Assembly: GCF_029760915.1 (NCBI RefSeq)
Contig: NZ_CP121685.1
Coordinates: forward strand, 1,772,001-1,836,000
Source: Olleya sp. YS
Lineage (GTDB): Bacteria; Bacteroidota; Bacteroidia; Flavobacteriales; Flavobacteriaceae
Length of the DNA stretch: 64,000 bases
Direction of reading: 5' to 3'
Shown in pieces: positions 1 to 64,000 of this stretch. The position numbers and the translations under genes were made by a program. The notes beneath the pieces are model-generated. The model was not told where the DNA came from, did no database searches, and was given only the letters and a program-made list of their open reading frames with translations. Within the stretch, counting starts at the first letter, position 1, and every line of letters starts with the position of its first letter.

Positions 1-2039
1 TGTGCATTCATGTTGGCACCATCCATATAAACCTGTCCGCCACAATCGTGAATGATTTGTGTGATTTCTTTAATGGACGCTTCGTAAACACCGTGAGTTG
101 AAGGATAGGTGACCATTAATGCGGATAAATTGTCCTTATGTAATTCTGCTTTTTCACGTAAATCGTCAACATCAATATTTCCTTCGTCAGTCGATTTTGT
201 CACCACTACTTTCATTCCAGCCATTACAGCACTTGCTGGATTAGTACCATGAGCAGAGCTTGGAATTAAACAGATATTTCTGTGATGATCTCCTCTAGAT
301 TCGTGATAGGCTTTTATTACCATCAAACCTGCAAACTCACCTTGCGCACCAGAATTTGGCTGTAAAGACGTTGCTGCAAAACCAGTAATTTCAGTTAATT
401 GGTCTTCTAATTCTTTTAAAATTTGGGCATAGCCTCTAGCTTGTTTTAAAGGTGCAAAGGGATGAATATTTCCCCACTTGAACCAGCTTAATGGCAACAT
501 TTCTGCTGCAGCATTTAGTTTCATAGTACAAGATCCAAGAGAAATCATCGAGTGGTTTAATGATAAATCTTTACGCTCTAGTTTTTTAATGTAGCGCATC
601 AATTCAGTCTCAGAATGATGTGTATTAAAGACGTCTAAAGTTAAAAAATCTGTTGTTCTCTCTAATGTTTTATCAATAACAGTAGCTTCAGAAATTGACG
701 AGATTGTTTTTACTTCTTCATTTGCAACTTCAGCAAAAATTGAAATGATATAATTTAAATCTCTAACAGAAGTTGTTTCGTTTAAAGCAATCGTAACCGT
801 TTCAGCATCTGGATAGAAAAAGTTTACTTTCTTATCTTTAGCTACTTTTTTTACTGTTTTAGCATCTGTTTTTATTTGTAACGTATCAAAATATGAGGTG
901 TTAATTTGATTAAACCCTAATTGTTCTAATGCATTAGCTAGTGTAGTTGCACAATTATGAACTTTGTCTGCTATGTTTTGTAATCCTTTTGGGCCATGAT
1001 AGACTGCATACATACCAGCCATAACAGCCAGTAAAACTTGTGCTGTACAGATATTAGAAGTTGCTTTATCGCGTTTGATGTGTTGCTCTCGCGTTTGTAA
1101 AGCCATACGTAACGCTCTGTTGCCATTTGCATCTTTAGTTACACCAATGATACGTCCAGGAATATCGCGTTTGTAAGCTTCTTTAGTTGCAAAATAAGCT
1201 GCATGTGGACCACCATAACCCATTGGTATTCCAAAGCGTTGTGTAGTACCAACAACTACGTCTGCACCAAATTTACCTGGAGCTTCTAATTTTACTAAGC
1301 TTAAAATATCTGCTGCAACTGCTACTTTAATGTTGTTGCTATTAGCATTTTCTATAAAGGATTTGATATCTGTAATCTGACCGTTTTTTCCTGGATATTG
1401 AAGGATGGCTCCAAAAAATTCTGTTGAAAAATCAAAGGTATCTTCATTGCCAATCACTAATTCAATACCAATTGGGTTAGCTCTAGTTTGTAATAATGAA
1501 AGGGTTTGGGGTAAAATATGTTCTGAAACAAAAAACTTATTTATTCCTGCTTTTTTCTGGTTGCGCTCTCTTACTGCAAATAATAAGCTCATTGCTTCTG
1601 CTGCTGCAGTACTTTCGTCTAAAAGAGAAGCGTTTGCCAACTCCATTCCTGTTAAGTCAGTAACCATAGTTTGGAAGTTTAATAAGGCTTCTAAACGTCC
1701 TTGAGCAATCTCTGCTTGATATGGCGTATAAGCAGTGTACCAACCTGGATTTTCTAAAATGTTACGTTGTATAACTGCTGGTAAAATAGTTGGGTGGTAA
1801 CCTAAACCAATATATGTTTTATAAACTTTATTTTTTTTAGAGACGTCATTTAAGTAAACCAAGTATTCTTGCTCACTCATAGCTTCATCTAAATCTAAGT
1901 CTTTTTTTAATCTAATGTCATCAGGAATAGTTTCGTAGATTAATTGGTCTATACTATCTGCTCCAATAGTTTTTAGCATCTGTTTTTGGTCGTCTTCTCT
2001 AGGACCAATGTGTCGTAATGCGAAAGCGTTTGTATTCAT
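1..2039 (-). CDS. gcvP: Glycine dehydrogenase (glycine cleavage system P protein), 3' part cut by window edge
   Basis: This is the PLP-dependent P protein, which decarboxylates glycine and passes the aminomethyl group to the lipoyl H protein (GcvH). The reading frame is open for 679 codons from an ATG at 2039 ([16 protein letters not shown]) to the left edge, so about the last 270 residues of a usual ~950-residue protein are missing. Visible family features are the N-terminal HIGPRE start, the [14 protein letters not shown] segment around residue 130, [10 protein letters not shown] near residue 270 and [10 protein letters not shown] near residue 590. The PLP-lysine region (HKTFCIPHGGGGPG in homologues) lies beyond the edge. 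No neighbouring gcvT or gcvH is seen upstream, so gcvP appears to be transcribed alone from the 2040-2204 gap. Confidence 0.97.
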
Positions 2040-2110
2040 TTAAGTTGTGTTGTTAGTTTTTCAATTTAAATGTTGAAAAACATGAATTAAAGTGGCTTTT
2101 TTAATGATTG

Positions 2111-2118
2111 CAAAATTA
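2111..2118 (-). promoter_or_regulatory. Candidate -7 box for gcvP
   Basis: Read on the minus strand this is TAATTTTG, matching the Bacteroidota -7 consensus TAnnTTTG, 71 nt upstream of the gcvP ATG. No TTG was found at the expected 19-20 nt spacing, so this is a weak call in an AT-rich gap. Confidence 0.3.
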
Positions 2119-2192
2119 ACGAAAACTAATAGTAATATTTTGTTAAAAATTGAAAGTTTTCAACGAAACGACTGCTTTATTAACAGATTAAT

Positions 2193-2200
2193 TATTTTTG
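2193..2200 (+). promoter_or_regulatory. Candidate -7 box for the UbiA-like gene
   Basis: TATTTTTG matches TAnnTTTG, but it ends only 4 nt before the ATG at 2205, so the mRNA would be leaderless or nearly so. A CTG at 2172-2174 sits where the -33 TTG should be. It may be a chance match in AT-rich DNA. Confidence 0.3.
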
Positions 2201-2204
2201 TTTA

Positions 2205-3032
2205 ATGAAGGTTTTTAAACAGCTTTTAGATTTTTATATAAATAGCAGTATTCACGTTGCTTTAGCTGTCTATGCATTGACTTGGATTACTTTAATAAAG
2301 TTCAACATAAATTACGATGAAACGATATTATATTTTAATTTTTATGCGACTATAACTGGCTACAATTTTGTAAAATATTTTGGCGTTGCAAAATGGCATC
2401 ATCGTAGTTTGGCAAAATGGTTGAAAATAATTCAAGTATTCTCATTGGTATGTTTTTTATTGATGTGCTACTATACCTATAAATTAGAATTAAAAACACT
2501 AGTAGTAATTGCAGGATTTGGAGTAGTTACTTTTTTATATGCCATACCCTTTTTGCCTAAAAATTGGTATCTAGATACACAACAAAACCTGAGAGACATT
2601 AGTGGTCTCAAAGTATATGTTATTGCTTTAGTCTGGTCTGGCGTAACCGTTGCTTTACCTTTGATTAATAATAAGGTTAATTTTAATGCAGACGCTGTAT
2701 TAATGGTGTTGCAAAACTTTATTCTTGTGATTGTTTTAATGTTACCTTTTGAAATTAGAGATTTGCGTTATGACAGTTTAAAATTGGCGACTATACCTCA
2801 AAAAATTGGAGTGAGGCATACTAAAATATTAGGTTTAATTTTGTTGTTGGTTTTTTATTTGCTAGAGTACTTTAAAGATGACACACTTACAAATTATTAT
2901 CTAATACAATTGGTAGTTTGTATAATTTTAGGATTGTTTTTGATATTTTCTAATCAAAAAAGAAGTACATATTACACCACCTTTTGGGTTGAAGCTATCC
3001 CAATTTTTTGGTTGTTACTGATGTTTTTTTAA
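2205..3032 (+). CDS. UbiA-like prenyltransferase-family membrane protein
   Basis: A 275-residue, very hydrophobic protein with about seven or eight predicted membrane segments. Near residue 185 it has LPFEIRDLRYDSLKLATIPQKIG. This resembles the second aspartate-rich motif of UbiA-type prenyltransferases (D-x3-D followed by a T-x-P-x3-G pattern). The first Asp-rich motif (NDxxDxxxD) is not recognisable; the equivalent N-terminal region reads FYATITGYNFVKYFG. The catalytic class is therefore inferred and the protein may be a divergent or non-catalytic relative. It stands alone on the plus strand and its 3' end overlaps the convergent anti-sigma-like gene by 18 bp. Family membership is likely; the substrate is unknown. 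Confidence 0.6.
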   Translation: MKVFKQLLDFYINSSIHVALAVYALTWITLIKFNINYDETILYFNFYATITGYNFVKYFGVAKWHHRSLAKWLKIIQVFSLVCFLLMCYYTYKLELKTLVVIAGFGVVTFLYAIPFLPKNWYLDTQQNLRDISGLKVYVIALVWSGVTVALPLINNKVNFNADAVLMVLQNFILVIVLMLPFEIRDLRYDSLKLATIPQKIGVRHTKILGLILLLVFYLLEYFKDDTLTNYYLIQLVVCIILGLFLIFSNQKRSTYYTTFWVEAIPIFWLLLMFF

Positions 3033-3269
3033 CTCATTGTTAAAAGAAGATTTTAATTTTTCTTTTTCAATTGGTGTTAAGGTTTTTGACTTAATTTTAT
3101 TAATTAATAAAGTCAATTTTGTATTAGTAATGGTATGTTGTTTACACACTTTACAAATAAAAAGATGAAACTTAAATTTTACTTTTTCCCAAGAAGATGC
3201 TTCTTGATATTGTGCTTTATTGCAGATATGTCTTGATTCCTCACAAGAAATCATAAATTTACTTAACAT
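3015..3269 (-). CDS. Small zinc-type anti-sigma-like protein, partner of the ECF sigma factor
   Basis: An 84-residue protein starting MLSKFMISCEESRHIC at the ATG 3267-3269, 2 nt after the stop of the sigma factor gene. A longer upstream start would lie inside the sigma gene and is less likely. It contains HLFICKVC, an H-x3-C-x2-C arrangement as in zinc anti-sigma (ZAS) domains, preceded by a conserved Cys and His (CEESRHIC). It has no membrane segment, so it would act in the cytoplasm. Gene order and the motif suggest it binds and holds the upstream ECF sigma factor. Function is inferred. Confidence 0.65.
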   Translation of the reverse strand: MLSKFMISCEESRHICNKAQYQEASSWEKVKFKFHLFICKVCKQHTITNTKLTLLINKIKSKTLTPIEKEKLKSSFNNELKKHQ

Positions 3270-3271
3270 AA

Positions 3272-3826
3272 TTAAAACCAGTTTTTTTCTAAACAACTTG
3301 CCATAGCTACACGTGCTCTGTGAATGATTACCCAAAGGTTAGACGCTGTAATTTCTAATTCATTACAAATTGTTTCGGTTTCGTAATTTAAAATGGTTTT
3401 CATCTCAAATATTTTAGCTTGTTTTTTTGGAAGTTTTGATAAACAATTATCAATTGCATCTGCTAATTCTGTGTTTTCTATTTGGTCTTCTGCAGTTTTA
3501 TCAAAAGGGTCTGCAACGCGTTGTTCTAACCAATCACCTTCAGTTTCCGAATCGCTATTATAAGACATTCTAACTTCTGCTTTTCCTTTATTAGAGTTAG
3601 TTTTGCGGTAGTGGTCAATAATTTTTCTTTTTAATATAGACACTAACCACGTACGTTCGCTAGCTTCACCTTTAAAGTTTTTCATACTATTTAAGCCAGC
3701 TAAAAAGGTTTCGGAGATTAGATCTTGTGCTTTAACTCTGTCATTAACACGCGTAATTGTGTAATTAAAGAGGTAGTCACTATACAAATCTATCCATTGG
3801 TTTGGATCAATTTTATGGTTGGACAT
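3272..3826 (-). CDS. ECF-type RNA polymerase sigma factor (sigma-70 family)
   Basis: A 184-residue protein with region 2 (about 10-80: YLFNYTITRV, KAQDLISETF, ERTWLVSILKRKIIDHYRK) and region 4 (about 125-180: LPKKQAKIFEMKTILNYETETICNELEITASNLWVIIHRAR) of an extracytoplasmic-function sigma factor. The E-x-I-C-x-x-L-x-I-T-x2-N-L-W-V-x-I-H-R-A-R helix-turn-helix form is typical of Bacteroidota. It is followed after 2 nt by a zinc anti-sigma-like gene, giving the standard regulated pair. A good minus-strand promoter lies at 3853-3882. The signal it answers is not visible. Confidence 0.93.
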   Translation of the reverse strand: MSNHKIDPNQWIDLYSDYLFNYTITRVNDRVKAQDLISETFLAGLNSMKNFKGEASERTWLVSILKRKIIDHYRKTNSNKGKAEVRMSYNSDSETEGDWLEQRVADPFDKTAEDQIENTELADAIDNCLSKLPKKQAKIFEMKTILNYETETICNELEITASNLWVIIHRARVAMASCLEKNWF

Positions 3827-3852
3827 AAACGTTTGGTTTTCTTTTTCAAAAT

Positions 3853-3882
3853 CAAAAATAAACTAAAAAAACGAATAATCAA
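3853..3882 (-). promoter_or_regulatory. Promoter of the ECF sigma operon
   Basis: On the minus strand TTG (3880-3882) is followed by exactly 19 nt and TATTTTTG (3853-3860), matching the flavobacterial consensus. The start codon is about 27 nt downstream of the box. The element sits just after the methyltransferase stop (3896), so the sigma gene is probably not simply read through from the upstream operon. Confidence 0.65.
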
Positions 3883-3895
3883 TTGACCTAAGTCA

Positions 3896-4774
3896 CTACC
3901 CTTTTTTACAGCTAATAATGTAGTACCCAAAACTTTTCATGTGCAAGCCAGATAGTAAAGCATAAAAACTGCCTTTTAGATTGTGTAAGCTTTCCTTTTT
4001 AAAACCCTTTAATGTTATTAAGTTTTTTAAAAAGAATCCAATAATAGCAAAAGGCACGTGTAAAACTGATGGTGCTACTCTAAATGAAGCATCTTCAATT
4101 TTAATATTAGAAAAACCAACTTCTTTTAACTTTTTAATCATATTGTTTTTAGTTTCTAGACGTTCTAAACTCCAATGGTTGCATAGTTTTTTATAAGCAT
4201 ATTTACTACCGTAACATAATTTACTCTCTTCTTTTTTTAAAAATGCATCTGCAATAACCAGTTGTCCTGTTGGTTTTAAAATGCGGAATGCTTCTTTTAA
4301 AGAATTTATATTGTGTCCAGAATGACAAAAACTTTCAATAGCTAAAGCAGAATCAAAACTGTTAGATTTAAAGGACGTATTGTTATAGTTTTCTTTTAGA
4401 ATACTTCCTTTTAAACCCTTAAGTAATTCATTACCTTTTTGTACTTGAAAGTCAGACAGCGTGACGCCAAAAGCACTTAGGTTTTTGTGTTTTTTAATGG
4501 CGTAACGCATAGATCCTCCCATACCACATCCCATATCTAGTAAGGTTGACAGTTTGTTTCCATAATTAAAACGACTAATAACTTGATTAGTCATTTGGTT
4601 AAGCATAGAATCTCTTTTAAACGGATTGGTTTTAAAAGGAATAAAATAACCAAAGTGCATATTAAAATCTTTACTCCAAAACTCATAGTCTTCAGTTGCT
4701 TCGTTATAGAAATCAACCATTTCTATTTTATTTTTTTCTGAATGCTGAATTTGTGTTATTGTCGAAGTCTCCAT
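3896..4774 (-). CDS. SAM-dependent class I methyltransferase (small-molecule/lipid type)
   Basis: A 292-residue Rossmann-fold methyltransferase. Motif I is DMGCGMGGSMR at residues 80-90; a GVTLSDFQVQKG segment follows (about 110-122), then FDSALAIESFCHSG (about 148) and LKPTGQLVIADAF (about 172). The GVTLS...Q pattern and an acidic E-S-F-x-H-S-G segment resemble the cyclopropane-synthase/tocopherol/sarcosine methyltransferase group, suggesting a small or lipid acceptor. It starts 4 nt after the upstream membrane-protein gene and so is the last gene of the 5615-3896 operon controlled by the GbsR-like regulator. The acceptor is unknown. Confidence 0.85.
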   Translation of the reverse strand: METSTITQIQHSEKNKIEMVDFYNEATEDYEFWSKDFNMHFGYFIPFKTNPFKRDSMLNQMTNQVISRFNYGNKLSTLLDMGCGMGGSMRYAIKKHKNLSAFGVTLSDFQVQKGNELLKGLKGSILKENYNNTSFKSNSFDSALAIESFCHSGHNINSLKEAFRILKPTGQLVIADAFLKKEESKLCYGSKYAYKKLCNHWSLERLETKNNMIKKLKEVGFSNIKIEDASFRVAPSVLHVPFAIIGFFLKNLITLKGFKKESLHNLKGSFYALLSGLHMKSFGYYIISCKKG

Positions 4775-4778
4775 GATG

Positions 4779-5219
4779 CTAAAGATTTAAAAATTGATAA
4801 ATATTTATGCTAAACAGCCAAGTATATATAATTGCAAAAAAGGTGAACAAGCTGTTCATAAAGTAGCTACCAATCTTAAACAATTTCTTTTTAGGGATGT
4901 CATACATAGGATAATAAGCAATTTGAGTGGCTACTTTACCAACCCAATAAGCGCATATTAAACCTGTAATAGCTATTGCTAATTCTGTATGGTTTTGTAG
5001 TTGATCAGGAAGTAAAATAGCGATAAGTCCAAAAGAAAAATTTAAACCTTGTATATACCTTCCATAGGTTTTAGCAATTTCCTGATTTAATGGTTTTAAT
5101 TGCTTAACGTCATTATACCAGTCAAAAACTTGATGCCTTATATAAGGATAAATTAAAGCGGTAAAAATTTGACCGCATCCTCCAAGGATGATTAGCCAGT
5201 TTGGGATTTGATAGTTCAT
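4779..5219 (-). CDS. Hypothetical four-helix membrane protein
   Basis: 146 residues with four likely membrane segments (about 8-27, 58-73, 80-100, 120-143). It begins MNYQIPNWLIILGGCGQIFTALIYP and has a polar stretch DWYNDVKQLKPLNQEIAKTYGRY after helix 1. I do not recognise the family. It lies 12 nt after the preceding membrane-protein gene and 4 nt before the methyltransferase, so the three are probably co-transcribed and may act together at the membrane. Confidence 0.75.
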   Translation of the reverse strand: MNYQIPNWLIILGGCGQIFTALIYPYIRHQVFDWYNDVKQLKPLNQEIAKTYGRYIQGLNFSFGLIAILLPDQLQNHTELAIAITGLICAYWVGKVATQIAYYPMYDIPKKKLFKIGSYFMNSLFTFFAIIYTWLFSINIYQFLNL

Positions 5220-5231
5220 GATTTATATATT

Positions 5232-5615
5232 TTAAATAGTTATCTCTTTTTTAATTTTAAGATTCTCATTTGTTGTTTTTATCATAACATCAACAAGAGA
5301 AGTTATATATAGATTAAGAAAAGCTAGCAGTACAGAAACAATCATCATTATTAGAAAAAGACCATCGTTACTTGGTAAAAAAGACGTGTACATAAAGAAA
5401 AATCCAATAAGAATAACTGTTGTAGTAATGCAATACACAGAAAGTAGATTATAAATTTCTTTAGTTATTTTTTTCTCATTAGCTATCATAACCATTGCCA
5501 TTATTATTTGAACAATTCCTAAAGGAATTAAAAAAAGTAAGCCCAAATAAATGGTGAACCCTAGAATAATATTAATAATGATTAAGGTTTTGTTGATGTT
5601 GTATAAGTTTTTCAT
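5232..5615 (-). CDS. Hypothetical small membrane protein
   Basis: 127 residues with four likely membrane helices covering most of the length (LIIINIILGFTIYLGLLFLIP, IVQIIMAMVMIA, LLSVYCITTTVILIGFFFMY, GLFLIMMIVSVLLAFLNLYI) and a Lys-rich C-terminus. The family is not recognised. It is the first gene of the probable operon with the next membrane protein and the methyltransferase. The likely regulator site at 5630-5659 lies 14 nt upstream of its ATG. Confidence 0.7.
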   Translation of the reverse strand: MKNLYNINKTLIIINIILGFTIYLGLLFLIPLGIVQIIMAMVMIANEKKITKEIYNLLSVYCITTTVILIGFFFMYTSFLPSNDGLFLIMMIVSVLLAFLNLYITSLVDVMIKTTNENLKIKKEITI

Positions 5616-5629
5616 AATTATTATTTGTA

Positions 5630-5659
5630 TTAAACTTTCAGAAAATATTGAAATATAAG
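5630..5659. promoter_or_regulatory. Second, degenerate copy of the GbsR-like operator
   Basis: The left half TTAAACTTTCA is identical over 11 bases to the left half of the perfect palindrome at 6196-6225. After the same spacing TTGAAA follows. The two 30-bp sites agree at 23 positions. It lies between the regulator gene (ends 5670) and the start of the membrane-protein operon (5615), where a repressor controlling that operon should bind. Confidence 0.6.
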
Positions 5660-5669
5660 TTTAAATTTT

Positions 5670-6173
5670 TTATTTGAATAATTTAAGTAAAGACTTAGTA
5701 ATCCAGTTTTGTTTTTGATTAACTAATTTATTAATCATAGAATCCATAGTCTCGGTTAACTCGTGTAATGCTTTGGTTTGTTTAATTAGTTCTTTAGTTT
5801 TTTCGGTTCCATCGTCTTTAATAGAAGAGACTTCATCTAAAATTTTTACTACAGGTTTTATTTCTCTTCTGCTACGCTCAACAGCAACAATACGTGCTAA
5901 TTCTTGTACGTCTTTTTCGGTTGTAAAAAATTCTTTACGTTCTCCAGCTACTAATGTTTTGGAGACAATTCCCCAATCCATGAGCTGTCTTAAATTCATA
6001 CTTGTATTACCTCTAGATATTTTAAGTTCTTCCATGATATCTTCCATAGATAGAGGTTTTGTGGATATAAAAAGCAAAGCTTGTATTTGCGCCATAGCTT
6101 TGTTTATGCCCCAAAGTGAGCCTAAACTTCCCCATGTACTAATAAATTTATTTTTTGCTTCTTGGTATTCCAT
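5670..6173 (-). CDS. GbsR/MarR-family winged-helix transcriptional regulator
   Basis: A 167-residue regulator. Residues about 1-60 carry the GbsR-type start (FISTWGSLGSLWGINKAMAQIQALLFISTKPLSMEDIMEEL). The recognition helix region follows (KISRGNTSMNLRQLMDWGIV, about 48-68), then a wing and a long C-terminal coiled-coil-like helix (about 100-155) for dimerisation. The R-G-N-x-S-M-N-L-R-x-L signature is diagnostic of the family. Its promoter is overlapped by a perfect palindrome, indicating autorepression, and a second site precedes the adjacent membrane-protein/methyltransferase operon. The effector is unknown. Confidence 0.9.
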   Translation of the reverse strand: MEYQEAKNKFISTWGSLGSLWGINKAMAQIQALLFISTKPLSMEDIMEELKISRGNTSMNLRQLMDWGIVSKTLVAGERKEFFTTEKDVQELARIVAVERSRREIKPVVKILDEVSSIKDDGTEKTKELIKQTKALHELTETMDSMINKLVNQKQNWITKSLLKLFK

Positions 6174-6177
6174 GACA

Positions 6178-6207
6178 CAAAGATATATATTATTTTTAAA
6201 CTTTCAA
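6178..6207 (-). promoter_or_regulatory. Promoter of the GbsR-like regulator; likely leaderless
   Basis: On the minus strand TTG (6205-6207) is followed by 19 nt and TATCTTTG (6178-6185), an exact match to the flavobacterial consensus. The box ends only 4 nt before the ATG (6173), so transcription should begin at or very near the start codon. The -33 element lies inside the palindrome. Confidence 0.7.
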
Positions 6208-6225
6208 TAATTATTGAAAGTTTAA
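6196..6225. promoter_or_regulatory. Perfect 30-bp palindrome, operator of the GbsR-like regulator
   Basis: Half-site TTAAACTTTCAATAA is followed directly by its exact reverse complement TTATTGAAAGTTTAA. It covers the -33 element of the regulator's promoter, the classical arrangement for autorepression. A matching degenerate site is at 5630-5659. Confidence 0.75.
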
Positions 6226-6259
6226 TTTTAATAATTAAAATCGATTAATTTACTTTTAG

Positions 6260-7354
6260 TTATGGATTATAGTCTAGAGGTAAGGCGTCTCCTAACTTTT
6301 CATAAGACCAATAGCCTTCATATGACACATCAAGAGGGTTTAATAACACGCCTGATGGTTTTAAAATGATATTCTTAGCTAACGGAATTATTGATGAGGT
6401 TTGTGGTAAAGGCTGTCTTTTAGTGCTAGACTTGCCCATTTTAAGGTAGCCTGCTTCCTCTTTTTCTTTGGCATATACTATAATTAAATTGTCTTCAAAT
6501 TTAAGATGTATTATATTATTTTTCTTGTTAATTATGTCTCTAGTTTTAATATTAGATCTATATAAATAATCTGTAAACTTTTGTGGTTTTTCAACATTTG
6601 ATTGCCCATTAGAATGTGAAACTCGTTTAAATTGATGTACTGTAAAACCCTCTTTGTCAAGAGTGTTATCTATTGCAGATTTAAAAAAATGTCTAATAGA
6701 ACCATTATACGCTTTTAGTCTATTTTTTTTCCACATTTTTTGCTCATTATCACTACCTTCTAATGGTTGATATCTTGTATATCCAACATAGGTAACAGAG
6801 TTGTTTTGTTTTACAAAACTTTCCAACTCGAAGACTATTAAGTAGCCTAAACCTCTATGCTCTATTTGTAGTGGTTCTCTAGCACTAGCTATTAAGATTT
6901 TTTGTCTTTTATCAAAATCAAACTGTAATATTTTTGGGTTTAAAATCTTGCAATCTTTTGATAATTTTGTAAAGCCTATGAATTCTTTTTTAAAAACAGA
7001 AAGATTATAATACCATTCTTTGTCATAAATAGTTTTTTCAATTATAACTTCGTCTAGTATGTTTCTATCTTCTAATAGAGTAAAAATTAATGGATTTTTG
7101 TAAGTAGTAGTGTTTAACTTGTAATTTATTTTTTTGTATCCTAGATAAGAGATTATTAATTGGTGTTGTCCTTCTTTAACAGTAATTTCAAATTCACCTT
7201 TAGCATTAGACGTAGTTCCAACCATTGAGTTGTTTATATAAACATTTACGTACTCTAAAGGACCATTACTATCATTAACTGTTCCAGAAATAGTAATTTG
7301 TGCTATTGATGAAAATGAAGTGAGAATAAATATGAATAACCATCGAATTTTCAT
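6260..7354 (-). CDS. Secreted protein with N-terminal carboxypeptidase-regulatory-like domain
   Basis: A 364-residue protein with a signal peptide (MKIRWLFIFILTSFSSIAQ). A CarboxypepD-regulatory-like beta-sandwich follows at about 20-95 (ITISGTVNDSNGPLEYVNVYIN, GTTSNAKGEFEI, LIISYLGYKK), linked to a DEVIIE segment as in TonB-linked proteins. However, no plug or barrel follows. The remaining ~260 residues (IGFTKLSKDCKILNPKILQFDF, PLEGSDNEQKMWKKNRLKAYNGSIRHFF) match a family seen often in Bacteroidota with no known activity. It is probably periplasmic or surface-associated. It is monocistronic, 54 bp downstream of the oligopeptidase gene. Confidence 0.85.
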   Translation of the reverse strand: MKIRWLFIFILTSFSSIAQITISGTVNDSNGPLEYVNVYINNSMVGTTSNAKGEFEITVKEGQHQLIISYLGYKKINYKLNTTTYKNPLIFTLLEDRNILDEVIIEKTIYDKEWYYNLSVFKKEFIGFTKLSKDCKILNPKILQFDFDKRQKILIASAREPLQIEHRGLGYLIVFELESFVKQNNSVTYVGYTRYQPLEGSDNEQKMWKKNRLKAYNGSIRHFFKSAIDNTLDKEGFTVHQFKRVSHSNGQSNVEKPQKFTDYLYRSNIKTRDIINKKNNIIHLKFEDNLIIVYAKEKEEAGYLKMGKSSTKRQPLPQTSSIIPLAKNIILKPSGVLLNPLDVSYEGYWSYEKLGDALPLDYNP

Positions 7355-7408
7355 ATTTAAAATTAAACAAATAAAATCAATTTTATAATTATTAATATCT
7401 AATTACAG

Positions 7409-9439
7409 TTAATTAATCAGTCCTGCACGTTTTAGTAACGCCTCAGGTTTAGGTTCCTGACCTCTAAAACGTTTGTAAAGTGTCATTGGGTTATCTGTTC
7501 CACCTTGAGATAATACATGATCTTTAAATTTTGTAGCTACTAGTTTGTTAAAAATACCTTGTTCCTTAAAATACTCAAATGCATCTGCATCCAATACTTC
7601 TGCCCATTTGTAGCTATAATATCCTGATGAGTAACCTCCTTGAAATATGTGTGCAAAAGCCGTACTCATACAGTTGCCTTCAACATCTGGATAAAGTCGA
7701 GTACCTTTAAATGCTTCATTTTCATGAGCTTTGACATCTGTAATAGTCGTAGGGTTTGTGCCATGCCAACTCATGTCTAACAACCCAAAGCTAATTTGTC
7801 TTAAGGTTTGCATACCTTCATGGAAGCTGGCACTTTCTTTAATTTTTTTGACCAGTTCCATAGGTATCACTTCATCAGTTTTATAATGCTTTGCAAATAA
7901 CTCTAACGCTTCCTTTTCGTAACACCAGTTTTCTAAAATTTGGCTTGGTAATTCCACAAAATCCCAGTACACACTGGTTCCTGATAAGCTAGGATAATTA
8001 GTATTGGCAAGCATACCATGTAAAGCATGCCCAAATTCGTGAAACAAAGTGGTCACTTCATTAAAGGTTAATAAAGACGGTTTGCTTTTTGTAGGTTTTG
8101 TAAAATTACACACTATCGAAACGTGTGGACGTTCTTGGATACCATCTTTAACGTACTGTGGTTTATAAGACGTCATCCAAGCACCATTACGTTTTCCAGC
8201 TCTTGGAAAAAAGTCTGCGTAGAATATAGAAACAAGTTTATTATTGTCGTCTAAAACTTCATAAGTCATGATATCTTCATGATATTTATCTATAGTATCT
8301 ATGCTTTTAAATTGAAGTCCAAATAATTTATTTGCTACTTGAAATGCACCATCAATCACTTTTTCTAATTGAAAATATGGTTTTAATTTTTCGTCATCTA
8401 AATTAAATAATTGTTGCTTCAATTTTTCAGAATAGTAAGCCGAATCCCATTTCTCTAACTGTTTAATTCCATCTAACGTTTTAGCAAAATTTTGAAGGTT
8501 TGCAAACTCACGTTCTGCTGCTGGTTTTGCTTTATCCAACAACTCATTTAAAAACGAGGTAACTTTTTCTGGTGTTTCAGCCATACGCTCTTCTAGTACA
8601 AAATGGGCATGCGTTTTATAGCCTAACAATTGGGCTCTTTGGTATCGTAGTTTAGCAATATTTATAACATTTTTTTGATTATCCAATGTATCGTTATTAA
8701 ATCCTTTACTACCAAAAGCTAAAGCTAGTTTTTTACGTAATGCTCTATTATCTGCATAGGTCATAAATGGAATGTAACTTGGATAATCTAACGTGATTAA
8801 CCAACCTTCTTTTTGTTTTGATTCTGCTAATTGCTTTGCAGCTTCTATAGCACCTTCAGGCAAACCTGATAAGTCAGCTTCGTCTGTGATTAGCATTTCA
8901 AACGCATTGGTTTCTGCTAAAATATTTTCGCCAAACTTTAATTTTAAAGTTGCTAATTGTTTGTCTATATCTCTAAGTTGTTGTTTTTTATCCTCTGGTA
9001 AATTAGCACCATTTCTGGAAAAGCTTTTGTATTTTTTATCTAACAACGTGTTTTGTTCTGTATTTAAATCAAACTCGATTTTGTTATCATAAACGTGTTT
9101 AACACGTTCAAATAAACCTTCATTTAGAGTTATGTCATTTCCAAATTCTGTTAAAATAGGAGAGATTTCTTGAGCGATTTTTTGAATCTCATCATTTGTT
9201 TCTGCAGAATTTAAATTAAAAAAGATACTAGTTACACGATCCAATTGCAATCCTGAATATTCTAATGCTTCAATAGTGTTTTTAAATGTAGCTGATTCAG
9301 TATTATTTACTATAGCGTCTATTTCTTTTTTAGTTTGTTCAATAAGTTCTAAAACTGCAGGCTTAAAGCTCTCATTTTTAATAGATTGAAAAGGTGCAGT
9401 GTTAAATTTTGTGTTAAAATTGTATAAAAGTGGATTCAT
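7409..9439 (-). CDS. M3-family zinc oligopeptidase (oligopeptidase A / Dcp type)
   Basis: A 676-residue thimet-oligopeptidase-family metallopeptidase that cleaves short peptides in the cytoplasm. The zinc motif HEFGHALHG lies near residue 465, and the family signature continues with SGTSVYWDFVELPSQILENW and YSSGYYSYKWAEVLDADAF. The start chosen is the ATG at 9437-9439 (MNPLLYNFNTKFNTAPF). The 13 codons upstream do not look like a signal peptide and families start here. There is no signal peptide. A long gap with small-RNA-like units separates it from purE. Whether it is OpdA-like or a dipeptidyl carboxypeptidase cannot be settled from the sequence alone. Confidence 0.93.
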   Translation of the reverse strand: MNPLLYNFNTKFNTAPFQSIKNESFKPAVLELIEQTKKEIDAIVNNTESATFKNTIEALEYSGLQLDRVTSIFFNLNSAETNDEIQKIAQEISPILTEFGNDITLNEGLFERVKHVYDNKIEFDLNTEQNTLLDKKYKSFSRNGANLPEDKKQQLRDIDKQLATLKLKFGENILAETNAFEMLITDEADLSGLPEGAIEAAKQLAESKQKEGWLITLDYPSYIPFMTYADNRALRKKLALAFGSKGFNNDTLDNQKNVINIAKLRYQRAQLLGYKTHAHFVLEERMAETPEKVTSFLNELLDKAKPAAEREFANLQNFAKTLDGIKQLEKWDSAYYSEKLKQQLFNLDDEKLKPYFQLEKVIDGAFQVANKLFGLQFKSIDTIDKYHEDIMTYEVLDDNNKLVSIFYADFFPRAGKRNGAWMTSYKPQYVKDGIQERPHVSIVCNFTKPTKSKPSLLTFNEVTTLFHEFGHALHGMLANTNYPSLSGTSVYWDFVELPSQILENWCYEKEALELFAKHYKTDEVIPMELVKKIKESASFHEGMQTLRQISFGLLDMSWHGTNPTTITDVKAHENEAFKGTRLYPDVEGNCMSTAFAHIFQGGYSSGYYSYKWAEVLDADAFEYFKEQGIFNKLVATKFKDHVLSQGGTDNPMTLYKRFRGQEPKPEALLKRAGLIN

Positions 9440-9483
9440 TATAACGTTGTAGTAGTGTTTAGATGTTAAAATTAGCATTTTAA

Positions 9484-9515
9484 TTGCATACTAATTATTT
9501 AAATGACTATTTTTG
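9484..9515 (+). promoter_or_regulatory. Promoter for the first small-RNA unit
   Basis: TTG (9484-9486), 21 nt, then TATTTTTG (9508-9515), matching TTG-N17-23-TAnnTTTG. Transcription would begin about 9519, just before the T-run and first hairpin of unit A. Units B and C keep only the TTTTG part of the box at the same distance from the hairpin. Confidence 0.55.
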
Positions 9516-9519
9516 TACT

Positions 9520-9604
9520 GATTTTTTCCCGTGAGTTGGTTACTCACATAAAAATTATTGATTAATAGCGATAAAAAGCCTCAGACAAGTCTGAGGCTTT
9601 TTTT
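9520..9604 (+). ncRNA. Candidate small RNA, unit A of three
   Basis: Order of elements: T-rich 5' end; hairpin GTGAGT-TGGTT-ACTCAC (9531-9547); A-rich linker; TAATAGCGAT (9563-9572); then a terminator hairpin AAAGCCTCAGAC/GTCTGAGGCTTT ending in seven T's. It has the best promoter of the three. Downstream T-run only on the plus strand fixes the direction. It may belong to the Rfam flavo-1 type of flavobacterial RNAs, but this is not verified. Confidence 0.65.
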
Positions 9605-9710
9605 GTGTGTAATGTTGTTTTTAATCGATGATAACGAACACTTTATCTAATATTTGAATTATTTGATAGTTGTAAATGCGGTTTTGTTTGAAAAGTAACG
9701 TTTTTGCATC

Positions 9711-9792
9711 TGTTTTTTTGATGTGAGTAACATACTCATATAATAGAAAATAATAGCGATGGAAGCCTCAAACTTTGGTTTGGGGCTTTTTT
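9711..9792 (+). ncRNA. Candidate small RNA, unit B of three
   Basis: Same layout as unit A: T-run, hairpin GTGAGT-AACAT-ACTCAT (9723-9739), TAATAGCGAT (9751-9760), then terminator stem GCCTCAAAC/GTTTGGGGC (one G-U pair) followed by T's. The loop sequences differ from unit A while the stems are kept, as expected for selected RNA structure. Confidence 0.65.
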
Positions 9793-9899
9793 CGTTCGCA
9801 AATATGTAGATTATCGATTATTGATGCATTTTATCGAAATCACACAGTTTGTTCTATTCGAATAATAGAATTTAATTTCTAAATAAGACTTTTGACGTA

Positions 9900-9980
9900 G
9901 TTTTTTTGATGTGAGAATACACTCTCATATATAGAACGATTAATAGCGATTGAAAGCCTCAACTGTGTTGGGGCTTTCTT
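9900..9980 (+). ncRNA. Candidate small RNA, unit C of three
   Basis: T-run, hairpin GTGAGA-ATACAC-TCTCAT (9911-9928), TAATAGCGAT (9941-9950), then terminator stem AAAGCCTCAAC/GTTGGGGCTTT. Compared with A and B the sixth stem pair has changed from T-A to A-T on both sides, a compensatory change. It ends 15 bp before the purE stop codon, on the opposite strand. Confidence 0.62.
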
Positions 9981-9995
9981 AATTTATGATATTAG

Positions 9996-10478
9996 CTATT
10001 TTAAATCTTTAGCAGCATTTTCGACTTTAAGCTTTAAGCCTTCCTTATACGTTACTATTTTGTCTAAAACACATTGGTCTGAAACACCAATAATTTGAGC
10101 TGCCAAAATCCCAGCATTTTTTGCACCATTAAGTGCTACAGTAGCTACAGGAACACCTCCAGGCATTTGTAAAATTGATAAAACAGAGTCCCAACCATCT
10201 ATAGAGTTACTACTTTTTACAGGTACACCTATTACTGGAAGTGGACTTAATGAAGCTACCATTCCTGGTAAATGTGCAGCACCACCAGCACCAGCAACTA
10301 TGACTTTAATATCACGTTTGTGTGCATTTTTGCTAAAATCAAATAGTTTTTCGGGTGTACGATGCGCAGATACAATATCAACCTCTACTTCAATATCAAA
10401 TCCTTTTAAAATATCTATAGCGTCTTGCATAACTGGCATGTCGCTAATACTTCCCATGATTACTGCTACTTTACTCAT
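9996..10478 (-). CDS. purE: 5-(carboxyamino)imidazole ribonucleotide mutase (class I PurE)
   Basis: A 160-residue class I PurE converting N5-CAIR to CAIR in de novo purine synthesis. Visible motifs are MGSISDMPVM at the N-terminus, SAHRTPEKL (catalytic His) around residue 38, AGAGGAAHLPGM around 62 and the PVIGVPVKSS / GVPVATVALNGAKNAG segments. It starts 1 nt after the purK stop, so the pair is co-transcribed and probably translationally coupled; PurK supplies the substrate. Confidence 0.97.
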   Translation of the reverse strand: MSKVAVIMGSISDMPVMQDAIDILKGFDIEVEVDIVSAHRTPEKLFDFSKNAHKRDIKVIVAGAGGAAHLPGMVASLSPLPVIGVPVKSSNSIDGWDSVLSILQMPGGVPVATVALNGAKNAGILAAQIIGVSDQCVLDKIVTYKEGLKLKVENAAKDLK

Positions 10479-10479
10479 T

Positions 10480-11634
10480 TTATTTGCTTATTACTTTAAT
10501 ACTATTCTTAACCTCTTCTGCAATTTGTCTTGCTGTATCTAAATCTTCATTAACTATGGTAACATGTCCCATTTTTCTAAAAGGGCGAGTATCTTTTTTA
10601 CCGTATATATGTGGTGTCACACCTTCCATAGCCATTATGGTTTCAATGTTTTTGTATATAACAGGACCTGTGTGATTTTCTGCTCCTACAAGATTTACCA
10701 TAATTCCGCCAACTTTATTTTTGGTGTTTCCTAAAGGTAACCCTAAAATGGCTCTAATGTGTTGCTCAAATTGTGATGTGTAACTTGCTTCTATGGTTTG
10801 ATGACCAGAATTATGAGGTCTTGGAGCGACCTCATTTATTAATATTTGGTCGTCTTCTGTTTGAAATAATTCTACAGCTAATAACCCAATATGATTGTAA
10901 GCTTCAGATGTTTTTATAGCCACTTCTTGTACTTTTAAAGCCACTTCAGGACTAATTCTAGCAGGACAAATGACATATTCTACTTGATTGGCTTCAGGAT
11001 GAAATTCCATTTCTACCACAGGATAGGTTTTAGTTTCGCCTGTACTGCTTCTAGCCACAATGACTGCTAATTCATTTTTAAATGGTATGAGTTGCTCTGC
11101 AATACATTCGCCCTTAGGCAAATCGTTTAAATCAGATAATTGTCTTACTATTTTTACACCATTACCATCGTAACCAAATTGTGTAGCTTTCCAAACAAAA
11201 GGTAAGCTTAATCCACCATTATCAATTGCGTCTTCAATTTCAGACAAATAAGCAAATCTACTAAAAGGTGCAGTAGGTAAATTATGGTCTAAATAAAATA
11301 ATTTTTGAGTGGCTTTATTTTGAATACGACGTAATGTTTTGGCAGATGGATAAACTTTTACGCCTTCTTTTTCTAGTTTTTCTAAAGCTTGAACATTAAC
11401 ATTTTCAATTTCGATAGTTAAAACATCCACGAGTTTACCAAAATTGTAAACAGTATCAAAATCCATTAAATCACCTTTAACAAATTTATTACAGGCTAAT
11501 CGGCTAGGTGCTTCTTCACTACTGTCTAAAACACAAGTGTAAATATCAAATTTTCTAGTGTTGTACAGTAACATTTTACCTAACTGTCCACCACCAAGGA
11601 TACCTAATTTAAAGTCTGAAGAAAAATAATTCAT
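10480..11634 (-). CDS. purK: 5-(carboxyamino)imidazole ribonucleotide synthase
   Basis: A 384-residue ATP-grasp enzyme that carboxylates AIR to N5-CAIR using bicarbonate and ATP. The N-terminal GILGGGQLGKMLL (residues about 11-23) is the family signature. The central ATP-grasp part has PFVWKATQFGYDGNGVKIV and the C-terminal catalytic region has LFQTEDDQILINEVAPRPHNSGHQTIEA. It is upstream of purE in a two-gene operon, divergent from the hpt-adk fusion gene. Confidence 0.97.
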   Translation of the reverse strand: MNYFSSDFKLGILGGGQLGKMLLYNTRKFDIYTCVLDSSEEAPSRLACNKFVKGDLMDFDTVYNFGKLVDVLTIEIENVNVQALEKLEKEGVKVYPSAKTLRRIQNKATQKLFYLDHNLPTAPFSRFAYLSEIEDAIDNGGLSLPFVWKATQFGYDGNGVKIVRQLSDLNDLPKGECIAEQLIPFKNELAVIVARSSTGETKTYPVVEMEFHPEANQVEYVICPARISPEVALKVQEVAIKTSEAYNHIGLLAVELFQTEDDQILINEVAPRPHNSGHQTIEASYTSQFEQHIRAILGLPLGNTKNKVGGIMVNLVGAENHTGPVIYKNIETIMAMEGVTPHIYGKKDTRPFRKMGHVTIVNEDLDTARQIAEEVKNSIKVISK

Positions 11635-11656
11635 TGGTCACAAAACTTGTTAGCAA

Positions 11657-11664
11657 CAAAAATA
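11657..11664 (-). promoter_or_regulatory. Candidate -7 box for purK-purE
   Basis: On the minus strand TATTTTTG matches TAnnTTTG, 22 nt upstream of the purK ATG. A TTTG occurs upstream but with too short a spacing, so the -33 element is uncertain. Confidence 0.4.
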
Positions 11665-11729
11665 CATTTTAAAACCAAATTACCACTTAAAAATCGAATT
11701 CAAATATCTAATAAGCGCTTGTAAATAGT

Positions 11730-11737
11730 TATATTTG
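11730..11737 (+). promoter_or_regulatory. Candidate -7 box for the hpt-adk fusion
   Basis: TATATTTG matches TAnnTTTG, 17 nt before the ATG at 11755, giving a short leader. No clear -33 TTG at the usual distance. Confidence 0.42.
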
Positions 11738-11754
11738 CGCTTTAAAATTATCTA

Positions 11755-12870
11755 ATGCAAACTATTACGCTTCACGACAAACAATTTAAGTCATTTATTT
11801 CTGAAGAAGAGATTGATGCTGCTGTGTCCAAAATGGCAGAACAAGTAGCAAAAGATTTAGGTGATGAAGTACCTGTTTTTGTGGGTATTTTAAATGGGTC
11901 TTTTATGTTGGTTAGTGATTTTGTTAAAAAGTACCCTAAGCCATGCGAAGTTACTTTTATTAAATTAGCATCTTATGAAGGTGTTAAATCTACAGAAGAT
12001 ATCCAACGCTTAATAGGATTAACACAAGACTTAAGTGGACGTACAGTTGTGATTCTTGAAGATATTATAGATACTGGGAACACATTACATGAAGTGCATC
12101 GTATTTTTAAAAATGAAAACGTCAAACAACTGCTTATTGCAACATTGTTTTACAAGCCAGAAGCTTACAAAAAAGATTTTAAATTACATTATGTTGGTAT
12201 AGAAATACCTAATAAATTCATTGTTGGTTATGGATTAGACTACGATGGGTTAGGACGAGATTTACCAGCAGTTTACCAATTAAAAACAACACAACACATG
12301 ACTAATTTAGTGCTATTTGGACCTCCAGGTGCAGGTAAAGGAACGCAAGCTAATTTTTTAAAGGAAAAGTACGACTTAGTGCATATCTCTACAGGAGATG
12401 TTTTTAGATATAATATTAAAAACGAAACTGCTTTAGGTACGCTTGCTAAATCTTACATGGATAAAGGACATTTAGTACCAGATCAAGTAACTATAGATAT
12501 GTTGGAAGCAGAAGTAGAACGCAACGCAGGAGCTAAAGGCTTTATATTTGATGGTTTTCCAAGGAATGAGACACAAGCCAAAGCGTTAGATAAAATTATG
12601 GACGCTAAAGATTCGCAGATTAATGCTATGATAGCTCTAGAAGTTGAAGATGAAGTGTTAGTCCAACGTTTATTAGAAAGAGGAAAAACAAGCGGTAGAA
12701 AGGATGATTCTGACGAAGCAATTATCAGAAACAGGATACAAGTATACTATAACGAAACAGCTGTTTTGAAAGACTTTTATGCTGCACAAAATAAATATTA
12801 CGGAGTAGATGGTATTGGTAGTATTGAAGAGATTACAAAGCGCTTACATCAAGTAATAGATAAACTATAA
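11755..12870 (+). CDS. Fused hypoxanthine phosphoribosyltransferase - adenylate kinase
   Basis: A 371-residue two-domain protein. Residues about 1-180 are a hypoxanthine-type phosphoribosyltransferase: GILNGSFMLVSDF, the PRPP loop VVILEDIIDTGNTL (about 99-112), and the C-terminal YGLDYDGLGRDLPAVY. After only a few linker residues, residues about 182-371 are an adenylate kinase: LFGPPGAGKGTQA P-loop, HISTGDVFR, GFIFDGFPRNETQA and a short LID (LERGKTSGRKDDSDEAI) without zinc cysteines. The protein would salvage hypoxanthine/guanine to IMP/GMP and interconvert adenylates. An ATG at 12298 sits exactly at the domain junction and could give a separate kinase. This fusion is, to my knowledge, frequent in Flavobacteriaceae. 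It lies next to purEK and obgE. Confidence 0.95.
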   Translation: MQTITLHDKQFKSFISEEEIDAAVSKMAEQVAKDLGDEVPVFVGILNGSFMLVSDFVKKYPKPCEVTFIKLASYEGVKSTEDIQRLIGLTQDLSGRTVVILEDIIDTGNTLHEVHRIFKNENVKQLLIATLFYKPEAYKKDFKLHYVGIEIPNKFIVGYGLDYDGLGRDLPAVYQLKTTQHMTNLVLFGPPGAGKGTQANFLKEKYDLVHISTGDVFRYNIKNETALGTLAKSYMDKGHLVPDQVTIDMLEAEVERNAGAKGFIFDGFPRNETQAKALDKIMDAKDSQINAMIALEVEDEVLVQRLLERGKTSGRKDDSDEAIIRNRIQVYYNETAVLKDFYAAQNKYYGVDGIGSIEEITKRLHQVIDKL

Positions 12871-12929
12871 CATTTGTTGTAGAGTATAAGAGTGAGCAAT
12901 TTTTCACTTTTCACTTTTAATTTAAAATA

Positions 12930-13925
12930 ATGACAGAGGGTAATTTTGTTGACTACGTAAAAATGCATGTCTCTTCCGGAAATGGAGGAAAGGGATCTGT
13001 ACACTTACATCGTGAAAAGTTTATCACAAAAGGTGGACCAGATGGAGGAGATGGTGGACGTGGTGGGCACGTTATTTTAAGAGGAAACTCTAACCTTTGG
13101 ACATTATTACACCTTAAGTTTAAACGTCATGTGCGTGCTGGACATGGAGAACATGGTAGTAAAAGCAGAAGCTCTGGAGCAGATGGTGAAGATATGTATA
13201 TGGATGTGCCATTAGGAACAGTAGTTAGAGATACTGAAACTAATGAAATACTGTTTGAAATTACAGAAGATGGTGAAGAGCGTATTGTAGCAGAAGGTGG
13301 TAAAGGAGGATTAGGAAACTGGCATTTTAAAAGCTCTACCAATCAAACACCTCGTTATGCACAACCAGGTTTGCCTCTTGAAGAAAAATTTATAACATTA
13401 GAACTTAAAGTTTTAGCAGATGTTGGTTTAGTTGGTTTTCCTAATGCTGGAAAGTCTACGTTGTTATCAGTAGTAACTTCTGCTAAACCTAAAATAGCAG
13501 ATTACGAGTTTACTACACTAAAACCAAACTTAGGTATTGTAAAATATCGTGATTTTAAGACGTTTGTAATGGCAGATATACCTGGAATTATAGAAGGAGC
13601 TGCAGAAGGTAAAGGTCTTGGTTATTACTTTTTACGTCACATAGAGCGTAACTCTATTTTACTGTTTATGATTCCTGCAGACGCAAAAGATATTAAAGAA
13701 CAATATGATATTTTGTTAGATGAATTGCGTCGTTATAACCCAGAAATGTTGGATAAGGATAGGTTAATCGCAATTTCTAAATCCGATATGTTGGATGACG
13801 AGCTAAAAGCTGAAATGAAAGCAGAACTAGACCAAAGTCTACCCATACCATATTTATTTATTTCAAGTGTGGCGCAACAAGGATTAACCGAGTTGAAAGA
13901 TGCACTCTGGAAAATGTTAAACTAA
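12930..13925 (+). CDS. obgE: GTPase Obg
   Basis: A 331-residue Obg-family GTPase involved in large-subunit assembly and the stringent response. The glycine-rich Obg fold spans about 1-157 ([29 protein letters not shown]). The G domain carries G1 [11 protein letters not shown] (about 170), the switch [13 protein letters not shown]3 DIPGIIEGA and G4 SKSD. No C-terminal OCT extension is present. It follows the hpt-adk gene by 59 bp and its stop overlaps the stop of the convergent hydrolase gene in the tetranucleotide CTAA. Confidence 0.97.
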
Positions 13926-15022
13926 AAGCGAGTCTTAATCCAATCACTAATTAGTTTCAGCGCATTAGTGGAGAAGGTTTCTTCTAATGTTGTATACTCA
14001 CTAGTTAATCCAGTTTTAGCGGTTTGGAACAAGTGATTTAAATTTTCTAATTTTTTTATAGTTACATCTTTGTTTTTAGCAGTTTTAAGATGTGCTTCTA
14101 TTGCAGGTAAATTAATTTCATGTAATACTTGAAAATCTTTAGTTCCGTTTAATGCTAAAACAGGACAAGTTGTTTTTTCTAGATATGGTTTTGGGTCTAA
14201 CCTAATAAACTCAATAAACCAAGGGATAGAATAAGTGTCTATCATTTGCTTTTTTGCAACTGGATTTAAAATAAATGCTACAGTTTTATTGTCTTTATTT
14301 TTTTCTTGGTATTTATTAATAAAGGTTTCAATCTTAGTTCGGATACTATAATTTTTTTCTTCAAGTATAATTCTGTAAAAATTAGAATTTAATTCAAGTT
14401 GAATGTTTATAGCTTCCTCAGTAAGTCCTATTGATTTTAAAATTTTTTTATTTTGAGTTTCTAATAGTTGATCACCTCTTACTCCTGGTGCAGCAAGCAT
14501 TACAATAAAAGCAACATCAATATTTTTTGAGGCTACCATTGGTGCAATAATACCACCTTCACTATGACCAATTAAACCAATTTTTGATTGGTCTATATCT
14601 GTTCTAGTTTTTAAATACTTTATGCCAGCTTCTACATCTGACGCTAAATCATAAGTAGTTGCGTTTCTAATATCTCCTGTAGATTTACCAACACCTCTTT
14701 CATCAAAACGTAAAACAGCTATTCCGTTATTGGTTAAGTAGTCTGCAATAACCCAAAATGGTTTATGTCCAGCAATATTACAATCTCTATCATGAGCGCC
14801 AGAACCGTTTATTAAAATGACTACTGCTGGATTTTTTACTTCTTTAGGTAAGGTTAAAGTACCTGAGAGTAAAACACTATCTGCATCTTTATTTGAATAA
14901 GTTACCTCTTCAATTGTATAGTTAAAAGGTGCTTTTGGTGTTTGGGGCTTTTCGGTTTGAGAGAATAATAATCCAGAATACATAAGAATTAAAATAACTG
15001 TAATATTTATTGAAGTTTTCAT
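13922..15022 (-). CDS. Secreted alpha/beta hydrolase
   Basis: A 366-residue alpha/beta hydrolase with a signal peptide ([22 protein letters not shown]). The serine nucleophile lies in GHSEGG (near residue 153), with the oxyanion region NGSGAHDRD near 73, [12 protein letters not shown] near 103, and the probable acid and base in NGTKDFQV and LNHLFQT. This architecture is typical of Bacteroidota esterase/acyl-peptidase-like proteins acting in the periplasm. It lies 5 nt after the SdpI-like gene, so it is the last gene of a three-gene operon with the SdpR/SdpI pair. The substrate is unknown. Confidence 0.9.
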
Positions 15023-15027
15023 AATAA

Positions 15028-15666
15028 TTAGTTTAATTTTTTATATTCTAAGTAGGAATGTAACAGTGGAATAATAGTTAAAATAATTACAATAACTAAA
15101 AATAAGGTTGCTGCAGTTTCATTTTTAAAAATCAACCCTACAAAAACAATTAATAAGCCACCAGCAAACCATAATTTGCTTCCTAGTTGGTGTGTTTTTT
15201 TCCATACAGTTTCATTTTCTAAAGTCCATGGTGTTCTTATTCCAATAAAATAGTTAGGTTTAACGGTTTTCATATAATTACCTAAAAAGGTAAATAATAA
15301 ACCTATTAAAATATATATAACATTTGGATTAGAAAGACTTTGTGATTTTGCACTGTGTATAATATATAAAGCTAAAATAGACATAAACAAAACCAAGAAA
15401 AACTTAAGTTGATTATACTTTTTACCCATAGTTGCAATCTTTTTTTTAGGGTCTATTTTAGGTACAACGGTCATAATAACATATACTAAAACTGGCAATA
15501 GTAAGGTAATTAGCCATAAGGTTGACTTATTACCGTAACCATCAATTTCTCCACTAGCATTCCAATGTGTTGGCACGGTTTCTGGCAAACTATTATAGAT
15601 ATAGCCCAAATAAATTAATGGTAATACAATTATTATTAATAGCGGAAGTTCTTTTTTAAAATTCAT
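15028..15666 (-). CDS. SdpI-family membrane protein (DUF1648 + SdpI domains)
   Basis: A 212-residue polytopic membrane protein with about six helices. The N-terminal DUF1648 region has the signature LPETVPTHWNASGEIDGYGNKSTLW (split around residues 28-52). The SdpI segment near the C-terminus has YFIGIRTPWTLENETVWKKTHQLGSKLWFAGG. In Bacillus subtilis SdpI gives immunity to the SdpC toxin and sequesters SdpR. Here it follows an SdpR-like repressor by 4 nt, so the pair is conserved even though no SdpC toxin gene is visible. Confidence 0.92.
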   Translation of the reverse strand: MNFKKELPLLIIIVLPLIYLGYIYNSLPETVPTHWNASGEIDGYGNKSTLWLITLLLPVLVYVIMTVVPKIDPKKKIATMGKKYNQLKFFLVLFMSILALYIIHSAKSQSLSNPNVIYILIGLLFTFLGNYMKTVKPNYFIGIRTPWTLENETVWKKTHQLGSKLWFAGGLLIVFVGLIFKNETAATLFLVIVIILTIIPLLHSYLEYKKLN

Positions 15667-15670
15667 AATC

Positions 15671-15925
15671 CTATTTTTTTAAGGTTATTATCCATTGTAA
15701 AATATCTTCTAAAATTGTCGTGTTGATAGAGTACACCACAAACTGACCTTTTTTTTCACTAGTTACCAAATCTGCTTGCCTTAAAATATCTAAGTGATGT
15801 GATATACTAGGTTTAGTAATATTAAAAGCATTAGCAATATCACCAGCAGAGAGATCCTTTTCTTTAAGTAACTCTAAGATTTCACGTCTTGTGTTATCAT
15901 TTAAGGCTTTGAATAACGCATTCAT
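15671..15925 (-). CDS. ArsR-family repressor, SdpR-like
   Basis: An 84-residue winged-helix repressor. It starts MNALFKALNDNTRREILELLKEKDLSAGDIA, with the recognition helix ITKPSISHHLDILRQADLV (about 37-55) and a wing SEKKGQFVVYSIN, all typical of autorepressor SdpR proteins. No metal-binding cysteines are present. It heads the operon with SdpI and the hydrolase. A palindrome at 15935-15956, 10 bp upstream of its ATG, is the likely operator. Confidence 0.93.
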   Translation of the reverse strand: MNALFKALNDNTRREILELLKEKDLSAGDIANAFNITKPSISHHLDILRQADLVTSEKKGQFVVYSINTTILEDILQWIITLKK

Positions 15926-15934
15926 CTATTTAGG

Positions 15935-15956
15935 TATTTAGACAAATATCTAAATA
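15935..15956. promoter_or_regulatory. Palindromic operator of the SdpR-like repressor
   Basis: TATTTAGA, six bases, TCTAAATA: 8-bp perfect arms. On the minus strand GATATTTG, a one-mismatch -7 box, lies inside it, so binding would block transcription of the operon. Confidence 0.6.
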
Positions 15957-15971
15957 TTATTTTAAAATCAC

Positions 15972-15999
15972 AAAAAAGACTTCCAAATATTTGAAAGCC
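15972..15999 (-). terminator. Rho-independent terminator of the DoxX gene
   Basis: On the minus strand a hairpin (GGCTTTCAAA pairing with TTTGGAAGTC, including G-U pairs) is followed by TTTTTT. It lies 24 bp past the DoxX stop and before the SdpR operon. Confidence 0.6.
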
Positions 16000-16022
16000 T
16001 TTAAACTATTTTTACTATTAAT

Positions 16023-16394
16023 CTATTGTAATAACGATTTATATTTGTCTTTATAACCATAAAGTACTACAATATTTAGTACAAGTAATATTAATGATCC
16101 TGCAATCGTAGCTGGTTCTAACGTGGCGTGAAATAATACTGCACATACAGAAATACTCATTAGTATTAGCGCCAATAAAGCCCCAAATTTGTTAAAAATT
16201 AATCCTATTCCTGCTATAATTTCTACTATTGCAACAAGGGTCATTGTTTTTGTTGCAGTTAAAGCTCCAAAATAGTTACCAGCAGCTTCGCTCATTTCTC
16301 CCATATCTATAAAATGAAAAAACTTGTTAAGCCCAAAAAATAGGACAAAAGCACCTAGTAATATTCTAAGTACCATAAATACTTTTGAATTCAT
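16023..16394 (-). CDS. DoxX-family membrane protein
   Basis: A 123-residue protein with four membrane helices. The start MNSKVFMVLRILLGAFVLFFGLNKFFHF has the R-x-L-L-G-x3-L-x-F-G-x-N-K pattern typical of DoxX/DoxD-like proteins. It is inner-membrane and its biochemical role in this phylum is unclear. It is a single gene with its own terminator downstream; its start is 90 bp from the terminator hairpin of the macroglobulin gene. Confidence 0.85.
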   Translation of the reverse strand: MNSKVFMVLRILLGAFVLFFGLNKFFHFIDMGEMSEAAGNYFGALTATKTMTLVAIVEIIAGIGLIFNKFGALLALILMSISVCAVLFHATLEPATIAGSLILLVLNIVVLYGYKDKYKSLLQ

Positions 16395-16483
16395 AATTTA
16401 TTGATTTTAAGTTAGTAACACTAAATATATAAAATATATTCCATGTAAACTAATTGCTTGGATAGTAAATGGTTTATTTAATA

Positions 16484-16520
16484 ATAAAACCACCTTTTCT
16501 AATAGAATAGGTGGTTTTAT
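16484..16520 (-). terminator. Terminator of the alpha-2-macroglobulin gene
   Basis: A 12-bp perfect stem ATAAAACCACCT/AGGTGGTTTTAT whose loop itself contains TTCTA-A-TAGAA, followed on either strand by a short T-rich tail. It lies 19 bp past the stop at 16539. Confidence 0.65.
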
Positions 16521-16538
16521 ATACTTTAAAGTTTTTTA

Positions 16539-19500
16539 TCATTCTACAGTAATTCGTACACCTTCGCTATGACTACTAAATTCTGGAGCATACATACTTT
16601 GAATAGTAGTAATACCATTGCTCATATTACCAGCACTGTTGACACGTAAATCGTATTCAAATACATAAATACCTTTTGGTAAATAGTCAAAAAAGAAGTT
16701 TGTTGATGCATCTTTAGTTGCTTCGTAATAGCCAAGACCATCTTGATATTTATATTGACTTAACACGTTTATAGGCTCTAATCCTGCTGCACGCATATCT
16801 TTCATGTGGATAAATTCCATTGCTCTGTCGCATCTTAATTCGATACGTACTCTAATTAAATCGCCAACCTTTAGTTTGGTGTTTTTGGTTATTGCAGAGA
16901 TTTCTTCACCTGTATCAGTATTGGTTTTTAAGTATAATTGCTTCTTCAGTTTAAGTGGTGTTTCTGCAGAAGTGATTTTATCTAAATCCTCAAAATACTG
17001 CCAGTATAAAGCTGCCCAAGCAATACCTTCTCCTTTTTTGGTTAATGTAACATCTGCCATTTTTGGAGTGATGTCAGAACCTGACCAAGATGTTTTGTAG
17101 TATCCTGTTCCAGCTTCCACTTTGACATCTTCTAAAGTAGCAGGAGTTATTTTTTCACCACCTAAAACCACATCAACCATATCTGTCACACTCAACCAAT
17201 CACTACCTTGTAATAATAATGCATACACTGCTTCTGTAGTAGCTTTAGTGGTTTTCCATCGGTTAGTTTGTTTGTTTTTAAGTAACCAGATTTTTAGGTT
17301 GTCGATATCTTCAAGATTTTTCGTTTCACTCTGAAATCCTTTACCAACTTCTGCAAACGCTTCAATCATTAGTGCTTGAGTCTCGATTGATGCTTGATGC
17401 CAATAGTAAGAATTAGTGTTTTCTTTCCAATACATACCCAATTCTTCAGACGTAATACTATTTTCTTTTAAAGATTTTAATATTGCATTTGCAGTTGTAG
17501 TATCATTATTTCTACTCATAATTAAAGTCATCATACCTTTTGCATATAATGGACGTTTTAACCAATAGTTTCTAATTTGCGATAAGTAGTATTTGTGAAT
17601 TTCTTGTTGCTTTTTAGATTGTTTAAACTCCGGAAAAAAGCTTCGCATATATAAATAATGCAATTGCGTGTAACTTAGATGGTCTTTGGTGTAATCTACG
17701 TCATTAGTATACTTAGTTAAGTCGTTATATTCTTTTTCAAACTCATTATCTAAATAGTCTAGAGCGTCTACTACCATATCCATAATATCTCCATCTTTAT
17801 CACTAATTACGTTTAGTTGTTTTAGATGTCCAAAACCAGTAATAATGTGCTGTGTGATGTAACGGTTAGCTCTGTAATCTCCAAACCAAGACCATCCACC
17901 ATCAGACATTTGGTTATTTTTAAGTTTGCGTTTGGCACGATTTAATTCGCTAGTCATTTTATTTAAATCAAATAATAATGCGATTCGTTTTTTCTGTTCG
18001 GTTTCTGACTGCGCATCGCGTAACCAAGGAGTTTCCTGAATTAAAATGGACTTTAATTCTTCATTTTTTTCAAGATTGCTTAGTAGCGCATCACTGTTTT
18101 TCCATTGGTTAAACACCTCTTTAATGCGTGGATTACTATTAACAATATGACTGGCTAGACTATTAGCATAAAATCTGCTAAAGGTTTGCTCGTTACACTC
18201 ATATGGATATTCCATTAAATATGGTAACGCTTGTACTGCATACCAAGCTGGATTGCTGGTCATCTCTAAGGTTAATTTGTGGTGTTTTAAAGTTGAAGAA
18301 CTTGTAGTCTTTAACTTATCTAAAGTGAAGGTTCTAGTTTCGTTACTTTTAATCCACATTGGTAAGGTTTCTGTCACTAACATACGGTTAGTTAACACAG
18401 GTAATGCGTTTTGTTCTCCATCACTAAAATCGCCTGATTTTGCTAAAATTTTATACTGAATAGCTTGAACGTCATCTGGAATACTAATTTTCCAAGACAC
18501 TTCAGTATTGCCTTTAGCTTTAACCATAAAATTAGCAACTTGATCTTTGTATTTCTTTTTTAATTCATTAGAAGCAGTTGTTAATTTTAATAATCTAGAT
18601 GTTACATCTTTATTAGTTATTGGGTCAGTCAGAATTAATTTAGCTTGACCAGACATTATTTTGTCTGTAAGATTAGATATTTTAGTGCTAATTACAATAT
18701 CATCTCCTTGACGTAAAAAACGAGGCGTATTTGGCAACACCATGAGGTCTTTTTGAGTAACTGTTTGTAATGTACTTTTTGCATAATTACCTTGTTGGTT
18801 ATGCGCAAACAAATTAAGATTCCATCTGGTTAAAGCTTCTGGTGTTGTAAAATTAAAAGATACATTACCATTTTTATCAGTTGCTAATTGCGGAAAGAAA
18901 AAGGCTGTTTCTTGCAAATTGGTTCTAGCTTTGACTTGAGAGAAGTCTTCTTTTGCTCCCCTTTTAGTAGTGATTATTACGACTCCGTTTGCACCTTTTA
19001 CTCCATATGACGCAGTAGCTTCATCTCCTTTTAATACTGATATTTCTTGTATGTCGTCTGGATTAATTGATTTTATATCGCTAACTATGACTCCATCAAC
19101 AACATACAATGGATTTGATAAATCGCTAATTGAAGCAGCTCCTCTAATTACAACTTTTTTAGAATCGTTTTCTACTTGTACTCCTGCTACACTTCCTTGT
19201 AAAAAACTGGCTTCCATTGGAGCTTCCGCTTCTAAATCATCCATTACAACTGACTTAGATTCTATTCTCGATCTTTTTTTAGTTCCATAACCAGAAATAA
19301 CCACTTCATCTAAATTAGTATCTGGATTTAAACTAATATTAATAACATTATCAGCACCAACAGTTTTTTCAAGTGTTTCATAACCTACATAACTAAATTG
19401 TAATATATCTCCAGCACTAGCTTTTATTAAATAGTTACCATCAAAGTCTGTAGATGTTCCTTCTGAAGTGCCTTTAACCATTACATTTCCAGTCGGAAGA

Positions 19501-22500
19501 GGTAATCCGTTTTCATCAGTTACGGTTCCTGTTACAAAGCCTTTTTTAACGCTACCATCATAAGCGGTTCTTATTCTGTCTACTTTTAATCTGTTAATGT
19601 ATTGTTGATAGACCCAGCTATTATTATTCATAGTAAAGCCAAACCAATTAAACTGATCAAAGCTTTTTAGATTGTTAAAACTAGTGTAGTTGTAAGGTCT
19701 ATTAACTCTAAAGTAAGTGGTTCCAAAACTATTACCATCACCTCTTCTGTAAGACGCATAGTAACTACGTGGTGTAAAGTTGGAGTAGTTCCAGTTATGT
19801 GATTTAAATTCGTCCAAAGACGCATCATACATACTTGCTAAAAACTCGGATGCTATTTTTTCGCCTTTTGTGCCTTTAATTTTAAAGCTCCACGTTTCGT
19901 CTTTACCTGGTTGCAGTTTGTCCCTAAAGGTTAGGGTTTCAATCTCTAAATCGGTTTTAGGATATGGTACCTGTATAGTCATACTACCACCTTGATAACT
20001 ATTAAAAGCAGCTAAACTATAATGGATACCAAAACCTCCTAAATCACCTTCCTCAACAGGAATTGAGATTGTTTTTTTGTTTTCATTTAAAGTTATGACG
20101 TAGTTTTTTTCGATTTGGTAATCGCGTTCTACACTTACTGTCACTGTTAGGTTTTTTGCAGCAGTTGCTAAAGTTAAGACGACTTTATCTCCAACCTCGT
20201 AACTAGATTTGTCTGTAGTAATACTAAATAATTGTTGGTCTGCAAGTGTGTTGTCTTTATCAGAAAACAACATAGTTTTTGCTTTGTCTTTGACTTCTTG
20301 ACCAAATTTATCTGTAGTTTCTAACTCGATTATATACGCTCCAGACAACCATTTTTTGATGTTTTTTAAGTCGATGGTTTTGGATTGTTCTGTGTCAAAC
20401 GTTTTAGTTAATACCAAGTCGCCTTTTTCCCAATTTTCAGGATTGTCCTCATTAGTATAGGCATCATGAGGGAAGAAACTTTTAAAGTCGTTTTTAGTAA
20501 ACCCAGGATAATCTGGAGCAGCCCAAGGACGTTTACGTAATACAGTATTTGGAGCTTGCAGTTTATAAATATTGAGTGTTCCTTTTGCTGGTACAAATTG
20601 ACCATTTAGGTTTTGTGTGGTAATAGTTATTTGGTGGTCTTTTTCCGTCTTATCTATTACTGGTTTAATACCAATAGTAGCAGTTAACGCATGATACCCA
20701 ACTCTGACTATGGTTGAAGTACTTCTAGTTTCGCCATTAATGTCTGTGACATCTGCTGTGACCTCGTAACTAAAAATAGGTAAGCCAGATTTGTCTACGG
20801 TTTCATCAGGAATGGCTTTAAAAACAACCTCATAGTTTCCATCAGCATCAGTTGTGGTTTCGCCATGTGTGATTTCTTGAGAATCTACATTATAATAGCT
20901 TGGTCTGTACCATCTGTACCACACTGGATATTGTACATTTCTTACCACACGATACACCACTTTTGCATCTGTAATTTTACTGCCTGCAAACGCAATAGCT
21001 TCACCTTTTACAGTTACACTATCGTTAACTTTAAAGGTTTCTGTTATTGGATTAAAATTAGTTTCAAATTTTGGACGTTTATATTCCTCTACAGAAATAG
21101 ACGTATTTCCATACAAGTTATTGTTACTAATTCTTATGTTGAAGGTACCTGTCAGACCATCATTTGGTAACATAAACTCGCCAGAAACAGATCCAAAGTC
21201 GTTGGTTGTTAGGTTTAACGAACTTACTTTTTCGCCATTTGTGTTATATAAAACCACATTCACTTTTTTATTTGCAATAACTTCGGTTTTATTATTCTTA
21301 TTTTTTAAAGCAATTGCTTTAAAATAAACGGTTTGCGATGGTCTGTAAATACTACGATCGGTAAAAATAAACGCACGATAGTTAGTGTCGTTATCCTCAT
21401 GATTTCTGTAATAATTATTGATATAGTAATTACCAAAATACCCAATATCAGATTTGGTTTTAATGGTTAAAGCCACGTTATTACGCTTGTAACTTTTGTT
21501 TTTAGATATAGCGATAATACCTTTAGAATCCGTTGTTGTGGTAACAGTATTGATTATTTCGTTTCTATACATATAATCAATATCTACTTTAGCATTTGGT
21601 AGTGGTTGACCATTATTACGGTTAATAACTTGATAAAAGACTTGATTTTCATCCTGAAAATTAACAATAGCAATATTGGTAACTTGTGTTAAGGCAGTTG
21701 CAAAAAAGTTGTCGTCTAAATCGGTAGACTGTCCAACAATTAGATATAAACCATTATCCAAATTTGGCACTAAAACTTCGGTAGTATGTCGTTGGTAATC
21801 GTTGTCGTTTTTTAGAGAAGAAGTCCATGATTTTTCAACCTTTAGCTTGTCTATAAACGCTTTTTTCTCATCCTCTTTATAAATTTTCGTGAAGGCATCT
21901 CGTTGCTTTTTGGTAATTTTATGGGCTTCAAACTTAAGTTGTTCGACATTTTTGTAACCTATTAAAAAGCGCGATTGGGTGTTAATTGGTACAAACTGCT
22001 CAGCAGTTATGGTTAAACTAGGTTGTAAAATTTGCGATTGTAACGCAGTACATAAACCAGCACCTTTACTATCTGGAAAGTCTGTTATAACCTGTTTGCA
22101 CAAGTCTAAAGCGTCTTTTATTTTAAATCTTACCTCAGGATTAGTCTCTTTGTTATAAGCTTGACCTTGTGTATTATATAGCGTAGCAATTTTAAAATTG
22201 TACAACCCAGAGACTTCGTGTGTGTTGTGTTTTTCGGCTTCAGCCTGAAGTGCTTTTAAGTAAATATCTTCCTTATTTTCAAAAGTAGCATTGAAATACA
22301 CGTAGTCTAAACGCTCTGTATTGACTTCGGTTAAGGCATACGGTTCTTTATCTTTTAAATGAAATTGAATTAAACCCTGATAAACTTTCAAAGCTTGTAA
22401 TTGCAATGATGTCGAGTCTTTAGACGTGATGTTTATCTTAGAAAATGCTTCTGAAGCGGATAAATACTCAGGATTATCTATCAAAAATTTATAAGCAGGT

Positions 22501-23126
22501 TGCGTGATACTGTTTTCTGAGGTTTTATAAAATTCTAATGCATTATGACTTAAAAAATCGAATAACGTTGGTCTATACACTTCAGAATCTCTTCCTTTTG
22601 TAATGATCTCGTCAAACTGATTAATGGACGTTTGCTGTAACAACAATCCATTTTGCAACGAGTTGTCAAAATAAAGTTTAATCTCTGCAAATAAAGTTTC
22701 TAAATCCCAAGTTCTAAAATCTATGTTATCCGCTTTCTCTTCAGTTTTTGTACGGTTGTAAAATTTATATCTGTTTTGCTGAAAATATTGCCAATATAAG
22801 GTCGCCAACATATTTTCTAATACGTTTTTTGTTGGTGCTTTACTTGTAGTAATTTCAGCTTTAAAGTCGTTAATAATACTTAGTTGTGCATCTTCTTCAA
22901 GGAGTAATGCAAACTTGCTTTTAAATAATAAAACTTTAATACGTTGTTCGTTATTATCCTCTGCTATAGCTTTAGCCTCAATAGTTTTAACAACTTCCAA
23001 TGCACTTTTTGGTAAACCGTTAATTTCGTGCGTCTCAACGTTATTCCATAGTTTGGAATAGTTATTGGTTTGAGAGTAGGATGTTGCAAATAATAATATC
23101 ATTAAAAAAGTGGACAGATGCTTCAT
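16539..23126 (-). CDS. Giant alpha-2-macroglobulin with inserted carboxypeptidase-regulatory and TonB-plug domains
   Basis: A 2195-residue secreted protein with signal peptide MKHLSTFLMILLFATSYSQ. The start is the ATG at 23124-23126; seven further upstream codons would need a TTG start. The N-terminal ~590 residues are Bacteroidota-specific, then MG2 begins (FTDRSIYRPSQTVYFKA, near 594). The C-terminal half has A2M (FFPQLATDKNGNVSFNFTTPEALTRWNLNLFAHN) and the thioester site ECNEQT near residue 1645, so the CxEQ trap is intact. Between them, about 1195-1390, sit a regulatory beta-sandwich (GTVTDENGLPLPTGNV, GTSTDFDGNYLIKASAG, DEVVISGYGT) and a plug-like domain (LQGSVAGVQVENDSKKVVIRGAAS, NPLYVVDGVIV, GANGVVIITTKRG) as in SusC, but no barrel. 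Macroglobulins trap attacking proteases in the periplasm or at the surface. It is a single gene. Confidence 0.93.
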   Translation of the reverse strand: MKHLSTFLMILLFATSYSQTNNYSKLWNNVETHEINGLPKSALEVVKTIEAKAIAEDNNEQRIKVLLFKSKFALLLEEDAQLSIINDFKAEITTSKAPTKNVLENMLATLYWQYFQQNRYKFYNRTKTEEKADNIDFRTWDLETLFAEIKLYFDNSLQNGLLLQQTSINQFDEIITKGRDSEVYRPTLFDFLSHNALEFYKTSENSITQPAYKFLIDNPEYLSASEAFSKINITSKDSTSLQLQALKVYQGLIQFHLKDKEPYALTEVNTERLDYVYFNATFENKEDIYLKALQAEAEKHNTHEVSGLYNFKIATLYNTQGQAYNKETNPEVRFKIKDALDLCKQVITDFPDSKGAGLCTALQSQILQPSLTITAEQFVPINTQSRFLIGYKNVEQLKFEAHKITKKQRDAFTKIYKEDEKKAFIDKLKVEKSWTSSLKNDNDYQRHTTEVLVPNLDNGLYLIVGQSTDLDDNFFATALTQVTNIAIVNFQDENQVFYQVINRNNGQPLPNAKVDIDYMYRNEIINTVTTTTDSKGIIAISKNKSYKRNNVALTIKTKSDIGYFGNYYINNYYRNHEDNDTNYRAFIFTDRSIYRPSQTVYFKAIALKNKNNKTEVIANKKVNVVLYNTNGEKVSSLNLTTNDFGSVSGEFMLPNDGLTGTFNIRISNNNLYGNTSISVEEYKRPKFETNFNPITETFKVNDSVTVKGEAIAFAGSKITDAKVVYRVVRNVQYPVWYRWYRPSYYNVDSQEITHGETTTDADGNYEVVFKAIPDETVDKSGLPIFSYEVTADVTDINGETRSTSTIVRVGYHALTATIGIKPVIDKTEKDHQITITTQNLNGQFVPAKGTLNIYKLQAPNTVLRKRPWAAPDYPGFTKNDFKSFFPHDAYTNEDNPENWEKGDLVLTKTFDTEQSKTIDLKNIKKWLSGAYIIELETTDKFGQEVKDKAKTMLFSDKDNTLADQQLFSITTDKSSYEVGDKVVLTLATAAKNLTVTVSVERDYQIEKNYVITLNENKKTISIPVEEGDLGGFGIHYSLAAFNSYQGGSMTIQVPYPKTDLEIETLTFRDKLQPGKDETWSFKIKGTKGEKIASEFLASMYDASLDEFKSHNWNYSNFTPRSYYASYRRGDGNSFGTTYFRVNRPYNYTSFNNLKSFDQFNWFGFTMNNNSWVYQQYINRLKVDRIRTAYDGSVKKGFVTGTVTDENGLPLPTGNVMVKGTSEGTSTDFDGNYLIKASAGDILQFSYVGYETLEKTVGADNVINISLNPDTNLDEVVISGYGTKKRSRIESKSVVMDDLEAEAPMEASFLQGSVAGVQVENDSKKVVIRGAASISDLSNPLYVVDGVIVSDIKSINPDDIQEISVLKGDEATASYGVKGANGVVIITTKRGAKEDFSQVKARTNLQETAFFFPQLATDKNGNVSFNFTTPEALTRWNLNLFAHNQQGNYAKSTLQTVTQKDLMVLPNTPRFLRQGDDIVISTKISNLTDKIMSGQAKLILTDPITNKDVTSRLLKLTTASNELKKKYKDQVANFMVKAKGNTEVSWKISIPDDVQAIQYKILAKSGDFSDGEQNALPVLTNRMLVTETLPMWIKSNETRTFTLDKLKTTSSSTLKHHKLTLEMTSNPAWYAVQALPYLMEYPYECNEQTFSRFYANSLASHIVNSNPRIKEVFNQWKNSDALLSNLEKNEELKSILIQETPWLRDAQSETEQKKRIALLFDLNKMTSELNRAKRKLKNNQMSDGGWSWFGDYRANRYITQHIITGFGHLKQLNVISDKDGDIMDMVVDALDYLDNEFEKEYNDLTKYTNDVDYTKDHLSYTQLHYLYMRSFFPEFKQSKKQQEIHKYYLSQIRNYWLKRPLYAKGMMTLIMSRNNDTTTANAILKSLKENSITSEELGMYWKENTNSYYWHQASIETQALMIEAFAEVGKGFQSETKNLEDIDNLKIWLLKNKQTNRWKTTKATTEAVYALLLQGSDWLSVTDMVDVVLGGEKITPATLEDVKVEAGTGYYKTSWSGSDITPKMADVTLTKKGEGIAWAALYWQYFEDLDKITSAETPLKLKKQLYLKTNTDTGEEISAITKNTKLKVGDLIRVRIELRCDRAMEFIHMKDMRAAGLEPINVLSQYKYQDGLGYYEATKDASTNFFFDYLPKGIYVFEYDLRVNSAGNMSNGITTIQSMYAPEFSSHSEGVRITVE

Positions 23127-23275
23127 GTTATTAATTTTTTTAAGCAATATAGTTTAGTTTTAAAACCAACTAAAGCATAAATGCGTAAAGTAAACGTTTC
23201 AATGAGGGAAGCGTTGTGGATTTAAAGTTAAGTAAAATTTAACCATATAAATCAAAAACAATACCAAGAGAATAC

Positions 23276-23283
23276 TATTTTTG
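23276..23283 (+). promoter_or_regulatory. Candidate -7 box for the TPR gene
   Basis: TATTTTTG matches TAnnTTTG, 19 nt before the ATG at 23303. No clear -33 TTG. Confidence 0.38.
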
Positions 23284-23302
23284 TAAACCTTTATAATTCA
23301 AG

Positions 23303-24247
23303 ATGAAAACATTTTTATTAGTTTTAATTTTCCCAATTTTTGTTATAGCTCAAACATCTGTGCAAAAAGGAAAAACGTTTTTAGAGAGTAAACAATTTAG
23401 TAAAGCCGAAAAAGAATTAAAGTTGTTTGTAGACAATAATTCTGATAATTTGGAAGCTATAGAATTGTTGGGTGATGCTTATGGACACCAAAAAAAATGG
23501 GATGAAGCTGCTACAGCATATAAAAGGTTAGTTAAAGCAAAACCTAATAATGCTAATTACCATTATAAATTAGGTGGTGCTCTAGGGATGAAAGCCTTAT
23601 CAGTTAGTAAAATATCTGCTTTAGGCATTATTGGAGATGTAAAATCGTCATTTTTAAAAGCTGCAGAATTAGATCCAAATCATATTGAAGCACGTTGGGC
23701 TTTAGTAGAATTATATATGCAATTACCAGGTATTATTGGAGGTAGTAAAAAAACGTCCCTTAAATATGCTAACCAATTAGAAAACCTATCTAAAGTTGAT
23801 GGGTATTTAGCTAAAGGTTATATTTATGAATATGATGACGAACCAGAATTAGCAGAAGAGTACTATTTAAAAGCGATTAAAGTTGGTGGTTCTTTAACCT
23901 GTTATGAAAAGCTAACTGAATTGTATACCAAAGAAGACCAGCCAGACAAAGCAGTTGCTAATATGGAAGCTGCACAAATCAAGCATCAACGTAACAGTTT
24001 GCATTATCAAATAGGTAAGGTATGTGCAGATTATAACGTACAATTAGATAAAGGTGAGCGATGCTTGAAAGTATATATCCAAAACTACTCTGCTAAAGAT
24101 GGTGTTCCAAAAGCTTGGGCTAATTACCGCTTAGCACAAATCTATAAACACAAAAAAGATAGCACTAATGCGCTTAAGTATATTAACTTAGCCATAAGTG
24201 AGTTGCCAGATATTGAAGTGTTTAAAGACTTTAAGGACGATTTGTAG
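23303..24247 (+). CDS. Secreted tetratricopeptide-repeat protein
   Basis: A 314-residue protein with a signal peptide (MKTFLLVLIFPIFVIAQ) and TPR-type helical repeats. Examples are KGKTFLESKQFSKAEKELKLFVDNN (about 22-46), LLGDAYGHQKKWDEAATAYKRLVKAKPNN (about 55-83), SFLKAAELDPNHIEARWALVELYM and PKAWANYRLAQIYKHKKDSTNALKYINLAI. It probably acts as a periplasmic scaffold. It lies 68 bp upstream of mpl, whose separate -7 box suggests independent transcription. No specific partner is recognisable. Confidence 0.88.
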   Translation: MKTFLLVLIFPIFVIAQTSVQKGKTFLESKQFSKAEKELKLFVDNNSDNLEAIELLGDAYGHQKKWDEAATAYKRLVKAKPNNANYHYKLGGALGMKALSVSKISALGIIGDVKSSFLKAAELDPNHIEARWALVELYMQLPGIIGGSKKTSLKYANQLENLSKVDGYLAKGYIYEYDDEPELAEEYYLKAIKVGGSLTCYEKLTELYTKEDQPDKAVANMEAAQIKHQRNSLHYQIGKVCADYNVQLDKGERCLKVYIQNYSAKDGVPKAWANYRLAQIYKHKKDSTNALKYINLAISELPDIEVFKDFKDDL

Positions 24248-24285
24248 TATCTCACAAAAAGTGCTTTACTTATACTAGCAATTAT

Positions 24286-24293
24286 TATCTTTG
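24286..24293 (+). promoter_or_regulatory. Candidate -7 box for mpl
   Basis: TATCTTTG matches TAnnTTTG, 22 nt before the ATG at 24316; the -33 position is only TTTA. Confidence 0.4.
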
Positions 24294-24315
24294 AAGACTC
24301 TACAAATTACGGATA

Positions 24316-25671
24316 ATGAATGTACATTTTATAGCTATTGGTGGAAGTGCCATGCACAACTTAGCATTAGCATTACACAATAAAGGATATCAAGTTACAG
24401 GAAGCGACGATACCATTTTTGAACCCTCAAAATCGCGTTTACAAGCCAAGGGATTATTACCAGAAACATTTGGTTGGTTTCCAGAAAAAATAACCAATAC
24501 TTTAGATGCAATTGTACTTGGTATGCATGCTAAAGCAGATAACCCTGAGTTGTTAAAAGCGCAAGAATTAGGCTTAAAAATATATAGCTATCCGGAGTTT
24601 TTATACGAGCAATCCAAACACAAAACTAGAGTAGTTATTGGTGGAAGTCATGGTAAAACAACTATTACCTCTATGATATTACACGTGATGCATTATCATG
24701 ATAAGGATGTGGATTATATGGTTGGTGCACAATTAGAAGGCTTTGATGTTATGGTCAAACTTACTGAAGACAACGATTTTATTGTTTTAGAAGGTGATGA
24801 GTATCTAAGTAGTCCGATTGATAGACGACCAAAATTTCATTTATACAAACCTAACATAGCGTTGTTAAGTGGAATTGCTTGGGACCACATTAACGTCTTC
24901 CCAACCTATGAAAATTATGTGGAGCAGTTTAGCATTTTTGTAGATAGCATCGTAAAAGGTGGAAGTATAAATTATAACGAAGAAGATCCAGAAGTAAAAC
25001 GCGTAGTGGAAGCATCTGAAAATCCAATACGTAAAATAGCCTACCACACACCAGACTATACTGTAGAAGATGGCGAAACGCTTTTAGAAACACCAGAAGG
25101 ACCAATGCCAATAGAGGTTTTTGGAAAACATAATCTAAACAATTTAGCAGGAGCAAAATGGATTTGTCAACATATGGGAATTGATGAAGACGATTTTTAT
25201 GAAGCAATTGCAACCTTTAAAGGAGCCAGCAAACGTCTTGAGAAAATTGCCGAAAGCAAAACCAGTGTCGCCTATAAAGATTTTGCGCATTCGCCAAGTA
25301 AAGTAGAAGCCACTACAAAAGCAGTTAAAGAGCAATACGAAAACCGTACGTTAGTTGCTTGCTTAGAGTTACACACATACAGTAGCTTAAATGCAGAGTT
25401 TTTAAAAGAATATAAAGGCGCTTTAGATGCAGCAGATGTTGCAGTGGTATTTTATAGTCCACATGCAGTAGAAATTAAAAAATTGGAAGAAGTCACACAC
25501 GAGCAAATTGCGACTGCGTTTGAACGCGACGACTTAATTATTTATACCAATCCAGACGATTTTAAAAATTATTTATTCTCTCAAAATTTTGATAACAAAG
25601 CGTTATTGTTAATGAGTAGTGGCAATTATGGAGGATTGGATTTTGATGAGGTAAAGGGGTTGATTGGGTAA
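24316..25671 (+). CDS. mpl: UDP-N-acetylmuramate:tripeptide ligase, Mpl-type Mur ligase
   Basis: A 451-residue Mur ligase of the cell-wall recycling type, joining recycled L-Ala-D-Glu-mDAP peptide to UDP-MurNAc. Visible features are the N-terminal Rossmann MNVHFIAIGGSAMHNLALAL, the ATP P-loop GGSHGKTTITSM (about 109-120), LEGDEYLSSPIDRRPKFHLYKPNIALLSGIAWDHINVFPT, and the C-terminal YKDFAHSPSKVEATTKAV. Mpl rather than MurC is supported by the GMHAKADNPEL and DFAHSPSK segments. The last 109 coding bases are duplicated at 27212-27320 beyond an inserted gene, and the two tails differ at the end (KGLIG here, KEVIG there). Confidence 0.93.
   Translation: MNVHFIAIGGSAMHNLALALHNKGYQVTGSDDTIFEPSKSRLQAKGLLPETFGWFPEKITNTLDAIVLGMHAKADNPELLKAQELGLKIYSYPEFLYEQSKHKTRVVIGGSHGKTTITSMILHVMHYHDKDVDYMVGAQLEGFDVMVKLTEDNDFIVLEGDEYLSSPIDRRPKFHLYKPNIALLSGIAWDHINVFPTYENYVEQFSIFVDSIVKGGSINYNEEDPEVKRVVEASENPIRKIAYHTPDYTVEDGETLLETPEGPMPIEVFGKHNLNNLAGAKWICQHMGIDEDDFYEAIATFKGASKRLEKIAESKTSVAYKDFAHSPSKVEATTKAVKEQYENRTLVACLELHTYSSLNAEFLKEYKGALDAADVAVVFYSPHAVEIKKLEEVTHEQIATAFERDDLIIYTNPDDFKNYLFSQNFDNKALLLMSSGNYGGLDFDEVKGLIG
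25562..25670 (+). repeat. 109-bp direct repeat, copy 1 (3' end of mpl)
   Basis: Matches 27212-27320 with five substitutions and no gap. Three substitutions are at third codon positions and two change residues (KG-L to KE-V). Similarity starts abruptly at 25562 and stops at the stop codon. Confidence 0.95.
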
Positions 25672-25674
25672 CAC

Positions 25675-25740
25675 ATTCCTTTGAAAAAAGGAATCTTATT
25701 AAAAATAGTTCTTATTTTTTGGTTTCTGCTTTCACAGGAA
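25675..25740. repeat. REP-like palindrome pair after mpl
   Basis: First unit: 8-bp stem ATTCCTTT/AAAGGAAT with a GAAA loop (25675-25694), followed by CTTAT. Second, inverted unit: TTTCTG/CAGGAA (25723-25740) followed by TGACA. A related unit with the same stem length, GAAA loop and CTTAT tail is at 34257-34280. No T-run follows, so it is not a good terminator. Confidence 0.5.
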
Positions 25741-25802
25741 TGACAGTGCGGTTTTTGTAACGTTTTATTGAAAAAGGTTACCAATATATACAACTAACCT
25801 TT

Positions 25803-27215
25803 ATGAAATTTAAAAGACTGTTTTTTGATTCTTCAATAAATTATAAAGCTATAACCAAGGGACGTTTTGTTTTAGCTTTAATAATTGGTCTTGCTAGCGC
25901 TAATGTTTTATATTCTTTTTTTTATGTTTTAGATGATGTCTATAAAGTTTTAGAAATAGGTTTTACAGATTTTCCAACCTCAGTTAGTGAAAACGAAAAA
26001 TATAAATCAAACATACTTTATGCTGGAATATCTGTGATAATTGGTAATTCTGTTTTTATTAGTTTTTTGTTTTCAAGACCTTCAAATGCTTTTGATACAA
26101 GAAACCCAAAAAGAAGTAGATTACTAAATGACCAAGTTTTTTTAGGTGCGAATTTCACACATTGGTTTTTGAGGATTGGTGTCACATTTGGAGTGTTTTC
26201 ATCTTTTGGTTTTAATTTTAAAGGTGCAGTGTTCTATTATCCATTGATACTTTTAATACTCGTTGTTTTGTATTTAGACATATGGAAAACCTTATTGTTA
26301 CTCATAAAAAAGAATAAATACAAGATTTTAATATTTCATTTTTTAGGTACAGTTTTATTAGTATTGACTTTGGCCAAGTTTGATGTTACTGATTATAAGA
26401 AAGTAGAAGAAGTCGCGCTAAGAAATAATCCTGTAATTGATTTGCCACACTCTTTATATGATAGTAATTACAACATATATAATGGAATTACGATAAAATT
26501 AAAGTTGAACAGTTTTAACAAATTAGAACTATTTAGTGATGAGCATCAGAGATTAGACATAAATAAAATCCATGAATTTCTAAAACAAAGAAAGAGTTGG
26601 ATTAGAGAAGAAATGCTGCCAAGAATTCCTGTTAATATTATTGCAGATTCAAAATTAAAACTTCATTTTATTAAAGAGTTAGAAGCCAAACTATTGATTA
26701 ATAATTTATATAAAGTTAATTATATTACAACAGATATCAATAGAGTATTTAACAATTTGGAAATTAACAAAATTAGTTGTAAAATTTCTCCAGATGTATT
26801 AAAAATAGAAGAAGAAAAAACTGGAGTTAAATTTCCATTTCCTTCTTATTTACCACCATTACCAAAAGAAACTAGATTTAGTGATTCGTTACTAATTAAA
26901 GTAAATAAAAATGTAGAATTAAATGGATTAAGTGTTTCTAAAGAAGACTTAAAACAATCTTTTAAAAATAGAATAAATGCTAAAACATACTTTAGATATA
27001 TTTATGATGAAAACACTACATATCAAGATTATATAGATGTGTTGTCAGCACATTTTATAGCTGCTGAAGAACTAAGAAAAGAGGAGCAAATAGGTTTTAA
27101 AATTTATCCTTATTCATACAATGCTAAAGGTTTTGGAAGTAAAGCTTTTAATAAAGAGCGCTTGAGGTTATTAAATCTTTATCCAATAATAATTAGAGAA
27201 AATTATAAACGTTAA
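25803..27215 (+). CDS. Unknown membrane protein with possible tandem ExbD-like domains; lies inside the mpl duplication
   Basis: 470 residues. The N-terminal ~180 residues contain four likely membrane helices (FVLALIIGLASANVLYSFFY, ILYAGISVIIGNSVFISFLF, YYPLILLILVVLYLDIW, ILIFHFLGTVLLVLTLAKF). The rest is soluble and Lys/Glu-rich. Two stretches, about 205-300 and 350-445, weakly resemble the periplasmic fold of ExbD/TolR (pattern such as LLIKVNKNVELNGLSVSKEDLKQSF). No ExbB or TonB is adjacent. The stop codon overlaps the first bases of the second mpl repeat, and the gene is sandwiched by the repeat, so it was probably acquired. The function is unknown and the ExbD resemblance is my inference. 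Confidence 0.7.
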   Translation: MKFKRLFFDSSINYKAITKGRFVLALIIGLASANVLYSFFYVLDDVYKVLEIGFTDFPTSVSENEKYKSNILYAGISVIIGNSVFISFLFSRPSNAFDTRNPKRSRLLNDQVFLGANFTHWFLRIGVTFGVFSSFGFNFKGAVFYYPLILLILVVLYLDIWKTLLLLIKKNKYKILIFHFLGTVLLVLTLAKFDVTDYKKVEEVALRNNPVIDLPHSLYDSNYNIYNGITIKLKLNSFNKLELFSDEHQRLDINKIHEFLKQRKSWIREEMLPRIPVNIIADSKLKLHFIKELEAKLLINNLYKVNYITTDINRVFNNLEINKISCKISPDVLKIEEEKTGVKFPFPSYLPPLPKETRFSDSLLIKVNKNVELNGLSVSKEDLKQSFKNRINAKTYFRYIYDENTTYQDYIDVLSAHFIAAEELRKEEQIGFKIYPYSYNAKGFGSKAFNKERLRLLNLYPIIIRENYKR

Positions 27216-27321
27216 AAATTATTTATTCTCTCAAAACTTTGATAATAAAGCGTTATTGTTAATGAGTAGTGGCAATTATGGAGGATTGGATTTTGATGAG
27301 GTGAAGGAGGTGATTGGGTAG
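27211..27321 (+). pseudogene. Orphan copy of the mpl 3' end (repeat copy 2)
   Basis: Codons equivalent to the last 36 of mpl (KNYLFSQNFDNKALLLMSS onward, ending EVKEVIG and TAG) in the mpl frame but with no start or N-terminal part. Third-position differences from copy 1 suggest it is the tail of a diverged allele rather than a recent exact copy. It marks the right edge of the inserted segment. Confidence 0.92.
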
Positions 27322-27350
27322 TTTTTATTATTTAGAAAGTAAGAATACTA

Positions 27351-27983
27351 TCAAATTTTAAAGACAGCTCCTAAATTAAAACTCATGTAAAAGTTTTTGG
27401 CATTTCTTTGATCTGTAGTGTCTGTCAATCCAATCATATTATAATTATCAATAACAATAGTTAGGTTAGGGGAGATTTCAAACTTGTAGCCTATTCCAGA
27501 ATTTAGACCAAATTGAATAGGGTTACCTATATCTATTATATCTACATATCCATTACCATCATCATAATTACCTTCTATTTTGGTTAAAAACCCTAGACTT
27601 ACACCATAATTAAAATACCAATTTCTATTGGCTCCAAAATGGTAATTTACAATTAAAGGGATTGTTAAGTAATTTGATTTTTCTTTATAATCATCACTAA
27701 AAATAAAAAATTTGACCTTTTCAGTTCCCATGTTTTGATATAGTAGACCAGATTGTAAACTCCATCTATTATTTAAATAATAATTTCCGTAAACTCCTAT
27801 ATGAATTCCAGAGGATGGTGAAGAACCGAAAATAAAAGACCCAATGTTATAAGAGGCACTATAACCAATTATCGGAGTTAACTCAATGTTTCCTTTATCT
27901 CTTGTTTGTCCTATGCATAAAAAACTGCTTAGTAGTAGTGTAAGACATAATAGTTTTTTTATATTATTTTTTCTTCTTAACAT
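27351..27983 (-). CDS. Outer-membrane beta-barrel protein (PorT-like fold)
   Basis: A 210-residue protein starting MLRRKNNIKKLLCLTLLLSSFLCIGQ, a signal peptide; 12 codons further upstream would precede a second, poorer start. Alternating aromatic strands (WSLQSGLLYQNMGTEKVKFF, YLTIPLIVNYHF, WYFNYGVSLGFLTKIEG, IQFGLNSGIGYKFEI, FYMSFNLGAVFKI) and the C-terminal aromatic/hydrophobic end indicate an eight-stranded barrel as in outer-membrane beta-barrel-domain proteins. It is probably a small pore or surface protein. It is the last gene of a minus-strand run, 36 bp after the DUF1304 gene. Confidence 0.85.
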   Translation of the reverse strand: MLRRKNNIKKLLCLTLLLSSFLCIGQTRDKGNIELTPIIGYSASYNIGSFIFGSSPSSGIHIGVYGNYYLNNRWSLQSGLLYQNMGTEKVKFFIFSDDYKEKSNYLTIPLIVNYHFGANRNWYFNYGVSLGFLTKIEGNYDDGNGYVDIIDIGNPIQFGLNSGIGYKFEISPNLTIVIDNYNMIGLTDTTDQRNAKNFYMSFNLGAVFKI

Positions 27984-28019
27984 ATATGAAATTTTTATAG
28001 AGCCAAATGTGTAATACAA

Positions 28020-28382
28020 TTATTTAAGTAAGATTAACCCAATCCCAATCAAAGCAGGAACCGCTTGCACAAAAAATATCTTTTTTGATACGCTTAATGC
28101 ACCATATATACCAGCAACAGCAACACAACCTAAAAAGAATAACGCAATGTTGTTGTACCATTCAGGATTGCTTATAAAGTAAGTCCAAATCAATCCAGCA
28201 GCTAAAAATCCATTGTATAATCCTTGGTTGGCTGCCATACCTTTGGTTGGTTTAAATAGGTCTTTAGGTAAACTTTTAAAGGTTTTGCGTCCTATGGTTT
28301 CCCAAGCAAACATTTCGAAATATAGAAAATAGAGGTGAAGTGCTGCTACAATACCAATGATAATTTTTAATAGTATGTTCAT
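28020..28382 (-). CDS. DUF1304-family membrane protein
   Basis: 120 residues, four membrane helices. The family signature is HLYFLYFEMFAWETIGRKTF (about 16-35) followed by NQGLYNGFLAAGLIW and FLGCVAVAGIYGALSVSKKIFFVQAVPALIGIGLI. The function is unknown in the family. It lies 10 bp after the PaiB-like gene and is probably co-transcribed. Confidence 0.9.
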   Translation of the reverse strand: MNILLKIIIGIVAALHLYFLYFEMFAWETIGRKTFKSLPKDLFKPTKGMAANQGLYNGFLAAGLIWTYFISNPEWYNNIALFFLGCVAVAGIYGALSVSKKIFFVQAVPALIGIGLILLK

Positions 28383-28392
28383 GGTTTTCGTT

Positions 28393-28989
28393 TTAAAAGA
28401 TGTTATCTAAAAATTGTTTAATACTTTCTTGATTGGCTCGTAACAATTCATTTCTAGCGTGTTCTGTATCTCTTGGATGTTTGTCTTGAGATAGTTTAAA
28501 TTTGCCTTCCCAAGTGTTGATAGTAATTTCAAACATTTTGATATAGCTAAGGTTAGCAATTAATCTAGGGTTGTCAGGTTCTAAAATATACTTGTGGTCT
28601 GGTGCCTCTAAAAACTCGGTCATAGTAATAAGACTTTGTTTTAAAGCTTCATCGCTTTCAATTTTGGAAACTGTTCCTGTAAGGTGTACGCGAATATAAT
28701 TCCATGTTGGTAATTGTGTTGTGGTATACACACTAGGCGAGATGTAACATTGTGGACCATAAAAGATAATGGTAATATCGTTATTGTCTTGTAACAACTT
28801 GGTTTGCGGATTGTATATGTCTATGTGTCCTATTAATTTACCGTCAGATTCGCGATAAATTAATGGTAAATGTGTTACTAATGGTGCATTATCCTTTACA
28901 GAAATGATTGTGGCTAATGGATACGTTTTTATGACTTCAATAAGGTGAAGTTTATCATTGTCTTGATGATGTTTAGGAGGATATTTCAT
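28393..28989 (-). CDS. PaiB-like FMN-binding protein
   Basis: A 198-residue protein of the PaiB / FMN-binding negative transcriptional regulator family. Markers are MKYPPKHHQDN at the N-terminus, YPLATIISV, VTHLPLIYRESDGKLIGHI, IFYGPQCYISPSVY and the tail INTWEGKFKLSQDKHPRD. It has a flavin-reductase-like split barrel. A regulator role is known only from Bacillus; an enzymatic FMN function is equally possible here. It follows the DUF1569 gene by 6 bp. Confidence 0.9.
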   Translation of the reverse strand: MKYPPKHHQDNDKLHLIEVIKTYPLATIISVKDNAPLVTHLPLIYRESDGKLIGHIDIYNPQTKLLQDNNDITIIFYGPQCYISPSVYTTTQLPTWNYIRVHLTGTVSKIESDEALKQSLITMTEFLEAPDHKYILEPDNPRLIANLSYIKMFEITINTWEGKFKLSQDKHPRDTEHARNELLRANQESIKQFLDNIF

Positions 28990-28995
28990 AATAAA

Positions 28996-29439
28996 TTAAA
29001 CACCAAATTGTCTAAAATGATGATCTAAATGTTTGTATTGCATTTGTCCCCATTGCTCTTTTGTTAGTTTACCAAAAGACGGATGATTGTGCCAGTATTT
29101 TTTGTCTTTTTGTTGATGAAAATCATCTATCAAATTAACTAACACTTCTTTTTCTGAGTTGAAATCTTTGTCTTCGGTAACTCTAAACGCTTTAGCTGTA
29201 GGCATATTAGGCTTCCAAAGTTTGTCATTATACATAGATTTTTTAAATAGTAAATTAATTAACCAATTAGGTTTTAAACCATAATCCTCTTTTTGTAAAG
29301 CAACGTTAAGTGCCACTTGACAGTGGTGTGCCATTTGTCCAACTGTCATCTTTCCCCAAGTTGGTGAAGCATTTTCAGAAAGGTTTTCTATTCTGTTTTT
29401 AATTTCGTTATAAGCTTCGGTTTCTAATAAAGATTTCAT
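28996..29439 (-). CDS. DUF1569 (DinB-like fold) protein
   Basis: 147 residues with TWGKMTVGQMAHHCQVALNVAL (about 27-48), KSMYNDKLWKPNMPTAKAF and a conserved C-terminal HPSFGKLTKEQWGQMQYKHLDHHFRQFG. His residues at HHC, HPSFG and HLDHH fit a metal-binding DinB-like four-helix bundle. The function is unknown. It is the first gene of the minus-strand run ending at 27351, divergent from radC with 37 bp between the starts. Confidence 0.88.
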   Translation of the reverse strand: MKSLLETEAYNEIKNRIENLSENASPTWGKMTVGQMAHHCQVALNVALQKEDYGLKPNWLINLLFKKSMYNDKLWKPNMPTAKAFRVTEDKDFNSEKEVLVNLIDDFHQQKDKKYWHNHPSFGKLTKEQWGQMQYKHLDHHFRQFGV

Positions 29440-29476
29440 TTTAAAAAGTATTAAAAAAAATATGTAGATTTATAAA

Positions 29477-30175
29477 ATGTCTGATAAAAATACTTCATTT
29501 TCAATTAAAAATTGGTCACAAGACGATCAACCTCGTGAAAAGCTGTTATATAAAGGAAAAGCAGCCCTTAGTGATGCAGAATTAGTTGCTATTTTGATAG
29601 GTTCTGGTAACAGAGAAGAAAGTGCAGTGGCTTTATGCAAACGCATTTTAGCAACAACAGATAATAATTTAACCGAATTAGGCAAACTCACCATCAAGCA
29701 ATTAATGCAATTCAAAGGAATTGGTGAAGCCAAAGCCATAACTATAATTGCTGCTTTAGAATTAGGACGACGACGTAGAGGAGAAGAGGCACTACAAAAA
29801 AAGAAAATCACATCCAGTAAATCTGTTTTCGAGCTAATGCAACCTATTATTGGTGAGTTACCACATGAAGAATTTTGGATAATTTATTTAAATAATTCTA
29901 ATAAAGTGATTCATAAAAGTCAATTAAGTAAAGGTGGTATAACAGGTACTTTAGTAGATACTCGATTAGTACTAAAAACCGCTTTAGAAGTTGGAGCAGT
30001 AGGGCTAATTTTAGCACACAACCATCCGTCAGGAACTTTAAAACCTAGTCAATCCGACAAGGAAGTGACTACTAAATTAAAAGTTGCAGCACAAAGCTTA
30101 GACCTAAAAGTTTTAGACCATTTAATAGTTACAGAGCAAAGTTATTTTAGCTTTGCAGATGAAAATTTACTGTAA
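29477..30175 (+). CDS. radC: RadC-family JAB/MPN metalloprotease-fold protein
   Basis: 232 residues. An N-terminal helix-hairpin-helix region (LSDAELVAILIGSGNREESAVALCKRIL, FKGIGEAKAITIIAALELGRRR) is followed by the JAMM domain with HNHPSG near residue 182 and an upstream Glu in PHEEFW. Despite the name, a direct DNA-repair role is unproven for this family. Its TAA is directly followed by the ATG of the next gene, so the two are coupled. Confidence 0.95.
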   Translation: MSDKNTSFSIKNWSQDDQPREKLLYKGKAALSDAELVAILIGSGNREESAVALCKRILATTDNNLTELGKLTIKQLMQFKGIGEAKAITIIAALELGRRRRGEEALQKKKITSSKSVFELMQPIIGELPHEEFWIIYLNNSNKVIHKSQLSKGGITGTLVDTRLVLKTALEVGAVGLILAHNHPSGTLKPSQSDKEVTTKLKVAAQSLDLKVLDHLIVTEQSYFSFADENLL

Positions 30176-31474
30176 ATGTTATTGGTTTATACACATAAAA
30201 TCACACCCAGAGTCAAATATGTTTTTAAACAAATTTGCACCAGAATTTTGGGCATTCCAGTCCATTTTACAACGACTATTGAAGAATTTATAGCACACGA
30301 CAGTTTAAAGATGTCTTACACTAGACAACCTTTAAGTAGTGAGATTTTTGTACGTAGTAACGAGCTACTTTTTGACCAAGGTCTGTCAGATTTAGATATT
30401 AATGTGTTACCTTGGGAAAACACCAAATGCTTTTTTACTACTGGTGAAAAAAGTGTAATACCGTTTGATATTTTTGCAGCAACGTTTTATTTAATTAGTC
30501 GTTATGAAGAATACTTACCTCACGTAAAAGATGAGTATGGGCGCTTTACAGCTCAAGAAAGCTTAGCGTTTAAAAATCAATTTTTAGATCAACCAGTAGT
30601 AGATATTTGGGCTTACAAGTTTAAAGCTATTTTAGAAAAGAATTATCCAAATTTTAAGTTTCCTAAACAAAAATATAATGTCAAACCTGTGATTGATGTA
30701 CCAGTCGCTTACGAGTACAAATTAAAGGGAATTATGCGTACGTTTGGTGGGACTACTAAAGATATATTTACATTTAAATTTAGACGATTATACGAGAGAT
30801 ATTCTGTGTTATCTGGATTTAAACGCGACCCATATGACACGTATAAGTATATAATAAACAAACAAAAGTCCTCAAAATTTAAGTTTGTGTTTTTCTTTTC
30901 GGTTGGCGATTTTTCGACTTATGATAAAAATATCAACCCTCAAAAAGAAAAGTTTGTGTCGCTTATAAAACACATAGCAGACTATTGTCAAGTTGGTATC
31001 AAAACATCGTTTTTCGCCTTATCAAATTTAAGTCTATTAAAAGAGGAGAAGCGTAGGATGGAGGCTATAATTAACAATTCTATTATAGGTTCCAGACAAT
31101 CGTTTTCTAAGGTCAATTTGCCAGAATCGTATCGTCATTTAGTCGAGTTAGAAATACCAGAAGATTATACTATGGGTTATGTTAATCATTTAGGTTTTAG
31201 GGCAGGTACATGTACACCTTTTTTGTTCTATGATTTAGATTTTGAAACACAAACACCTTTAAAAATTGTACCTTACCATGCTTTAGATTTTGCATTTTTA
31301 AAATACCAATCGCTACTAGATAAAGAGGAAGTTTTAAAAAAAATAATTAAAAACATCAAAAATGTAAACGGAACTTTTGTTCCAGTCTTTCATAATTATA
31401 CTTTTAGCAAACAAGAGCGTTGGAAACATTTTAAAACCTTATTTAACATAATTTTAGATGCCAAAACTAAATAA
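30176..31474 (+). CDS. Polysaccharide deacetylase-like protein (DUF7033 type)
   Basis: 432 residues. The N-terminal part (PFDIFAATFYLISRYEEYLPHVKDEYGRF, near 95-123) is the conserved region of this Bacteroidota family. The C-terminal half is a degenerate NodB-type barrel (VFFFSVGDFSTYD, VGIKTSFFALSNLSLL, GYVNHLGFRAGTCTPFLFYDLDFE, FVPVFHNY). The canonical H-x3-H metal pair is not evident, so activity is uncertain. The ATG directly abuts the radC stop and the 3' end overlaps the HAD gene by 17 bp, giving a tight operon. Confidence 0.85.
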   Translation: MLLVYTHKITPRVKYVFKQICTRILGIPVHFTTTIEEFIAHDSLKMSYTRQPLSSEIFVRSNELLFDQGLSDLDINVLPWENTKCFFTTGEKSVIPFDIFAATFYLISRYEEYLPHVKDEYGRFTAQESLAFKNQFLDQPVVDIWAYKFKAILEKNYPNFKFPKQKYNVKPVIDVPVAYEYKLKGIMRTFGGTTKDIFTFKFRRLYERYSVLSGFKRDPYDTYKYIINKQKSSKFKFVFFFSVGDFSTYDKNINPQKEKFVSLIKHIADYCQVGIKTSFFALSNLSLLKEEKRRMEAIINNSIIGSRQSFSKVNLPESYRHLVELEIPEDYTMGYVNHLGFRAGTCTPFLFYDLDFETQTPLKIVPYHALDFAFLKYQSLLDKEEVLKKIIKNIKNVNGTFVPVFHNYTFSKQERWKHFKTLFNIILDAKTK

Positions 31475-32150
31475 AATAGAGCATGTTTTTTTCGACTTAG
31501 ATCACACGCTATGGGATTTTGATAAAAACTCAGCCTTAACGTTTGAGTTTATTTTTGAAAAGCACAAAGTGAATACTAGTTTAAATGATTTTTTAAGTTA
31601 TTATGAACCTATAAACTTAAAATATTGGAAGTTATATAGAGATGAGAAGGTCACTAAAGATAATTTAAGATATAATAGACTTAAGGAAACCTTTGATGCT
31701 TTACAATTTCAGGTAGATGACGAATTAATTTATCAACTTTCTGAAGATTATATAAGTTATTTAACTAGCTTTAATCATGTGTATGATGGCACCTTTGAAA
31801 TATTGGAGTATTTAAAAACCAAATATACATTGCACATAATTACCAATGGGTTTAGAGAGGCACAAAGTAATAAATTAAAAGTTTCAAAATTAGATCATTA
31901 TTTTGAAACAGTAACCAGTGCAGAATCTGCTGGTGTTAAAAAACCTAATCCTAAAATATTTAATTTTGCATTAGATATTGCCAAAGCTAAAACACAGAAT
32001 AGTGTTATGATAGGTGATAATTACGAAGCAGATATTTTAGGCGCTTTAAACATAGGTTTGGATGCAATTTGTTTTAATTATCATAATGCAGAATTACAAC
32101 CAGAAATTAAAGTCATTAATCACTTATTAGACATTAAAAAATATTTATAA
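31458..32150 (+). CDS. HAD hydrolase, YjjG-like nucleotidase
   Basis: 230 residues of the HAD superfamily. Motif I is FFDLDHTLWDFDKNS (near 11-25), motif II is HIITNGF (near 117), and KKPNPKIF plus MIGDNYEADILGALNIG are motifs III/IV. The D-x-D-x-T-L-W-D-F form is typical of YjjG-type noncanonical pyrimidine nucleotidases that clean the nucleotide pool. It overlaps the upstream gene and is followed 2 bp later by a secreted protein gene. Confidence 0.9.
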   Translation: MPKLNKIEHVFFDLDHTLWDFDKNSALTFEFIFEKHKVNTSLNDFLSYYEPINLKYWKLYRDEKVTKDNLRYNRLKETFDALQFQVDDELIYQLSEDYISYLTSFNHVYDGTFEILEYLKTKYTLHIITNGFREAQSNKLKVSKLDHYFETVTSAESAGVKKPNPKIFNFALDIAKAKTQNSVMIGDNYEADILGALNIGLDAICFNYHNAELQPEIKVINHLLDIKKYL

Positions 32151-32152
32151 TT

Positions 32153-32965
32153 ATGAATTTTCAATATAAAATAATTTTATTTTTAGCAGTAATATTTACT
32201 TTTTCTAATAGCTTAATTGCCCAAAAAGACTTAAATGACTATAAGTACATCATTGTACCAGAACAGTTTTCTTGTCAAAAAAACCCAAACGACTATAGGT
32301 TAAACGAGTTGACACAGTTTTTATTAGAAAAACAAGATTTTAAAGCCTATTTAGCATCTGAAAACTTACCAGAAGAAGCAAACGGTAACAATTGTCTGTC
32401 TTTATATGTTGATGTGACTGAAAATAACAACATGTTTAAAACCAAATTGACGGTAAACTTTAAAAATTGTAAAAATGAAGTGGTCTTTAGTTCTGGTGAA
32501 GGTGAATCCAGAGAAAAACAATTTAAAACTGCTTATAATATAGCATTAAGAAATGCTTTTAAAACTTTTGATAGTTTTAAGCATAATTATAACAAAGCTA
32601 CAGAAGTTAAACCTGAAATGGAAGCTCAACACAGTGAGGATAAAGCTGAAGTAATTGTACAAGCAGGTCCTATAGAATTAGAAAAAGAAGTAAACATAGA
32701 AGAAGTTAAAAAAGATGTTAATGTACCAGCTAAAACCCAAAATGAAGCAACAGTAAATATTTTATACGCCCAGAAAATACCTTACGGATTTCAGTTAGTA
32801 GATAGTCAACCCAAGGTTGTTTATAAAATTAAAAACACAAATCTTAATAATGTATTTTTGGTAGACGGTCAAGAAGCTATCATTTATAAATTAGATGCTA
32901 ATTGGGTTTTAGAGTATTATCAAGGAGATACCTTAAAAAAACGGCTTTTGAATATTAAATTTTAA
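32153..32965 (+). CDS. Secreted protein of unknown function
   Basis: 270 residues with a signal peptide (MNFQYKIILFLAVIFTFSNSLIAQ). The first domain (about 28-140: YKYIIVPEQFSCQKNPNDYRLN, FLLEKQDFKAYLASENLP) is followed by an acidic linker and a C-terminal beta-rich stretch (PYGFQLVDSQPKVVYKIKNTNLNNVFLV). Three or four Cys in the first domain could form disulfides. I do not recognise a characterised family. It ends the radC operon; its stop overlaps the convergent rarA stop. Confidence 0.8.
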   Translation: MNFQYKIILFLAVIFTFSNSLIAQKDLNDYKYIIVPEQFSCQKNPNDYRLNELTQFLLEKQDFKAYLASENLPEEANGNNCLSLYVDVTENNNMFKTKLTVNFKNCKNEVVFSSGEGESREKQFKTAYNIALRNAFKTFDSFKHNYNKATEVKPEMEAQHSEDKAEVIVQAGPIELEKEVNIEEVKKDVNVPAKTQNEATVNILYAQKIPYGFQLVDSQPKVVYKIKNTNLNNVFLVDGQEAIIYKLDANWVLEYYQGDTLKKRLLNIKF

Positions 32966-34239
32966 TAGCCATATTTTTCTTTCCATCGTAATCTCAAAAA
33001 CTCACGTTGTGCTTGTTCTCTAGCATTGTCACCTGGATCGTATAACTTGGTGTTACAAATCTCTTTAGGTAAAAATTCTTGTTCAGTAAAATTGTTTTTA
33101 TAATTATGGCTGTACTTATAGTCTTCGCCATAACCTATCTCTTTCATTAATTTAGTTGGTGCATTTCTAATATTTAGAGGCACACTTAAATCACCAGTTT
33201 GTTTTACCAATTGTTGTGCATGGTTAATAGCCATATATGCAGCATTACTTTTTGCCGAGCATGCCAAATATGTAGCACATTGACTTAAAATAATTCTTGA
33301 TTCTGGGTATCCAATAGTAGTCACTGCTTGAAAAGTGGTATTAGCCATAACTAATGCAGTAGGATTAGCATTACCAATATCTTCACTTGCTAAAATTAAC
33401 ATGCGACGTGCAATAAACTTAACATCTTCTCCACCTTCAACCATTCTAGCTAAATAATACACTGCAGCATTAGGATCGCTGCCTCTTATAGATTTGATAA
33501 AAGCCGACACTATATCGTAATGATGTTCTCCAGTTTTATCGTAACGTACAGTATTATTTTGCACCCTATCTAAAACCAATTGATTTGTAATGGTAATTGT
33601 GTCTTTGTCTTCACTATTGACAATCAATTCAAAGATATTTAATAGTTTTCTAGCGTCACCTCCAGACAAACGCAATAAAGCAGTAGTTTCCTTTAGTTTT
33701 ATAGTCTTTTTTGATAAATACTCGTCTTTTTCAATTGCACGCTTTAGAAGTGCTTCTAAATCTGTTTTTTCAAAAGCATTTAAAATGTACACCTGACAAC
33801 GTGACAATAAAGCTGAGATGACCTCAAAACTTGGGTTTTCGGTTGTAGCGCCAATCAATGTTACCCAACCTTTTTCTACAGCTTGCAACAAACTATCTTG
33901 TTGTGATTTGCTAAATCTATGAATTTCATCTATAAATAAAATCGGATTTTTAGTCGTAAACAATCCGCCACTATTTTTAGCTTTTTCAATCACGTCGCGT
34001 ACATCTTTAACACCAGAACTAATAGCACTTAAGGTGTAAAATGGACGTTTTGAAGTTGTCGCGATTATATTAGCCAGTGTTGTTTTACCAATTCCTGGAG
34101 GTCCCCAAAGTATCATACTTGGTATTAAACCCTGTTGGATATGTTTTGTTAGCGTTCCATGTCTACCTACTAAATGCGACTGACTAATGTAGTCGTCTAG
34201 GGTCTGTGGACGTAATCTTTCGGCTAAAGGCGTATTCAT
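32962..34239 (-). CDS. rarA: Replication-associated recombination protein A (AAA+ ATPase)
   Basis: A 425-residue RarA/MgsA/WRNIP1-family ATPase acting at stalled forks. The N-terminal MNTPLAERLRPQTLDDYISQSHLVG is diagnostic. Walker A is WGPPGIGKTT (near 47), Walker B is LFIDEIHRFSKSQQD (near 103), and sensor 1 is LIGATTENPSFEV. The C-terminal tetramerisation part has YLARMVEGGEDVKFIARRML and SEDIGNANPTAL. Its stop shares four bases with the convergent upstream gene. Confidence 0.96.
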   Translation of the reverse strand: MNTPLAERLRPQTLDDYISQSHLVGRHGTLTKHIQQGLIPSMILWGPPGIGKTTLANIIATTSKRPFYTLSAISSGVKDVRDVIEKAKNSGGLFTTKNPILFIDEIHRFSKSQQDSLLQAVEKGWVTLIGATTENPSFEVISALLSRCQVYILNAFEKTDLEALLKRAIEKDEYLSKKTIKLKETTALLRLSGGDARKLLNIFELIVNSEDKDTITITNQLVLDRVQNNTVRYDKTGEHHYDIVSAFIKSIRGSDPNAAVYYLARMVEGGEDVKFIARRMLILASEDIGNANPTALVMANTTFQAVTTIGYPESRIILSQCATYLACSAKSNAAYMAINHAQQLVKQTGDLSVPLNIRNAPTKLMKEIGYGEDYKYSHNYKNNFTEQEFLPKEICNTKLYDPGDNAREQAQREFLRLRWKEKYGY

Positions 34240-34256
34240 ATTGTAAAATTAAATTA

Positions 34257-34283
34257 ATTCTTGTGAAAACAGGAATCTTATCA
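34257..34283. repeat. REP-like palindrome upstream of the rhomboid gene
   Basis: Stem ATTCTTGT/ACAGGAAT (one G-U pair) with a GAAA loop, then CTTATC. It is the same design as the unit at 25675-25694 about 8.6 kb away. It sits between the divergent rarA and rhomboid genes. Confidence 0.45.
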
Positions 34284-34363
34284 AACCTAGTTATTAACTA
34301 TCCTAATGATGACAATATTTCACCTATATAATTTTGGTTAACTATTTGCTATATTTAGATTTT

Positions 34364-35113
34364 ATGAAACAACAAGAACCTTTTAAATTTACTATTGATG
34401 TTATTGCTTACCCAATAGCATTTGTAATGCTGATATGGCTAATTTTTGCTTTAGAAATTAGGTTTGGTTTTAATTTGAATAGTCTAGGTATCTATCCACA
34501 AAAAGTAACTGGATTAATAGGTGTTTTTTGTAGCCCATTTATACATTCTGGAATTTCACATTTATGGCATAATACTATTCCGTTATTTGTTTTAAGCACT
34601 GCTCTATTTTATTTTTATAGACCAATAGCTTTTAAAGTTTTGGTTTTTGGAATCTTGCTTTCTGGATTTTTAACTTGGTGTTTTGGACGACCATCATACC
34701 ATATTGGTGCAAGTGGATTAATTTACGTATTAGCTAGCTTTATTTTTTTTAAAGGTGTAATTGCTAAACATTATAGATTAATTGCCTTGTCCTTATTGGT
34801 TGCTTTTTTATACGGAAGTTTGATTTGGAATACGCTACCGTTAGAAGAAGGCGTTTCATGGGAAGGTCACTTAAGTGGATTAATAGTTGGATTATTTTTT
34901 GCATTTATATTTAGAAAACAAATTGCTAAGCCAAAACGATACGTTTGGGAAGATCCAAACTATAATGAAGACGATGATGAGTTTTTACAACATTTTGATG
35001 AAAACGGAAACTTTATTGAACGTGTAATAGAGGAGGAGTCTGAAGAAGCATTTCCAAAAGAAAAGAATTCTCTAAACATTAACTACACCTTCAGAGAAAA
35101 CAAAGACTTATAG
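34364..35113 (+). CDS. Rhomboid-family intramembrane serine protease
   Basis: 249 residues with about six membrane helices. The start is the ATG at 34364 (MKQQEPFKFTIDVIAY); an upstream TTG is less likely. The conserved HSGISHLWHNTIPLFVL region in helix 2, the catalytic serine in HIGASGLIYVLASF (near residue 120) and the catalytic histidine in WEGHLSGLIVGLFFA are all present. The C-terminal tail is acidic and cytoplasmic. Its substrate is unknown. Its 3' end overlaps the convergent rlmB by 6 bp. Confidence 0.93.
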   Translation: MKQQEPFKFTIDVIAYPIAFVMLIWLIFALEIRFGFNLNSLGIYPQKVTGLIGVFCSPFIHSGISHLWHNTIPLFVLSTALFYFYRPIAFKVLVFGILLSGFLTWCFGRPSYHIGASGLIYVLASFIFFKGVIAKHYRLIALSLLVAFLYGSLIWNTLPLEEGVSWEGHLSGLIVGLFFAFIFRKQIAKPKRYVWEDPNYNEDDDEFLQHFDENGNFIERVIEEESEEAFPKEKNSLNINYTFRENKDL

Positions 35114-35842
35114 ACGCTGTCTTACCGCTTCGTACAAAAAAGCACCACAAGCTACACTAACATTTAGTGATTCTATTTGACCTAATAAAGGTAATTTAGC
35201 TTTTTCGTTAGCTAGTTTTAAAACGGAGGGATTTATACCTCTTCCTTCAGATCCCATAATAATTGCGCATGGTTCTTTAAACGAGACATCAAAAATGGTA
35301 TTATCTGTTTTCTCAGTTGCAGCAATTACTTTAATATCTGATGCTTGTAGAAAAAATACAGCATCTTTTATATGATCCACTCTACAAATAGGGACTTTAA
35401 AAACTGCACCAGCACTGGTTTTAATTGTGTCACCATTGACAGGAGCTGCACCTTTACTTTGTATAATGATGCCATTAACACCTGTGCACTCTGCAGTTCG
35501 TATTATTGCTCCAAAATTTCTAACATCGCTCAATTGATCTAATAATAAAAACAACGGAGTTTCGGTTTCTGTAGAAACCTTTTCATATAATTCCTCAATG
35601 TTATAAAACTTCACAGGGGAAATTTGGGCTACTGCACCTTGATGATTGTTTCTGGTTAATCTATTTAACTTCTCAACTGGTACATAAGATGAGTTAATTC
35701 TTTTGTTTTTTAAAATAAGCTCTAACTCTTGGAATAATTCGCCTTTTAATCCCTTTTGTAAAAAGACTTTGTCAATGTGTTCTCCAGCGTTAACTGCTTC
35801 TATTATTGCTCTAAGACCAAATATTTGTGTAGTTTTTTCCAT
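35108..35842 (-). CDS. rlmB: 23S rRNA guanosine-2'-O-methyltransferase, TrmH/RlmB family
   Basis: A 244-residue SPOUT methyltransferase. It has an N-terminal substrate-binding domain (IFGLRAIIEAVNAGEHIDKVFL) and the knotted catalytic domain: LDQLSDVRNFGAIIRTAECTG (motif 1), IIMGSEGRGINP (motif 2) and ESLNVSVACGAFLYEAVRQRL (motif 3). By similarity it methylates the 2'-O of G2251 in 23S rRNA. The site specificity is inferred from family. Confidence 0.93.
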   Translation of the reverse strand: MEKTTQIFGLRAIIEAVNAGEHIDKVFLQKGLKGELFQELELILKNKRINSSYVPVEKLNRLTRNNHQGAVAQISPVKFYNIEELYEKVSTETETPLFLLLDQLSDVRNFGAIIRTAECTGVNGIIIQSKGAAPVNGDTIKTSAGAVFKVPICRVDHIKDAVFFLQASDIKVIAATEKTDNTIFDVSFKEPCAIIMGSEGRGINPSVLKLANEKAKLPLLGQIESLNVSVACGAFLYEAVRQRL

Positions 35843-35852
35843 AAAGTAAAGG

Positions 35853-35887
35853 TATAAAAAAACCGTTCAAAGAACGGTTTTTTTATA
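35853..35887 (-). terminator. Terminator of the first SusCD operon
   Basis: Perfect hairpin with stem AAAAAAACCGTTC / GAACGGTTTTTTT, loop AAA, flanked by T-runs on both strands. It lies 18 bp past the lipoprotein stop (35906), separating the operon from rlmB. Confidence 0.85.
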
Positions 35888-35905
35888 TTGATATGTGGTA
35901 AGCTA

Positions 35906-36640
35906 TTACGGTAATGTAAATGTACCAGATGTACCAGCACCATAAGCACCTGAAGAACTAAATAAAGTTGTTCCATCTAAAGTACTTAAAGAGATAGGAC
36001 CAGCTCCGTCAGCATAATCATCAGTTACAGTAAAAGTATAAGTTCCACTTTCTAAACAAAGTGTAGACGCTAAAGTTCCTGATAAACCAGCATATGCATT
36101 TGCGTATGGAGAATATGGTCCATTTTCAGTAACTACGTTTCCATTAGAGTCAGTAATCGACCAATATACCTCTTCAGGCCAAGAATCAAAAGCAATATTT
36201 AAGACTACTTTGTTGAATAAACATTGCTCTAATAAAGATAAAGTAATTCCATCATCAACAGATAAGCCATCACCACCAACTAAATTTAACACTATAGTTT
36301 TAGCAGTAGCTAAATCTAAATCAACATCTGTAGCAGTTACTTGTAATTTTCCCGAATTAGTATTGGCAGGAATAGTAACAGTAGATGGTAAGTTGTAAGT
36401 TGAAGGATCTGCTGTAGATGCGTCAGATACCTGTACACTAAATGTTCTATCTGAACCTTCAAAGTTAGCTGAATATACCATTACATCAAATGTAGAGGTA
36501 CCATCAGGTACTACTTCTAAAGTTCTATCTTGTTCAAAAGTTACATAATTTGTTCCAGGTGCTTCAAGTTCATCTTCACAACTTGTGAAAAATAAAGCAG
36601 TTGTAGCAAAAGTTAATAAAATTAGTTTAAAGTTTTTCAT
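35906..36640 (-). CDS. Surface lipoprotein of the first SusCD operon
   Basis: A 244-residue lipoprotein (MKNFKLILLTFATTALFFTSCEDE; lipobox ending at Cys 21). Residues about 30-125 form a Calx-beta-like immunoglobulin-type domain (FEQDRTLEVVPDGTSTFDVMVYS, ATAKTIVLNLVGGDGLSVDDGI). The rest (VVLNIAFDSWPEEVYWSITDSNG, SGTYTFTVTDDYADGAGP) is a second beta-sandwich with a D-D-x-x-D-G-A-G-like calcium-type loop. It follows susD by 60 bp containing a stem-loop and is probably a ligand-binding accessory protein. Confidence 0.85.
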   Translation of the reverse strand: MKNFKLILLTFATTALFFTSCEDELEAPGTNYVTFEQDRTLEVVPDGTSTFDVMVYSANFEGSDRTFSVQVSDASTADPSTYNLPSTVTIPANTNSGKLQVTATDVDLDLATAKTIVLNLVGGDGLSVDDGITLSLLEQCLFNKVVLNIAFDSWPEEVYWSITDSNGNVVTENGPYSPYANAYAGLSGTLASTLCLESGTYTFTVTDDYADGAGPISLSTLDGTTLFSSSGAYGAGTSGTFTLP

Positions 36641-36660
36641 GATTTAGTTATTATAATAAT

Positions 36661-36693
36661 TAAGATACTACCCTTAATCAGGGTAGTATCTTA
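36661..36693 (-). other. Intra-operon stem-loop between susD and the lipoprotein gene
   Basis: A 14-bp perfect stem (TAAGATACTACCCT / AGGGTAGTATCTTA, 5-nt loop). No T-run follows in the minus direction, so it is more likely an mRNA stabiliser/processing site or a weak attenuator than a full terminator. Confidence 0.6.
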
Positions 36694-36700
36694 AATTAGA

Positions 36701-38209
36701 TTATTGGTTTTGACTTCCTATAAAAGGATTGTTTTGAATTTCGTCTTGTGGAATTTCAAATTGCATTCTTTCATCATTATAAGGTATTGGATCACCTACA
36801 AATGATAAGTGGTTAGATCCTCTAACAGTTGTAGCCTCATTACGCTTCATAGCTAAGAAACTTTTCCCTTCTCCCCATAATTCTATACGAGTTTGTAGGT
36901 AAATCTCATCTTCTAAAGCTTGACCAGATAAACCATCTACGTATGCAGAACTAGGAACTCTTTGGTCTAATAAAGCTTTTAAGCTTGTTCTAGCAGGACC
37001 TTCAAATCCAGCTCTAGCATTTGCTTCAGCATTTAATAAGTACATTTCTTCTATACGCATGTATACGTAATCTGCTGTAACAATTTGCGAAGCACCACCA
37101 ATTTGGCTAGATGCGTAGAACTTAAATAATGGTTGTAAGTGTCTTCCATTTGATGGATTGTTAAAGAATTGAGCTTTTCTAGCGTCATTACTTGGAATAG
37201 CAGCAAATAAATCTGCATCTATTACTTTGTAATCACCAGCCCAAGCATAACTGTAAGACCAAGCGTCAACTTGTCCCCACCATGATACTAAACCTAAACT
37301 ATTATTTTCAGTAATATCAATTCCCCACATCCAACTTGGTGAGTTTACGTCACAAAAACAGTTTGTAACATCTCCAGAACCAAGCATTGTGTAGTTACCA
37401 GAATTAATAACTTCTTGTGTTAAGTTAGCAACATCAGTATCTCTACCACCTTTAGCGCCTAATGCATAAGCTAAAATTGCTTTAGCAACATCTTGATTAA
37501 CTTGGTTTTTAGCAGATCTGTTAAATCCATCTAATAATGCAATAGCATCAGTCAAATCTTGTTCAATTAAATTATATACTTCTTCAGCACTAGACTTTGG
37601 CAAGTTTTGATTAATTGGTTCAGTATATAACGGTAAAATTGCTTCTGATGCATTGTATTCTTTTTGGAAATACTGTGCTAAGTAGAAATAAGAATGAGCA
37701 CGCATAGCTTTAGCTTGACCCATTGCATATTTGTTTTCTTCTACTTCTGGAACTGCATTATTACCTCCTAAGTTTTCAATTACAGTGTTTGCAGATCTAA
37801 CTATTCTGTAGTAGTATCTCCATACCATTCTGTTTCTACCTCTTGTAAAATCTAAAGGTGCTTGAAATTCTGTAATGTCTGCACGATACCAACCATATGT
37901 ACTAACACTAAGAGCCATATCTCCAGATAACATATCTCCGTAGATATCATAAGCTTTGTGACCAAAATCATCATGATTTAAGTTAGTTCCACCTGATCCA
38001 GCTTGAATCATTTGTGCATACAATCCATTAATGAATGCAGCAGGAATGTTAGTGTTAGTTTCAGCAGCTTCACTTAATTGTGCTGAAGTTAATAATTGTG
38101 TAGGCTGGCTATTTCCTGATACTCCACTATTATCTAGTAGATCTTCAGAACAGCTTCCTAAGCTTAGCATCAAACCTGATACAAAAGCGATTTTTAATAA
38201 ATTTTTCAT
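36701..38209 (-). CDS. SusD/RagB-family outer-membrane lipoprotein
   Basis: 502 residues. Signal peptide and lipobox MKNLLKIAFVSGLMLSLGSCSED; TPR-like SusD fold with the N-terminal half containing RGRNRMVWRYYYRIVRSANTVIENL and KYAMGQAKAMRAHSYFYLAQYF. The C-terminal RagB signature is YVYMRIEEMYLLNAEANARAG and QTRIELWGEGKSFLAMKRN. SusD caps the SusC channel and binds the ligand. It lies 18 bp after its susC partner. Confidence 0.95.
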   Translation of the reverse strand: MKNLLKIAFVSGLMLSLGSCSEDLLDNSGVSGNSQPTQLLTSAQLSEAAETNTNIPAAFINGLYAQMIQAGSGGTNLNHDDFGHKAYDIYGDMLSGDMALSVSTYGWYRADITEFQAPLDFTRGRNRMVWRYYYRIVRSANTVIENLGGNNAVPEVEENKYAMGQAKAMRAHSYFYLAQYFQKEYNASEAILPLYTEPINQNLPKSSAEEVYNLIEQDLTDAIALLDGFNRSAKNQVNQDVAKAILAYALGAKGGRDTDVANLTQEVINSGNYTMLGSGDVTNCFCDVNSPSWMWGIDITENNSLGLVSWWGQVDAWSYSYAWAGDYKVIDADLFAAIPSNDARKAQFFNNPSNGRHLQPLFKFYASSQIGGASQIVTADYVYMRIEEMYLLNAEANARAGFEGPARTSLKALLDQRVPSSAYVDGLSGQALEDEIYLQTRIELWGEGKSFLAMKRNEATTVRGSNHLSFVGDPIPYNDERMQFEIPQDEIQNNPFIGSQNQ

Positions 38210-38227
38210 AATTTTCTTTTTTTTTAA

Positions 38228-41200
38228 TTAAAATTTCACTCTAGCTCCTAAAGTGATAGTTGTTGCAGGAGCATAAATTCTACGACCAGAATTTCCTGCT
38301 TCCCTTACTGAAGGATTAAATCCTTCTCTTGCAGTTTTGATAAGTAAGTTATCACCTGAAACCCAAATGTTAACGTCATCTAAACCAATATTATCTGTAA
38401 ATCTGTTTGGTAATGTATAACCAATTCTTGCATTGTTTAATGCTATAAAATCTGTACTTGTAATGAATCTAGAAGATTGAGAAGTACCATTTACAATTGC
38501 ATTATCTGCTAAGATTGGCACATCAGTAACATCACCAGGATTTTGCCATCTATTAGCAATATCTCTGTGGAAATTGTTTCCAGCAGCTCCAAAACGATCA
38601 CTCATTAATTCTGCATACTGTCCATCATAAGCGTAACCACCTATGCTGTAAGTAAATTGAGTAGAGAAATCAAAGTTCTTATATCTTGCAGATACTCTAA
38701 ATGCTCCTCTTAAATCAGGAATAAATGATTTGTCAAGATATACTTGTGTTGCATCAGCATACGTTTTAGTTACAGTCTTTTTGATGTTTCCACCAACTTT
38801 TTGTCTGTACTCAAATAACGAACCTGAAGTGTTTAAATCTCCACCGCTACCATCATCAATCGAAAATGACTCTTCACCAGCATCAAGGATACCATTATTG
38901 TTAGCATCATCGTAGTACTGATACCACATTGGAGAACCGTCAGCAGGATCAACTCCAGCCCATTCTCTCATCCAGAAATCAAAGATAGAACGTCCTTCTG
39001 CGTATGCATAAGCACCATCTGGACTTGTTCCAGAGTCAATAACTCTTGGTAATCCTGTACTAGGATCTAATGGCATAGCAGTCATTTCATTACTTAATAT
39101 TTCACCATTAACAGAAACATCTAATTTGAAGTCTTCCGTGTTGAAAATATGACCAGTAATATCGAATTCTATACCTGAGTTTAAGATTTCACCGTCATTT
39201 ACTCTAATAGCAGCGATACCAGCAGAAGGTCCTCTACGTTGATTAAAGAAAAGATTGTCAGTGTTTTTTCTATAGTAATCAACATTAACATCTAAATAAT
39301 TACCAAAACTCATTTCAAGTCCTCCTTGTAACATTCTAGAAGTTTCCCATGTTAAATCTGGATCACCTACAGTATTTAAATCTAATGCTAATTCTCCACC
39401 TACTAAACTAGAGTTGAAAGTATCAAATCCTAAAGCTGTACTTACACCTTGCTGGTCTCCAGTAATACCGTAAGAACCTTTAACTTTTAAGTAAGACATA
39501 AAGCTATCACTCATAAAATCTTCGTTAGAAACTATCCAAGCAGCTCCTAATGATCCAAATACACCCCATTTGTCATTTACGAATCTAGAAGAACCATCAG
39601 TTCTAACAGAAGCTGTCAAATAATAAGTGTCATCTAAACTATAGTTTGCTTGACTAAAGTATGATTCTAAACCAGACGCATTTTCATATCCATCAGGTAA
39701 ACCTTGCGTTTCTAAATAGTTTTGTAAGTTATAAACTCCTGGTAAAATAACATTCTGCATGAATTGTCTTGACTGTGTAAAGCTTTGTTCAAAAGATTCG
39801 TGTGCAGCTAATACTTCAAGAGAGTGTCTACTATCACCAAATGTTGTGTTATATCTTAATAATTGTAAGAAAGATTTTGTCCATCTTACTTGATCAGTAA
39901 CACCTAAAGAACCATTAGTGTTTGCTCCTGTACCATAAACGTGGTTAGAAGCATTATTTCTTCTAAAGAAAGAATATTGACCACCAAAAGTATTTTCAAA
40001 AGTTAAATTATCAGTTATCTTAAATTTCATACTGATGTTACCATTTACGGCTTGAGTATTTCTACCATCAAAATCTAAAACAGCTGAACCAATTGGATTC
40101 AATAAGTTTGCATTAGGTCTGTTTCTAGTGAAACCATTAAGTGCACCAGTTGGAGAACCATAATCATATTGAGCACCTCCATAAATTGGATCTGGTATTA
40201 ATGTTCCAGTGTTTGGGAATCTAGCAAAAACAGGATAGATTGGTGCCATTTTATCAGCAAATTCAAAAACGTTTTCTGAACCTACGATTTGACCATTATT
40301 AGTTGTTTTAGTATTAGAGTAACCAATATTAGTACTAACGTTTAACCAATCTTTTAAGTCAGAGTCTAAATTTAATCTTGCACTAAATCTATTAAAATCT
40401 GAATTAATTGAATATCCTTTATCATCTAAATAACCTACAGAAACAAAGTACTTTGATTTTTCAGAACCTCCACCCATACGTAAGTTAGATTCAGTTCTAA
40501 AACCAGTTCCGAATGCTTCATCAGCGTAACGTTCAGGTGTAAATAATCTATTAACACCTGCTCTTACTGTTCCAGTTGCTGGATCAATTAAATCAGCAGC
40601 TGTTGCAGCATCCCACATGTTGTAACCATCACCAATACCATTATCAGTTAATAATGTATTGTTTGCAAATCCTACTGGATCTGGGTTACCAGTTACTACA
40701 CCTCTGTTTCTTAAACCTTCCCATACATATCCAATGTATTCTTCTGGAGAAGTAATTACATCATATCTTGGGATAATTTGAGTGTTGATACCAGTTTTAA
40801 GGTCAACTTCAATGTAACCTTGCTCTGATCTAGTACCAGATTTAGTTGTAATTAATACAACACCATTAGCACCTCTAGATCCGTAAATAGCAGTTGCAGT
40901 TGCATCTTTAAGTACTGTAGTACTTTTAATGTCTGCTGGGTTAATTGAGTTTATCTCAAAAGTTCCATTAAATGGAATACCATCTACAACGTATAAAGGA
41001 GAACGGTTACCTAATGGCGAACCATATCCTCTTACACGAACAGTAGCAATTGTTCCAGGTTGTCCAGAAGTATTAATTACTGATACACCTGCAACCTCAC
41101 CAGCTAATGCTTGAGTTACATTTGTAAATGATTTTGCTTCAAGATTTTCTGCACTAACAGTAGATGCTGTACCTGTAAAGGCTTTAGTAGTTGTGGTACC

Positions 41201-41527
41201 ATAACCTACAATTACAACCTCATCTAATGCATTATCAGGCTCTAAAGAAACATTAATTGTGTTGGATGCTCCAACAGCTACCTCTTTAGTACCATAACCA
41301 ACATAACTAAATTGTAACATTTGACCAGCGCTTGCGCTAATTGAATAATTACCATCAAAATCTGTTGATGTTCCAGTAGAAGTTCCTTTTACAACTACAT
41401 TGGCAGTTGGTAATGGTAATCCATTTTCGTCGGAAACGACTCCTGAAATTGTTTTTTCTTGAGCAAACGATATTTGCACAACAAACGCTAGAAATAGCGT
41501 TAAAATTCCACTAAACTTTGTTTTCAT
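38228..41527 (-). CDS. SusC/RagA-family TonB-linked outer-membrane transporter
   Basis: A 1099-residue TonB-dependent transporter. Order: signal peptide MKTKFSGILTLFLAFVVQISFAQ, a carboxypeptidase-regulatory beta-sandwich (about 24-108), plug (about 115-225, with VRGYGSPLGNRSPLYVVDG and GSRGANGVVLITTK), and a 22-strand barrel ending RVKF. It imports a ligand, together with SusD, at the expense of the proton motive force relayed by TonB. The promoter element at 41543-41586 is shared with the second susC. No glycosidase or peptidase gene is linked, so the ligand cannot be predicted. Confidence 0.97.
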   Translation of the reverse strand: MKTKFSGILTLFLAFVVQISFAQEKTISGVVSDENGLPLPTANVVVKGTSTGTSTDFDGNYSISASAGQMLQFSYVGYGTKEVAVGASNTINVSLEPDNALDEVVIVGYGTTTTKAFTGTASTVSAENLEAKSFTNVTQALAGEVAGVSVINTSGQPGTIATVRVRGYGSPLGNRSPLYVVDGIPFNGTFEINSINPADIKSTTVLKDATATAIYGSRGANGVVLITTKSGTRSEQGYIEVDLKTGINTQIIPRYDVITSPEEYIGYVWEGLRNRGVVTGNPDPVGFANNTLLTDNGIGDGYNMWDAATAADLIDPATGTVRAGVNRLFTPERYADEAFGTGFRTESNLRMGGGSEKSKYFVSVGYLDDKGYSINSDFNRFSARLNLDSDLKDWLNVSTNIGYSNTKTTNNGQIVGSENVFEFADKMAPIYPVFARFPNTGTLIPDPIYGGAQYDYGSPTGALNGFTRNRPNANLLNPIGSAVLDFDGRNTQAVNGNISMKFKITDNLTFENTFGGQYSFFRRNNASNHVYGTGANTNGSLGVTDQVRWTKSFLQLLRYNTTFGDSRHSLEVLAAHESFEQSFTQSRQFMQNVILPGVYNLQNYLETQGLPDGYENASGLESYFSQANYSLDDTYYLTASVRTDGSSRFVNDKWGVFGSLGAAWIVSNEDFMSDSFMSYLKVKGSYGITGDQQGVSTALGFDTFNSSLVGGELALDLNTVGDPDLTWETSRMLQGGLEMSFGNYLDVNVDYYRKNTDNLFFNQRRGPSAGIAAIRVNDGEILNSGIEFDITGHIFNTEDFKLDVSVNGEILSNEMTAMPLDPSTGLPRVIDSGTSPDGAYAYAEGRSIFDFWMREWAGVDPADGSPMWYQYYDDANNNGILDAGEESFSIDDGSGGDLNTSGSLFEYRQKVGGNIKKTVTKTYADATQVYLDKSFIPDLRGAFRVSARYKNFDFSTQFTYSIGGYAYDGQYAELMSDRFGAAGNNFHRDIANRWQNPGDVTDVPILADNAIVNGTSQSSRFITSTDFIALNNARIGYTLPNRFTDNIGLDDVNIWVSGDNLLIKTAREGFNPSVREAGNSGRRIYAPATTITLGARVKF

Positions 41528-41542
41528 TTTTTATTTTATTTG

Positions 41543-41586
41543 AATTAGTCTCCGCCAAAAATCATAATAAAAACTTAATAAAACAA
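41543..41586 (-). promoter_or_regulatory. SusC promoter element, copy 1
   Basis: Minus strand: TTGTTTTATTAA, 15 nt, TTTG, 4 nt, AGACTAATT. The TTG to -7 spacing is 20 nt; the -7 box reads GATTTTTG. The AGACTAATT block falls at the expected transcript start. The same element, with identical spacing, precedes the other susC at 48260-48303. Confidence 0.7.
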
Positions 41587-41716
41587 CTTTTTTCTCATAA
41601 ATATTTACATTTTGGATATAAATTTTGAAACTAAAAAGAATTGTTTTTGAGTGATTTCATAATTCTATAGTCGTATATTTTCTGTAATAATTACAGGATA
41701 CACCTTTTTTTTACCC

Positions 41717-41754
41717 AAAAAAGCTATCAAAATAGTAATAATGATAGCTTTTTT
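41717..41754 (-). terminator. Terminator of the second SusCD operon
   Basis: A 13-bp stem AAAAAAGCTATCA/TGATAGCTTTTTT with a 12-nt loop and T-run on either strand, 19 bp past the lipoprotein stop at 41774. Confidence 0.8.
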
Positions 41755-41773
41755 ATTTGGTTTTTGAAAAAAA

Positions 41774-42805
41774 TTATTTTTTCAGTTTTTTCTTTTCTTC
41801 AATGGTTATCCTATTGTTTTTTGTTCTTCCTTGTACTATTTGACTGTTATTACTATCTGTAACTGTATAAATATTTCCAGTTTTATTTATAAAAAAAGTT
41901 GTGATAGCACTACCATTACCGTCTAATAGCCCTCCGTTTGCTAAAGGGAATAAAGATGATAAATCAACCTCTTGATAAAAGACTCCTGATTTTGCAAATA
42001 TTATTTTTACTGGTACGTTTGTAACTGAAGATGATGTAAATCCATTATTTGTCCAAAAACTAGCGTCTATTTCATAACTTCCATCTGGATAAGTATTAAA
42101 AATTATTATTTCCTCTGGGCAGTCATTATAACTAAAATCGGCAAATCCACCATTAAAGTAAAGTTCTAAATCTAGATCTAATCCGTCAAAACCATCACAT
42201 GCTACAACACCATTGTCTAAATAATCACCAGCCCAATCTAGTCTTGTTATTAAGTCTTCCCCTATTAGGTTTTCAATGTTTATAGTCACTACTTCATCTA
42301 TTGTAGCTTCTAGTAAGTTAGTAGATGTAAGTCTTAATTGAACAGTTTTAGTATCGTTTGGTAATATATCTTCAATTGTTTCGATATTAATATCTAAATT
42401 AGTTTGACCAGAATCAAAGACTGCTATATAACCTGATCCTCCTTGATAGCCATAAGAGAAGTAGCCGGAATCAAACCAAGTATTATATGGTACAAATATA
42501 TCTTCAATTTCAATTGGCGAGTAGCCATTTCCTGAGTTTGAATCTCCATCAGATGGCTCTACAACTACTATTGGGTTTCCACTTTCGTCCAATACATCTA
42601 TTCTTATACTAATAGGATTAATTGTTGCATAATCTACGACTAAGTTAAATGTTGCTGTTTCACCTTCGGTGACAGTTACAGTTTTATTAGTTACAGTTAT
42701 TGATGGTTTACCTTTTCTTGCGATGCTATCATCTTCTTCACAAGAGAATATCAATGTTCCTGCAAGGATTAAAAATGACAGTATTTTTATTTTATCTATG
42801 TTCAT
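41774..42805 (-). CDS. Lipoprotein, accessory to the second SusCD operon
   Basis: 343 residues with a lipobox start (MNIDKIKILSFLILAGTLIFSCEEDD). Residues about 35-190 carry a Calx-beta-like domain (SITVTNKTVTVTEGETATFNLVVDYATINPISIRIDVLDE, then TNLDINIETIEDILPNDTKTVQLRL). The C-terminal part (DLDLELYFNGGFADFSY) is beta-rich. The tail is Lys-rich (IEEKKKLKK). It is the last gene of the operon, 15 bp after the previous lipoprotein gene. It is likely surface exposed; the ligand is unknown. Confidence 0.82.
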   Translation of the reverse strand: MNIDKIKILSFLILAGTLIFSCEEDDSIARKGKPSITVTNKTVTVTEGETATFNLVVDYATINPISIRIDVLDESGNPIVVVEPSDGDSNSGNGYSPIEIEDIFVPYNTWFDSGYFSYGYQGGSGYIAVFDSGQTNLDINIETIEDILPNDTKTVQLRLTSTNLLEATIDEVVTINIENLIGEDLITRLDWAGDYLDNGVVACDGFDGLDLDLELYFNGGFADFSYNDCPEEIIIFNTYPDGSYEIDASFWTNNGFTSSSVTNVPVKIIFAKSGVFYQEVDLSSLFPLANGGLLDGNGSAITTFFINKTGNIYTVTDSNNSQIVQGRTKNNRITIEEKKKLKK

Positions 42806-42820
42806 GATTTTAGTAATTTA

Positions 42821-43639
42821 TTAATTTGGTATTAAATCAAAGCTCATGTCTTGAGCGTTATCTTCTAGGTCAAAATCGTTTATTTGTATTGTGCCATCTG
42901 ATAACAGTACACCGTTTCCTGTAACCATATTTGAAAATGTATCCAATGTTCCTGTAAGTGTTATTGTGTTATCACTATTTAAGATAAAGTCCCAAGTGAA
43001 TACACCGTTAAAGTTTGGTAAATTACTAGCTCTATATACATTACATTCTAGAGCTGTAATGTTAACAGTTTCTCCGTCACCATTTGAAGAACCATTAACT
43101 GTGTTTGCAGCTGTGTAAGTTCCGACCAAAGGAGGATCACATCGCTCAAAAATAATATCTATGGTTCCTATTTGTTGACCAGTCACAACACCATTAGTTT
43201 GTGATATAAGGTTTATTTTGACATTTTTTTGTTCGTCAAAAGGTAAGTTTGAAGGAAATATTGTGTAATCCAAAGTTTCGCTTGAAATTTCTCTTCCTGC
43301 TGGAATTGTAAAGGTGTTTGAAGTATTTAAAATTTCAAATTCAGAACCAATAATTGCATTAGAGTTGGCTGTATCAATTTCGTAACTTACTGTGGTATCC
43401 TGCGATGAATATAACCCGCCAGGTCCACTACCTAATTGAATGCTTACACTAGCGTTTACAGGGTTAACATCACTTGGTAGGAAAACATAACTATCTGAAG
43501 TTCTATCAAAACCAACTACGTAAGGCAGGTTTGAAAAATCTGATTCTAGTTGTTGTGGGTTGTCATCAACTGAACAAGAAATAGCAAGAACTAATGCTAA
43601 AATTGTTAGTGGTATTAATTTTATTTTTTTCATTGTCAT
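42821..43639 (-). CDS. Lipoprotein, accessory to the second SusCD operon
   Basis: 272 residues from the ATG at 43637-43639 (MTMKKIKLIPLTILALVLAISCSVDDN, lipobox Cys). The ATG at 43631-43633 is an alternative, and a longer frame would start inside susD. A DUF1735/BACON-like beta domain (VGFDRTSDSYVFLPSDVNPVNASVSIQL, VSYEIDTANSNAIIGSEFEILN) is followed by a C-terminal lipocalin-like part (LVGTYTAANTVNGSSNGDG, FTWDFILNSDNTITLTGTLDTF). It lies 7 bp after susD, so translation is probably coupled. Confidence 0.8.
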   Translation of the reverse strand: MTMKKIKLIPLTILALVLAISCSVDDNPQQLESDFSNLPYVVGFDRTSDSYVFLPSDVNPVNASVSIQLGSGPGGLYSSQDTTVSYEIDTANSNAIIGSEFEILNTSNTFTIPAGREISSETLDYTIFPSNLPFDEQKNVKINLISQTNGVVTGQQIGTIDIIFERCDPPLVGTYTAANTVNGSSNGDGETVNITALECNVYRASNLPNFNGVFTWDFILNSDNTITLTGTLDTFSNMVTGNGVLLSDGTIQINDFDLEDNAQDMSFDLIPN

Positions 43640-43646
43640 AATTTTA

Positions 43647-45176
43647 TTAGTTAACGTCCCAAAAAACTTTGGTATCAAATGCACTATCAACAGTTTGTCC
43701 GTATGGATTTACATTAGCGGAATTTCCTGAATACTCTGAGGTAGGATATAATAACCTATTTGGTCTATCTGGTCTACTTGTTATATCTGGAAGAGGCATG
43801 TTGCTTGGGAAACCTGTTCTTGTGTACTCAATCCAAGTTTCAATACCATTCGTGCCTCCTAAATCTATCCATTTTTGGGTAATTATAGCCTCTAATTTAT
43901 TAGTGCTTCCGTCCCATCCAACTGTATTTATATTATTAATCGAACTTAAGTAACCTCCAATGTTAGCACCTAATCTATTAAATGACGATTCTATAGCTGA
44001 TTCAAATAAAGCTTTTGCATTACCTGAAGTTAGTAATCCTTTTTCTACTGCTTCAGATTGTAAGAATAAAGATTCAGACGCTGTCATTATATAACCATCT
44101 TGTTGTGGTGAAATCAATAAACCTGGACCAATTCTGGAAGGTTGATCACCTCCACCTTGAGTGTTACCTTGTATAGACGATTGACCAGATCTAGTTGCAT
44201 ATAATCTATTTAGTCTCGGGTCCATGACACCATTTGTGGTACCATTTAAAAATTCTACTAAAAAAGTAGTAGGGCCAGCTCTTAAATTTGAAAAAGTTTG
44301 ATTACTTGAGTTGCCAAATTCTCCAGGATCATATCCGAAGGTCTCAGCAAATGGATTCATTCTTCCTTGTTCATCTGAATATCCTGGGTTAATGGTTACG
44401 TCTTCTCCAGAACCAAGAAAATCTGCACTGTTTAACATCGTAACTTCAGAATTTAAAAATGTTAATACATCTGGTGTTGTTTGCGCATAGTCATACATTC
44501 TTAATAACATTCTAAGTTTTAAGCTATTTCCAAATTTAACCCATTTATCCATGTCTCCTCCCATAACAACATCATTAGTTCCCATTGTGATTGCAGAGTT
44601 TGTATCTGTATTGGAAATTTGTGCTATAGCTTCATTAATTTGAGAAATTAAATTTATGTAAACTTCAACCTGATTATCGTATGTTGGAAATAGTAAATCA
44701 CCTCTTTGATGTATATCCGTAAAAGGAATATCTCCATACAGGTCTACTAGATATTGAAAGTAGAATGCTCTATAAATTTTTGCAGCAGCCTTGAAATAAT
44801 CATAATTACCTGGGTTGTTATTATTAATAATAGTAGTTAAATTACCGGTTCTTGCCATTAAATTATCCCAAATACCACTGTAAAAATCTGTGGTAAGTTG
44901 ATATTGAAATTCTACAAAATATGGTGCTTGTACTTGTTGTGCATTACCAGACCAAGTTGCTATCATTGTATTACCTAGTCCGTTCATTGTTGTGCTTAAT
45001 GTTGCTGCAGGTAATGTTAAAGCTCCTGGTAATATTACTTCTGGTGGTAACTCATCAATTACTACTCCATTAGGATCTTCGTTTACAAGTACATCACTAC
45101 AAGAGATTATTAATGTAGATATTACAAGTAAAGATATTTTTATTATCGTGTTTATGTTTTTCATTTTCTTAGACAT
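43647..45176 (-). CDS. SusD-like lipoprotein (SusD_2 type)
   Basis: A 509-residue lipoprotein, MSKKMKNINTIIKISLLVISTLIISCSDVLVNED. The start ATG overlaps the susC stop as TAATG, supporting it over the next Met four codons later. The N-terminal GVVIDELPPEVILPGALTLPAATL and YYFQYLVDLYGDIPF-like region (FYFQYLVDLYGDIPFTDIHQ, about 135) mark the SusD-like_2 branch, unlike the RagB-type SusD of the other locus. The C-terminal VEKGLL and IITQKWIDLGGTNGIETWIEY are also typical. Confidence 0.93.
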   Translation of the reverse strand: MSKKMKNINTIIKISLLVISTLIISCSDVLVNEDPNGVVIDELPPEVILPGALTLPAATLSTTMNGLGNTMIATWSGNAQQVQAPYFVEFQYQLTTDFYSGIWDNLMARTGNLTTIINNNNPGNYDYFKAAAKIYRAFYFQYLVDLYGDIPFTDIHQRGDLLFPTYDNQVEVYINLISQINEAIAQISNTDTNSAITMGTNDVVMGGDMDKWVKFGNSLKLRMLLRMYDYAQTTPDVLTFLNSEVTMLNSADFLGSGEDVTINPGYSDEQGRMNPFAETFGYDPGEFGNSSNQTFSNLRAGPTTFLVEFLNGTTNGVMDPRLNRLYATRSGQSSIQGNTQGGGDQPSRIGPGLLISPQQDGYIMTASESLFLQSEAVEKGLLTSGNAKALFESAIESSFNRLGANIGGYLSSINNINTVGWDGSTNKLEAIITQKWIDLGGTNGIETWIEYTRTGFPSNMPLPDITSRPDRPNRLLYPTSEYSGNSANVNPYGQTVDSAFDTKVFWDVN

Positions 45177-48100
45177 TAAAAGTTAAATTTCACATTCATA
45201 GAATAGAATCTTGTTGGAGGTGTTTGACCATAACCTCCAATACCAGAACCTATTTCAGGGTCATTATATCTTCTATTTTCTTTTGGTAGAATAGTTATTA
45301 AATTTCTTCCAGAAATACCAACAGAAACTCCGTCTAAAAACGTATTGTCTAAAAACTTTCTATCAAGTGTGTAGCTTAATGCTATTTCTCTAATTTTGAA
45401 AGCTGTTGCGTCTAAGATAAAGTTTTCATCAACACCAGTAAAATCACCACTTTGAATAAATGATTGATATTGTGCATATTGGCTTGGTCCACCGTAAGAA
45501 GGTCCAGTTAATGTGCTAGTATTAGTTGTTCCAGAGCCTAGAACTGTAGAATTTGGGAATACAAAATATCCTCTACCATTTTCAGCTGTAATAAAACTTC
45601 TACCTTGTCCAGTCAAATTATTATATATATTGGAGTAAAAAACATGTCCAGTTCTAAAATCTGCTGTAGCACTTAATTTAAATCCTTTATAGGAGAATTC
45701 TGTATTGAAATTCAAAATATAATCTGGTGTAGTTTTTCCTAAGATTTTTAAACCTGATGCAGTTCTTGGCGAGCCATCTGGATTTAATACTACACGACCT
45801 TGATCATCACGTTCATATGCGCTACCTCTTATTAACGGGAATTCTTCGCCTTGAACAGCGTAAATACCAGGAGAACCTGATCCTAAAATATCAGAGTCTT
45901 CTGTTATTTTATTAGCAATAGTTTTTTGAGATGCATAACCAAAGTTTAGATTCCACCTCATATTGTCAGTTTTGATAGGTGTTAAACCTAAGTCAACTTC
46001 ATAAGCGTTGGTTTCAGTTTCACCAACATTTACACCTGCACTAAATACGCTAGTTGCAGATGATACACTAGCACTTAAGATTTGGTTGTCATTAGTGTAG
46101 AAAGAATAACTACCGTCTAAAGTTATTCTAGGTGTACCGCCTCTTTTAAGTAATTCTAAATTAAGATTAACCTCATAGGTGTTTATAAATTCTGGTTCAA
46201 TTGCATTGTCAAATGTTGATGATGGAATTAAAAATGAATTTACGCCACCTGGATAAGGAAATGCTGAGGGTCTAAACCCAGTGTCATATAAATCATGAGC
46301 ACCAAGTGCAGAAATGTTGGCTGTTTTAACATAGCCACCAGATATTTTTATTTTATTTAAAAAGTCACTTTTTATTTCAGGAAATGCTTTTGTTGGTATA
46401 AATGATGCACCAGCAGAATAATACAGAAATCCAATGTCTTTTAAAGACCTACCTGGTGACTGTAATCTAGAATCCCACTCTTGTCTTCCTGTTAAGTTTA
46501 AATATAAATAGTCTTTATAGCTTAAATCAACATTAGCGAAAACAGCTTGTTGTCTTCTTTTAGAGCTAAAGTCTGACACTGTAATACCACTTGATATGTT
46601 TTCTACTGTATATAATCCTGGTAAAGTTAAAATATCACCTGAAGTAGTTTGAGAGAAACCTTTGCTTTCTGTTGTATTAAAGCCAATAAGTGATTTTAAT
46701 TCAATATCGTCTGTTAACTGATAATTAAAATTTGTGATTAAATCTGTATACAATGTTCTTGAGTTAGAACTAGAAACAGCTAAGGATGACTGTATATCTC
46801 TAGCGTCTCCAGTTATTGTGTATTCAGCTACATAATCATTAACATATTGAATGCTTTTACCACTATTTGTAACAACGTTACTTCTTAAGATAGTGCTAAT
46901 ATTATCATTAAATTTATAAGATAATTCAGCAGATAAATCAGACCTTACATTGTCAGAATTTGAGCGCTGATTATTTCTAACCCAATATGGACTATCTCCA
47001 AAAGCAGTCCAGTGATCAGTATTGCTACCTGAATCAAAATCTCTTACATTGACATCACTTGGTAATTGGGCTAATTGTCCATAAACACCATTAGAAACTG
47101 ATTGATCTTCATTGGTAAAACGAACATTTCCTGATATGGAAAATTTATTAAAAGTTTTACCAGCACTTAAGGCTAAAAAGTCTTTTTTGTAAGTGTCTTG
47201 TCCAATTATTCCATCGGTTTTTCTACGGTTTGCAGTTAGTGAGTAAAACCCTTCGCTGTCACCACCAGATGCAGATACTGTATTTTGAAGTGCTACACCA
47301 GTATTAAAAAAGTCTTTCATGTTGTCTTTTCTAAACTCGTATGGTGCATATCTAAAATCTGTAACTGTTGGATAAGGTAAACCTACAGGTTGGATAGAAC
47401 CATCATATTCTGGTCCCCAAGACCCTTGATCAAACGCATCAACTTCTCCCCAATACCCTTTACCATATCTATCTTGTAGTTGTGGTAAAAAGGCGATATC
47501 TTCAAAGGTTACTGTAGATGAAAAGTTGATATTTAATTTACCTTTATTTTTAGTTCCTTTTTTTGTAGTAACAACAATAACACCATTACCACCTCTTGAT
47601 CCATATAGTGCGGCTCCATTAGGACCTTTGATGACGTTTATGGATTCTATAATTTCAGGATCTAAATCAGAAAGAATTGTCGCTGATGAAATAACATTAT
47701 CAATAACTACTAGTGCAGAATTAGATCCAGATAAAGATCTTGTTCCTCTTAATGAAATAGTCGTAGATGGATTTACACCAGTATTAGTCGTATTTATTTG
47801 TAATCCAGAAACTTTTCCTGCAAGGGACTGTACAGCATCTGGATTGTTTGCTGCGACTATCTCTTCAGCTTTTAAGTTTTCATATGCTGTGGTTATTTCA
47901 TCTGGTTTTCTTTTTATACCTACTGCGGTTATGATTACTTCGTCTAAAGTATTGTCCAAGCTTAAAGAGACATTAATGGTGTCGTCATTTCCAATAGCAA
48001 TTTCTTTGTCAGCATAACCAACATAGCCAAATACTAAAACATCACCTTCATTAGCTTCGATAATATAGTTACCATCAAAATCTGTTGAAGTACCTTCTGA

Positions 48101-48247
48101 TGTGCCTTTAATAACTACAGTTGCTGACGGTAGAGGTAAATTGTTTTCATCAGAGACCACACCACTGATAGTTCGATTTTGCGCAAATGACAAATTTATG
48201 GTCATTAACAGAAATAGAGTTAAAATTCGATTGAGATTTGTTTTCAT
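45176..48247 (-). CDS. SusC/RagA-family TonB-linked outer-membrane transporter
   Basis: 1023 residues. Signal peptide MKTNLNRILTLFLLMTINLSFAQ, regulatory beta-sandwich (about 24-108: ISGVVSDENNLPLPSATV, GTSTDFDGNYIIEANEG), plug (about 112-222, with RGTRSLSGSNSALVVIDNVI and GSRGGNGVIVVTTKKG), then the beta-barrel ending KFNF. It partners the SusD-like lipoprotein through an overlapping stop/start. It shares its promoter element with the other susC but is well diverged from it in the barrel. Confidence 0.97.
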   Translation of the reverse strand: MKTNLNRILTLFLLMTINLSFAQNRTISGVVSDENNLPLPSATVVIKGTSEGTSTDFDGNYIIEANEGDVLVFGYVGYADKEIAIGNDDTINVSLSLDNTLDEVIITAVGIKRKPDEITTAYENLKAEEIVAANNPDAVQSLAGKVSGLQINTTNTGVNPSTTISLRGTRSLSGSNSALVVIDNVISSATILSDLDPEIIESINVIKGPNGAALYGSRGGNGVIVVTTKKGTKNKGKLNINFSSTVTFEDIAFLPQLQDRYGKGYWGEVDAFDQGSWGPEYDGSIQPVGLPYPTVTDFRYAPYEFRKDNMKDFFNTGVALQNTVSASGGDSEGFYSLTANRRKTDGIIGQDTYKKDFLALSAGKTFNKFSISGNVRFTNEDQSVSNGVYGQLAQLPSDVNVRDFDSGSNTDHWTAFGDSPYWVRNNQRSNSDNVRSDLSAELSYKFNDNISTILRSNVVTNSGKSIQYVNDYVAEYTITGDARDIQSSLAVSSSNSRTLYTDLITNFNYQLTDDIELKSLIGFNTTESKGFSQTTSGDILTLPGLYTVENISSGITVSDFSSKRRQQAVFANVDLSYKDYLYLNLTGRQEWDSRLQSPGRSLKDIGFLYYSAGASFIPTKAFPEIKSDFLNKIKISGGYVKTANISALGAHDLYDTGFRPSAFPYPGGVNSFLIPSSTFDNAIEPEFINTYEVNLNLELLKRGGTPRITLDGSYSFYTNDNQILSASVSSATSVFSAGVNVGETETNAYEVDLGLTPIKTDNMRWNLNFGYASQKTIANKITEDSDILGSGSPGIYAVQGEEFPLIRGSAYERDDQGRVVLNPDGSPRTASGLKILGKTTPDYILNFNTEFSYKGFKLSATADFRTGHVFYSNIYNNLTGQGRSFITAENGRGYFVFPNSTVLGSGTTNTSTLTGPSYGGPSQYAQYQSFIQSGDFTGVDENFILDATAFKIREIALSYTLDRKFLDNTFLDGVSVGISGRNLITILPKENRRYNDPEIGSGIGGYGQTPPTRFYSMNVKFNF

Positions 48248-48259
48248 ATAGTTTTGTTA

Positions 48260-48303
48260 AATTAGTCTTAATCAAATTTCTTAATTTTTTGTTAATAAAA
48301 CAA
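48260..48303 (-). promoter_or_regulatory. SusC promoter element, copy 2
   Basis: Minus strand: TTGTTTTATTAA, 15 nt, TTTG, 4 nt, AGACTAATT, matching 41543-41586 in all three blocks and both spacings. The -7 box reads GAAATTTG. It lies 12 nt upstream of the ATG. Confidence 0.7.
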
Positions 48304-48366
48304 TTATATGACAACTTATTTTAATAAAATTTTAACATTTTTATTGAAGTATATTTAAAGTTGTGT

Positions 48367-50064
48367 TTAAAATGTAGCATTTAAGCTAAGATGTATTTTT
48401 GAATTTGAAAAATTAAATGTTTCATTATCTGTTTTACCGTTAGCATAAATAAAGCGAAGCAGTCCTCCTTTAGTTAATATCCCAAAACCAAATCCAAAAC
48501 CATATAAGTTTTCTTTTTGATTTATAACATTGTTACTGAAGTTGCCAATATCTATGACTGAATTTATGAAAATACTACTGCTAAGCTTATATCTGTATTC
48601 TGAATTTAATATATACAAACTGTTTGCAGAAAGGCTGTTTTCTGTAAAACCACGAATGGTGTTTATCCCTCCAAACCTAAACAATTCATTTTCTAAATAA
48701 GTGTCAGAGTTAATGGATTGGACAATAGCCTTTAAATAAATACTATTTTTAGGATTTAAATTAAAAATATGATGGGCACTTACGTCAATTAAAGTTTGCG
48801 TTTCACTAAATATATTAGTGTCTCTTTTACCAATTCCAAATTGAACCTTGAAAAGAGATTTAATTTGAAATAACTTTTCTAAATTCTGACGTTTGATGTA
48901 TTGATAGCGCGTAGTATAAAATACCGAATTGAAATCTTCAACATTATTTATAATATTAGAGTTGGATAAATTACTAGATTCTGTACTTTCTAAACCTAAA
49001 TAAATACTGTTTTTGTCATTTAATTGATAAAACAAACTAGCTTGTTGCTTGGTGTTAATAAACGTAGAATCTCTTTTAAGTATAGCTAAAGAAGCTTCCA
49101 CACCTAAAGGAGAGCCAAATATATATGGAAGGTTTGCTTTTAAGTTAAAATTTTTCTGGTCACTTTCATCACTTTTATAATCCAAATAGAGGCTTTCGCC
49201 ATAATTTAAATTGTTTTCAAGATATAGATTAAGGTATCCATTAAATTCAATTTTATTACTAGTTTCATTGGTTGTGAAACCAATAAAACCATCAAAATTA
49301 TTACTTGGTGTTTTTTCTAAATAAAGATATAATTGTGTGGAGTCTTTACTAAATAAAATCTCAGGAGGTTTAGTTTGATTAGCAAAACTTAGATTATTTA
49401 AGGTAATAACTTTTTTGTTAATTGATTCTAAATTAAATGGTTTTCCGGTATCAATTTTTAAATATCGTTTTAAATAAGAAACAGGAAACTTTTCATATCC
49501 TTTTATAATTACTTTGTCTAGTTTTCTAATTTGTTCTTTTGTGTCAATTTCCAATTTAGCACTTAATGTGGCACTGTCTTTTTGTTTTATATCACTTAGT
49601 TTTAAGTTTGAAAACGGATAGCCAGATGAGCTTACTATTTGATTATATTTTTTTAATTCCTGTTCAATGCTATTATATTCAAGTACAAAGCTGTTATTAT
49701 TTAACTCTGGTAATTTTAAATTTGAATAAAAACTTTTTGAACTGATTGTAGAGTCTATATATATGACTATGTTCTCGATTTTATTTTTTAAATGAATTTT
49801 TGTCACAAAAACAGAATCGTTGTCGAATTTAGCAGAAATCACTGTATTATTTAAATATCCATCCTTTTCAAGTTTGTTTTGAAACAAATTAACTTCATTG
49901 GTAATAGATTCCAAATTATTATGAATAACCTCGTATTTGTAGTCAGAGATTAAAGTGGTCTCATTATCATTAAATCCAATGATTTTCAATTTTAATTCTT
50001 GACTTAAACTAAGCTGAAAAGAAAATATAATGGATACTAGTAAAAGTTTTTTGATAAAATTCAA
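48367..50064 (-). CDS. Omp85/BamA-superfamily outer-membrane protein
   Basis: 565 residues with signal peptide MNFIKKLLLVSIIFSFQLSLSQ. Two POTRA-like domains are discernible (about 25-110 and about 180-250, the latter with IRKLDKVIIKGYEKFPVSYLKRYLKI). The barrel follows from about 255 (FDGFIGFTTNET) with the superfamily IRGF motif in FRFGGINTIRGFTENSLSANS near residue 470, and it ends in FNATF-like aromatic residues. It is shorter than BamA (usually about 800 residues), so it is a TamA/ShlB-like paralogue. Its substrate is unknown. It is monocistronic, divergent from the ribosomal operon. Confidence 0.88.
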   Translation of the reverse strand: MNFIKKLLLVSIIFSFQLSLSQELKLKIIGFNDNETTLISDYKYEVIHNNLESITNEVNLFQNKLEKDGYLNNTVISAKFDNDSVFVTKIHLKNKIENIVIYIDSTISSKSFYSNLKLPELNNNSFVLEYNSIEQELKKYNQIVSSSGYPFSNLKLSDIKQKDSATLSAKLEIDTKEQIRKLDKVIIKGYEKFPVSYLKRYLKIDTGKPFNLESINKKVITLNNLSFANQTKPPEILFSKDSTQLYLYLEKTPSNNFDGFIGFTTNETSNKIEFNGYLNLYLENNLNYGESLYLDYKSDESDQKNFNLKANLPYIFGSPLGVEASLAILKRDSTFINTKQQASLFYQLNDKNSIYLGLESTESSNLSNSNIINNVEDFNSVFYTTRYQYIKRQNLEKLFQIKSLFKVQFGIGKRDTNIFSETQTLIDVSAHHIFNLNPKNSIYLKAIVQSINSDTYLENELFRFGGINTIRGFTENSLSANSLYILNSEYRYKLSSSIFINSVIDIGNFSNNVINQKENLYGFGFGFGILTKGGLLRFIYANGKTDNETFNFSNSKIHLSLNATF

Positions 50065-50170
50065 TACTATTTTTTAAGAATTAAAAGAATAAAACTAACG
50101 TAAAAAACTTACTATTTAATACGTTGGTTATATTAAATTTTAAAAACTACTAAAAATTAATACATTAAGA

Positions 50171-50201
50171 TTTGAATAATCCATTTTAATTTCTACCTTT
50201 G
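50171..50201 (+). promoter_or_regulatory. Main promoter of the str-S10-spc ribosomal operon
   Basis: TTTG (50171-50174), exactly 19 nt, TACCTTTG (50194-50201): a full match to the Bacteroidota consensus. The leader from about 50206 starts with a small hairpin (CCTCT/AGAGG) and is about 40 nt before the rpsL ATG. Confidence 0.82.
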
Positions 50202-50245
50202 CAGCCCTCTTAGAGAGAGGTAACATAAAATTATATTAAAATTAT

Positions 50246-50620
50246 ATGCCAACAATTTCACAATTAGTACGAAAAGGAAGAGCCAAAATAACCAAGAAGA
50301 GTAAATCGGCTGCTTTAGATTCGTGTCCTCAAAGACGTGGTGTATGTACTCGTGTTTATACAACGACACCTAAAAAACCTAACTCAGCAATGCGTAAGGT
50401 GGCAAGGGTTCGTTTAACAAACGGAAACGAAGTAAATGCATACATCGGTGGAGAAGGTCACAATTTACAAGAGCACTCGATAGTATTGGTTAGAGGTGGA
50501 AGGGTAAAAGATTTACCAGGAGTTAGATATCACATCGTTCGTGGTGCTTTAGACACAGCAGGTGTTGCAGGTAGAACACAACGTAGATCTAAGTATGGTG
50601 CAAAACGCCCTAAAAAGTAA
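50246..50620 (+). CDS. rpsL: 30S ribosomal protein S12
   Basis: 124 residues. The decoding-centre segments [24 protein letters not shown] and [19 protein letters not shown] are conserved. The lysines whose change gives streptomycin resistance in E. coli (equivalent to K42 and K87) are wild type here. It is the first gene of the superoperon, 22 bp before rpsG. Confidence 0.98.
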
Positions 50621-50642
50621 TTTAAAACTTTAAGAAGAAGAC

Positions 50643-51119
50643 ATGAGAAAAAGAGCAGCGAAAAAAAGACCGCTTTTACCAGATCCGCGTTTTAACGATC
50701 AGTTAGTAACTAGATTCGTAAACATGATGATGTGGGACGGAAAGAAGTCTGTAGCTTTTAAAGTATTTTATGATGCAATTGACATCGTAGATTCTAAAAA
50801 GACGGACGAAGAAAAAACAGCTTTAGAAATCTGGAAAGATGCATTATCAAATGTTATGCCTCACGTAGAAGTACGTAGTCGTAGAGTAGGTGGAGCAACA
50901 TTCCAAATTCCTAACCCAATACGTGCAGACCGTAAGGTGTCTACTGCAATGAAATGGTTAATTAGTTTCTCTAGAAAGAGAAATGAAAAATCTATGGCAT
51001 TACGTTTAGCTTCAGAGATTTTAGCAGCAGCTAAAGAAGAAGGAGCAGCAGTTAAAAAACGTGTTGATACACATAAGATGGCAGAAGCCAATAAAGCATT
51101 CTCTCACTTTAGATTTTAA
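50643..51119 (+). CDS. rpsG: 30S ribosomal protein S7
   Basis: 158 residues, the full family length. [27 protein letters not shown] and the [24 protein letters not shown] 16S-binding loop are typical. S7 nucleates the 30S head. It lies 6 bp before fusA. Confidence 0.98.
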
Positions 51120-51125
51120 TAAGAC

Positions 51126-53252
51126 ATGGCAAGAGATTTAAAATACACAAGAAACATAGGTATTGCAGCGCATATTGATGCAGGAAAAACTACAACTACC
51201 GAGCGTATTCTTTATTATACAGGAGTTTCACATAAAATTGGAGAAGTACATGATGGTGCTGCTACAATGGACTGGATGGAGCAAGAGCAGGAACGTGGTA
51301 TTACCATTACATCTGCAGCTACAACTTGTACGTGGAATTTCCCATTAGAAAACGGAAACCCAACACCAGATACTAAAGGATATCACTTTAATATTATTGA
51401 TACTCCTGGTCACGTAGATTTTACTGTAGAGGTAAATAGATCTTTACGTGTTTTAGATGGTCTAGTGTTTTTATTTAGTGCAGTTGATGGTGTAGAGCCT
51501 CAATCTGAGACTAACTGGAGACTTGCAGATAATTATAAAGTGCCTAGAATAGGTTTTGTTAACAAAATGGATCGTCAAGGATCTAACTTTTTAGCAGTAT
51601 GTCAGCAAGTAAAAGACATGTTAAAATCTAACGCAGTACCAATTGTTTTAAATATTGGTGATGAAGCAGATTTTAAAGGAATCATTGATTTAGTAAAAAA
51701 CAGAGCTATAGTATGGCATGACGAAACTCAAGGGGCAACTTTTGATGTTATTGATATTCCAGAAGATATGAAAGAGGAAGCTCGTAAATATCGTGCACTT
51801 TTAATTGAGGAAGTAGCAAGTTATGACGAAGATCTTTTAGAAAAATTCATGGAAGATGAAGATTCTATTACAGAAGAAGAAGTGCACGCTGCACTTAGAG
51901 CTGCTGTAATGGATATGGCTATCATTCCTATGATTTGTGGTTCTGCATTCAAAAATAAAGGAGTTCAGTTTTTATTAGACGCAGTATGTCGTTACTTACC
52001 ATCTCCAACAGATAAAGAAGGTATAGTAGGAACTAACCCAGAAACAGGTGAAGACGTTTTACGTAAACCAAGTGTAGATGATCCATTTGCTGCTTTAGCA
52101 TTTAAGATTGCTACTGATCCTTTTGTAGGTCGTTTAGCTTTCTTTAGAGCATATTCTGGTCGTTTAGACGCTGGTTCTTATATCTTAAACAACCGTTCAG
52201 GAAAAAAAGAGCGTATTTCTCGTATCTACCAAATGCATTCTAATAAGCAAAATGCTATCGATTTCATCGAAGCAGGAGATATTGGAGCAGCAGTAGGATT
52301 TAAAGATATCAAGACAGGAGATACTATGTCTGATGAAAAACATCCAATTGTTCTAGAATCTATGGACTTCCCAGATCCAGTAATTGGTATAGCTGTGGAA
52401 CCTAAGACTAAAGCAGATGTTGATAAATTAGGTATGGCATTAGCTAAATTATCTGAAGAAGATCCAACATTTACAGCAAGAACAGACGAAGCTTCAGGTC
52501 AAACAATTATATCAGGAATGGGTGAGCTTCACTTAGATATTATAGTTGATCGTTTAAAGCGTGAGTTTAAAGTTGAGGTAAACCAAGGTCAACCTCAAGT
52601 AGAGTACAAAGAAGCAGTTACACAACGTGCAGAACACAGAGAGGTTTATAAAAAGCAATCTGGTGGACGTGGTAAATTTGCAGATATTGTATTCACTCTT
52701 GAGCCTGCAGAAGAAGGTAAAGAAGGTTTAGAATTTGTATCTGAAATTAAAGGTGGTAACGTTCCTAAAGAATTTATCCCTTCTATTGAAAAAGGATTCA
52801 AAATGGCAATGGTAAATGGTCCATTAGCAGGATACGAAGTTGATGCTATGAAAGTAACATTAACAGATGGATCTTATCACGATGTGGATTCGGATCAATT
52901 ATCATTCGAATTGGCTGCTAAATTAGGATTTAAAAATGCTGCAAAAGCTGCAAAAGCAGTAATTATGGAGCCTATTATGAAACTTGAGGTAATAACACCT
53001 GAAGAAAACATGGGAGACATAGTTGGAGATTTAAATAGAAGACGAGGTCAAGTAAGTGATATGGGAGACAGAGCAGGAGCAAAAACTGTAAAAGCTACCG
53101 TTCCATTATCAGAAATGTTTGGATATGTTACGACATTAAGAACATTATCTTCTGGTCGTGCAACGTCTACTATGGAATTTTCTCATTATGCAGAAACACC
53201 TTCTAATATTTCAGAAGAAGTTATCAAAGCAGCAAAAGGAGTTGAATCGTAA
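51126..53252 (+). CDS. fusA: Elongation factor G
   Basis: A 708-residue translocation GTPase. G1 is [19 protein letters not shown] (about 16-34), the switch contains [16 protein letters not shown]3 is DTPGHVDF and G4 is NKMD. Domain II follows (about 300), and domains IV-V carry [30 protein letters not shown] and [11 protein letters not shown]. The canonical position in the str operon and full length indicate the housekeeping factor. Confidence 0.98.
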
Positions 53253-53264
53253 ATCTTAAATAAA

Positions 53265-53570
53265 ATGAGTCAAAAAATCAGAATAAAATTAAAGTCTTAC
53301 GATCACAACTTAGTAGACAAGTCTGCTGAAAAGATTGTAAAAACAGTAAAAAGCACAGGTGCTGTTGTAACTGGACCAATTCCATTACCAACACACAAGA
53401 AAATTTTCACTGTATTACGTTCACCACACGTAAATAAGAAGTCAAGAGAACAATTTCAATTAAGCTCTTACAAGAGATTATTAGACATTTACTCTTCATC
53501 TTCTAAGACCATTGACGCTTTAATGAAGCTTGAATTACCAAGTGGAGTAGAAGTTGAGATTAAGGTGTAA
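53265..53570 (+). CDS. rpsJ: 30S ribosomal protein S10
   Basis: 101 residues; [22 protein letters not shown] at the start and the [28 protein letters not shown] loop are diagnostic. It is 12 bp after fusA, linking the str and S10 operons. A 143-bp structured gap follows. Confidence 0.98.
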
Positions 53571-53580
53571 GTAAAAACAA

Positions 53581-53679
53581 TCGTTTAGCAAAGATTAAAC
53601 GAAACATGTCCTAAGCTTCGGGCGAAGGAAAAACGGTAAAAATACAATTCAAGGCTGAAACGTATTTTCAGCCTTGAAT
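53581..53679 (+). promoter_or_regulatory. Structured leader between rpsJ and rplC
   Basis: Three hairpins in one gap. TCGTTTA/TAAACGA at 53581-53602; a CTTCG-GG-CGAAG stem preceded by CCTAAG at about 53611-53627; and a strong 14-bp stem at 53647-53679 (ATTCAAGGCTGAAA, loop CGTAT, perfect complement). No T-run follows the last stem, so it is not a simple terminator. This is the place where an autoregulatory protein-binding site for the L3-onward genes would be expected. Confidence 0.55.
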
Positions 53680-53713
53680 ATTAATAAATAGTAACAATAA
53701 ATAAATAATAATT

Positions 53714-54331
53714 ATGTCTGGGTTAATTGGAAAAAAAATCGGTATGACCAGCATCTTTGATGAAAACGGGAAAAATATTCCTTGTACAGTAATCGAAGCT
53801 GGACCATGTATCGTTACCCAAGTCAGAACTAAAGAAGTTGATGGCTATGAAGCTGTTCAACTTGGTTTCGATGACGCGACAGAAAAAAGTGCTACTAAAG
53901 CTGACTTAGGTCATGCTAAAAAAGCAGGAACTTCTGTAAAACGCAAAATCGTAGAATTTAAAGGTTTTGATGCGGAGTACAAATTAGGTGATGCAATCAC
54001 TGTAGAGCACTTCACAGAAGGTGAATTTGTTGATGTATCAGGTACGTCAAAAGGAAAAGGATTTCAAGGAGTTGTTAAACGTCATGGATTTGCTGGTGTA
54101 GGTCAAGCTACTCACGGTCAACACAATCGTTTAAGAGCGCCAGGATCTATTGGAGCAGCGTCTTATCCAGCTAGAGTATTCAAAGGAATGCGTATGGCAG
54201 GAAGAATGGGAACAGATTCAGTTAAAGTTGAAAATTTAAGAGTTTTAAAAGTAGTTCCTGAAAAGAATTTACTTGTTGTCAAAGGTTGTGTACCAGGACA
54301 TAAAAACGCTTATGTAATTATTAGAAAATAA
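53714..54331 (+). CDS. rplC: 50S ribosomal protein L3
   Basis: 205 residues. [32 protein letters not shown] at the start, the central loop [34 protein letters not shown] that reaches the peptidyl-transferase centre. Its stop overlaps the rplD start as TAATG. Confidence 0.98.
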
Positions 54332-54960
54332 TGAAAGTAGCAGTTTTAGATATAAACGGAAAAGAAACAGGTAGAAAGGCAGACCTTTCTGACGGAGTTT
54401 TTGCTATTGAACCTAATAATCACGCTGTATATTTGGATGTTAAGCAATACTTAGCAAATCAAAGACAAGGTACTCATAAAGCTAAAGAAAGAGCTGAGAT
54501 TACCGGAAGTACGCGTAAGATTAAAAAACAAAAAGGTACAGGTACAGCCAGAGCTGGTAGTATCAAGTCTGGAGTTTTTAGAGGAGGAGGTCGTATGTTT
54601 GGACCAAGACCAAGAAATTACTCATTCAAACTTAATAAAAATTTAAAACGTTTAGCACGTAAATCTGCTTTAAGTATCAAAGCAAATGAAAAGTCAATTA
54701 TCGTTTTAGAAGACTTTAATTTTGATGCTCCAAAGACTAAAAATTTCACTGCAGTTTTAAATGCATTAGACCTTCAAAACAAAAAATCATTGTTTGTGTT
54801 GGGTGCTTCAAATAATAATGTATATTTGTCGTCACGTAATTTGAAAGGCTCTGAAGTTATAACTAGCTCAGAATTAAGTACTTATAAAATATTAAATGCA
54901 AATCAAGTTGTCCTTTTAGAGAGTTCTTTAGAAGGAATTGAGTCGAATTTAAGTAAATAG
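54331..54960 (+). CDS. rplD: 50S ribosomal protein L4
   Basis: 209 residues with the exit-tunnel loop KIKKQKGTGTARAGSIKSG and VFRGGGRMFGPRPR. In E. coli L4 represses the S10 operon; whether the rpsJ-rplC leader serves this here is open. It overlaps rplC by one base. Confidence 0.98.
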   Translation: MKVAVLDINGKETGRKADLSDGVFAIEPNNHAVYLDVKQYLANQRQGTHKAKERAEITGSTRKIKKQKGTGTARAGSIKSGVFRGGGRMFGPRPRNYSFKLNKNLKRLARKSALSIKANEKSIIVLEDFNFDAPKTKNFTAVLNALDLQNKKSLFVLGASNNNVYLSSRNLKGSEVITSSELSTYKILNANQVVLLESSLEGIESNLSK

Positions 54961-54967
54961 AAACAAA

Positions 54968-55258
54968 ATGAATATCTTAATTAAACCTATAATCACAGAA
55001 AAAGCAACTGCTAGTAGCGAGTTAAATAACTGCTATAGTTTCTTTGTGAACACTAAGGCGAACAAGGTAGAAATCAAAAAAGCAGTAGAAGCTGCTTATG
55101 GAGTTTCTGTTGAAAAAGTTCGTACTATAAATGTCCGTCCAGATAGAAGTACCAAGTTTACAAAAACTGGTATTCAGCATGGTAAAACAAATGCAATGAA
55201 AAAAGCAATTGTACAACTGGCGGAAGGTGAAATGATTGATTTATACACTAACATGTAA
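54968..55258 (+). CDS. rplW: 50S ribosomal protein L23
   Basis: 96 residues; IIKPIITEKAT-like start (LIKPIITEKATASSELNNCYSF) and KVEIKKAVEAAYGVSVEKVRTINVRP are typical. It lies at the tunnel exit and docks trigger factor and SRP. Confidence 0.97.
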   Translation: MNILIKPIITEKATASSELNNCYSFFVNTKANKVEIKKAVEAAYGVSVEKVRTINVRPDRSTKFTKTGIQHGKTNAMKKAIVQLAEGEMIDLYTNM

Positions 55259-55268
55259 TTAAAGACAA

Positions 55269-56093
55269 ATGTCAGTAAGAAAATTAAAACCAATCACGCC
55301 AGGTCAGCGATTTAGAGTAGTAAATGGGTTTGACGCCATTACTACTGACAAGCCGGAAAAAAGCTTATTAGCTCCGATAAAAAGATCAGGTGGTAGAAAC
55401 AGTCAAGGACGTATGACGACACGCTATAAAGGTGGTGGTCACAAACGTAGATATCGTATTATTGATTTTAAAAGAACTAAGACAGGTATACCTGCAGAAG
55501 TTGCTTCTATTCAATACGATCCAAACAGAACAGCATTTATCGCATTATTGAATTATCAAGATGGCGAGAAAACTTATATCATTGCTCAAAATGGTTTACA
55601 AGTTGGACAAACTGTTGTTTCTGGTGAAGGTGCAACTCCTGAAATAGGAAACGCAATGCCTTTAGCAAACATTCCATTAGGAACAATTATTTCTTGTGTA
55701 GAGTTACGTCCAGGACAAGGAGCTGTTATGGCTCGTAGTGCTGGTGCATTTGCTCAGTTAATGGCAAGAGATGGTAAATTCGCAACCATTAAATTGCCTT
55801 CAGGTGAAACTAGATTAATTTTAGTAGCATGTATGGCAACTATTGGAGCAGTTTCAAATTCTGATCATCAATTATTAGTTTCTGGTAAAGCAGGACGTAG
55901 TAGATGGTTAGGTAGAAGACCAAGAACAAGACCAGTTGTTATGAACCCTGTAGATCACCCAATGGGAGGTGGTGAAGGAAAATCATCGGGTGGACATCCA
56001 CGTTCTAGAAACGGTATACCAGCTAAAGGATATAGAACACGTTCTAAAACTAAAGCGAGTAATAAATATATTGTAGAACGTAGAAAGAAATAA
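55269..56093 (+). CDS. rplB: 50S ribosomal protein L2
   Basis: 274 residues. The C-terminal region near residue 225 with [19 protein letters not shown] includes the conserved histidine of the peptidyl-transferase neighbourhood. The 23S-binding core [22 protein letters not shown] is intact. Confidence 0.98.
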
Positions 56094-56099
56094 TAAGAC

Positions 56100-56378
56100 A
56101 TGGCAAGATCATTAAAAAAAGGACCTTACGTTCACTATAAATTAGAGAAGAAAGTAGCTGCTAATGTAGAAGCAAACAAAAAAACGGTTATCAAAACTTG
56201 GTCAAGAGCAAGTATGATAACTCCAGATTTTGTTGGACAAACTATTGCAGTACATAACGGTCGTCAGTTTGTTCCAGTTTATGTTACAGAAAACATGGTT
56301 GGACATAAATTAGGAGAATTTTCACCAACAAGATCTTTTAGAGGTCATGCAGGTGCTAAAAATAAAGGTAAAAAGTAA
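56100..56378 (+). CDS. rpsS: 30S ribosomal protein S19
   Basis: 92 residues; [19 protein letters not shown] and [19 protein letters not shown] are diagnostic. It binds the 30S head with S13. Confidence 0.98.
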
Positions 56379-56381
56379 GCT

Positions 56382-56789
56382 ATGGGAAGTCGTAAAAAAC
56401 AAATGGCAGACGCTATTAAGGAAGGTAAAAAGCAAATTGCTTTTGCAAAACTTAATAACTGTCCTACGTCACCAAGAAAAATGCGTTTAGTAGCCGATTT
56501 AGTAAGAGGTGAACGCGTAGAAAAAGCACTTAATATTTTAAAGTTTAGTCAAAAAGAAGCATCAAATCGTTTAGAAAAACTATTACTTTCTGCGATTGCT
56601 AACTGGCAGGCTAAAAATGAAGATGCAAGTATAGAAGAGGCAGAATTATTTGTTCAAGAGATTAGAGTAGATGGTGGATCTATGTTAAAAAGATTACGCC
56701 CAGCTCCTCAAGGACGTGCACACAGAATAAGAAAACGCTCAAACCACGTTACCATCGTTGTAGGAGCTAACAATAACACACAAAGCTAA
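56382..56789 (+). CDS. rplV: 50S ribosomal protein L22
   Basis: 135 residues. The tunnel loop is [27 protein letters not shown]. The N-terminus has about 20 extra residues ([18 protein letters not shown]) before the core, as in other Bacteroidota; an internal Met at 56403 ([10 protein letters not shown]) is an alternative start. Confidence 0.97.
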
Positions 56790-56796
56790 GATAGAT

Positions 56797-57519
56797 ATGG
56801 GACAAAAGACAAATCCAATCGGAAATCGCTTAGGAATTATCAGAGGATGGGAATCTAACTGGTACGGAGGAAACGATTATGGTGACAAACTTGCCGAAGA
56901 CGATAAGATTAGAAAATACGTTCACGCGCGTTTATCTAAAGCTAGTGTATCTCGTGTAATTATTGAGAGAACTTTAAAACTTGTAACCGTTACTATCACT
57001 ACTGCTAGACCTGGTATTATTATCGGAAAAGGTGGTCAAGAGGTAGACAAGTTAAAAGAAGAGCTTAAGAAAATTACTGGGAAAGAAGTTCAGATCAATA
57101 TTTTTGAAATTAAAAGACCTGAATTAGACGCATTTTTAGTAGCATCAAGTATCGCTCGTCAAATTGAAAATAGAATTTCATACAGACGTGCAATAAAAAT
57201 GGCAATTGCTGCAACTATGCGAATGAATGCTGAAGGAATAAAAGTACAAATTAGTGGTCGTTTAAACGGAGCTGAAATGGCACGTTCAGAACACTACAAA
57301 GAAGGACGTATTCCTTTATCAACTTTTAGAGCCGATATTGATTATGCTTTAGTTGAAGCTCATACTACTTACGGTAGATTAGGAGTAAAAGTATGGATCA
57401 TGAAAGGTGAAGTATATGGTAAAAGAGAACTTTCTCCTCTTGTTGGCTTAGCTAAGAAGCAAGGAAAAGGTGGACGAGGCGGAAGAGATAATAAAAATCA
57501 ATCTCGTCGTAGAAAGTAA
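56797..57519 (+). CDS. rpsC: 30S ribosomal protein S3
   Basis: 240 residues. The KH domain contains [20 protein letters not shown] and the C-terminal domain has [30 protein letters not shown]. It forms part of the mRNA entry site. The basic tail is KNQSRRRK. Confidence 0.98.
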
Positions 57520-57539
57520 TTTTTTAAAGCACAGAAAAA

Positions 57540-57959
57540 ATGTTACAGCCTAAAAGAACAAAATTTAGAAAAATGCAAAAGGGTCGTATGAAAGGGAACT
57601 CTGGTAGAGGTCACCAACTTTCAAACGGAACTTTTGGAATAAAATCATTAGATTCTAACTTTTTAACATCACGTCAAATAGAAGCAGCTCGTATTGCAGC
57701 TACACGTTACATGAAAAGAGAAGGTCAACTTTGGATTAAAATATTTCCAGATAAGCCAATCACTAAAAAACCTCTTGAAGTACGTATGGGTAAAGGAAAA
57801 GGAGCAGTAGAATATTGGGCAGCAGTAGTTAAACCAGGAAGAATCCTTTTTGAAGTTGGAGGAGTGCCTTTAGATATCGCTAAAGAAGCATTAAGACTTG
57901 CAGCTCAAAAATTACCAGTAAAAACTAAGTTTGTAATCGCTAGAGATTACGAAGCATAA
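57540..57959 (+). CDS. rplP: 50S ribosomal protein L16
   Basis: 139 residues; [30 protein letters not shown] and [26 protein letters not shown] are diagnostic. It helps position A-site tRNA. Confidence 0.98.
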
Positions 57960-57972
57960 TTTATTTGATATT

Positions 57973-58164
57973 ATGAAACAATCAGAAATTAAAGAATTAT
58001 CTGTAGCTGAGTTACAAGAGAAACTTAGTGATACAAAGAAGAGCTATTTAGATTTAAAAATGGCTCATGCAGTTTCTCCTTTAGAGAATCCAATTCAATT
58101 ACGTCAGGTTAGACGTACAGTTGCAAGAATTGCAACAGAATTAACTAAAAGAGATTTAAAATAA
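57973..58164 (+). CDS. rpmC: 50S ribosomal protein L29
   Basis: 63 residues, the usual short two-helix protein: [27 protein letters not shown] and [18 protein letters not shown]. Confidence 0.96.
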
Positions 58165-58177
58165 TTCTGCTTACAAG

Positions 58178-58435
58178 ATGGAAAAAAGAAACTTAAGAAA
58201 AGAGCGTATAGGAATTGTTACTAGTAACAAGATGCAGAAATCAATTGTGGTATCTGAAGTTAAAAAAGTAAAACACCCTATGTACGGAAAGTTCGTGTTA
58301 AAAACTAAAAAATACGTTGCACACGACGAAACAAACGATTGTAATATTGGAGATACTGTAAAGATCATGGAAACAAGACCTTTAAGTAAATCTAAATGTT
58401 GGAGATTAGTTGAAATAATTGAAAGAGCGAAGTAA
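58178..58435 (+). CDS. rpsQ: 30S ribosomal protein S17
   Basis: 85 residues; [39 protein letters not shown] and [23 protein letters not shown] form the OB-fold of S17. Confidence 0.97.
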
Positions 58436-58437
58436 TT

Positions 58438-58806
58438 ATGGTACAACAAGAATCAAGACTAAAAGTAGCAGATAACACTGGAGCAAAAGAAGTATTAACA
58501 ATACGTGTTCTAGGGGGTACTAAAAGAAGATACGCTTCTGTAGGTGATAAAATAGTTGTCACTGTAAAAGATGCAACTCCTAATGGAAACATTAAAAAAG
58601 GAGCTGTGTCAACAGCAGTTGTTGTACGTACAAAAAAAGAAGTTAGACGTCCAGACGGATCTTACATAAGATTTGACGATAACGCTTGTGTCCTTTTAAA
58701 CCCAACGGGTGAAATGAGAGGTACACGTGTATTTGGACCTGTAGCTAGAGAACTTCGTGATAAACAATTCATGAAAATTGTATCATTAGCACCAGAAGTG
58801 CTTTAA
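58438..58806 (+). CDS. rplN: 50S ribosomal protein L14
   Basis: 122 residues; [27 protein letters not shown] and the C-terminal [28 protein letters not shown] are diagnostic. It starts 2 bp after rpsQ. Confidence 0.98.
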
Positions 58807-58817
58807 TTGATAAAAAA

Positions 58818-59129
58818 ATGACAAAGCTTAAAATAAAAACAGGAGATACCGTAAAAGTTATAGCTGGTGATCATAAAGGGTCAGAAGGTAAAGTGCAACA
58901 AGTATTTATCGACAAAAATAAAGCTATAGTGGAAGGTGTGAACATGGTTAAGAAACATACTAAACCAAGTGCACAAAGCCCTCAAGGAGGTATTGTAGAA
59001 AAAGAGGCGCCTATCAACATCTCAAACTTATCATTGTTGACTTCTAAAGGAGAAACAACAAGAGTAGGTTATAGAGTAGAAGGTGATAAAAAAGTCAGAT
59101 TTTCTAAAAAATCTAATGAAGTAATATAG
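58818..59129 (+). CDS. rplX: 50S ribosomal protein L24
   Basis: 103 residues with the KOW motif [20 protein letters not shown] and [25 protein letters not shown]. An assembly initiator of the large subunit. Confidence 0.97.
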
Positions 59130-59131
59130 TT

Positions 59132-59683
59132 ATGGGATATTCACCGAGACTAAAAGAAGAGTATAAAAGCAAAGTAATTGCTGCTCTTACAGAAGAGTTT
59201 GGCTACAAAAATGTAATGCAAGTACCAAAATTAGAAAAGATAGTATTATCTAGAGGTGTTGGTGCTGCTGTAGCTGATAAAAAATTAGTTGACTATGCAG
59301 TAGACGAGTTAACTAATATTACAGGACAAAAAGCTGTTGCTACCATATCTAAAAAAGATGTAGCTTCTTTCAAATTACGTAAAGGAATGCCAATTGGTGC
59401 TAAAGTTACGTTAAGAGGAGAAAGAATGTACGAATTTTTAGATCGTTTAATTACTTCTGCACTTCCACGTGTAAGAGATTTTAACGGGATTAGAGCTACT
59501 GGTTTTGACGGAAGAGGTAACTACAATTTAGGAGTTACTGAGCAAATCATATTCCCAGAAATTAATATTGACAAGGTTAATAAAATTGATGGTATGGATA
59601 TTACATTTGTAACTTCTGCAGCAACAGATAAAGAGGCTAAATCATTATTAACAGAATTAGGGTTACCTTTTCAAAAAAACTAA
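59132..59683 (+). CDS. rplE: 50S ribosomal protein L5
   Basis: 183 residues; [42 protein letters not shown] at the start and [41 protein letters not shown]. It binds 5S rRNA. Confidence 0.98.
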
Positions 59684-59686
59684 GTT

Positions 59687-59956
59687 ATGGCTAAAGAATC
59701 AATGAAAGCCCGCGAGGTAAAAAGAGCTAAAACAGTAGCTAAATATGCTGCAAAACGTAAAGCTTTAAAAGAAGCTGGAGATTATGAAGCATTGCAAAAG
59801 TTACCAAAAAACGCTTCACCAGTACGTCAGCACAACAGATGTAAATTAACTGGTAGACCAAAAGGTTACATGCGTACATTTGGAATTTCTCGTGTAATGT
59901 TCAGAGAAATGGCTAACCAAGGTTTAATACCTGGTGTTAAAAAAGCAAGTTGGTAA
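59687..59956 (+). CDS. rpsN: 30S ribosomal protein S14 (zinc-independent form)
   Basis: 89 residues, the long form; only one Cys ([21 protein letters not shown]), so the C-x2-C zinc motif of the short form is absent. Confidence 0.98.
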
Positions 59957-59964
59957 AATTATAA

Positions 59965-59997
59965 TTGGTCTAAGGTTCGGAATAGTCCGAAAACCAA
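59965..59997 (+). promoter_or_regulatory. Hairpin with internal loop before rpsH; candidate autoregulatory site
   Basis: Outer stem TTGGT/ACCAA and inner stem TTCGGA/TCCGAA around an ATAG loop, with a six-base bulge CTAAGG on the left opposed by one A. The asymmetrical internal loop is reminiscent of S8-binding helices (16S helix 21 and the E. coli spc mRNA). It is 18 nt upstream of the rpsH ATG. The role is inferred. Confidence 0.45.
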
Positions 59998-60015
59998 GTC
60001 CGCAAATCAATACAT

Positions 60016-60414
60016 ATGTATACAGATCCAATAGCAGATTATTTAACTAGAATTAGAAACGCAGTGCGTGCTAATCACAGAGTAGTTGAAATACCTGCTT
60101 CAAATTTAAAAAAGGATATAACTAAAATTTTATTCGATCAAGGATATATTTTAAGTTATAAGTTTGATGACTCTTCAGTACAAGGAACTATTAAAATAGC
60201 TCTTAAGTATAATAAAGAGACAAAAGAACCAGTAATTAAAAAATTACAAAGAATAAGTAAACCAGGTTTACGTAAATATTCTAGTTCTAAAGAATTACCA
60301 CGTATTCTAAACGGTCTTGGTATTGCTATCGTTTCTACTTCTCATGGAGTAATGACTGGTAAGCAAGCACAAAGAGACAATGTAGGTGGTGAAGTTTTAT
60401 GTTACGTTTACTAA
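60016..60414 (+). CDS. rpsH: 30S ribosomal protein S8
   Basis: 132 residues; [29 protein letters not shown] and [27 protein letters not shown] are diagnostic. S8 represses the spc operon in E. coli; the hairpin just upstream may be its site here. Confidence 0.98.
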
Positions 60415-60432
60415 TCTAAAATCCAGAAGAAA

Positions 60433-60975
60433 ATGTCAAGAATAGGAAATAATCCAGTTGCCATTCCAGAAGGAGTAACTGTAACAGTAGACAATAATAC
60501 AATAACAGTAAAAGGAAAATTAGGAGAATTAACTCAGGATTTTGATACTGTTGAAGTAAAAGTTGAAGAAGGAAATGTATTAGTAACGCGTTCAGCAGAT
60601 ACTAAAGATCAAAAAGCTAAACACGGTTTATACCGCTCATTAGTATATAATATGATTGAAGGTGTATCTAAAGGATGGACTAAAGAACTAGAATTAGTAG
60701 GAGTTGGATACAGAGCATCTAACCAAGGGAACGTCCTTGATTTAGCTTTAGGTTTCTCTCATAATATAGTTATTAGTTTAGCTCCAGAAGTTAAAGTTGA
60801 AACAGTTTCTGATAAAGGAAAAAATCCAATAATAAAATTAACCTCTCACGATAAACAATTAGTAGGACAAGTTGCTGCTAAAATTAGAGGTTTCAGAAAA
60901 CCTGAGCCATACAAAGGAAAAGGTATTAAGTTTGTTGGAGAAATATTAAGAAGAAAAGCAGGTAAATCAGCATAA
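60433..60975 (+). CDS. rplF: 50S ribosomal protein L6
   Basis: 180 residues; [42 protein letters not shown] and the C-terminal [28 protein letters not shown] mark L6. Confidence 0.98.
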
Positions 60976-60985
60976 TAATTTAGTT

Positions 60986-61339
60986 ATGGCGTTAACAAAA
61001 AACGAAAGACGAATAAGAATTAAAAGCAGAATCCGTAAGGTTGTTTCTGGTACAGAAGCTAGACCAAGATTAACTGTTTTTAGAAGTAATAAAGAAATTT
61101 ATGCTCAAATAGTAGATGACGTATCTGGTAAAACATTAGCTGCTGCATCTTCTAGAGATAAAGATATTTCAGCAAAAGGAAGTAAAGTAGAAGTAGCTGC
61201 ATTAGTAGGTAAGTCTATCGCAGAAAAAGCTTTAAAAGCTGGTGTTGAAACTATCGCTTTTGATAGAGGTGGTTATTTATATCATGGTAGAGTAAAATCA
61301 TTAGCTGAAGGAGCTAGAGAAGGAGGACTTAAATTCTAA
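60986..61339 (+). CDS. rplR: 50S ribosomal protein L18
   Basis: 117 residues; [31 protein letters not shown] and [27 protein letters not shown]. It binds 5S rRNA. Confidence 0.98.
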
Positions 61340-61345
61340 GAAATT

Positions 61346-61870
61346 ATGTATCAAAAATACAAAAGCGCAGAGTTAGTAAAACCAAGTGGATTAGATCTTA
61401 AAGATCGTTTAGTTGGTGTACAAAGAGTTACAAAAGTAACAAAAGGAGGTAGAGCATTTGGTTTCTCAGCAATCGTAGTGGTTGGAGATGAAGCAGGTGT
61501 TGTAGGTCATGGTTTAGGAAAATCTAAAGACGTTGCTAGTGCAATAGCAAAAGCAATTGAAGATGCTAAGAAAAACTTAGTACGTATTCCAATCATGAAA
61601 GGAACTTTACCACACGAACAAAAAGGAAAATTTGGTGGAGCAAGAGTAAATATCATTCCTGCAGCTCCTGGTACAGGAGTTATTGCTGGTGGAGCTGTAA
61701 GAACAGTTTTAGAGGCAGTAGGTGTACATGATGTATTATCAAAATCTCAAGGATCATCAAACCCTCATAACGTGGTAAAAGCAACTTTTGATGCTTTATT
61801 ACAATTAAGAGACCCTAAAACGATTGCTCGTCAAAGAGGAATCTCTTTAGAAAAAGTTTTTAACGGATAA
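61346..61870 (+). CDS. rpsE: 30S ribosomal protein S5
   Basis: 174 residues; [37 protein letters not shown] and [38 protein letters not shown]. The spectinomycin-linked loop (VTKGGRAF) is of the usual type. Confidence 0.98.
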
Positions 61871-61881
61871 TCATTACAGAA

Positions 61882-62064
61882 ATGTCTAAGATAAAAGTAA
61901 CAAAAGTTAAAAGTGCAATCAACAGAACACAAAGACAAAAAAGAACTTTATTAGCTCTTGGTCTTAAAAAGATTGGACAAACTATAGAACACGAGGCTAC
62001 TCCTAATATCTTAGGAATGATAGCAAAAGTAAATCACTTAGTTTCTGTTGAAGAAACTAAATAA
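61882..62064 (+). CDS. rpmD: 50S ribosomal protein L30
   Basis: 60 residues; KIKVTKVKSAINRTQRQKRTLLALGLKKIGQTIEHEATPNILGMIAKVNHLV is the entire L30 fold. Confidence 0.96.
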   Translation: MSKIKVTKVKSAINRTQRQKRTLLALGLKKIGQTIEHEATPNILGMIAKVNHLVSVEETK

Positions 62065-62075
62065 CAATACTGAAA

Positions 62076-62528
62076 ATGGATTTAAGTAATTTAAAACCTG
62101 CAGAAGGTTCAGTTAAAAGTCAAGGTAAACGAATAGGTAGAGGACAAGGCTCTGGAAAAGGTGGTACTGCTACACGTGGTCACAAAGGAGCTAAATCTAG
62201 ATCTGGTTATTCTAAAAAAGTAGGTTTTGAAGGAGGTCAAATGCCACTTCAACGTAGAGTACCTAAATTTGGCTTTACTAATATTAATCGTAAAGAATAT
62301 CAAGGAGTAAATCTTGATGTAATCCAACAATTAGTTGACGATAAAAAAATAAAAGGCACATTAGATTTTGATACGCTAGTAAATTTAGGATTAGTTGGTA
62401 AAAACGAACTAGTTAAAATTTTAGGGAGAGGTGAATTAAAATCAAAATTAAGTGTAACAGCTCATAAATTTACTGCTACTGCAAAAGCTGCTATTGAAGC
62501 TGCAGGAGGAGAAGCTGTAACTTTATAA
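62076..62528 (+). CDS. rplO: 50S ribosomal protein L15
   Basis: 150 residues; MDLSNLKPAEGSVKSQGKRIGRGQGSGKGGTATRGHKGAKSRSG and KVGFEGGQMPLQRRVPKFGF. It lies 13 bp before secY. Confidence 0.98.
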   Translation: MDLSNLKPAEGSVKSQGKRIGRGQGSGKGGTATRGHKGAKSRSGYSKKVGFEGGQMPLQRRVPKFGFTNINRKEYQGVNLDVIQQLVDDKKIKGTLDFDTLVNLGLVGKNELVKILGRGELKSKLSVTAHKFTATAKAAIEAAGGEAVTL

Positions 62529-62541
62529 GACAATTAGACGC

Positions 62542-63891
62542 ATGAAATTTATAGAGACATTAAAAAATGTTTGGAAAATTGAAGAACTAAGAAACAGAAT
62601 CATAGTTACACTAGGTTTGTTATTAGTTTATCGTTTTGGAGCACAAGTAGTATTACCTGGTATTGATGCAGCACAATTAGAAAACTTACAATCTGGTACA
62701 TCAGAAGGAATTTTCGGAATATTAAATGCATTTACTGGAGGCGCATTTGCTAACGCATCTGTGTTTGCACTTGGAATTATGCCTTACATTTCTGCTTCTA
62801 TTGTAGTTCAGTTAATGGGTATAGCTATTCCTTATTTACAAAAACTACAAAAAGAAGGTGCTAGTGGTCAGAAAAAAATCACTCAAATCACACGTTGGTT
62901 AACAATAGCAATATGTTTGGTACAAGCTCCAGGATATTTAGCTAGTTTAGGTCCAATGTTTGGTATTCCAGATTCAGCATTTTTATTAGGTCAAGGTGGA
63001 ATGTTTTATTTCTCATCTATTATAATATTAGTTACTGGATGTATCTTTGCAATGTGGCTGGGAGAAAAGATTACAGATAAAGGAATTGGTAATGGTATCT
63101 CATTATTAATTATGGTAGGTATTATTGCTACTTTACCTAAGTCTTTCTTACAGAATGCAGCATCAAGATTAGAAACAGGAAACAACGTAATGATGATTTT
63201 ATTTGAAATCGTTATCTGGTTTGTAATTATACTGTTATCAGTATTGCTTGTAATGGCAGTACGTAAAATAGCAGTACAATACGCTAGACGTTCTGCAACT
63301 GGTGGATATGAAAAAAACGTATTTGGATCTAGACAATATATTCCATTAAAGCTTAATGCTTCAGGAGTAATGCCAATTATATTTGCTCAAGCAATTATGT
63401 TCGTACCTGGTTTAATAGGTGGATCTTCTTTATTAAAAGATACCTCTGCAGGATTATGGATGCAATCTAACTTTTCAGATATCTTCGGGTTTTGGTATAA
63501 TTTAGTATTTGCATTATTAATTATCATATTCACATATTTTTATACTGCAATTACAGTACCTACTAATAAAATGGCTGATGATTTAAAACGAAGCGGAGGA
63601 TTTATTCCTGGTATTCGTCCTGGATCTGAAACTTCAGAATATTTAGACAAAATTATGTCTCAAATAACCTTACCTGGTTCTATATTTCTTGCATTAATAG
63701 CTGTGTTCCCAGCGTTTATTGTTAAGTTATTAAATGTACAATCTGGTTGGGCTTTATTTTTTGGAGGAACCTCTTTATTAATCATGGTTGGAGTTGCAAT
63801 TGATACTATGCAACAAGTAAACTCTTACTTGTTAAATAGACACTATGATGGCTTAATGAAAACCGGTAAAAACAGAAAAGCAGTAGCTTAA
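62542..63891 (+). CDS. secY: Protein translocase subunit SecY
   Basis: 449 residues with ten membrane helices. Markers are the N-terminal [29 protein letters not shown], the plug region after it, [36 protein letters not shown] and the C-terminal [16 protein letters not shown] loop important for ribosome and SecA contact. It forms the SecYEG channel. The usual place at the end of the spc operon. Confidence 0.98.
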
Positions 63892-63902
63892 TATTTTTAA
63901 CG

Positions 63903-64000
63903 ATGGCAAAACAAGCAGCAATAGAACAAGACGGAACAATAATTGAAGCATTATCAAATGCTATGTTTCGTGTAGAATTAGAAAATGGTCATATCGTGAC
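63903..64000 (+). CDS. infA: Translation initiation factor IF-1, 5' part cut by window edge
   Basis: The first 32 codons ([20 protein letters not shown], then [11 protein letters not shown]) run to the right edge; a complete IF-1 is about 71-72 residues. It starts 11 bp after the secY stop, the standard arrangement. Confidence 0.96.

Follow-up and report, generated by a model that had tools for sequence, protein, structure and literature searches.

Integrative elements that enter at gene 3′ ends rebuild the target gene and leave its 3′ end repeated, using a fixed crossover point and an integrase. At the locus described here, located in a 64,000-nucleotide stretch (the window) of the chromosome of the marine bacterium Olleya sp. 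YS, the core gene mpl is likewise rebuilt and its 3′ end repeated, whereas the fixed crossover point and integrase of such elements were not found. Gene entry without mobile elements is hard to read afterwards. Homology-facilitated illegitimate recombination (HFIR), described from Acinetobacter baylyi, Streptococcus pneumoniae, Pseudomonas stutzeri and E. coli conjugation, offers a parallel in that foreign DNA is inserted by one homologous anchor and one illegitimate joint with no integrase (PMC3240628, PMC2884548); the cases in those reports are laboratory events, whereas the mpl scar is deduced from genomes as they occur in nature, with stranded core-gene tails as its trace. Sequential effector displacement in the Vibrio cholerae T6SS, for which HFIR was proposed, also has an upstream anchor, with native 3′ ends and genes pushed downstream; in the arrays reported there the effector gene itself is displaced, while at mpl the conserved metabolic anchor is intact and the cargo unrelated (PMC5361080). 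Transfer hotspots without mobile elements similarly hold variable genes beside a core gene, with no integrase, and as described depend on flanking core-gene homology on both sides, unlike the mpl scar, in which one side is illegitimate and readable (PMC5635113).

A stranded native tail records the insertion, the position of the illegitimate joint and, when the two tails differ, the donor lineage. Such one-sided recombination can be counted by scanning for core-gene 3′ ends that recur downstream, past one or two foreign genes. We consider it somewhat probable that the mpl locus bears an integrase-free insertion scar at a core-gene 3′ end, with a left joint made by homologous recombination in mpl, an illegitimate right joint, and reshaping by later exchange, conversion and decay.

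Structure of the mpl locus

A repeat search recovered the duplication of the mpl 3′ end around one 470-aa gene that an earlier note on this DNA had described (Table 1). The two copies (25562-25670 and 27212-27320; 109 nt) were 95% identical (104/109; BLAST E ~3e-47) and spaced 1650 bp apart. Their differences were, as the note had it, mostly at third codon positions (three of five, with one second and one first), and the stop codon of the intervening gene (TAA, 27213-27215) did lie in the first bases of the second copy. The possibility that the downstream copy belongs to a larger mpl paralogue elsewhere was not borne out, as a 110-bp tail query had two matches only in the whole genome (E<=0.001), both being the window copies. 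The name mpl is approximate for what appears from its domains to be a MurC/Mpl-like Mur ligase; NCBIfam scores fell short of the curated cut-off of either family (231.5 of 335.1 bits for murC and 169.5 of 388.7 for mpl). The reported absence of an integrase also held among the Pfam matches of 14 of the 18 ORFs of at least 80 aa at 18000-35000, the other four overlapping larger ORFs.

Table 1. Coordinates of features at the mpl locus, in positions of the window.
Feature	Position	Strand	Evidence
mpl, Mur ligase of MurC/Mpl kind, anchor core gene	24316..25671	+	Pfam Mur_ligase, Mur_ligase_M, Mur_ligase_C; NCBIfam murC/mpl below cut-offs
Tail 1, functional mpl 3′ end, repeated downstream	25562..25671	+	Repeat search, tail alignments
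Spacer, mpl stop to acquired gene	25672..25802	+	Somewhat closer to that of G006 than of G077
Promoter-like motif GTAAC-N17-TAC, ahead of acquired gene	25757..25781	+	Motif count in upstream regions
Acquired gene, 470-aa membrane protein with probable ExbD/TolR-like domain	25803..27215	+	ORF, profile, helix and structure evidence
Tail 2, orphan mpl 3′-end copy, supplies the acquired gene's stop codon	27212..27320	+	Repeat search
Outer-membrane beta-barrel protein downstream of tail 2 (flank)	27351..28019	-	PF13568, E 3.2e-15

When each locus's own mpl tail was compared with the 6 kb downstream, 10 of 100 distinct loci had a plus-strand match at E<=1e-5, a count that is not a frequency because the loci were partly picked for having the gene or two tails. 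At that threshold the minus strand and the reversed tail gave 0 matches and internal mpl segments 0/300; at E<=0.001 the counts were 12 (plus), 3 (minus), 2 (reversed tail) and 1 (internal segments).

Identity of the spacer over the first 100 alignment columns was 50/76 to G006 versus 47/88 to G077, and 56/90 versus 49/87 over the next 100 columns, which include the gene start. The strict GTAAC-N17-TAC motif, which we take to be ECF-sigma-like, was present in 25 of 35 upstream regions, from some of which it had been derived, versus 4 of 1508 background 300-bp stretches.

The acquired gene

The acquired gene encodes a membrane protein with five long N-terminal helices and, probably, an ExbD/TolR-like domain. 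Its PF02472 (ExbD/TolR) score was below Pfam gathering (15.4 of 25.4 bits). In Foldseek searches with the modelled periplasmic domain (pLDDT 75), ranks 1-4 were ExbD domains (prob 0.99-1.00, target TM 0.57-0.69, E 0.019-0.22), and no match reached E<=0.001. NCBIfam models gave no family. A role in anti-phage defence found no support, PADLOC models returning 0 families at E<=0.01. Additionally, we found no homologues in plasmids and phages (tblastn) or in viral contigs, with one search reaching close relatives only, so these collections point to no vehicle.

In the cargo tree, grouping the three carriers of this genus as a clade was rejected (p-AU 8.5e-7), and the acquired gene of the window's genome (G000) was 37% identical to those of G006/G007. 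The mpl tree left G000 with G077 unrejected (p-AU 0.289), and the conflict between the two trees therefore rests on genus assignment and 96/81 support. Residues 1-30 of the window protein were closer to G006 (22/30 versus 14/29 for G077) and most of the remainder was closer to G077, a pattern with a permutation p of 0.017, post hoc.

Tails and empty sites within the genus

The gene and two tails were present in three of ten genus genomes (G000, G006 and G007), while the gene was missing in seven, one of these 75% complete. The duplication is thus not private to the window. The single KEVIG-ending tail predicted for genomes that lack the gene was not found; KEVIG ends tail 2 of the window and none of the other nine genus genomes. 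Tail 1 has the KGLIG end of G001, the nearest relative without the gene, and matched that genome at 102/107 positions. Tail 2 was more diverged (96/107 to G001), and the nearest sequence to it among those compared was tail 1 (101/107).

Insertion, as the note had proposed, was supported by empty sites for other carriers. Specifically, 5 of 11 stretches, taken after the orphan tail (for G077, after the gene), had a counterpart (E<=1e-6) in the sequence that follows mpl at another of 92 loci, including G003 for G006 (90%) and G007 (87%), both over 695 bp and among the best matches found, and G413 for Winogradskyella eximia. Among the same 92 loci, no match and no empty site was found for the sequence after tail 2 of the window, nor an empty site for Bizionia arctica, W. 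echinorum, G448, G470 or G077. That an incoming tail replaced the native one, which was then orphaned, is accordingly unproven in the window, where we found neither a foreign-looking tail nor an empty site; the proposal was supported in W. eximia.

The mpl of the empty G003 was as near to that of G006 (93.5%) as was the mpl of the carrier G007 (93.0%). In the tails of G006 and G007, five sites grouped by genome and 0 by copy, the other nine variable sites being singletons. This pattern suggests tail-tail interaction (concerted evolution), and separate acquisitions could explain it too.

Winogradskyella, Bizionia and other carriers

The post-tail sequence of W. eximia matched G413, which is without the gene, at 95.7% over 690 bp. 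Its mpl ends KNLIK, like the other three carriers of that gene type, while G413 and three further genomes without the gene have mpl ending KALF. Along W. eximia mpl, 80 of 129 informative sites sided with G413 against W. thalassocola, and the last five sided with W. thalassocola. Tail 2 of W. eximia aligned to G413 mpl through the last sense codon, and its alignment to its own mpl stopped 15 bp short of the end. The locus therefore combines a carrier-type mpl end (by protein) with an orphan tail of empty-relative type, so that the incoming DNA came with a tail of its own. Agreement between the KNLIK ends is confined to the protein, as 4 of the last 21 bases differ between W. eximia and W. thalassocola, and L199, one genome without the gene, likewise ends KNLIK. 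G413 could also be the excision product of a W. eximia-like parent.

Tail relics followed homologous genes in B. arctica and Winogradskyella; by BLAST they were missing beside most carriers, with relics at 3 of the 27 named loci that have mpl upstream. The B. arctica tails do not decide which copy is native, and comparison with Bizionia relatives cannot tell native from foreign. Other cargo between mpl-tail repeats, for which the earlier note had suggested a search, was found as unrelated genes in G077, G385, G448 and G470, and in G077 the lipoprotein-like gene stops at the same TTTTAAAA motif. All two-tail loci located had at least 1.1 kb between tails. We left out G215 (two tail matches counted, the second not found at its locus) and G454 (second match on another contig with a full-length frame), and did not count weak tail matches in L187, L199, L205 and L222. 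A sequence-only mpl-tail model gave second matches at E<=0.01 in many of 397 genomes, and these counts were not used.

Right boundary of the insertions

Depending on lineage, orphan tails started about 64-67, 84, 107-110, 138 or 152 bp before the mpl end, the boundaries of decayed copies being lower bounds. Well-kept orphan tails were of three kinds, starting 107-110, about 138 (138 in G385) and 152 bp from the mpl end. Across lineages the right joint lacked long homology and lay at varying positions, with no constant attachment core at the mpl tails. The likeness to site-specific integration at gene ends remarked on earlier is superficial, because this boundary varies between lineages. G000 and G006/G007 had one common boundary despite their 37% identical genes, and some copies may therefore not represent new events.

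Proposed mechanism and alternatives

In the mechanism that we propose, the donor would be chromosomal DNA of a related flavobacterium, carrying an mpl end and the gene behind it. The left joint would form by homologous recombination within mpl and the right joint illegitimately, inside the recipient's own mpl 3′ end. As a result mpl would be completed by the incoming tail, the new gene would lie behind mpl with its own promoter, and the native tail would be stranded downstream of that gene. The two tails might then convert one another, decay, or recombine with clean loss of the gene, and the formed unit could move to relatives by ordinary homologous recombination, with mpl and the orphan tail as arms. 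A homologous joint in mpl is supported in W. eximia by the differing origins of the mpl end and the orphan tail, and is not displayed by the window and B. arctica tails. HFIR as the molecular route, the route of DNA uptake and clean deletion are steps that we infer. The comEC and dprA families were present; they are not diagnostic of DNA uptake because they also match in 10 and 11, respectively, of 14 control genomes, E. coli included.

For the window copy we infer one-sided insertion rather than inheritance or receipt of a ready-made unit. There is nonetheless not much less than an even chance that double homologous recombination brought an mpl-gene-tail unit already formed, or that tail-tail deletion removed a genus-ancestral unit from most species, gene alleles being swapped meanwhile. 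Both would fit the boundary common to G000 and G006/G007, the G006-like start and largely G077-like remainder of the window protein, and the near equality of the empty G003 and carrier G007 mpl in their identity to G006; they leave the founding events with new boundaries unexplained and require several losses across the seven genus genomes without the gene. Such histories are compatible with one-sided insertion, as its later phase.

Duplication in cis, in which the mpl tail (or tail and gene in tandem, with one gene then lost) was copied within the genome and no tail came in, appears unlikely. The closeness of window tail 2 to its own tail 1 is what it would produce, yet conversion can explain this similarity, the W. 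eximia tails differ in origin, the sequence after the orphan tail continues like that after mpl at other loci in 5/11 cases, and the tails of located two-tail loci lie at least 1.1 kb apart. We regard as more improbable still a tyrosine recombinase acting in trans to insert circles at an attachment site containing the mpl 3′ end, in the manner of elements that integrate at tRNA genes or at the ends of other genes. Although mpl was rebuilt in each case seen, one boundary recurs in G000 and G006/G007, and the G077 gene ends at the shared motif, boundaries elsewhere fall about 65, 138 and 152 bp short of the mpl end, a similar scar is present at methylmalonyl-CoA mutase, and neither an integrase among the 14 window ORFs scanned nor a homologue of the gene in the plasmid, phage and viral-contig collections (one search covering close relatives only) was found.

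Returning to one-sided insertion, we tentatively raise a further reading, which we hold to be possible and rather doubtful, in which tail-bracketed units are self-made portable cassettes. Following a single illegitimate founding event, the orphan tail would serve as a right homology arm, permitting entry into any relative with a bare core gene, whatever lies downstream, and clean exit. If so, orphan core-gene tails would mark a general, integrase-free spread of genes in Flavobacteriaceae that is readable genome-wide, with mpl and methylmalonyl-CoA mutase as examples in one chromosome.

Search for similar scars in the chromosome

Scanning 40% of the chromosome that holds the window revealed one further strong case, at methylmalonyl-CoA mutase, a putative second scar of like design. 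The top matches, mpl (E 2.5e-47) and methylmalonyl-CoA mutase (E 2.7e-72), stood far above the rest (next best, 2.2e-16). In a sensitive scan of 947 ORFs (E<=1e-4), there were 7 tail-down matches versus 8 tail-up, 9 head-up, 7 mid-down and 0 tail-down-minus, and weak tail matches were therefore no commoner than controls. One further tail match, from the first chromosome scan, lay upstream of its own gene, outside genes and within the window (53 bp, 79%, E 4e-6); we treated it as background.

A duplicated mpl 3′ end flanks the acquired gene

The anchor core gene, called mpl here and encoding a MurC/Mpl-type Mur ligase (its NCBIfam score was under both cut-offs), is followed by a second copy of its own 3′ end, and the duplication described in the earlier note was borne out. 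Specifically, the functional end (tail 1) and the downstream orphan copy (tail 2) were identical at 104 of 109 nt with a spacing of 1650 bp, and the acquired gene lay between them as proposed, its stop codon falling within the opening bases of tail 2. The alternative that tail 2 belongs to a larger mpl paralogue elsewhere found no counterpart in the 3.0-Mb genome, where a 110-bp query had only these two matches. The mpl-tail structure is genuine and is an insertion scar that recurs; no integrase was found in the 14 neighbouring ORFs scanned.

Within the genus of the window, which from its relatives belongs to the Flavobacteriaceae, the gene was present in three of ten genomes (G000, which is the window's own, G006, and G007), and exactly these three also had two near-full tails. 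The second tail match in G008, a 75% complete genome, spanned only 23 bp. Compared with the window, G006 and G007 showed 37% identity in the gene against ~94% in mpl. For both of these genomes, G003 provides an empty site: the 695 bp past their orphan tails corresponded to the sequence directly after the single G003 mpl tail (90% and 87%). The sequence past window tail 2 had no match among the 92 post-mpl stretches compared.

Features of the mpl and mutase loci and of other loci with orphan tails (coordinates without a prefix are window positions)
Feature or genome	Coordinates	Strand	Content	Orphan-tail start, bp before mpl end
Alpha-2-macroglobulin-like protein	16539-23147
mpl	24316-25671	+
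Tail 1	25562-25670
Spacer before gene	25672-25802
GTAAC-N17-TAC motif	25757-25781
Acquired gene	25803-27215	+	470 aa
Tail 2 (G000)	27212-27320			110
G006				107
B. arctica				152
W. eximia				at least 64-67 (decayed)
G077			625-aa protein (Ig-like Pfam match under cut-off), then decayed tail, spacer, window-gene homologue
G385		−	189-aa ORF, barrel-like by eye	138 (exact part)
G448		−	two ORFs, S41-peptidase-like and MarR-like by eye	at least 84 (decayed)
G470			361-aa ORF	at least 64 (decayed)
Spacer, compared locus L085	L085:4820-4960
Methylmalonyl-CoA mutase	G000 C1:251998-254121
Mutase locus (L245:11998-16564)	G000 C1:251998-256564		mutase, AraC-type regulator, Rce1-like protease, mutase 3′-end copy

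Recurrence across the family

Among 397 genomes, 30 matched the window protein at E<=0.001, 14 of them with long and strong matches (E<=4.3e-56) and the remainder partial or weak. In all 14 strong-match genomes the gene was downstream of mpl on the same strand within 7.4 kb, and in ten it started <=180 bp from the mpl stop (directly at the stop in G165). A pattern-based scan of named genomes, some of them common to the 397, returned 31 loci, 27 with mpl upstream inside the 7-kb flank; all 31 are presumably Flavobacteriaceae, judging from record titles. Locus L131, a contig of G106, had mpl 7.3 kb off, and mpl was not found within the flanks of L109, L112, and L115. By eye, the gene family member in L109 and L115 (Hanstruepera marina and Bizionia algoritergicola) sat away from mpl, between a lipoprotein-like and an ABC-ATPase-like ORF.

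BLAST recovered an orphan tail 3′ of the homologous gene in 3 of the 27 loci with mpl upstream: one of 137 bp at 85% identity in Bizionia arctica, and two at 83%, of 52 bp in Winogradskyella eximia and 54 bp in W. echinorum. More decayed ones were apparent by eye behind the gene in four further species (W. sediminis, W. psychrotolerans, W. thalassocola, and W. flava). Other cargo between mpl tails, which the earlier note had suggested looking for, was present in four genomes (G077, G385, G448, and G470). Two tail matches occurred in 5 of the 397 genomes (G000, G006, G077, G385, and G215, the second match of the last being counted but not located), and in one of eight genomes of the B. arctica genus. 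Among 68 genomes of the W. eximia genus there were two, G448 and G454, the second match of G454 belonging to a further full-length copy on a different contig. Regions of 7-11 kb read from 59 of these 68 genomes held the gene whole in 14 and in pieces in one. In a control on 100 distinct loci, enriched for carriers of the gene or of two tails, a downstream tail was found in ten at E<=1e-5, with none for the minus strand, the reversed tail, or internal mpl segments (0/300); at E<=0.001 the matches numbered 12, 3, 2, and 1, respectively.

Boundaries and origins of the tails

Because the well-kept orphan tails by themselves start at differing distances from the mpl end, a single fixed crossover position shared by every lineage is excluded. 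In G077, the end of the lipoprotein-like gene coincides with a TTTTAAAA motif that also marks the boundary in the genus of the window, a common end that we cannot explain except by chance or as an inherited boundary.

It had been proposed that an incoming tail replaced the native one and left it orphaned. In W. eximia, the tails did appear to differ in origin. Its mpl ends in KNLIK, and so does that of the other three carriers with this type of the gene (W. thalassocola, W. psychrotolerans, and W. sediminis), whereas G413 and three further genomes lacking the gene end in KALF; yet L199, also without the gene, has KNLIK. G413 and W. thalassocola could be told apart at 129 sites; W. eximia mpl agreed with G413 at 80 of them, but with W. 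thalassocola at the last five. Moreover, the sequence after W. eximia tail 2 was 95.7% identical to G413 over 690 bp, and the alignment of tail 2 with G413 mpl took in the last sense codon, whereas that with W. eximia's own mpl ended 15 bp short of the gene end. From these ends, sites, flank, and alignment, tail 1 appears to be foreign and tail 2 native in W. eximia, unless G413 is an excision product. The KNLIK agreement is at the protein level, and W. thalassocola was not the direct donor, since 4 of the last 21 bases differ.

In the window, the replacement proposal did not hold in the same way: tail 1 was the copy nearer to G001, a genome without the gene (102/107, KGLIG end in both, versus 96/107 for tail 2), and the single KEVIG tail expected in relatives without the gene was absent, KEVIG occurring in none of the other nine genus genomes. 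Gene conversion can explain this negative result: among 14 variable sites in the G006 and G007 tails, five grouped the tails by genome and none by copy (nine were singletons).

The gene and mpl also appeared to differ in history. The cargo tree joined G000 with G077 (100/100) and rejected a G000, G006, and G007 clade (p-AU 8.5e-7); the mpl tree placed G000 with G006/G007 (96/81), but G000 with G077 was not rejected (p-AU 0.289). Gaetbulibacter 4G1 and Flaviramulus N17 were sisters in the mpl tree (100/100), a sisterhood rejected by the cargo tree (p-AU 7.3e-5). Over its first 30 residues the window protein was nearer G006, and over most of the rest nearer G077 (permutation p 0.017, post hoc), which hints at allele exchange inside the mpl-gene-tail unit.

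A second orphan tail at methylmalonyl-CoA mutase

A scan of 1.2 Mb of the window's chromosome (982 ORFs called) plus the window (54 ORFs called) exposed one further strong orphan tail, that of methylmalonyl-CoA mutase. The repeat comprised the last ~196 bp of the gene and ~147 bp past the stop (348-column alignment, 83%; 150 bp of gene end at 98%), and the copied tail was frameshifted by eye. Unlike at mpl, the likeness extends beyond the stop codon. Nearby same-strand copies of head or middle segments outside genes were absent from that scan, and one tail had a weak upstream copy (53 bp, 79%). A more sensitive scan (947 ORFs, E<=1e-4) gave 7 matches for tails downstream and 8 upstream, 9 for heads upstream, 7 for middle segments downstream, and none for tails on the minus strand; since weak downstream tails are no more frequent than the upstream, head, and middle controls, only the mpl and mutase cases stand out.

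The literature consulted for these loci comprised PMC5361080 and PMC2884548, both dealing with homology-facilitated illegitimate recombination, as well as PMC5635113 and PMC3784515. Natural competence is reported for Riemerella of the same family. The open-licence papers searched contained no report of mpl as an integration site in Flavobacteria and none linking illegitimate recombination, Flavobacteriaceae, and horizontal gene transfer. The proposed mechanism is already known in kind, with no report found at mpl or methylmalonyl-CoA mutase within this literature.

Predicted product and upstream region

In the AlphaFold2 model of the window protein (14 sequences, pLDDT 75), five long helices at the N terminus precede a C-terminal domain of mixed type. 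Foldseek ranks 1-4 were all ExbD periplasmic domains, with probabilities of 0.99-1.00 but E-values of 0.019-0.22 (none <=0.001), and the Pfam ExbD score was under the cut-off. Upstream of the gene family, the motif GTAAC-N17-TAC, which we take to be ECF-sigma-like, was present in 25 of 35 loci versus 4 of 1508 background stretches; some of these 35 loci had themselves been inspected visually to choose it. We take the product to be a putative envelope protein with its own promoter, a function that we infer.

Inspection by eye showed a short inverted motif (TTCCTGC..GTAGGAA type), different from copy to copy, in the spacers before the gene in the window, L085, and L082. The gene was partial or in pieces in L086 (G215), L185 (G436), and L104 (G015, where the copy is near a contig end), which suggests that it is dispensable. 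Upstream of mpl, the window also encodes an alpha-2-macroglobulin-like protein of 2202 aa, which has a carboxypeptidase-regulatory domain and, in its middle, a TonB-receptor plug domain.
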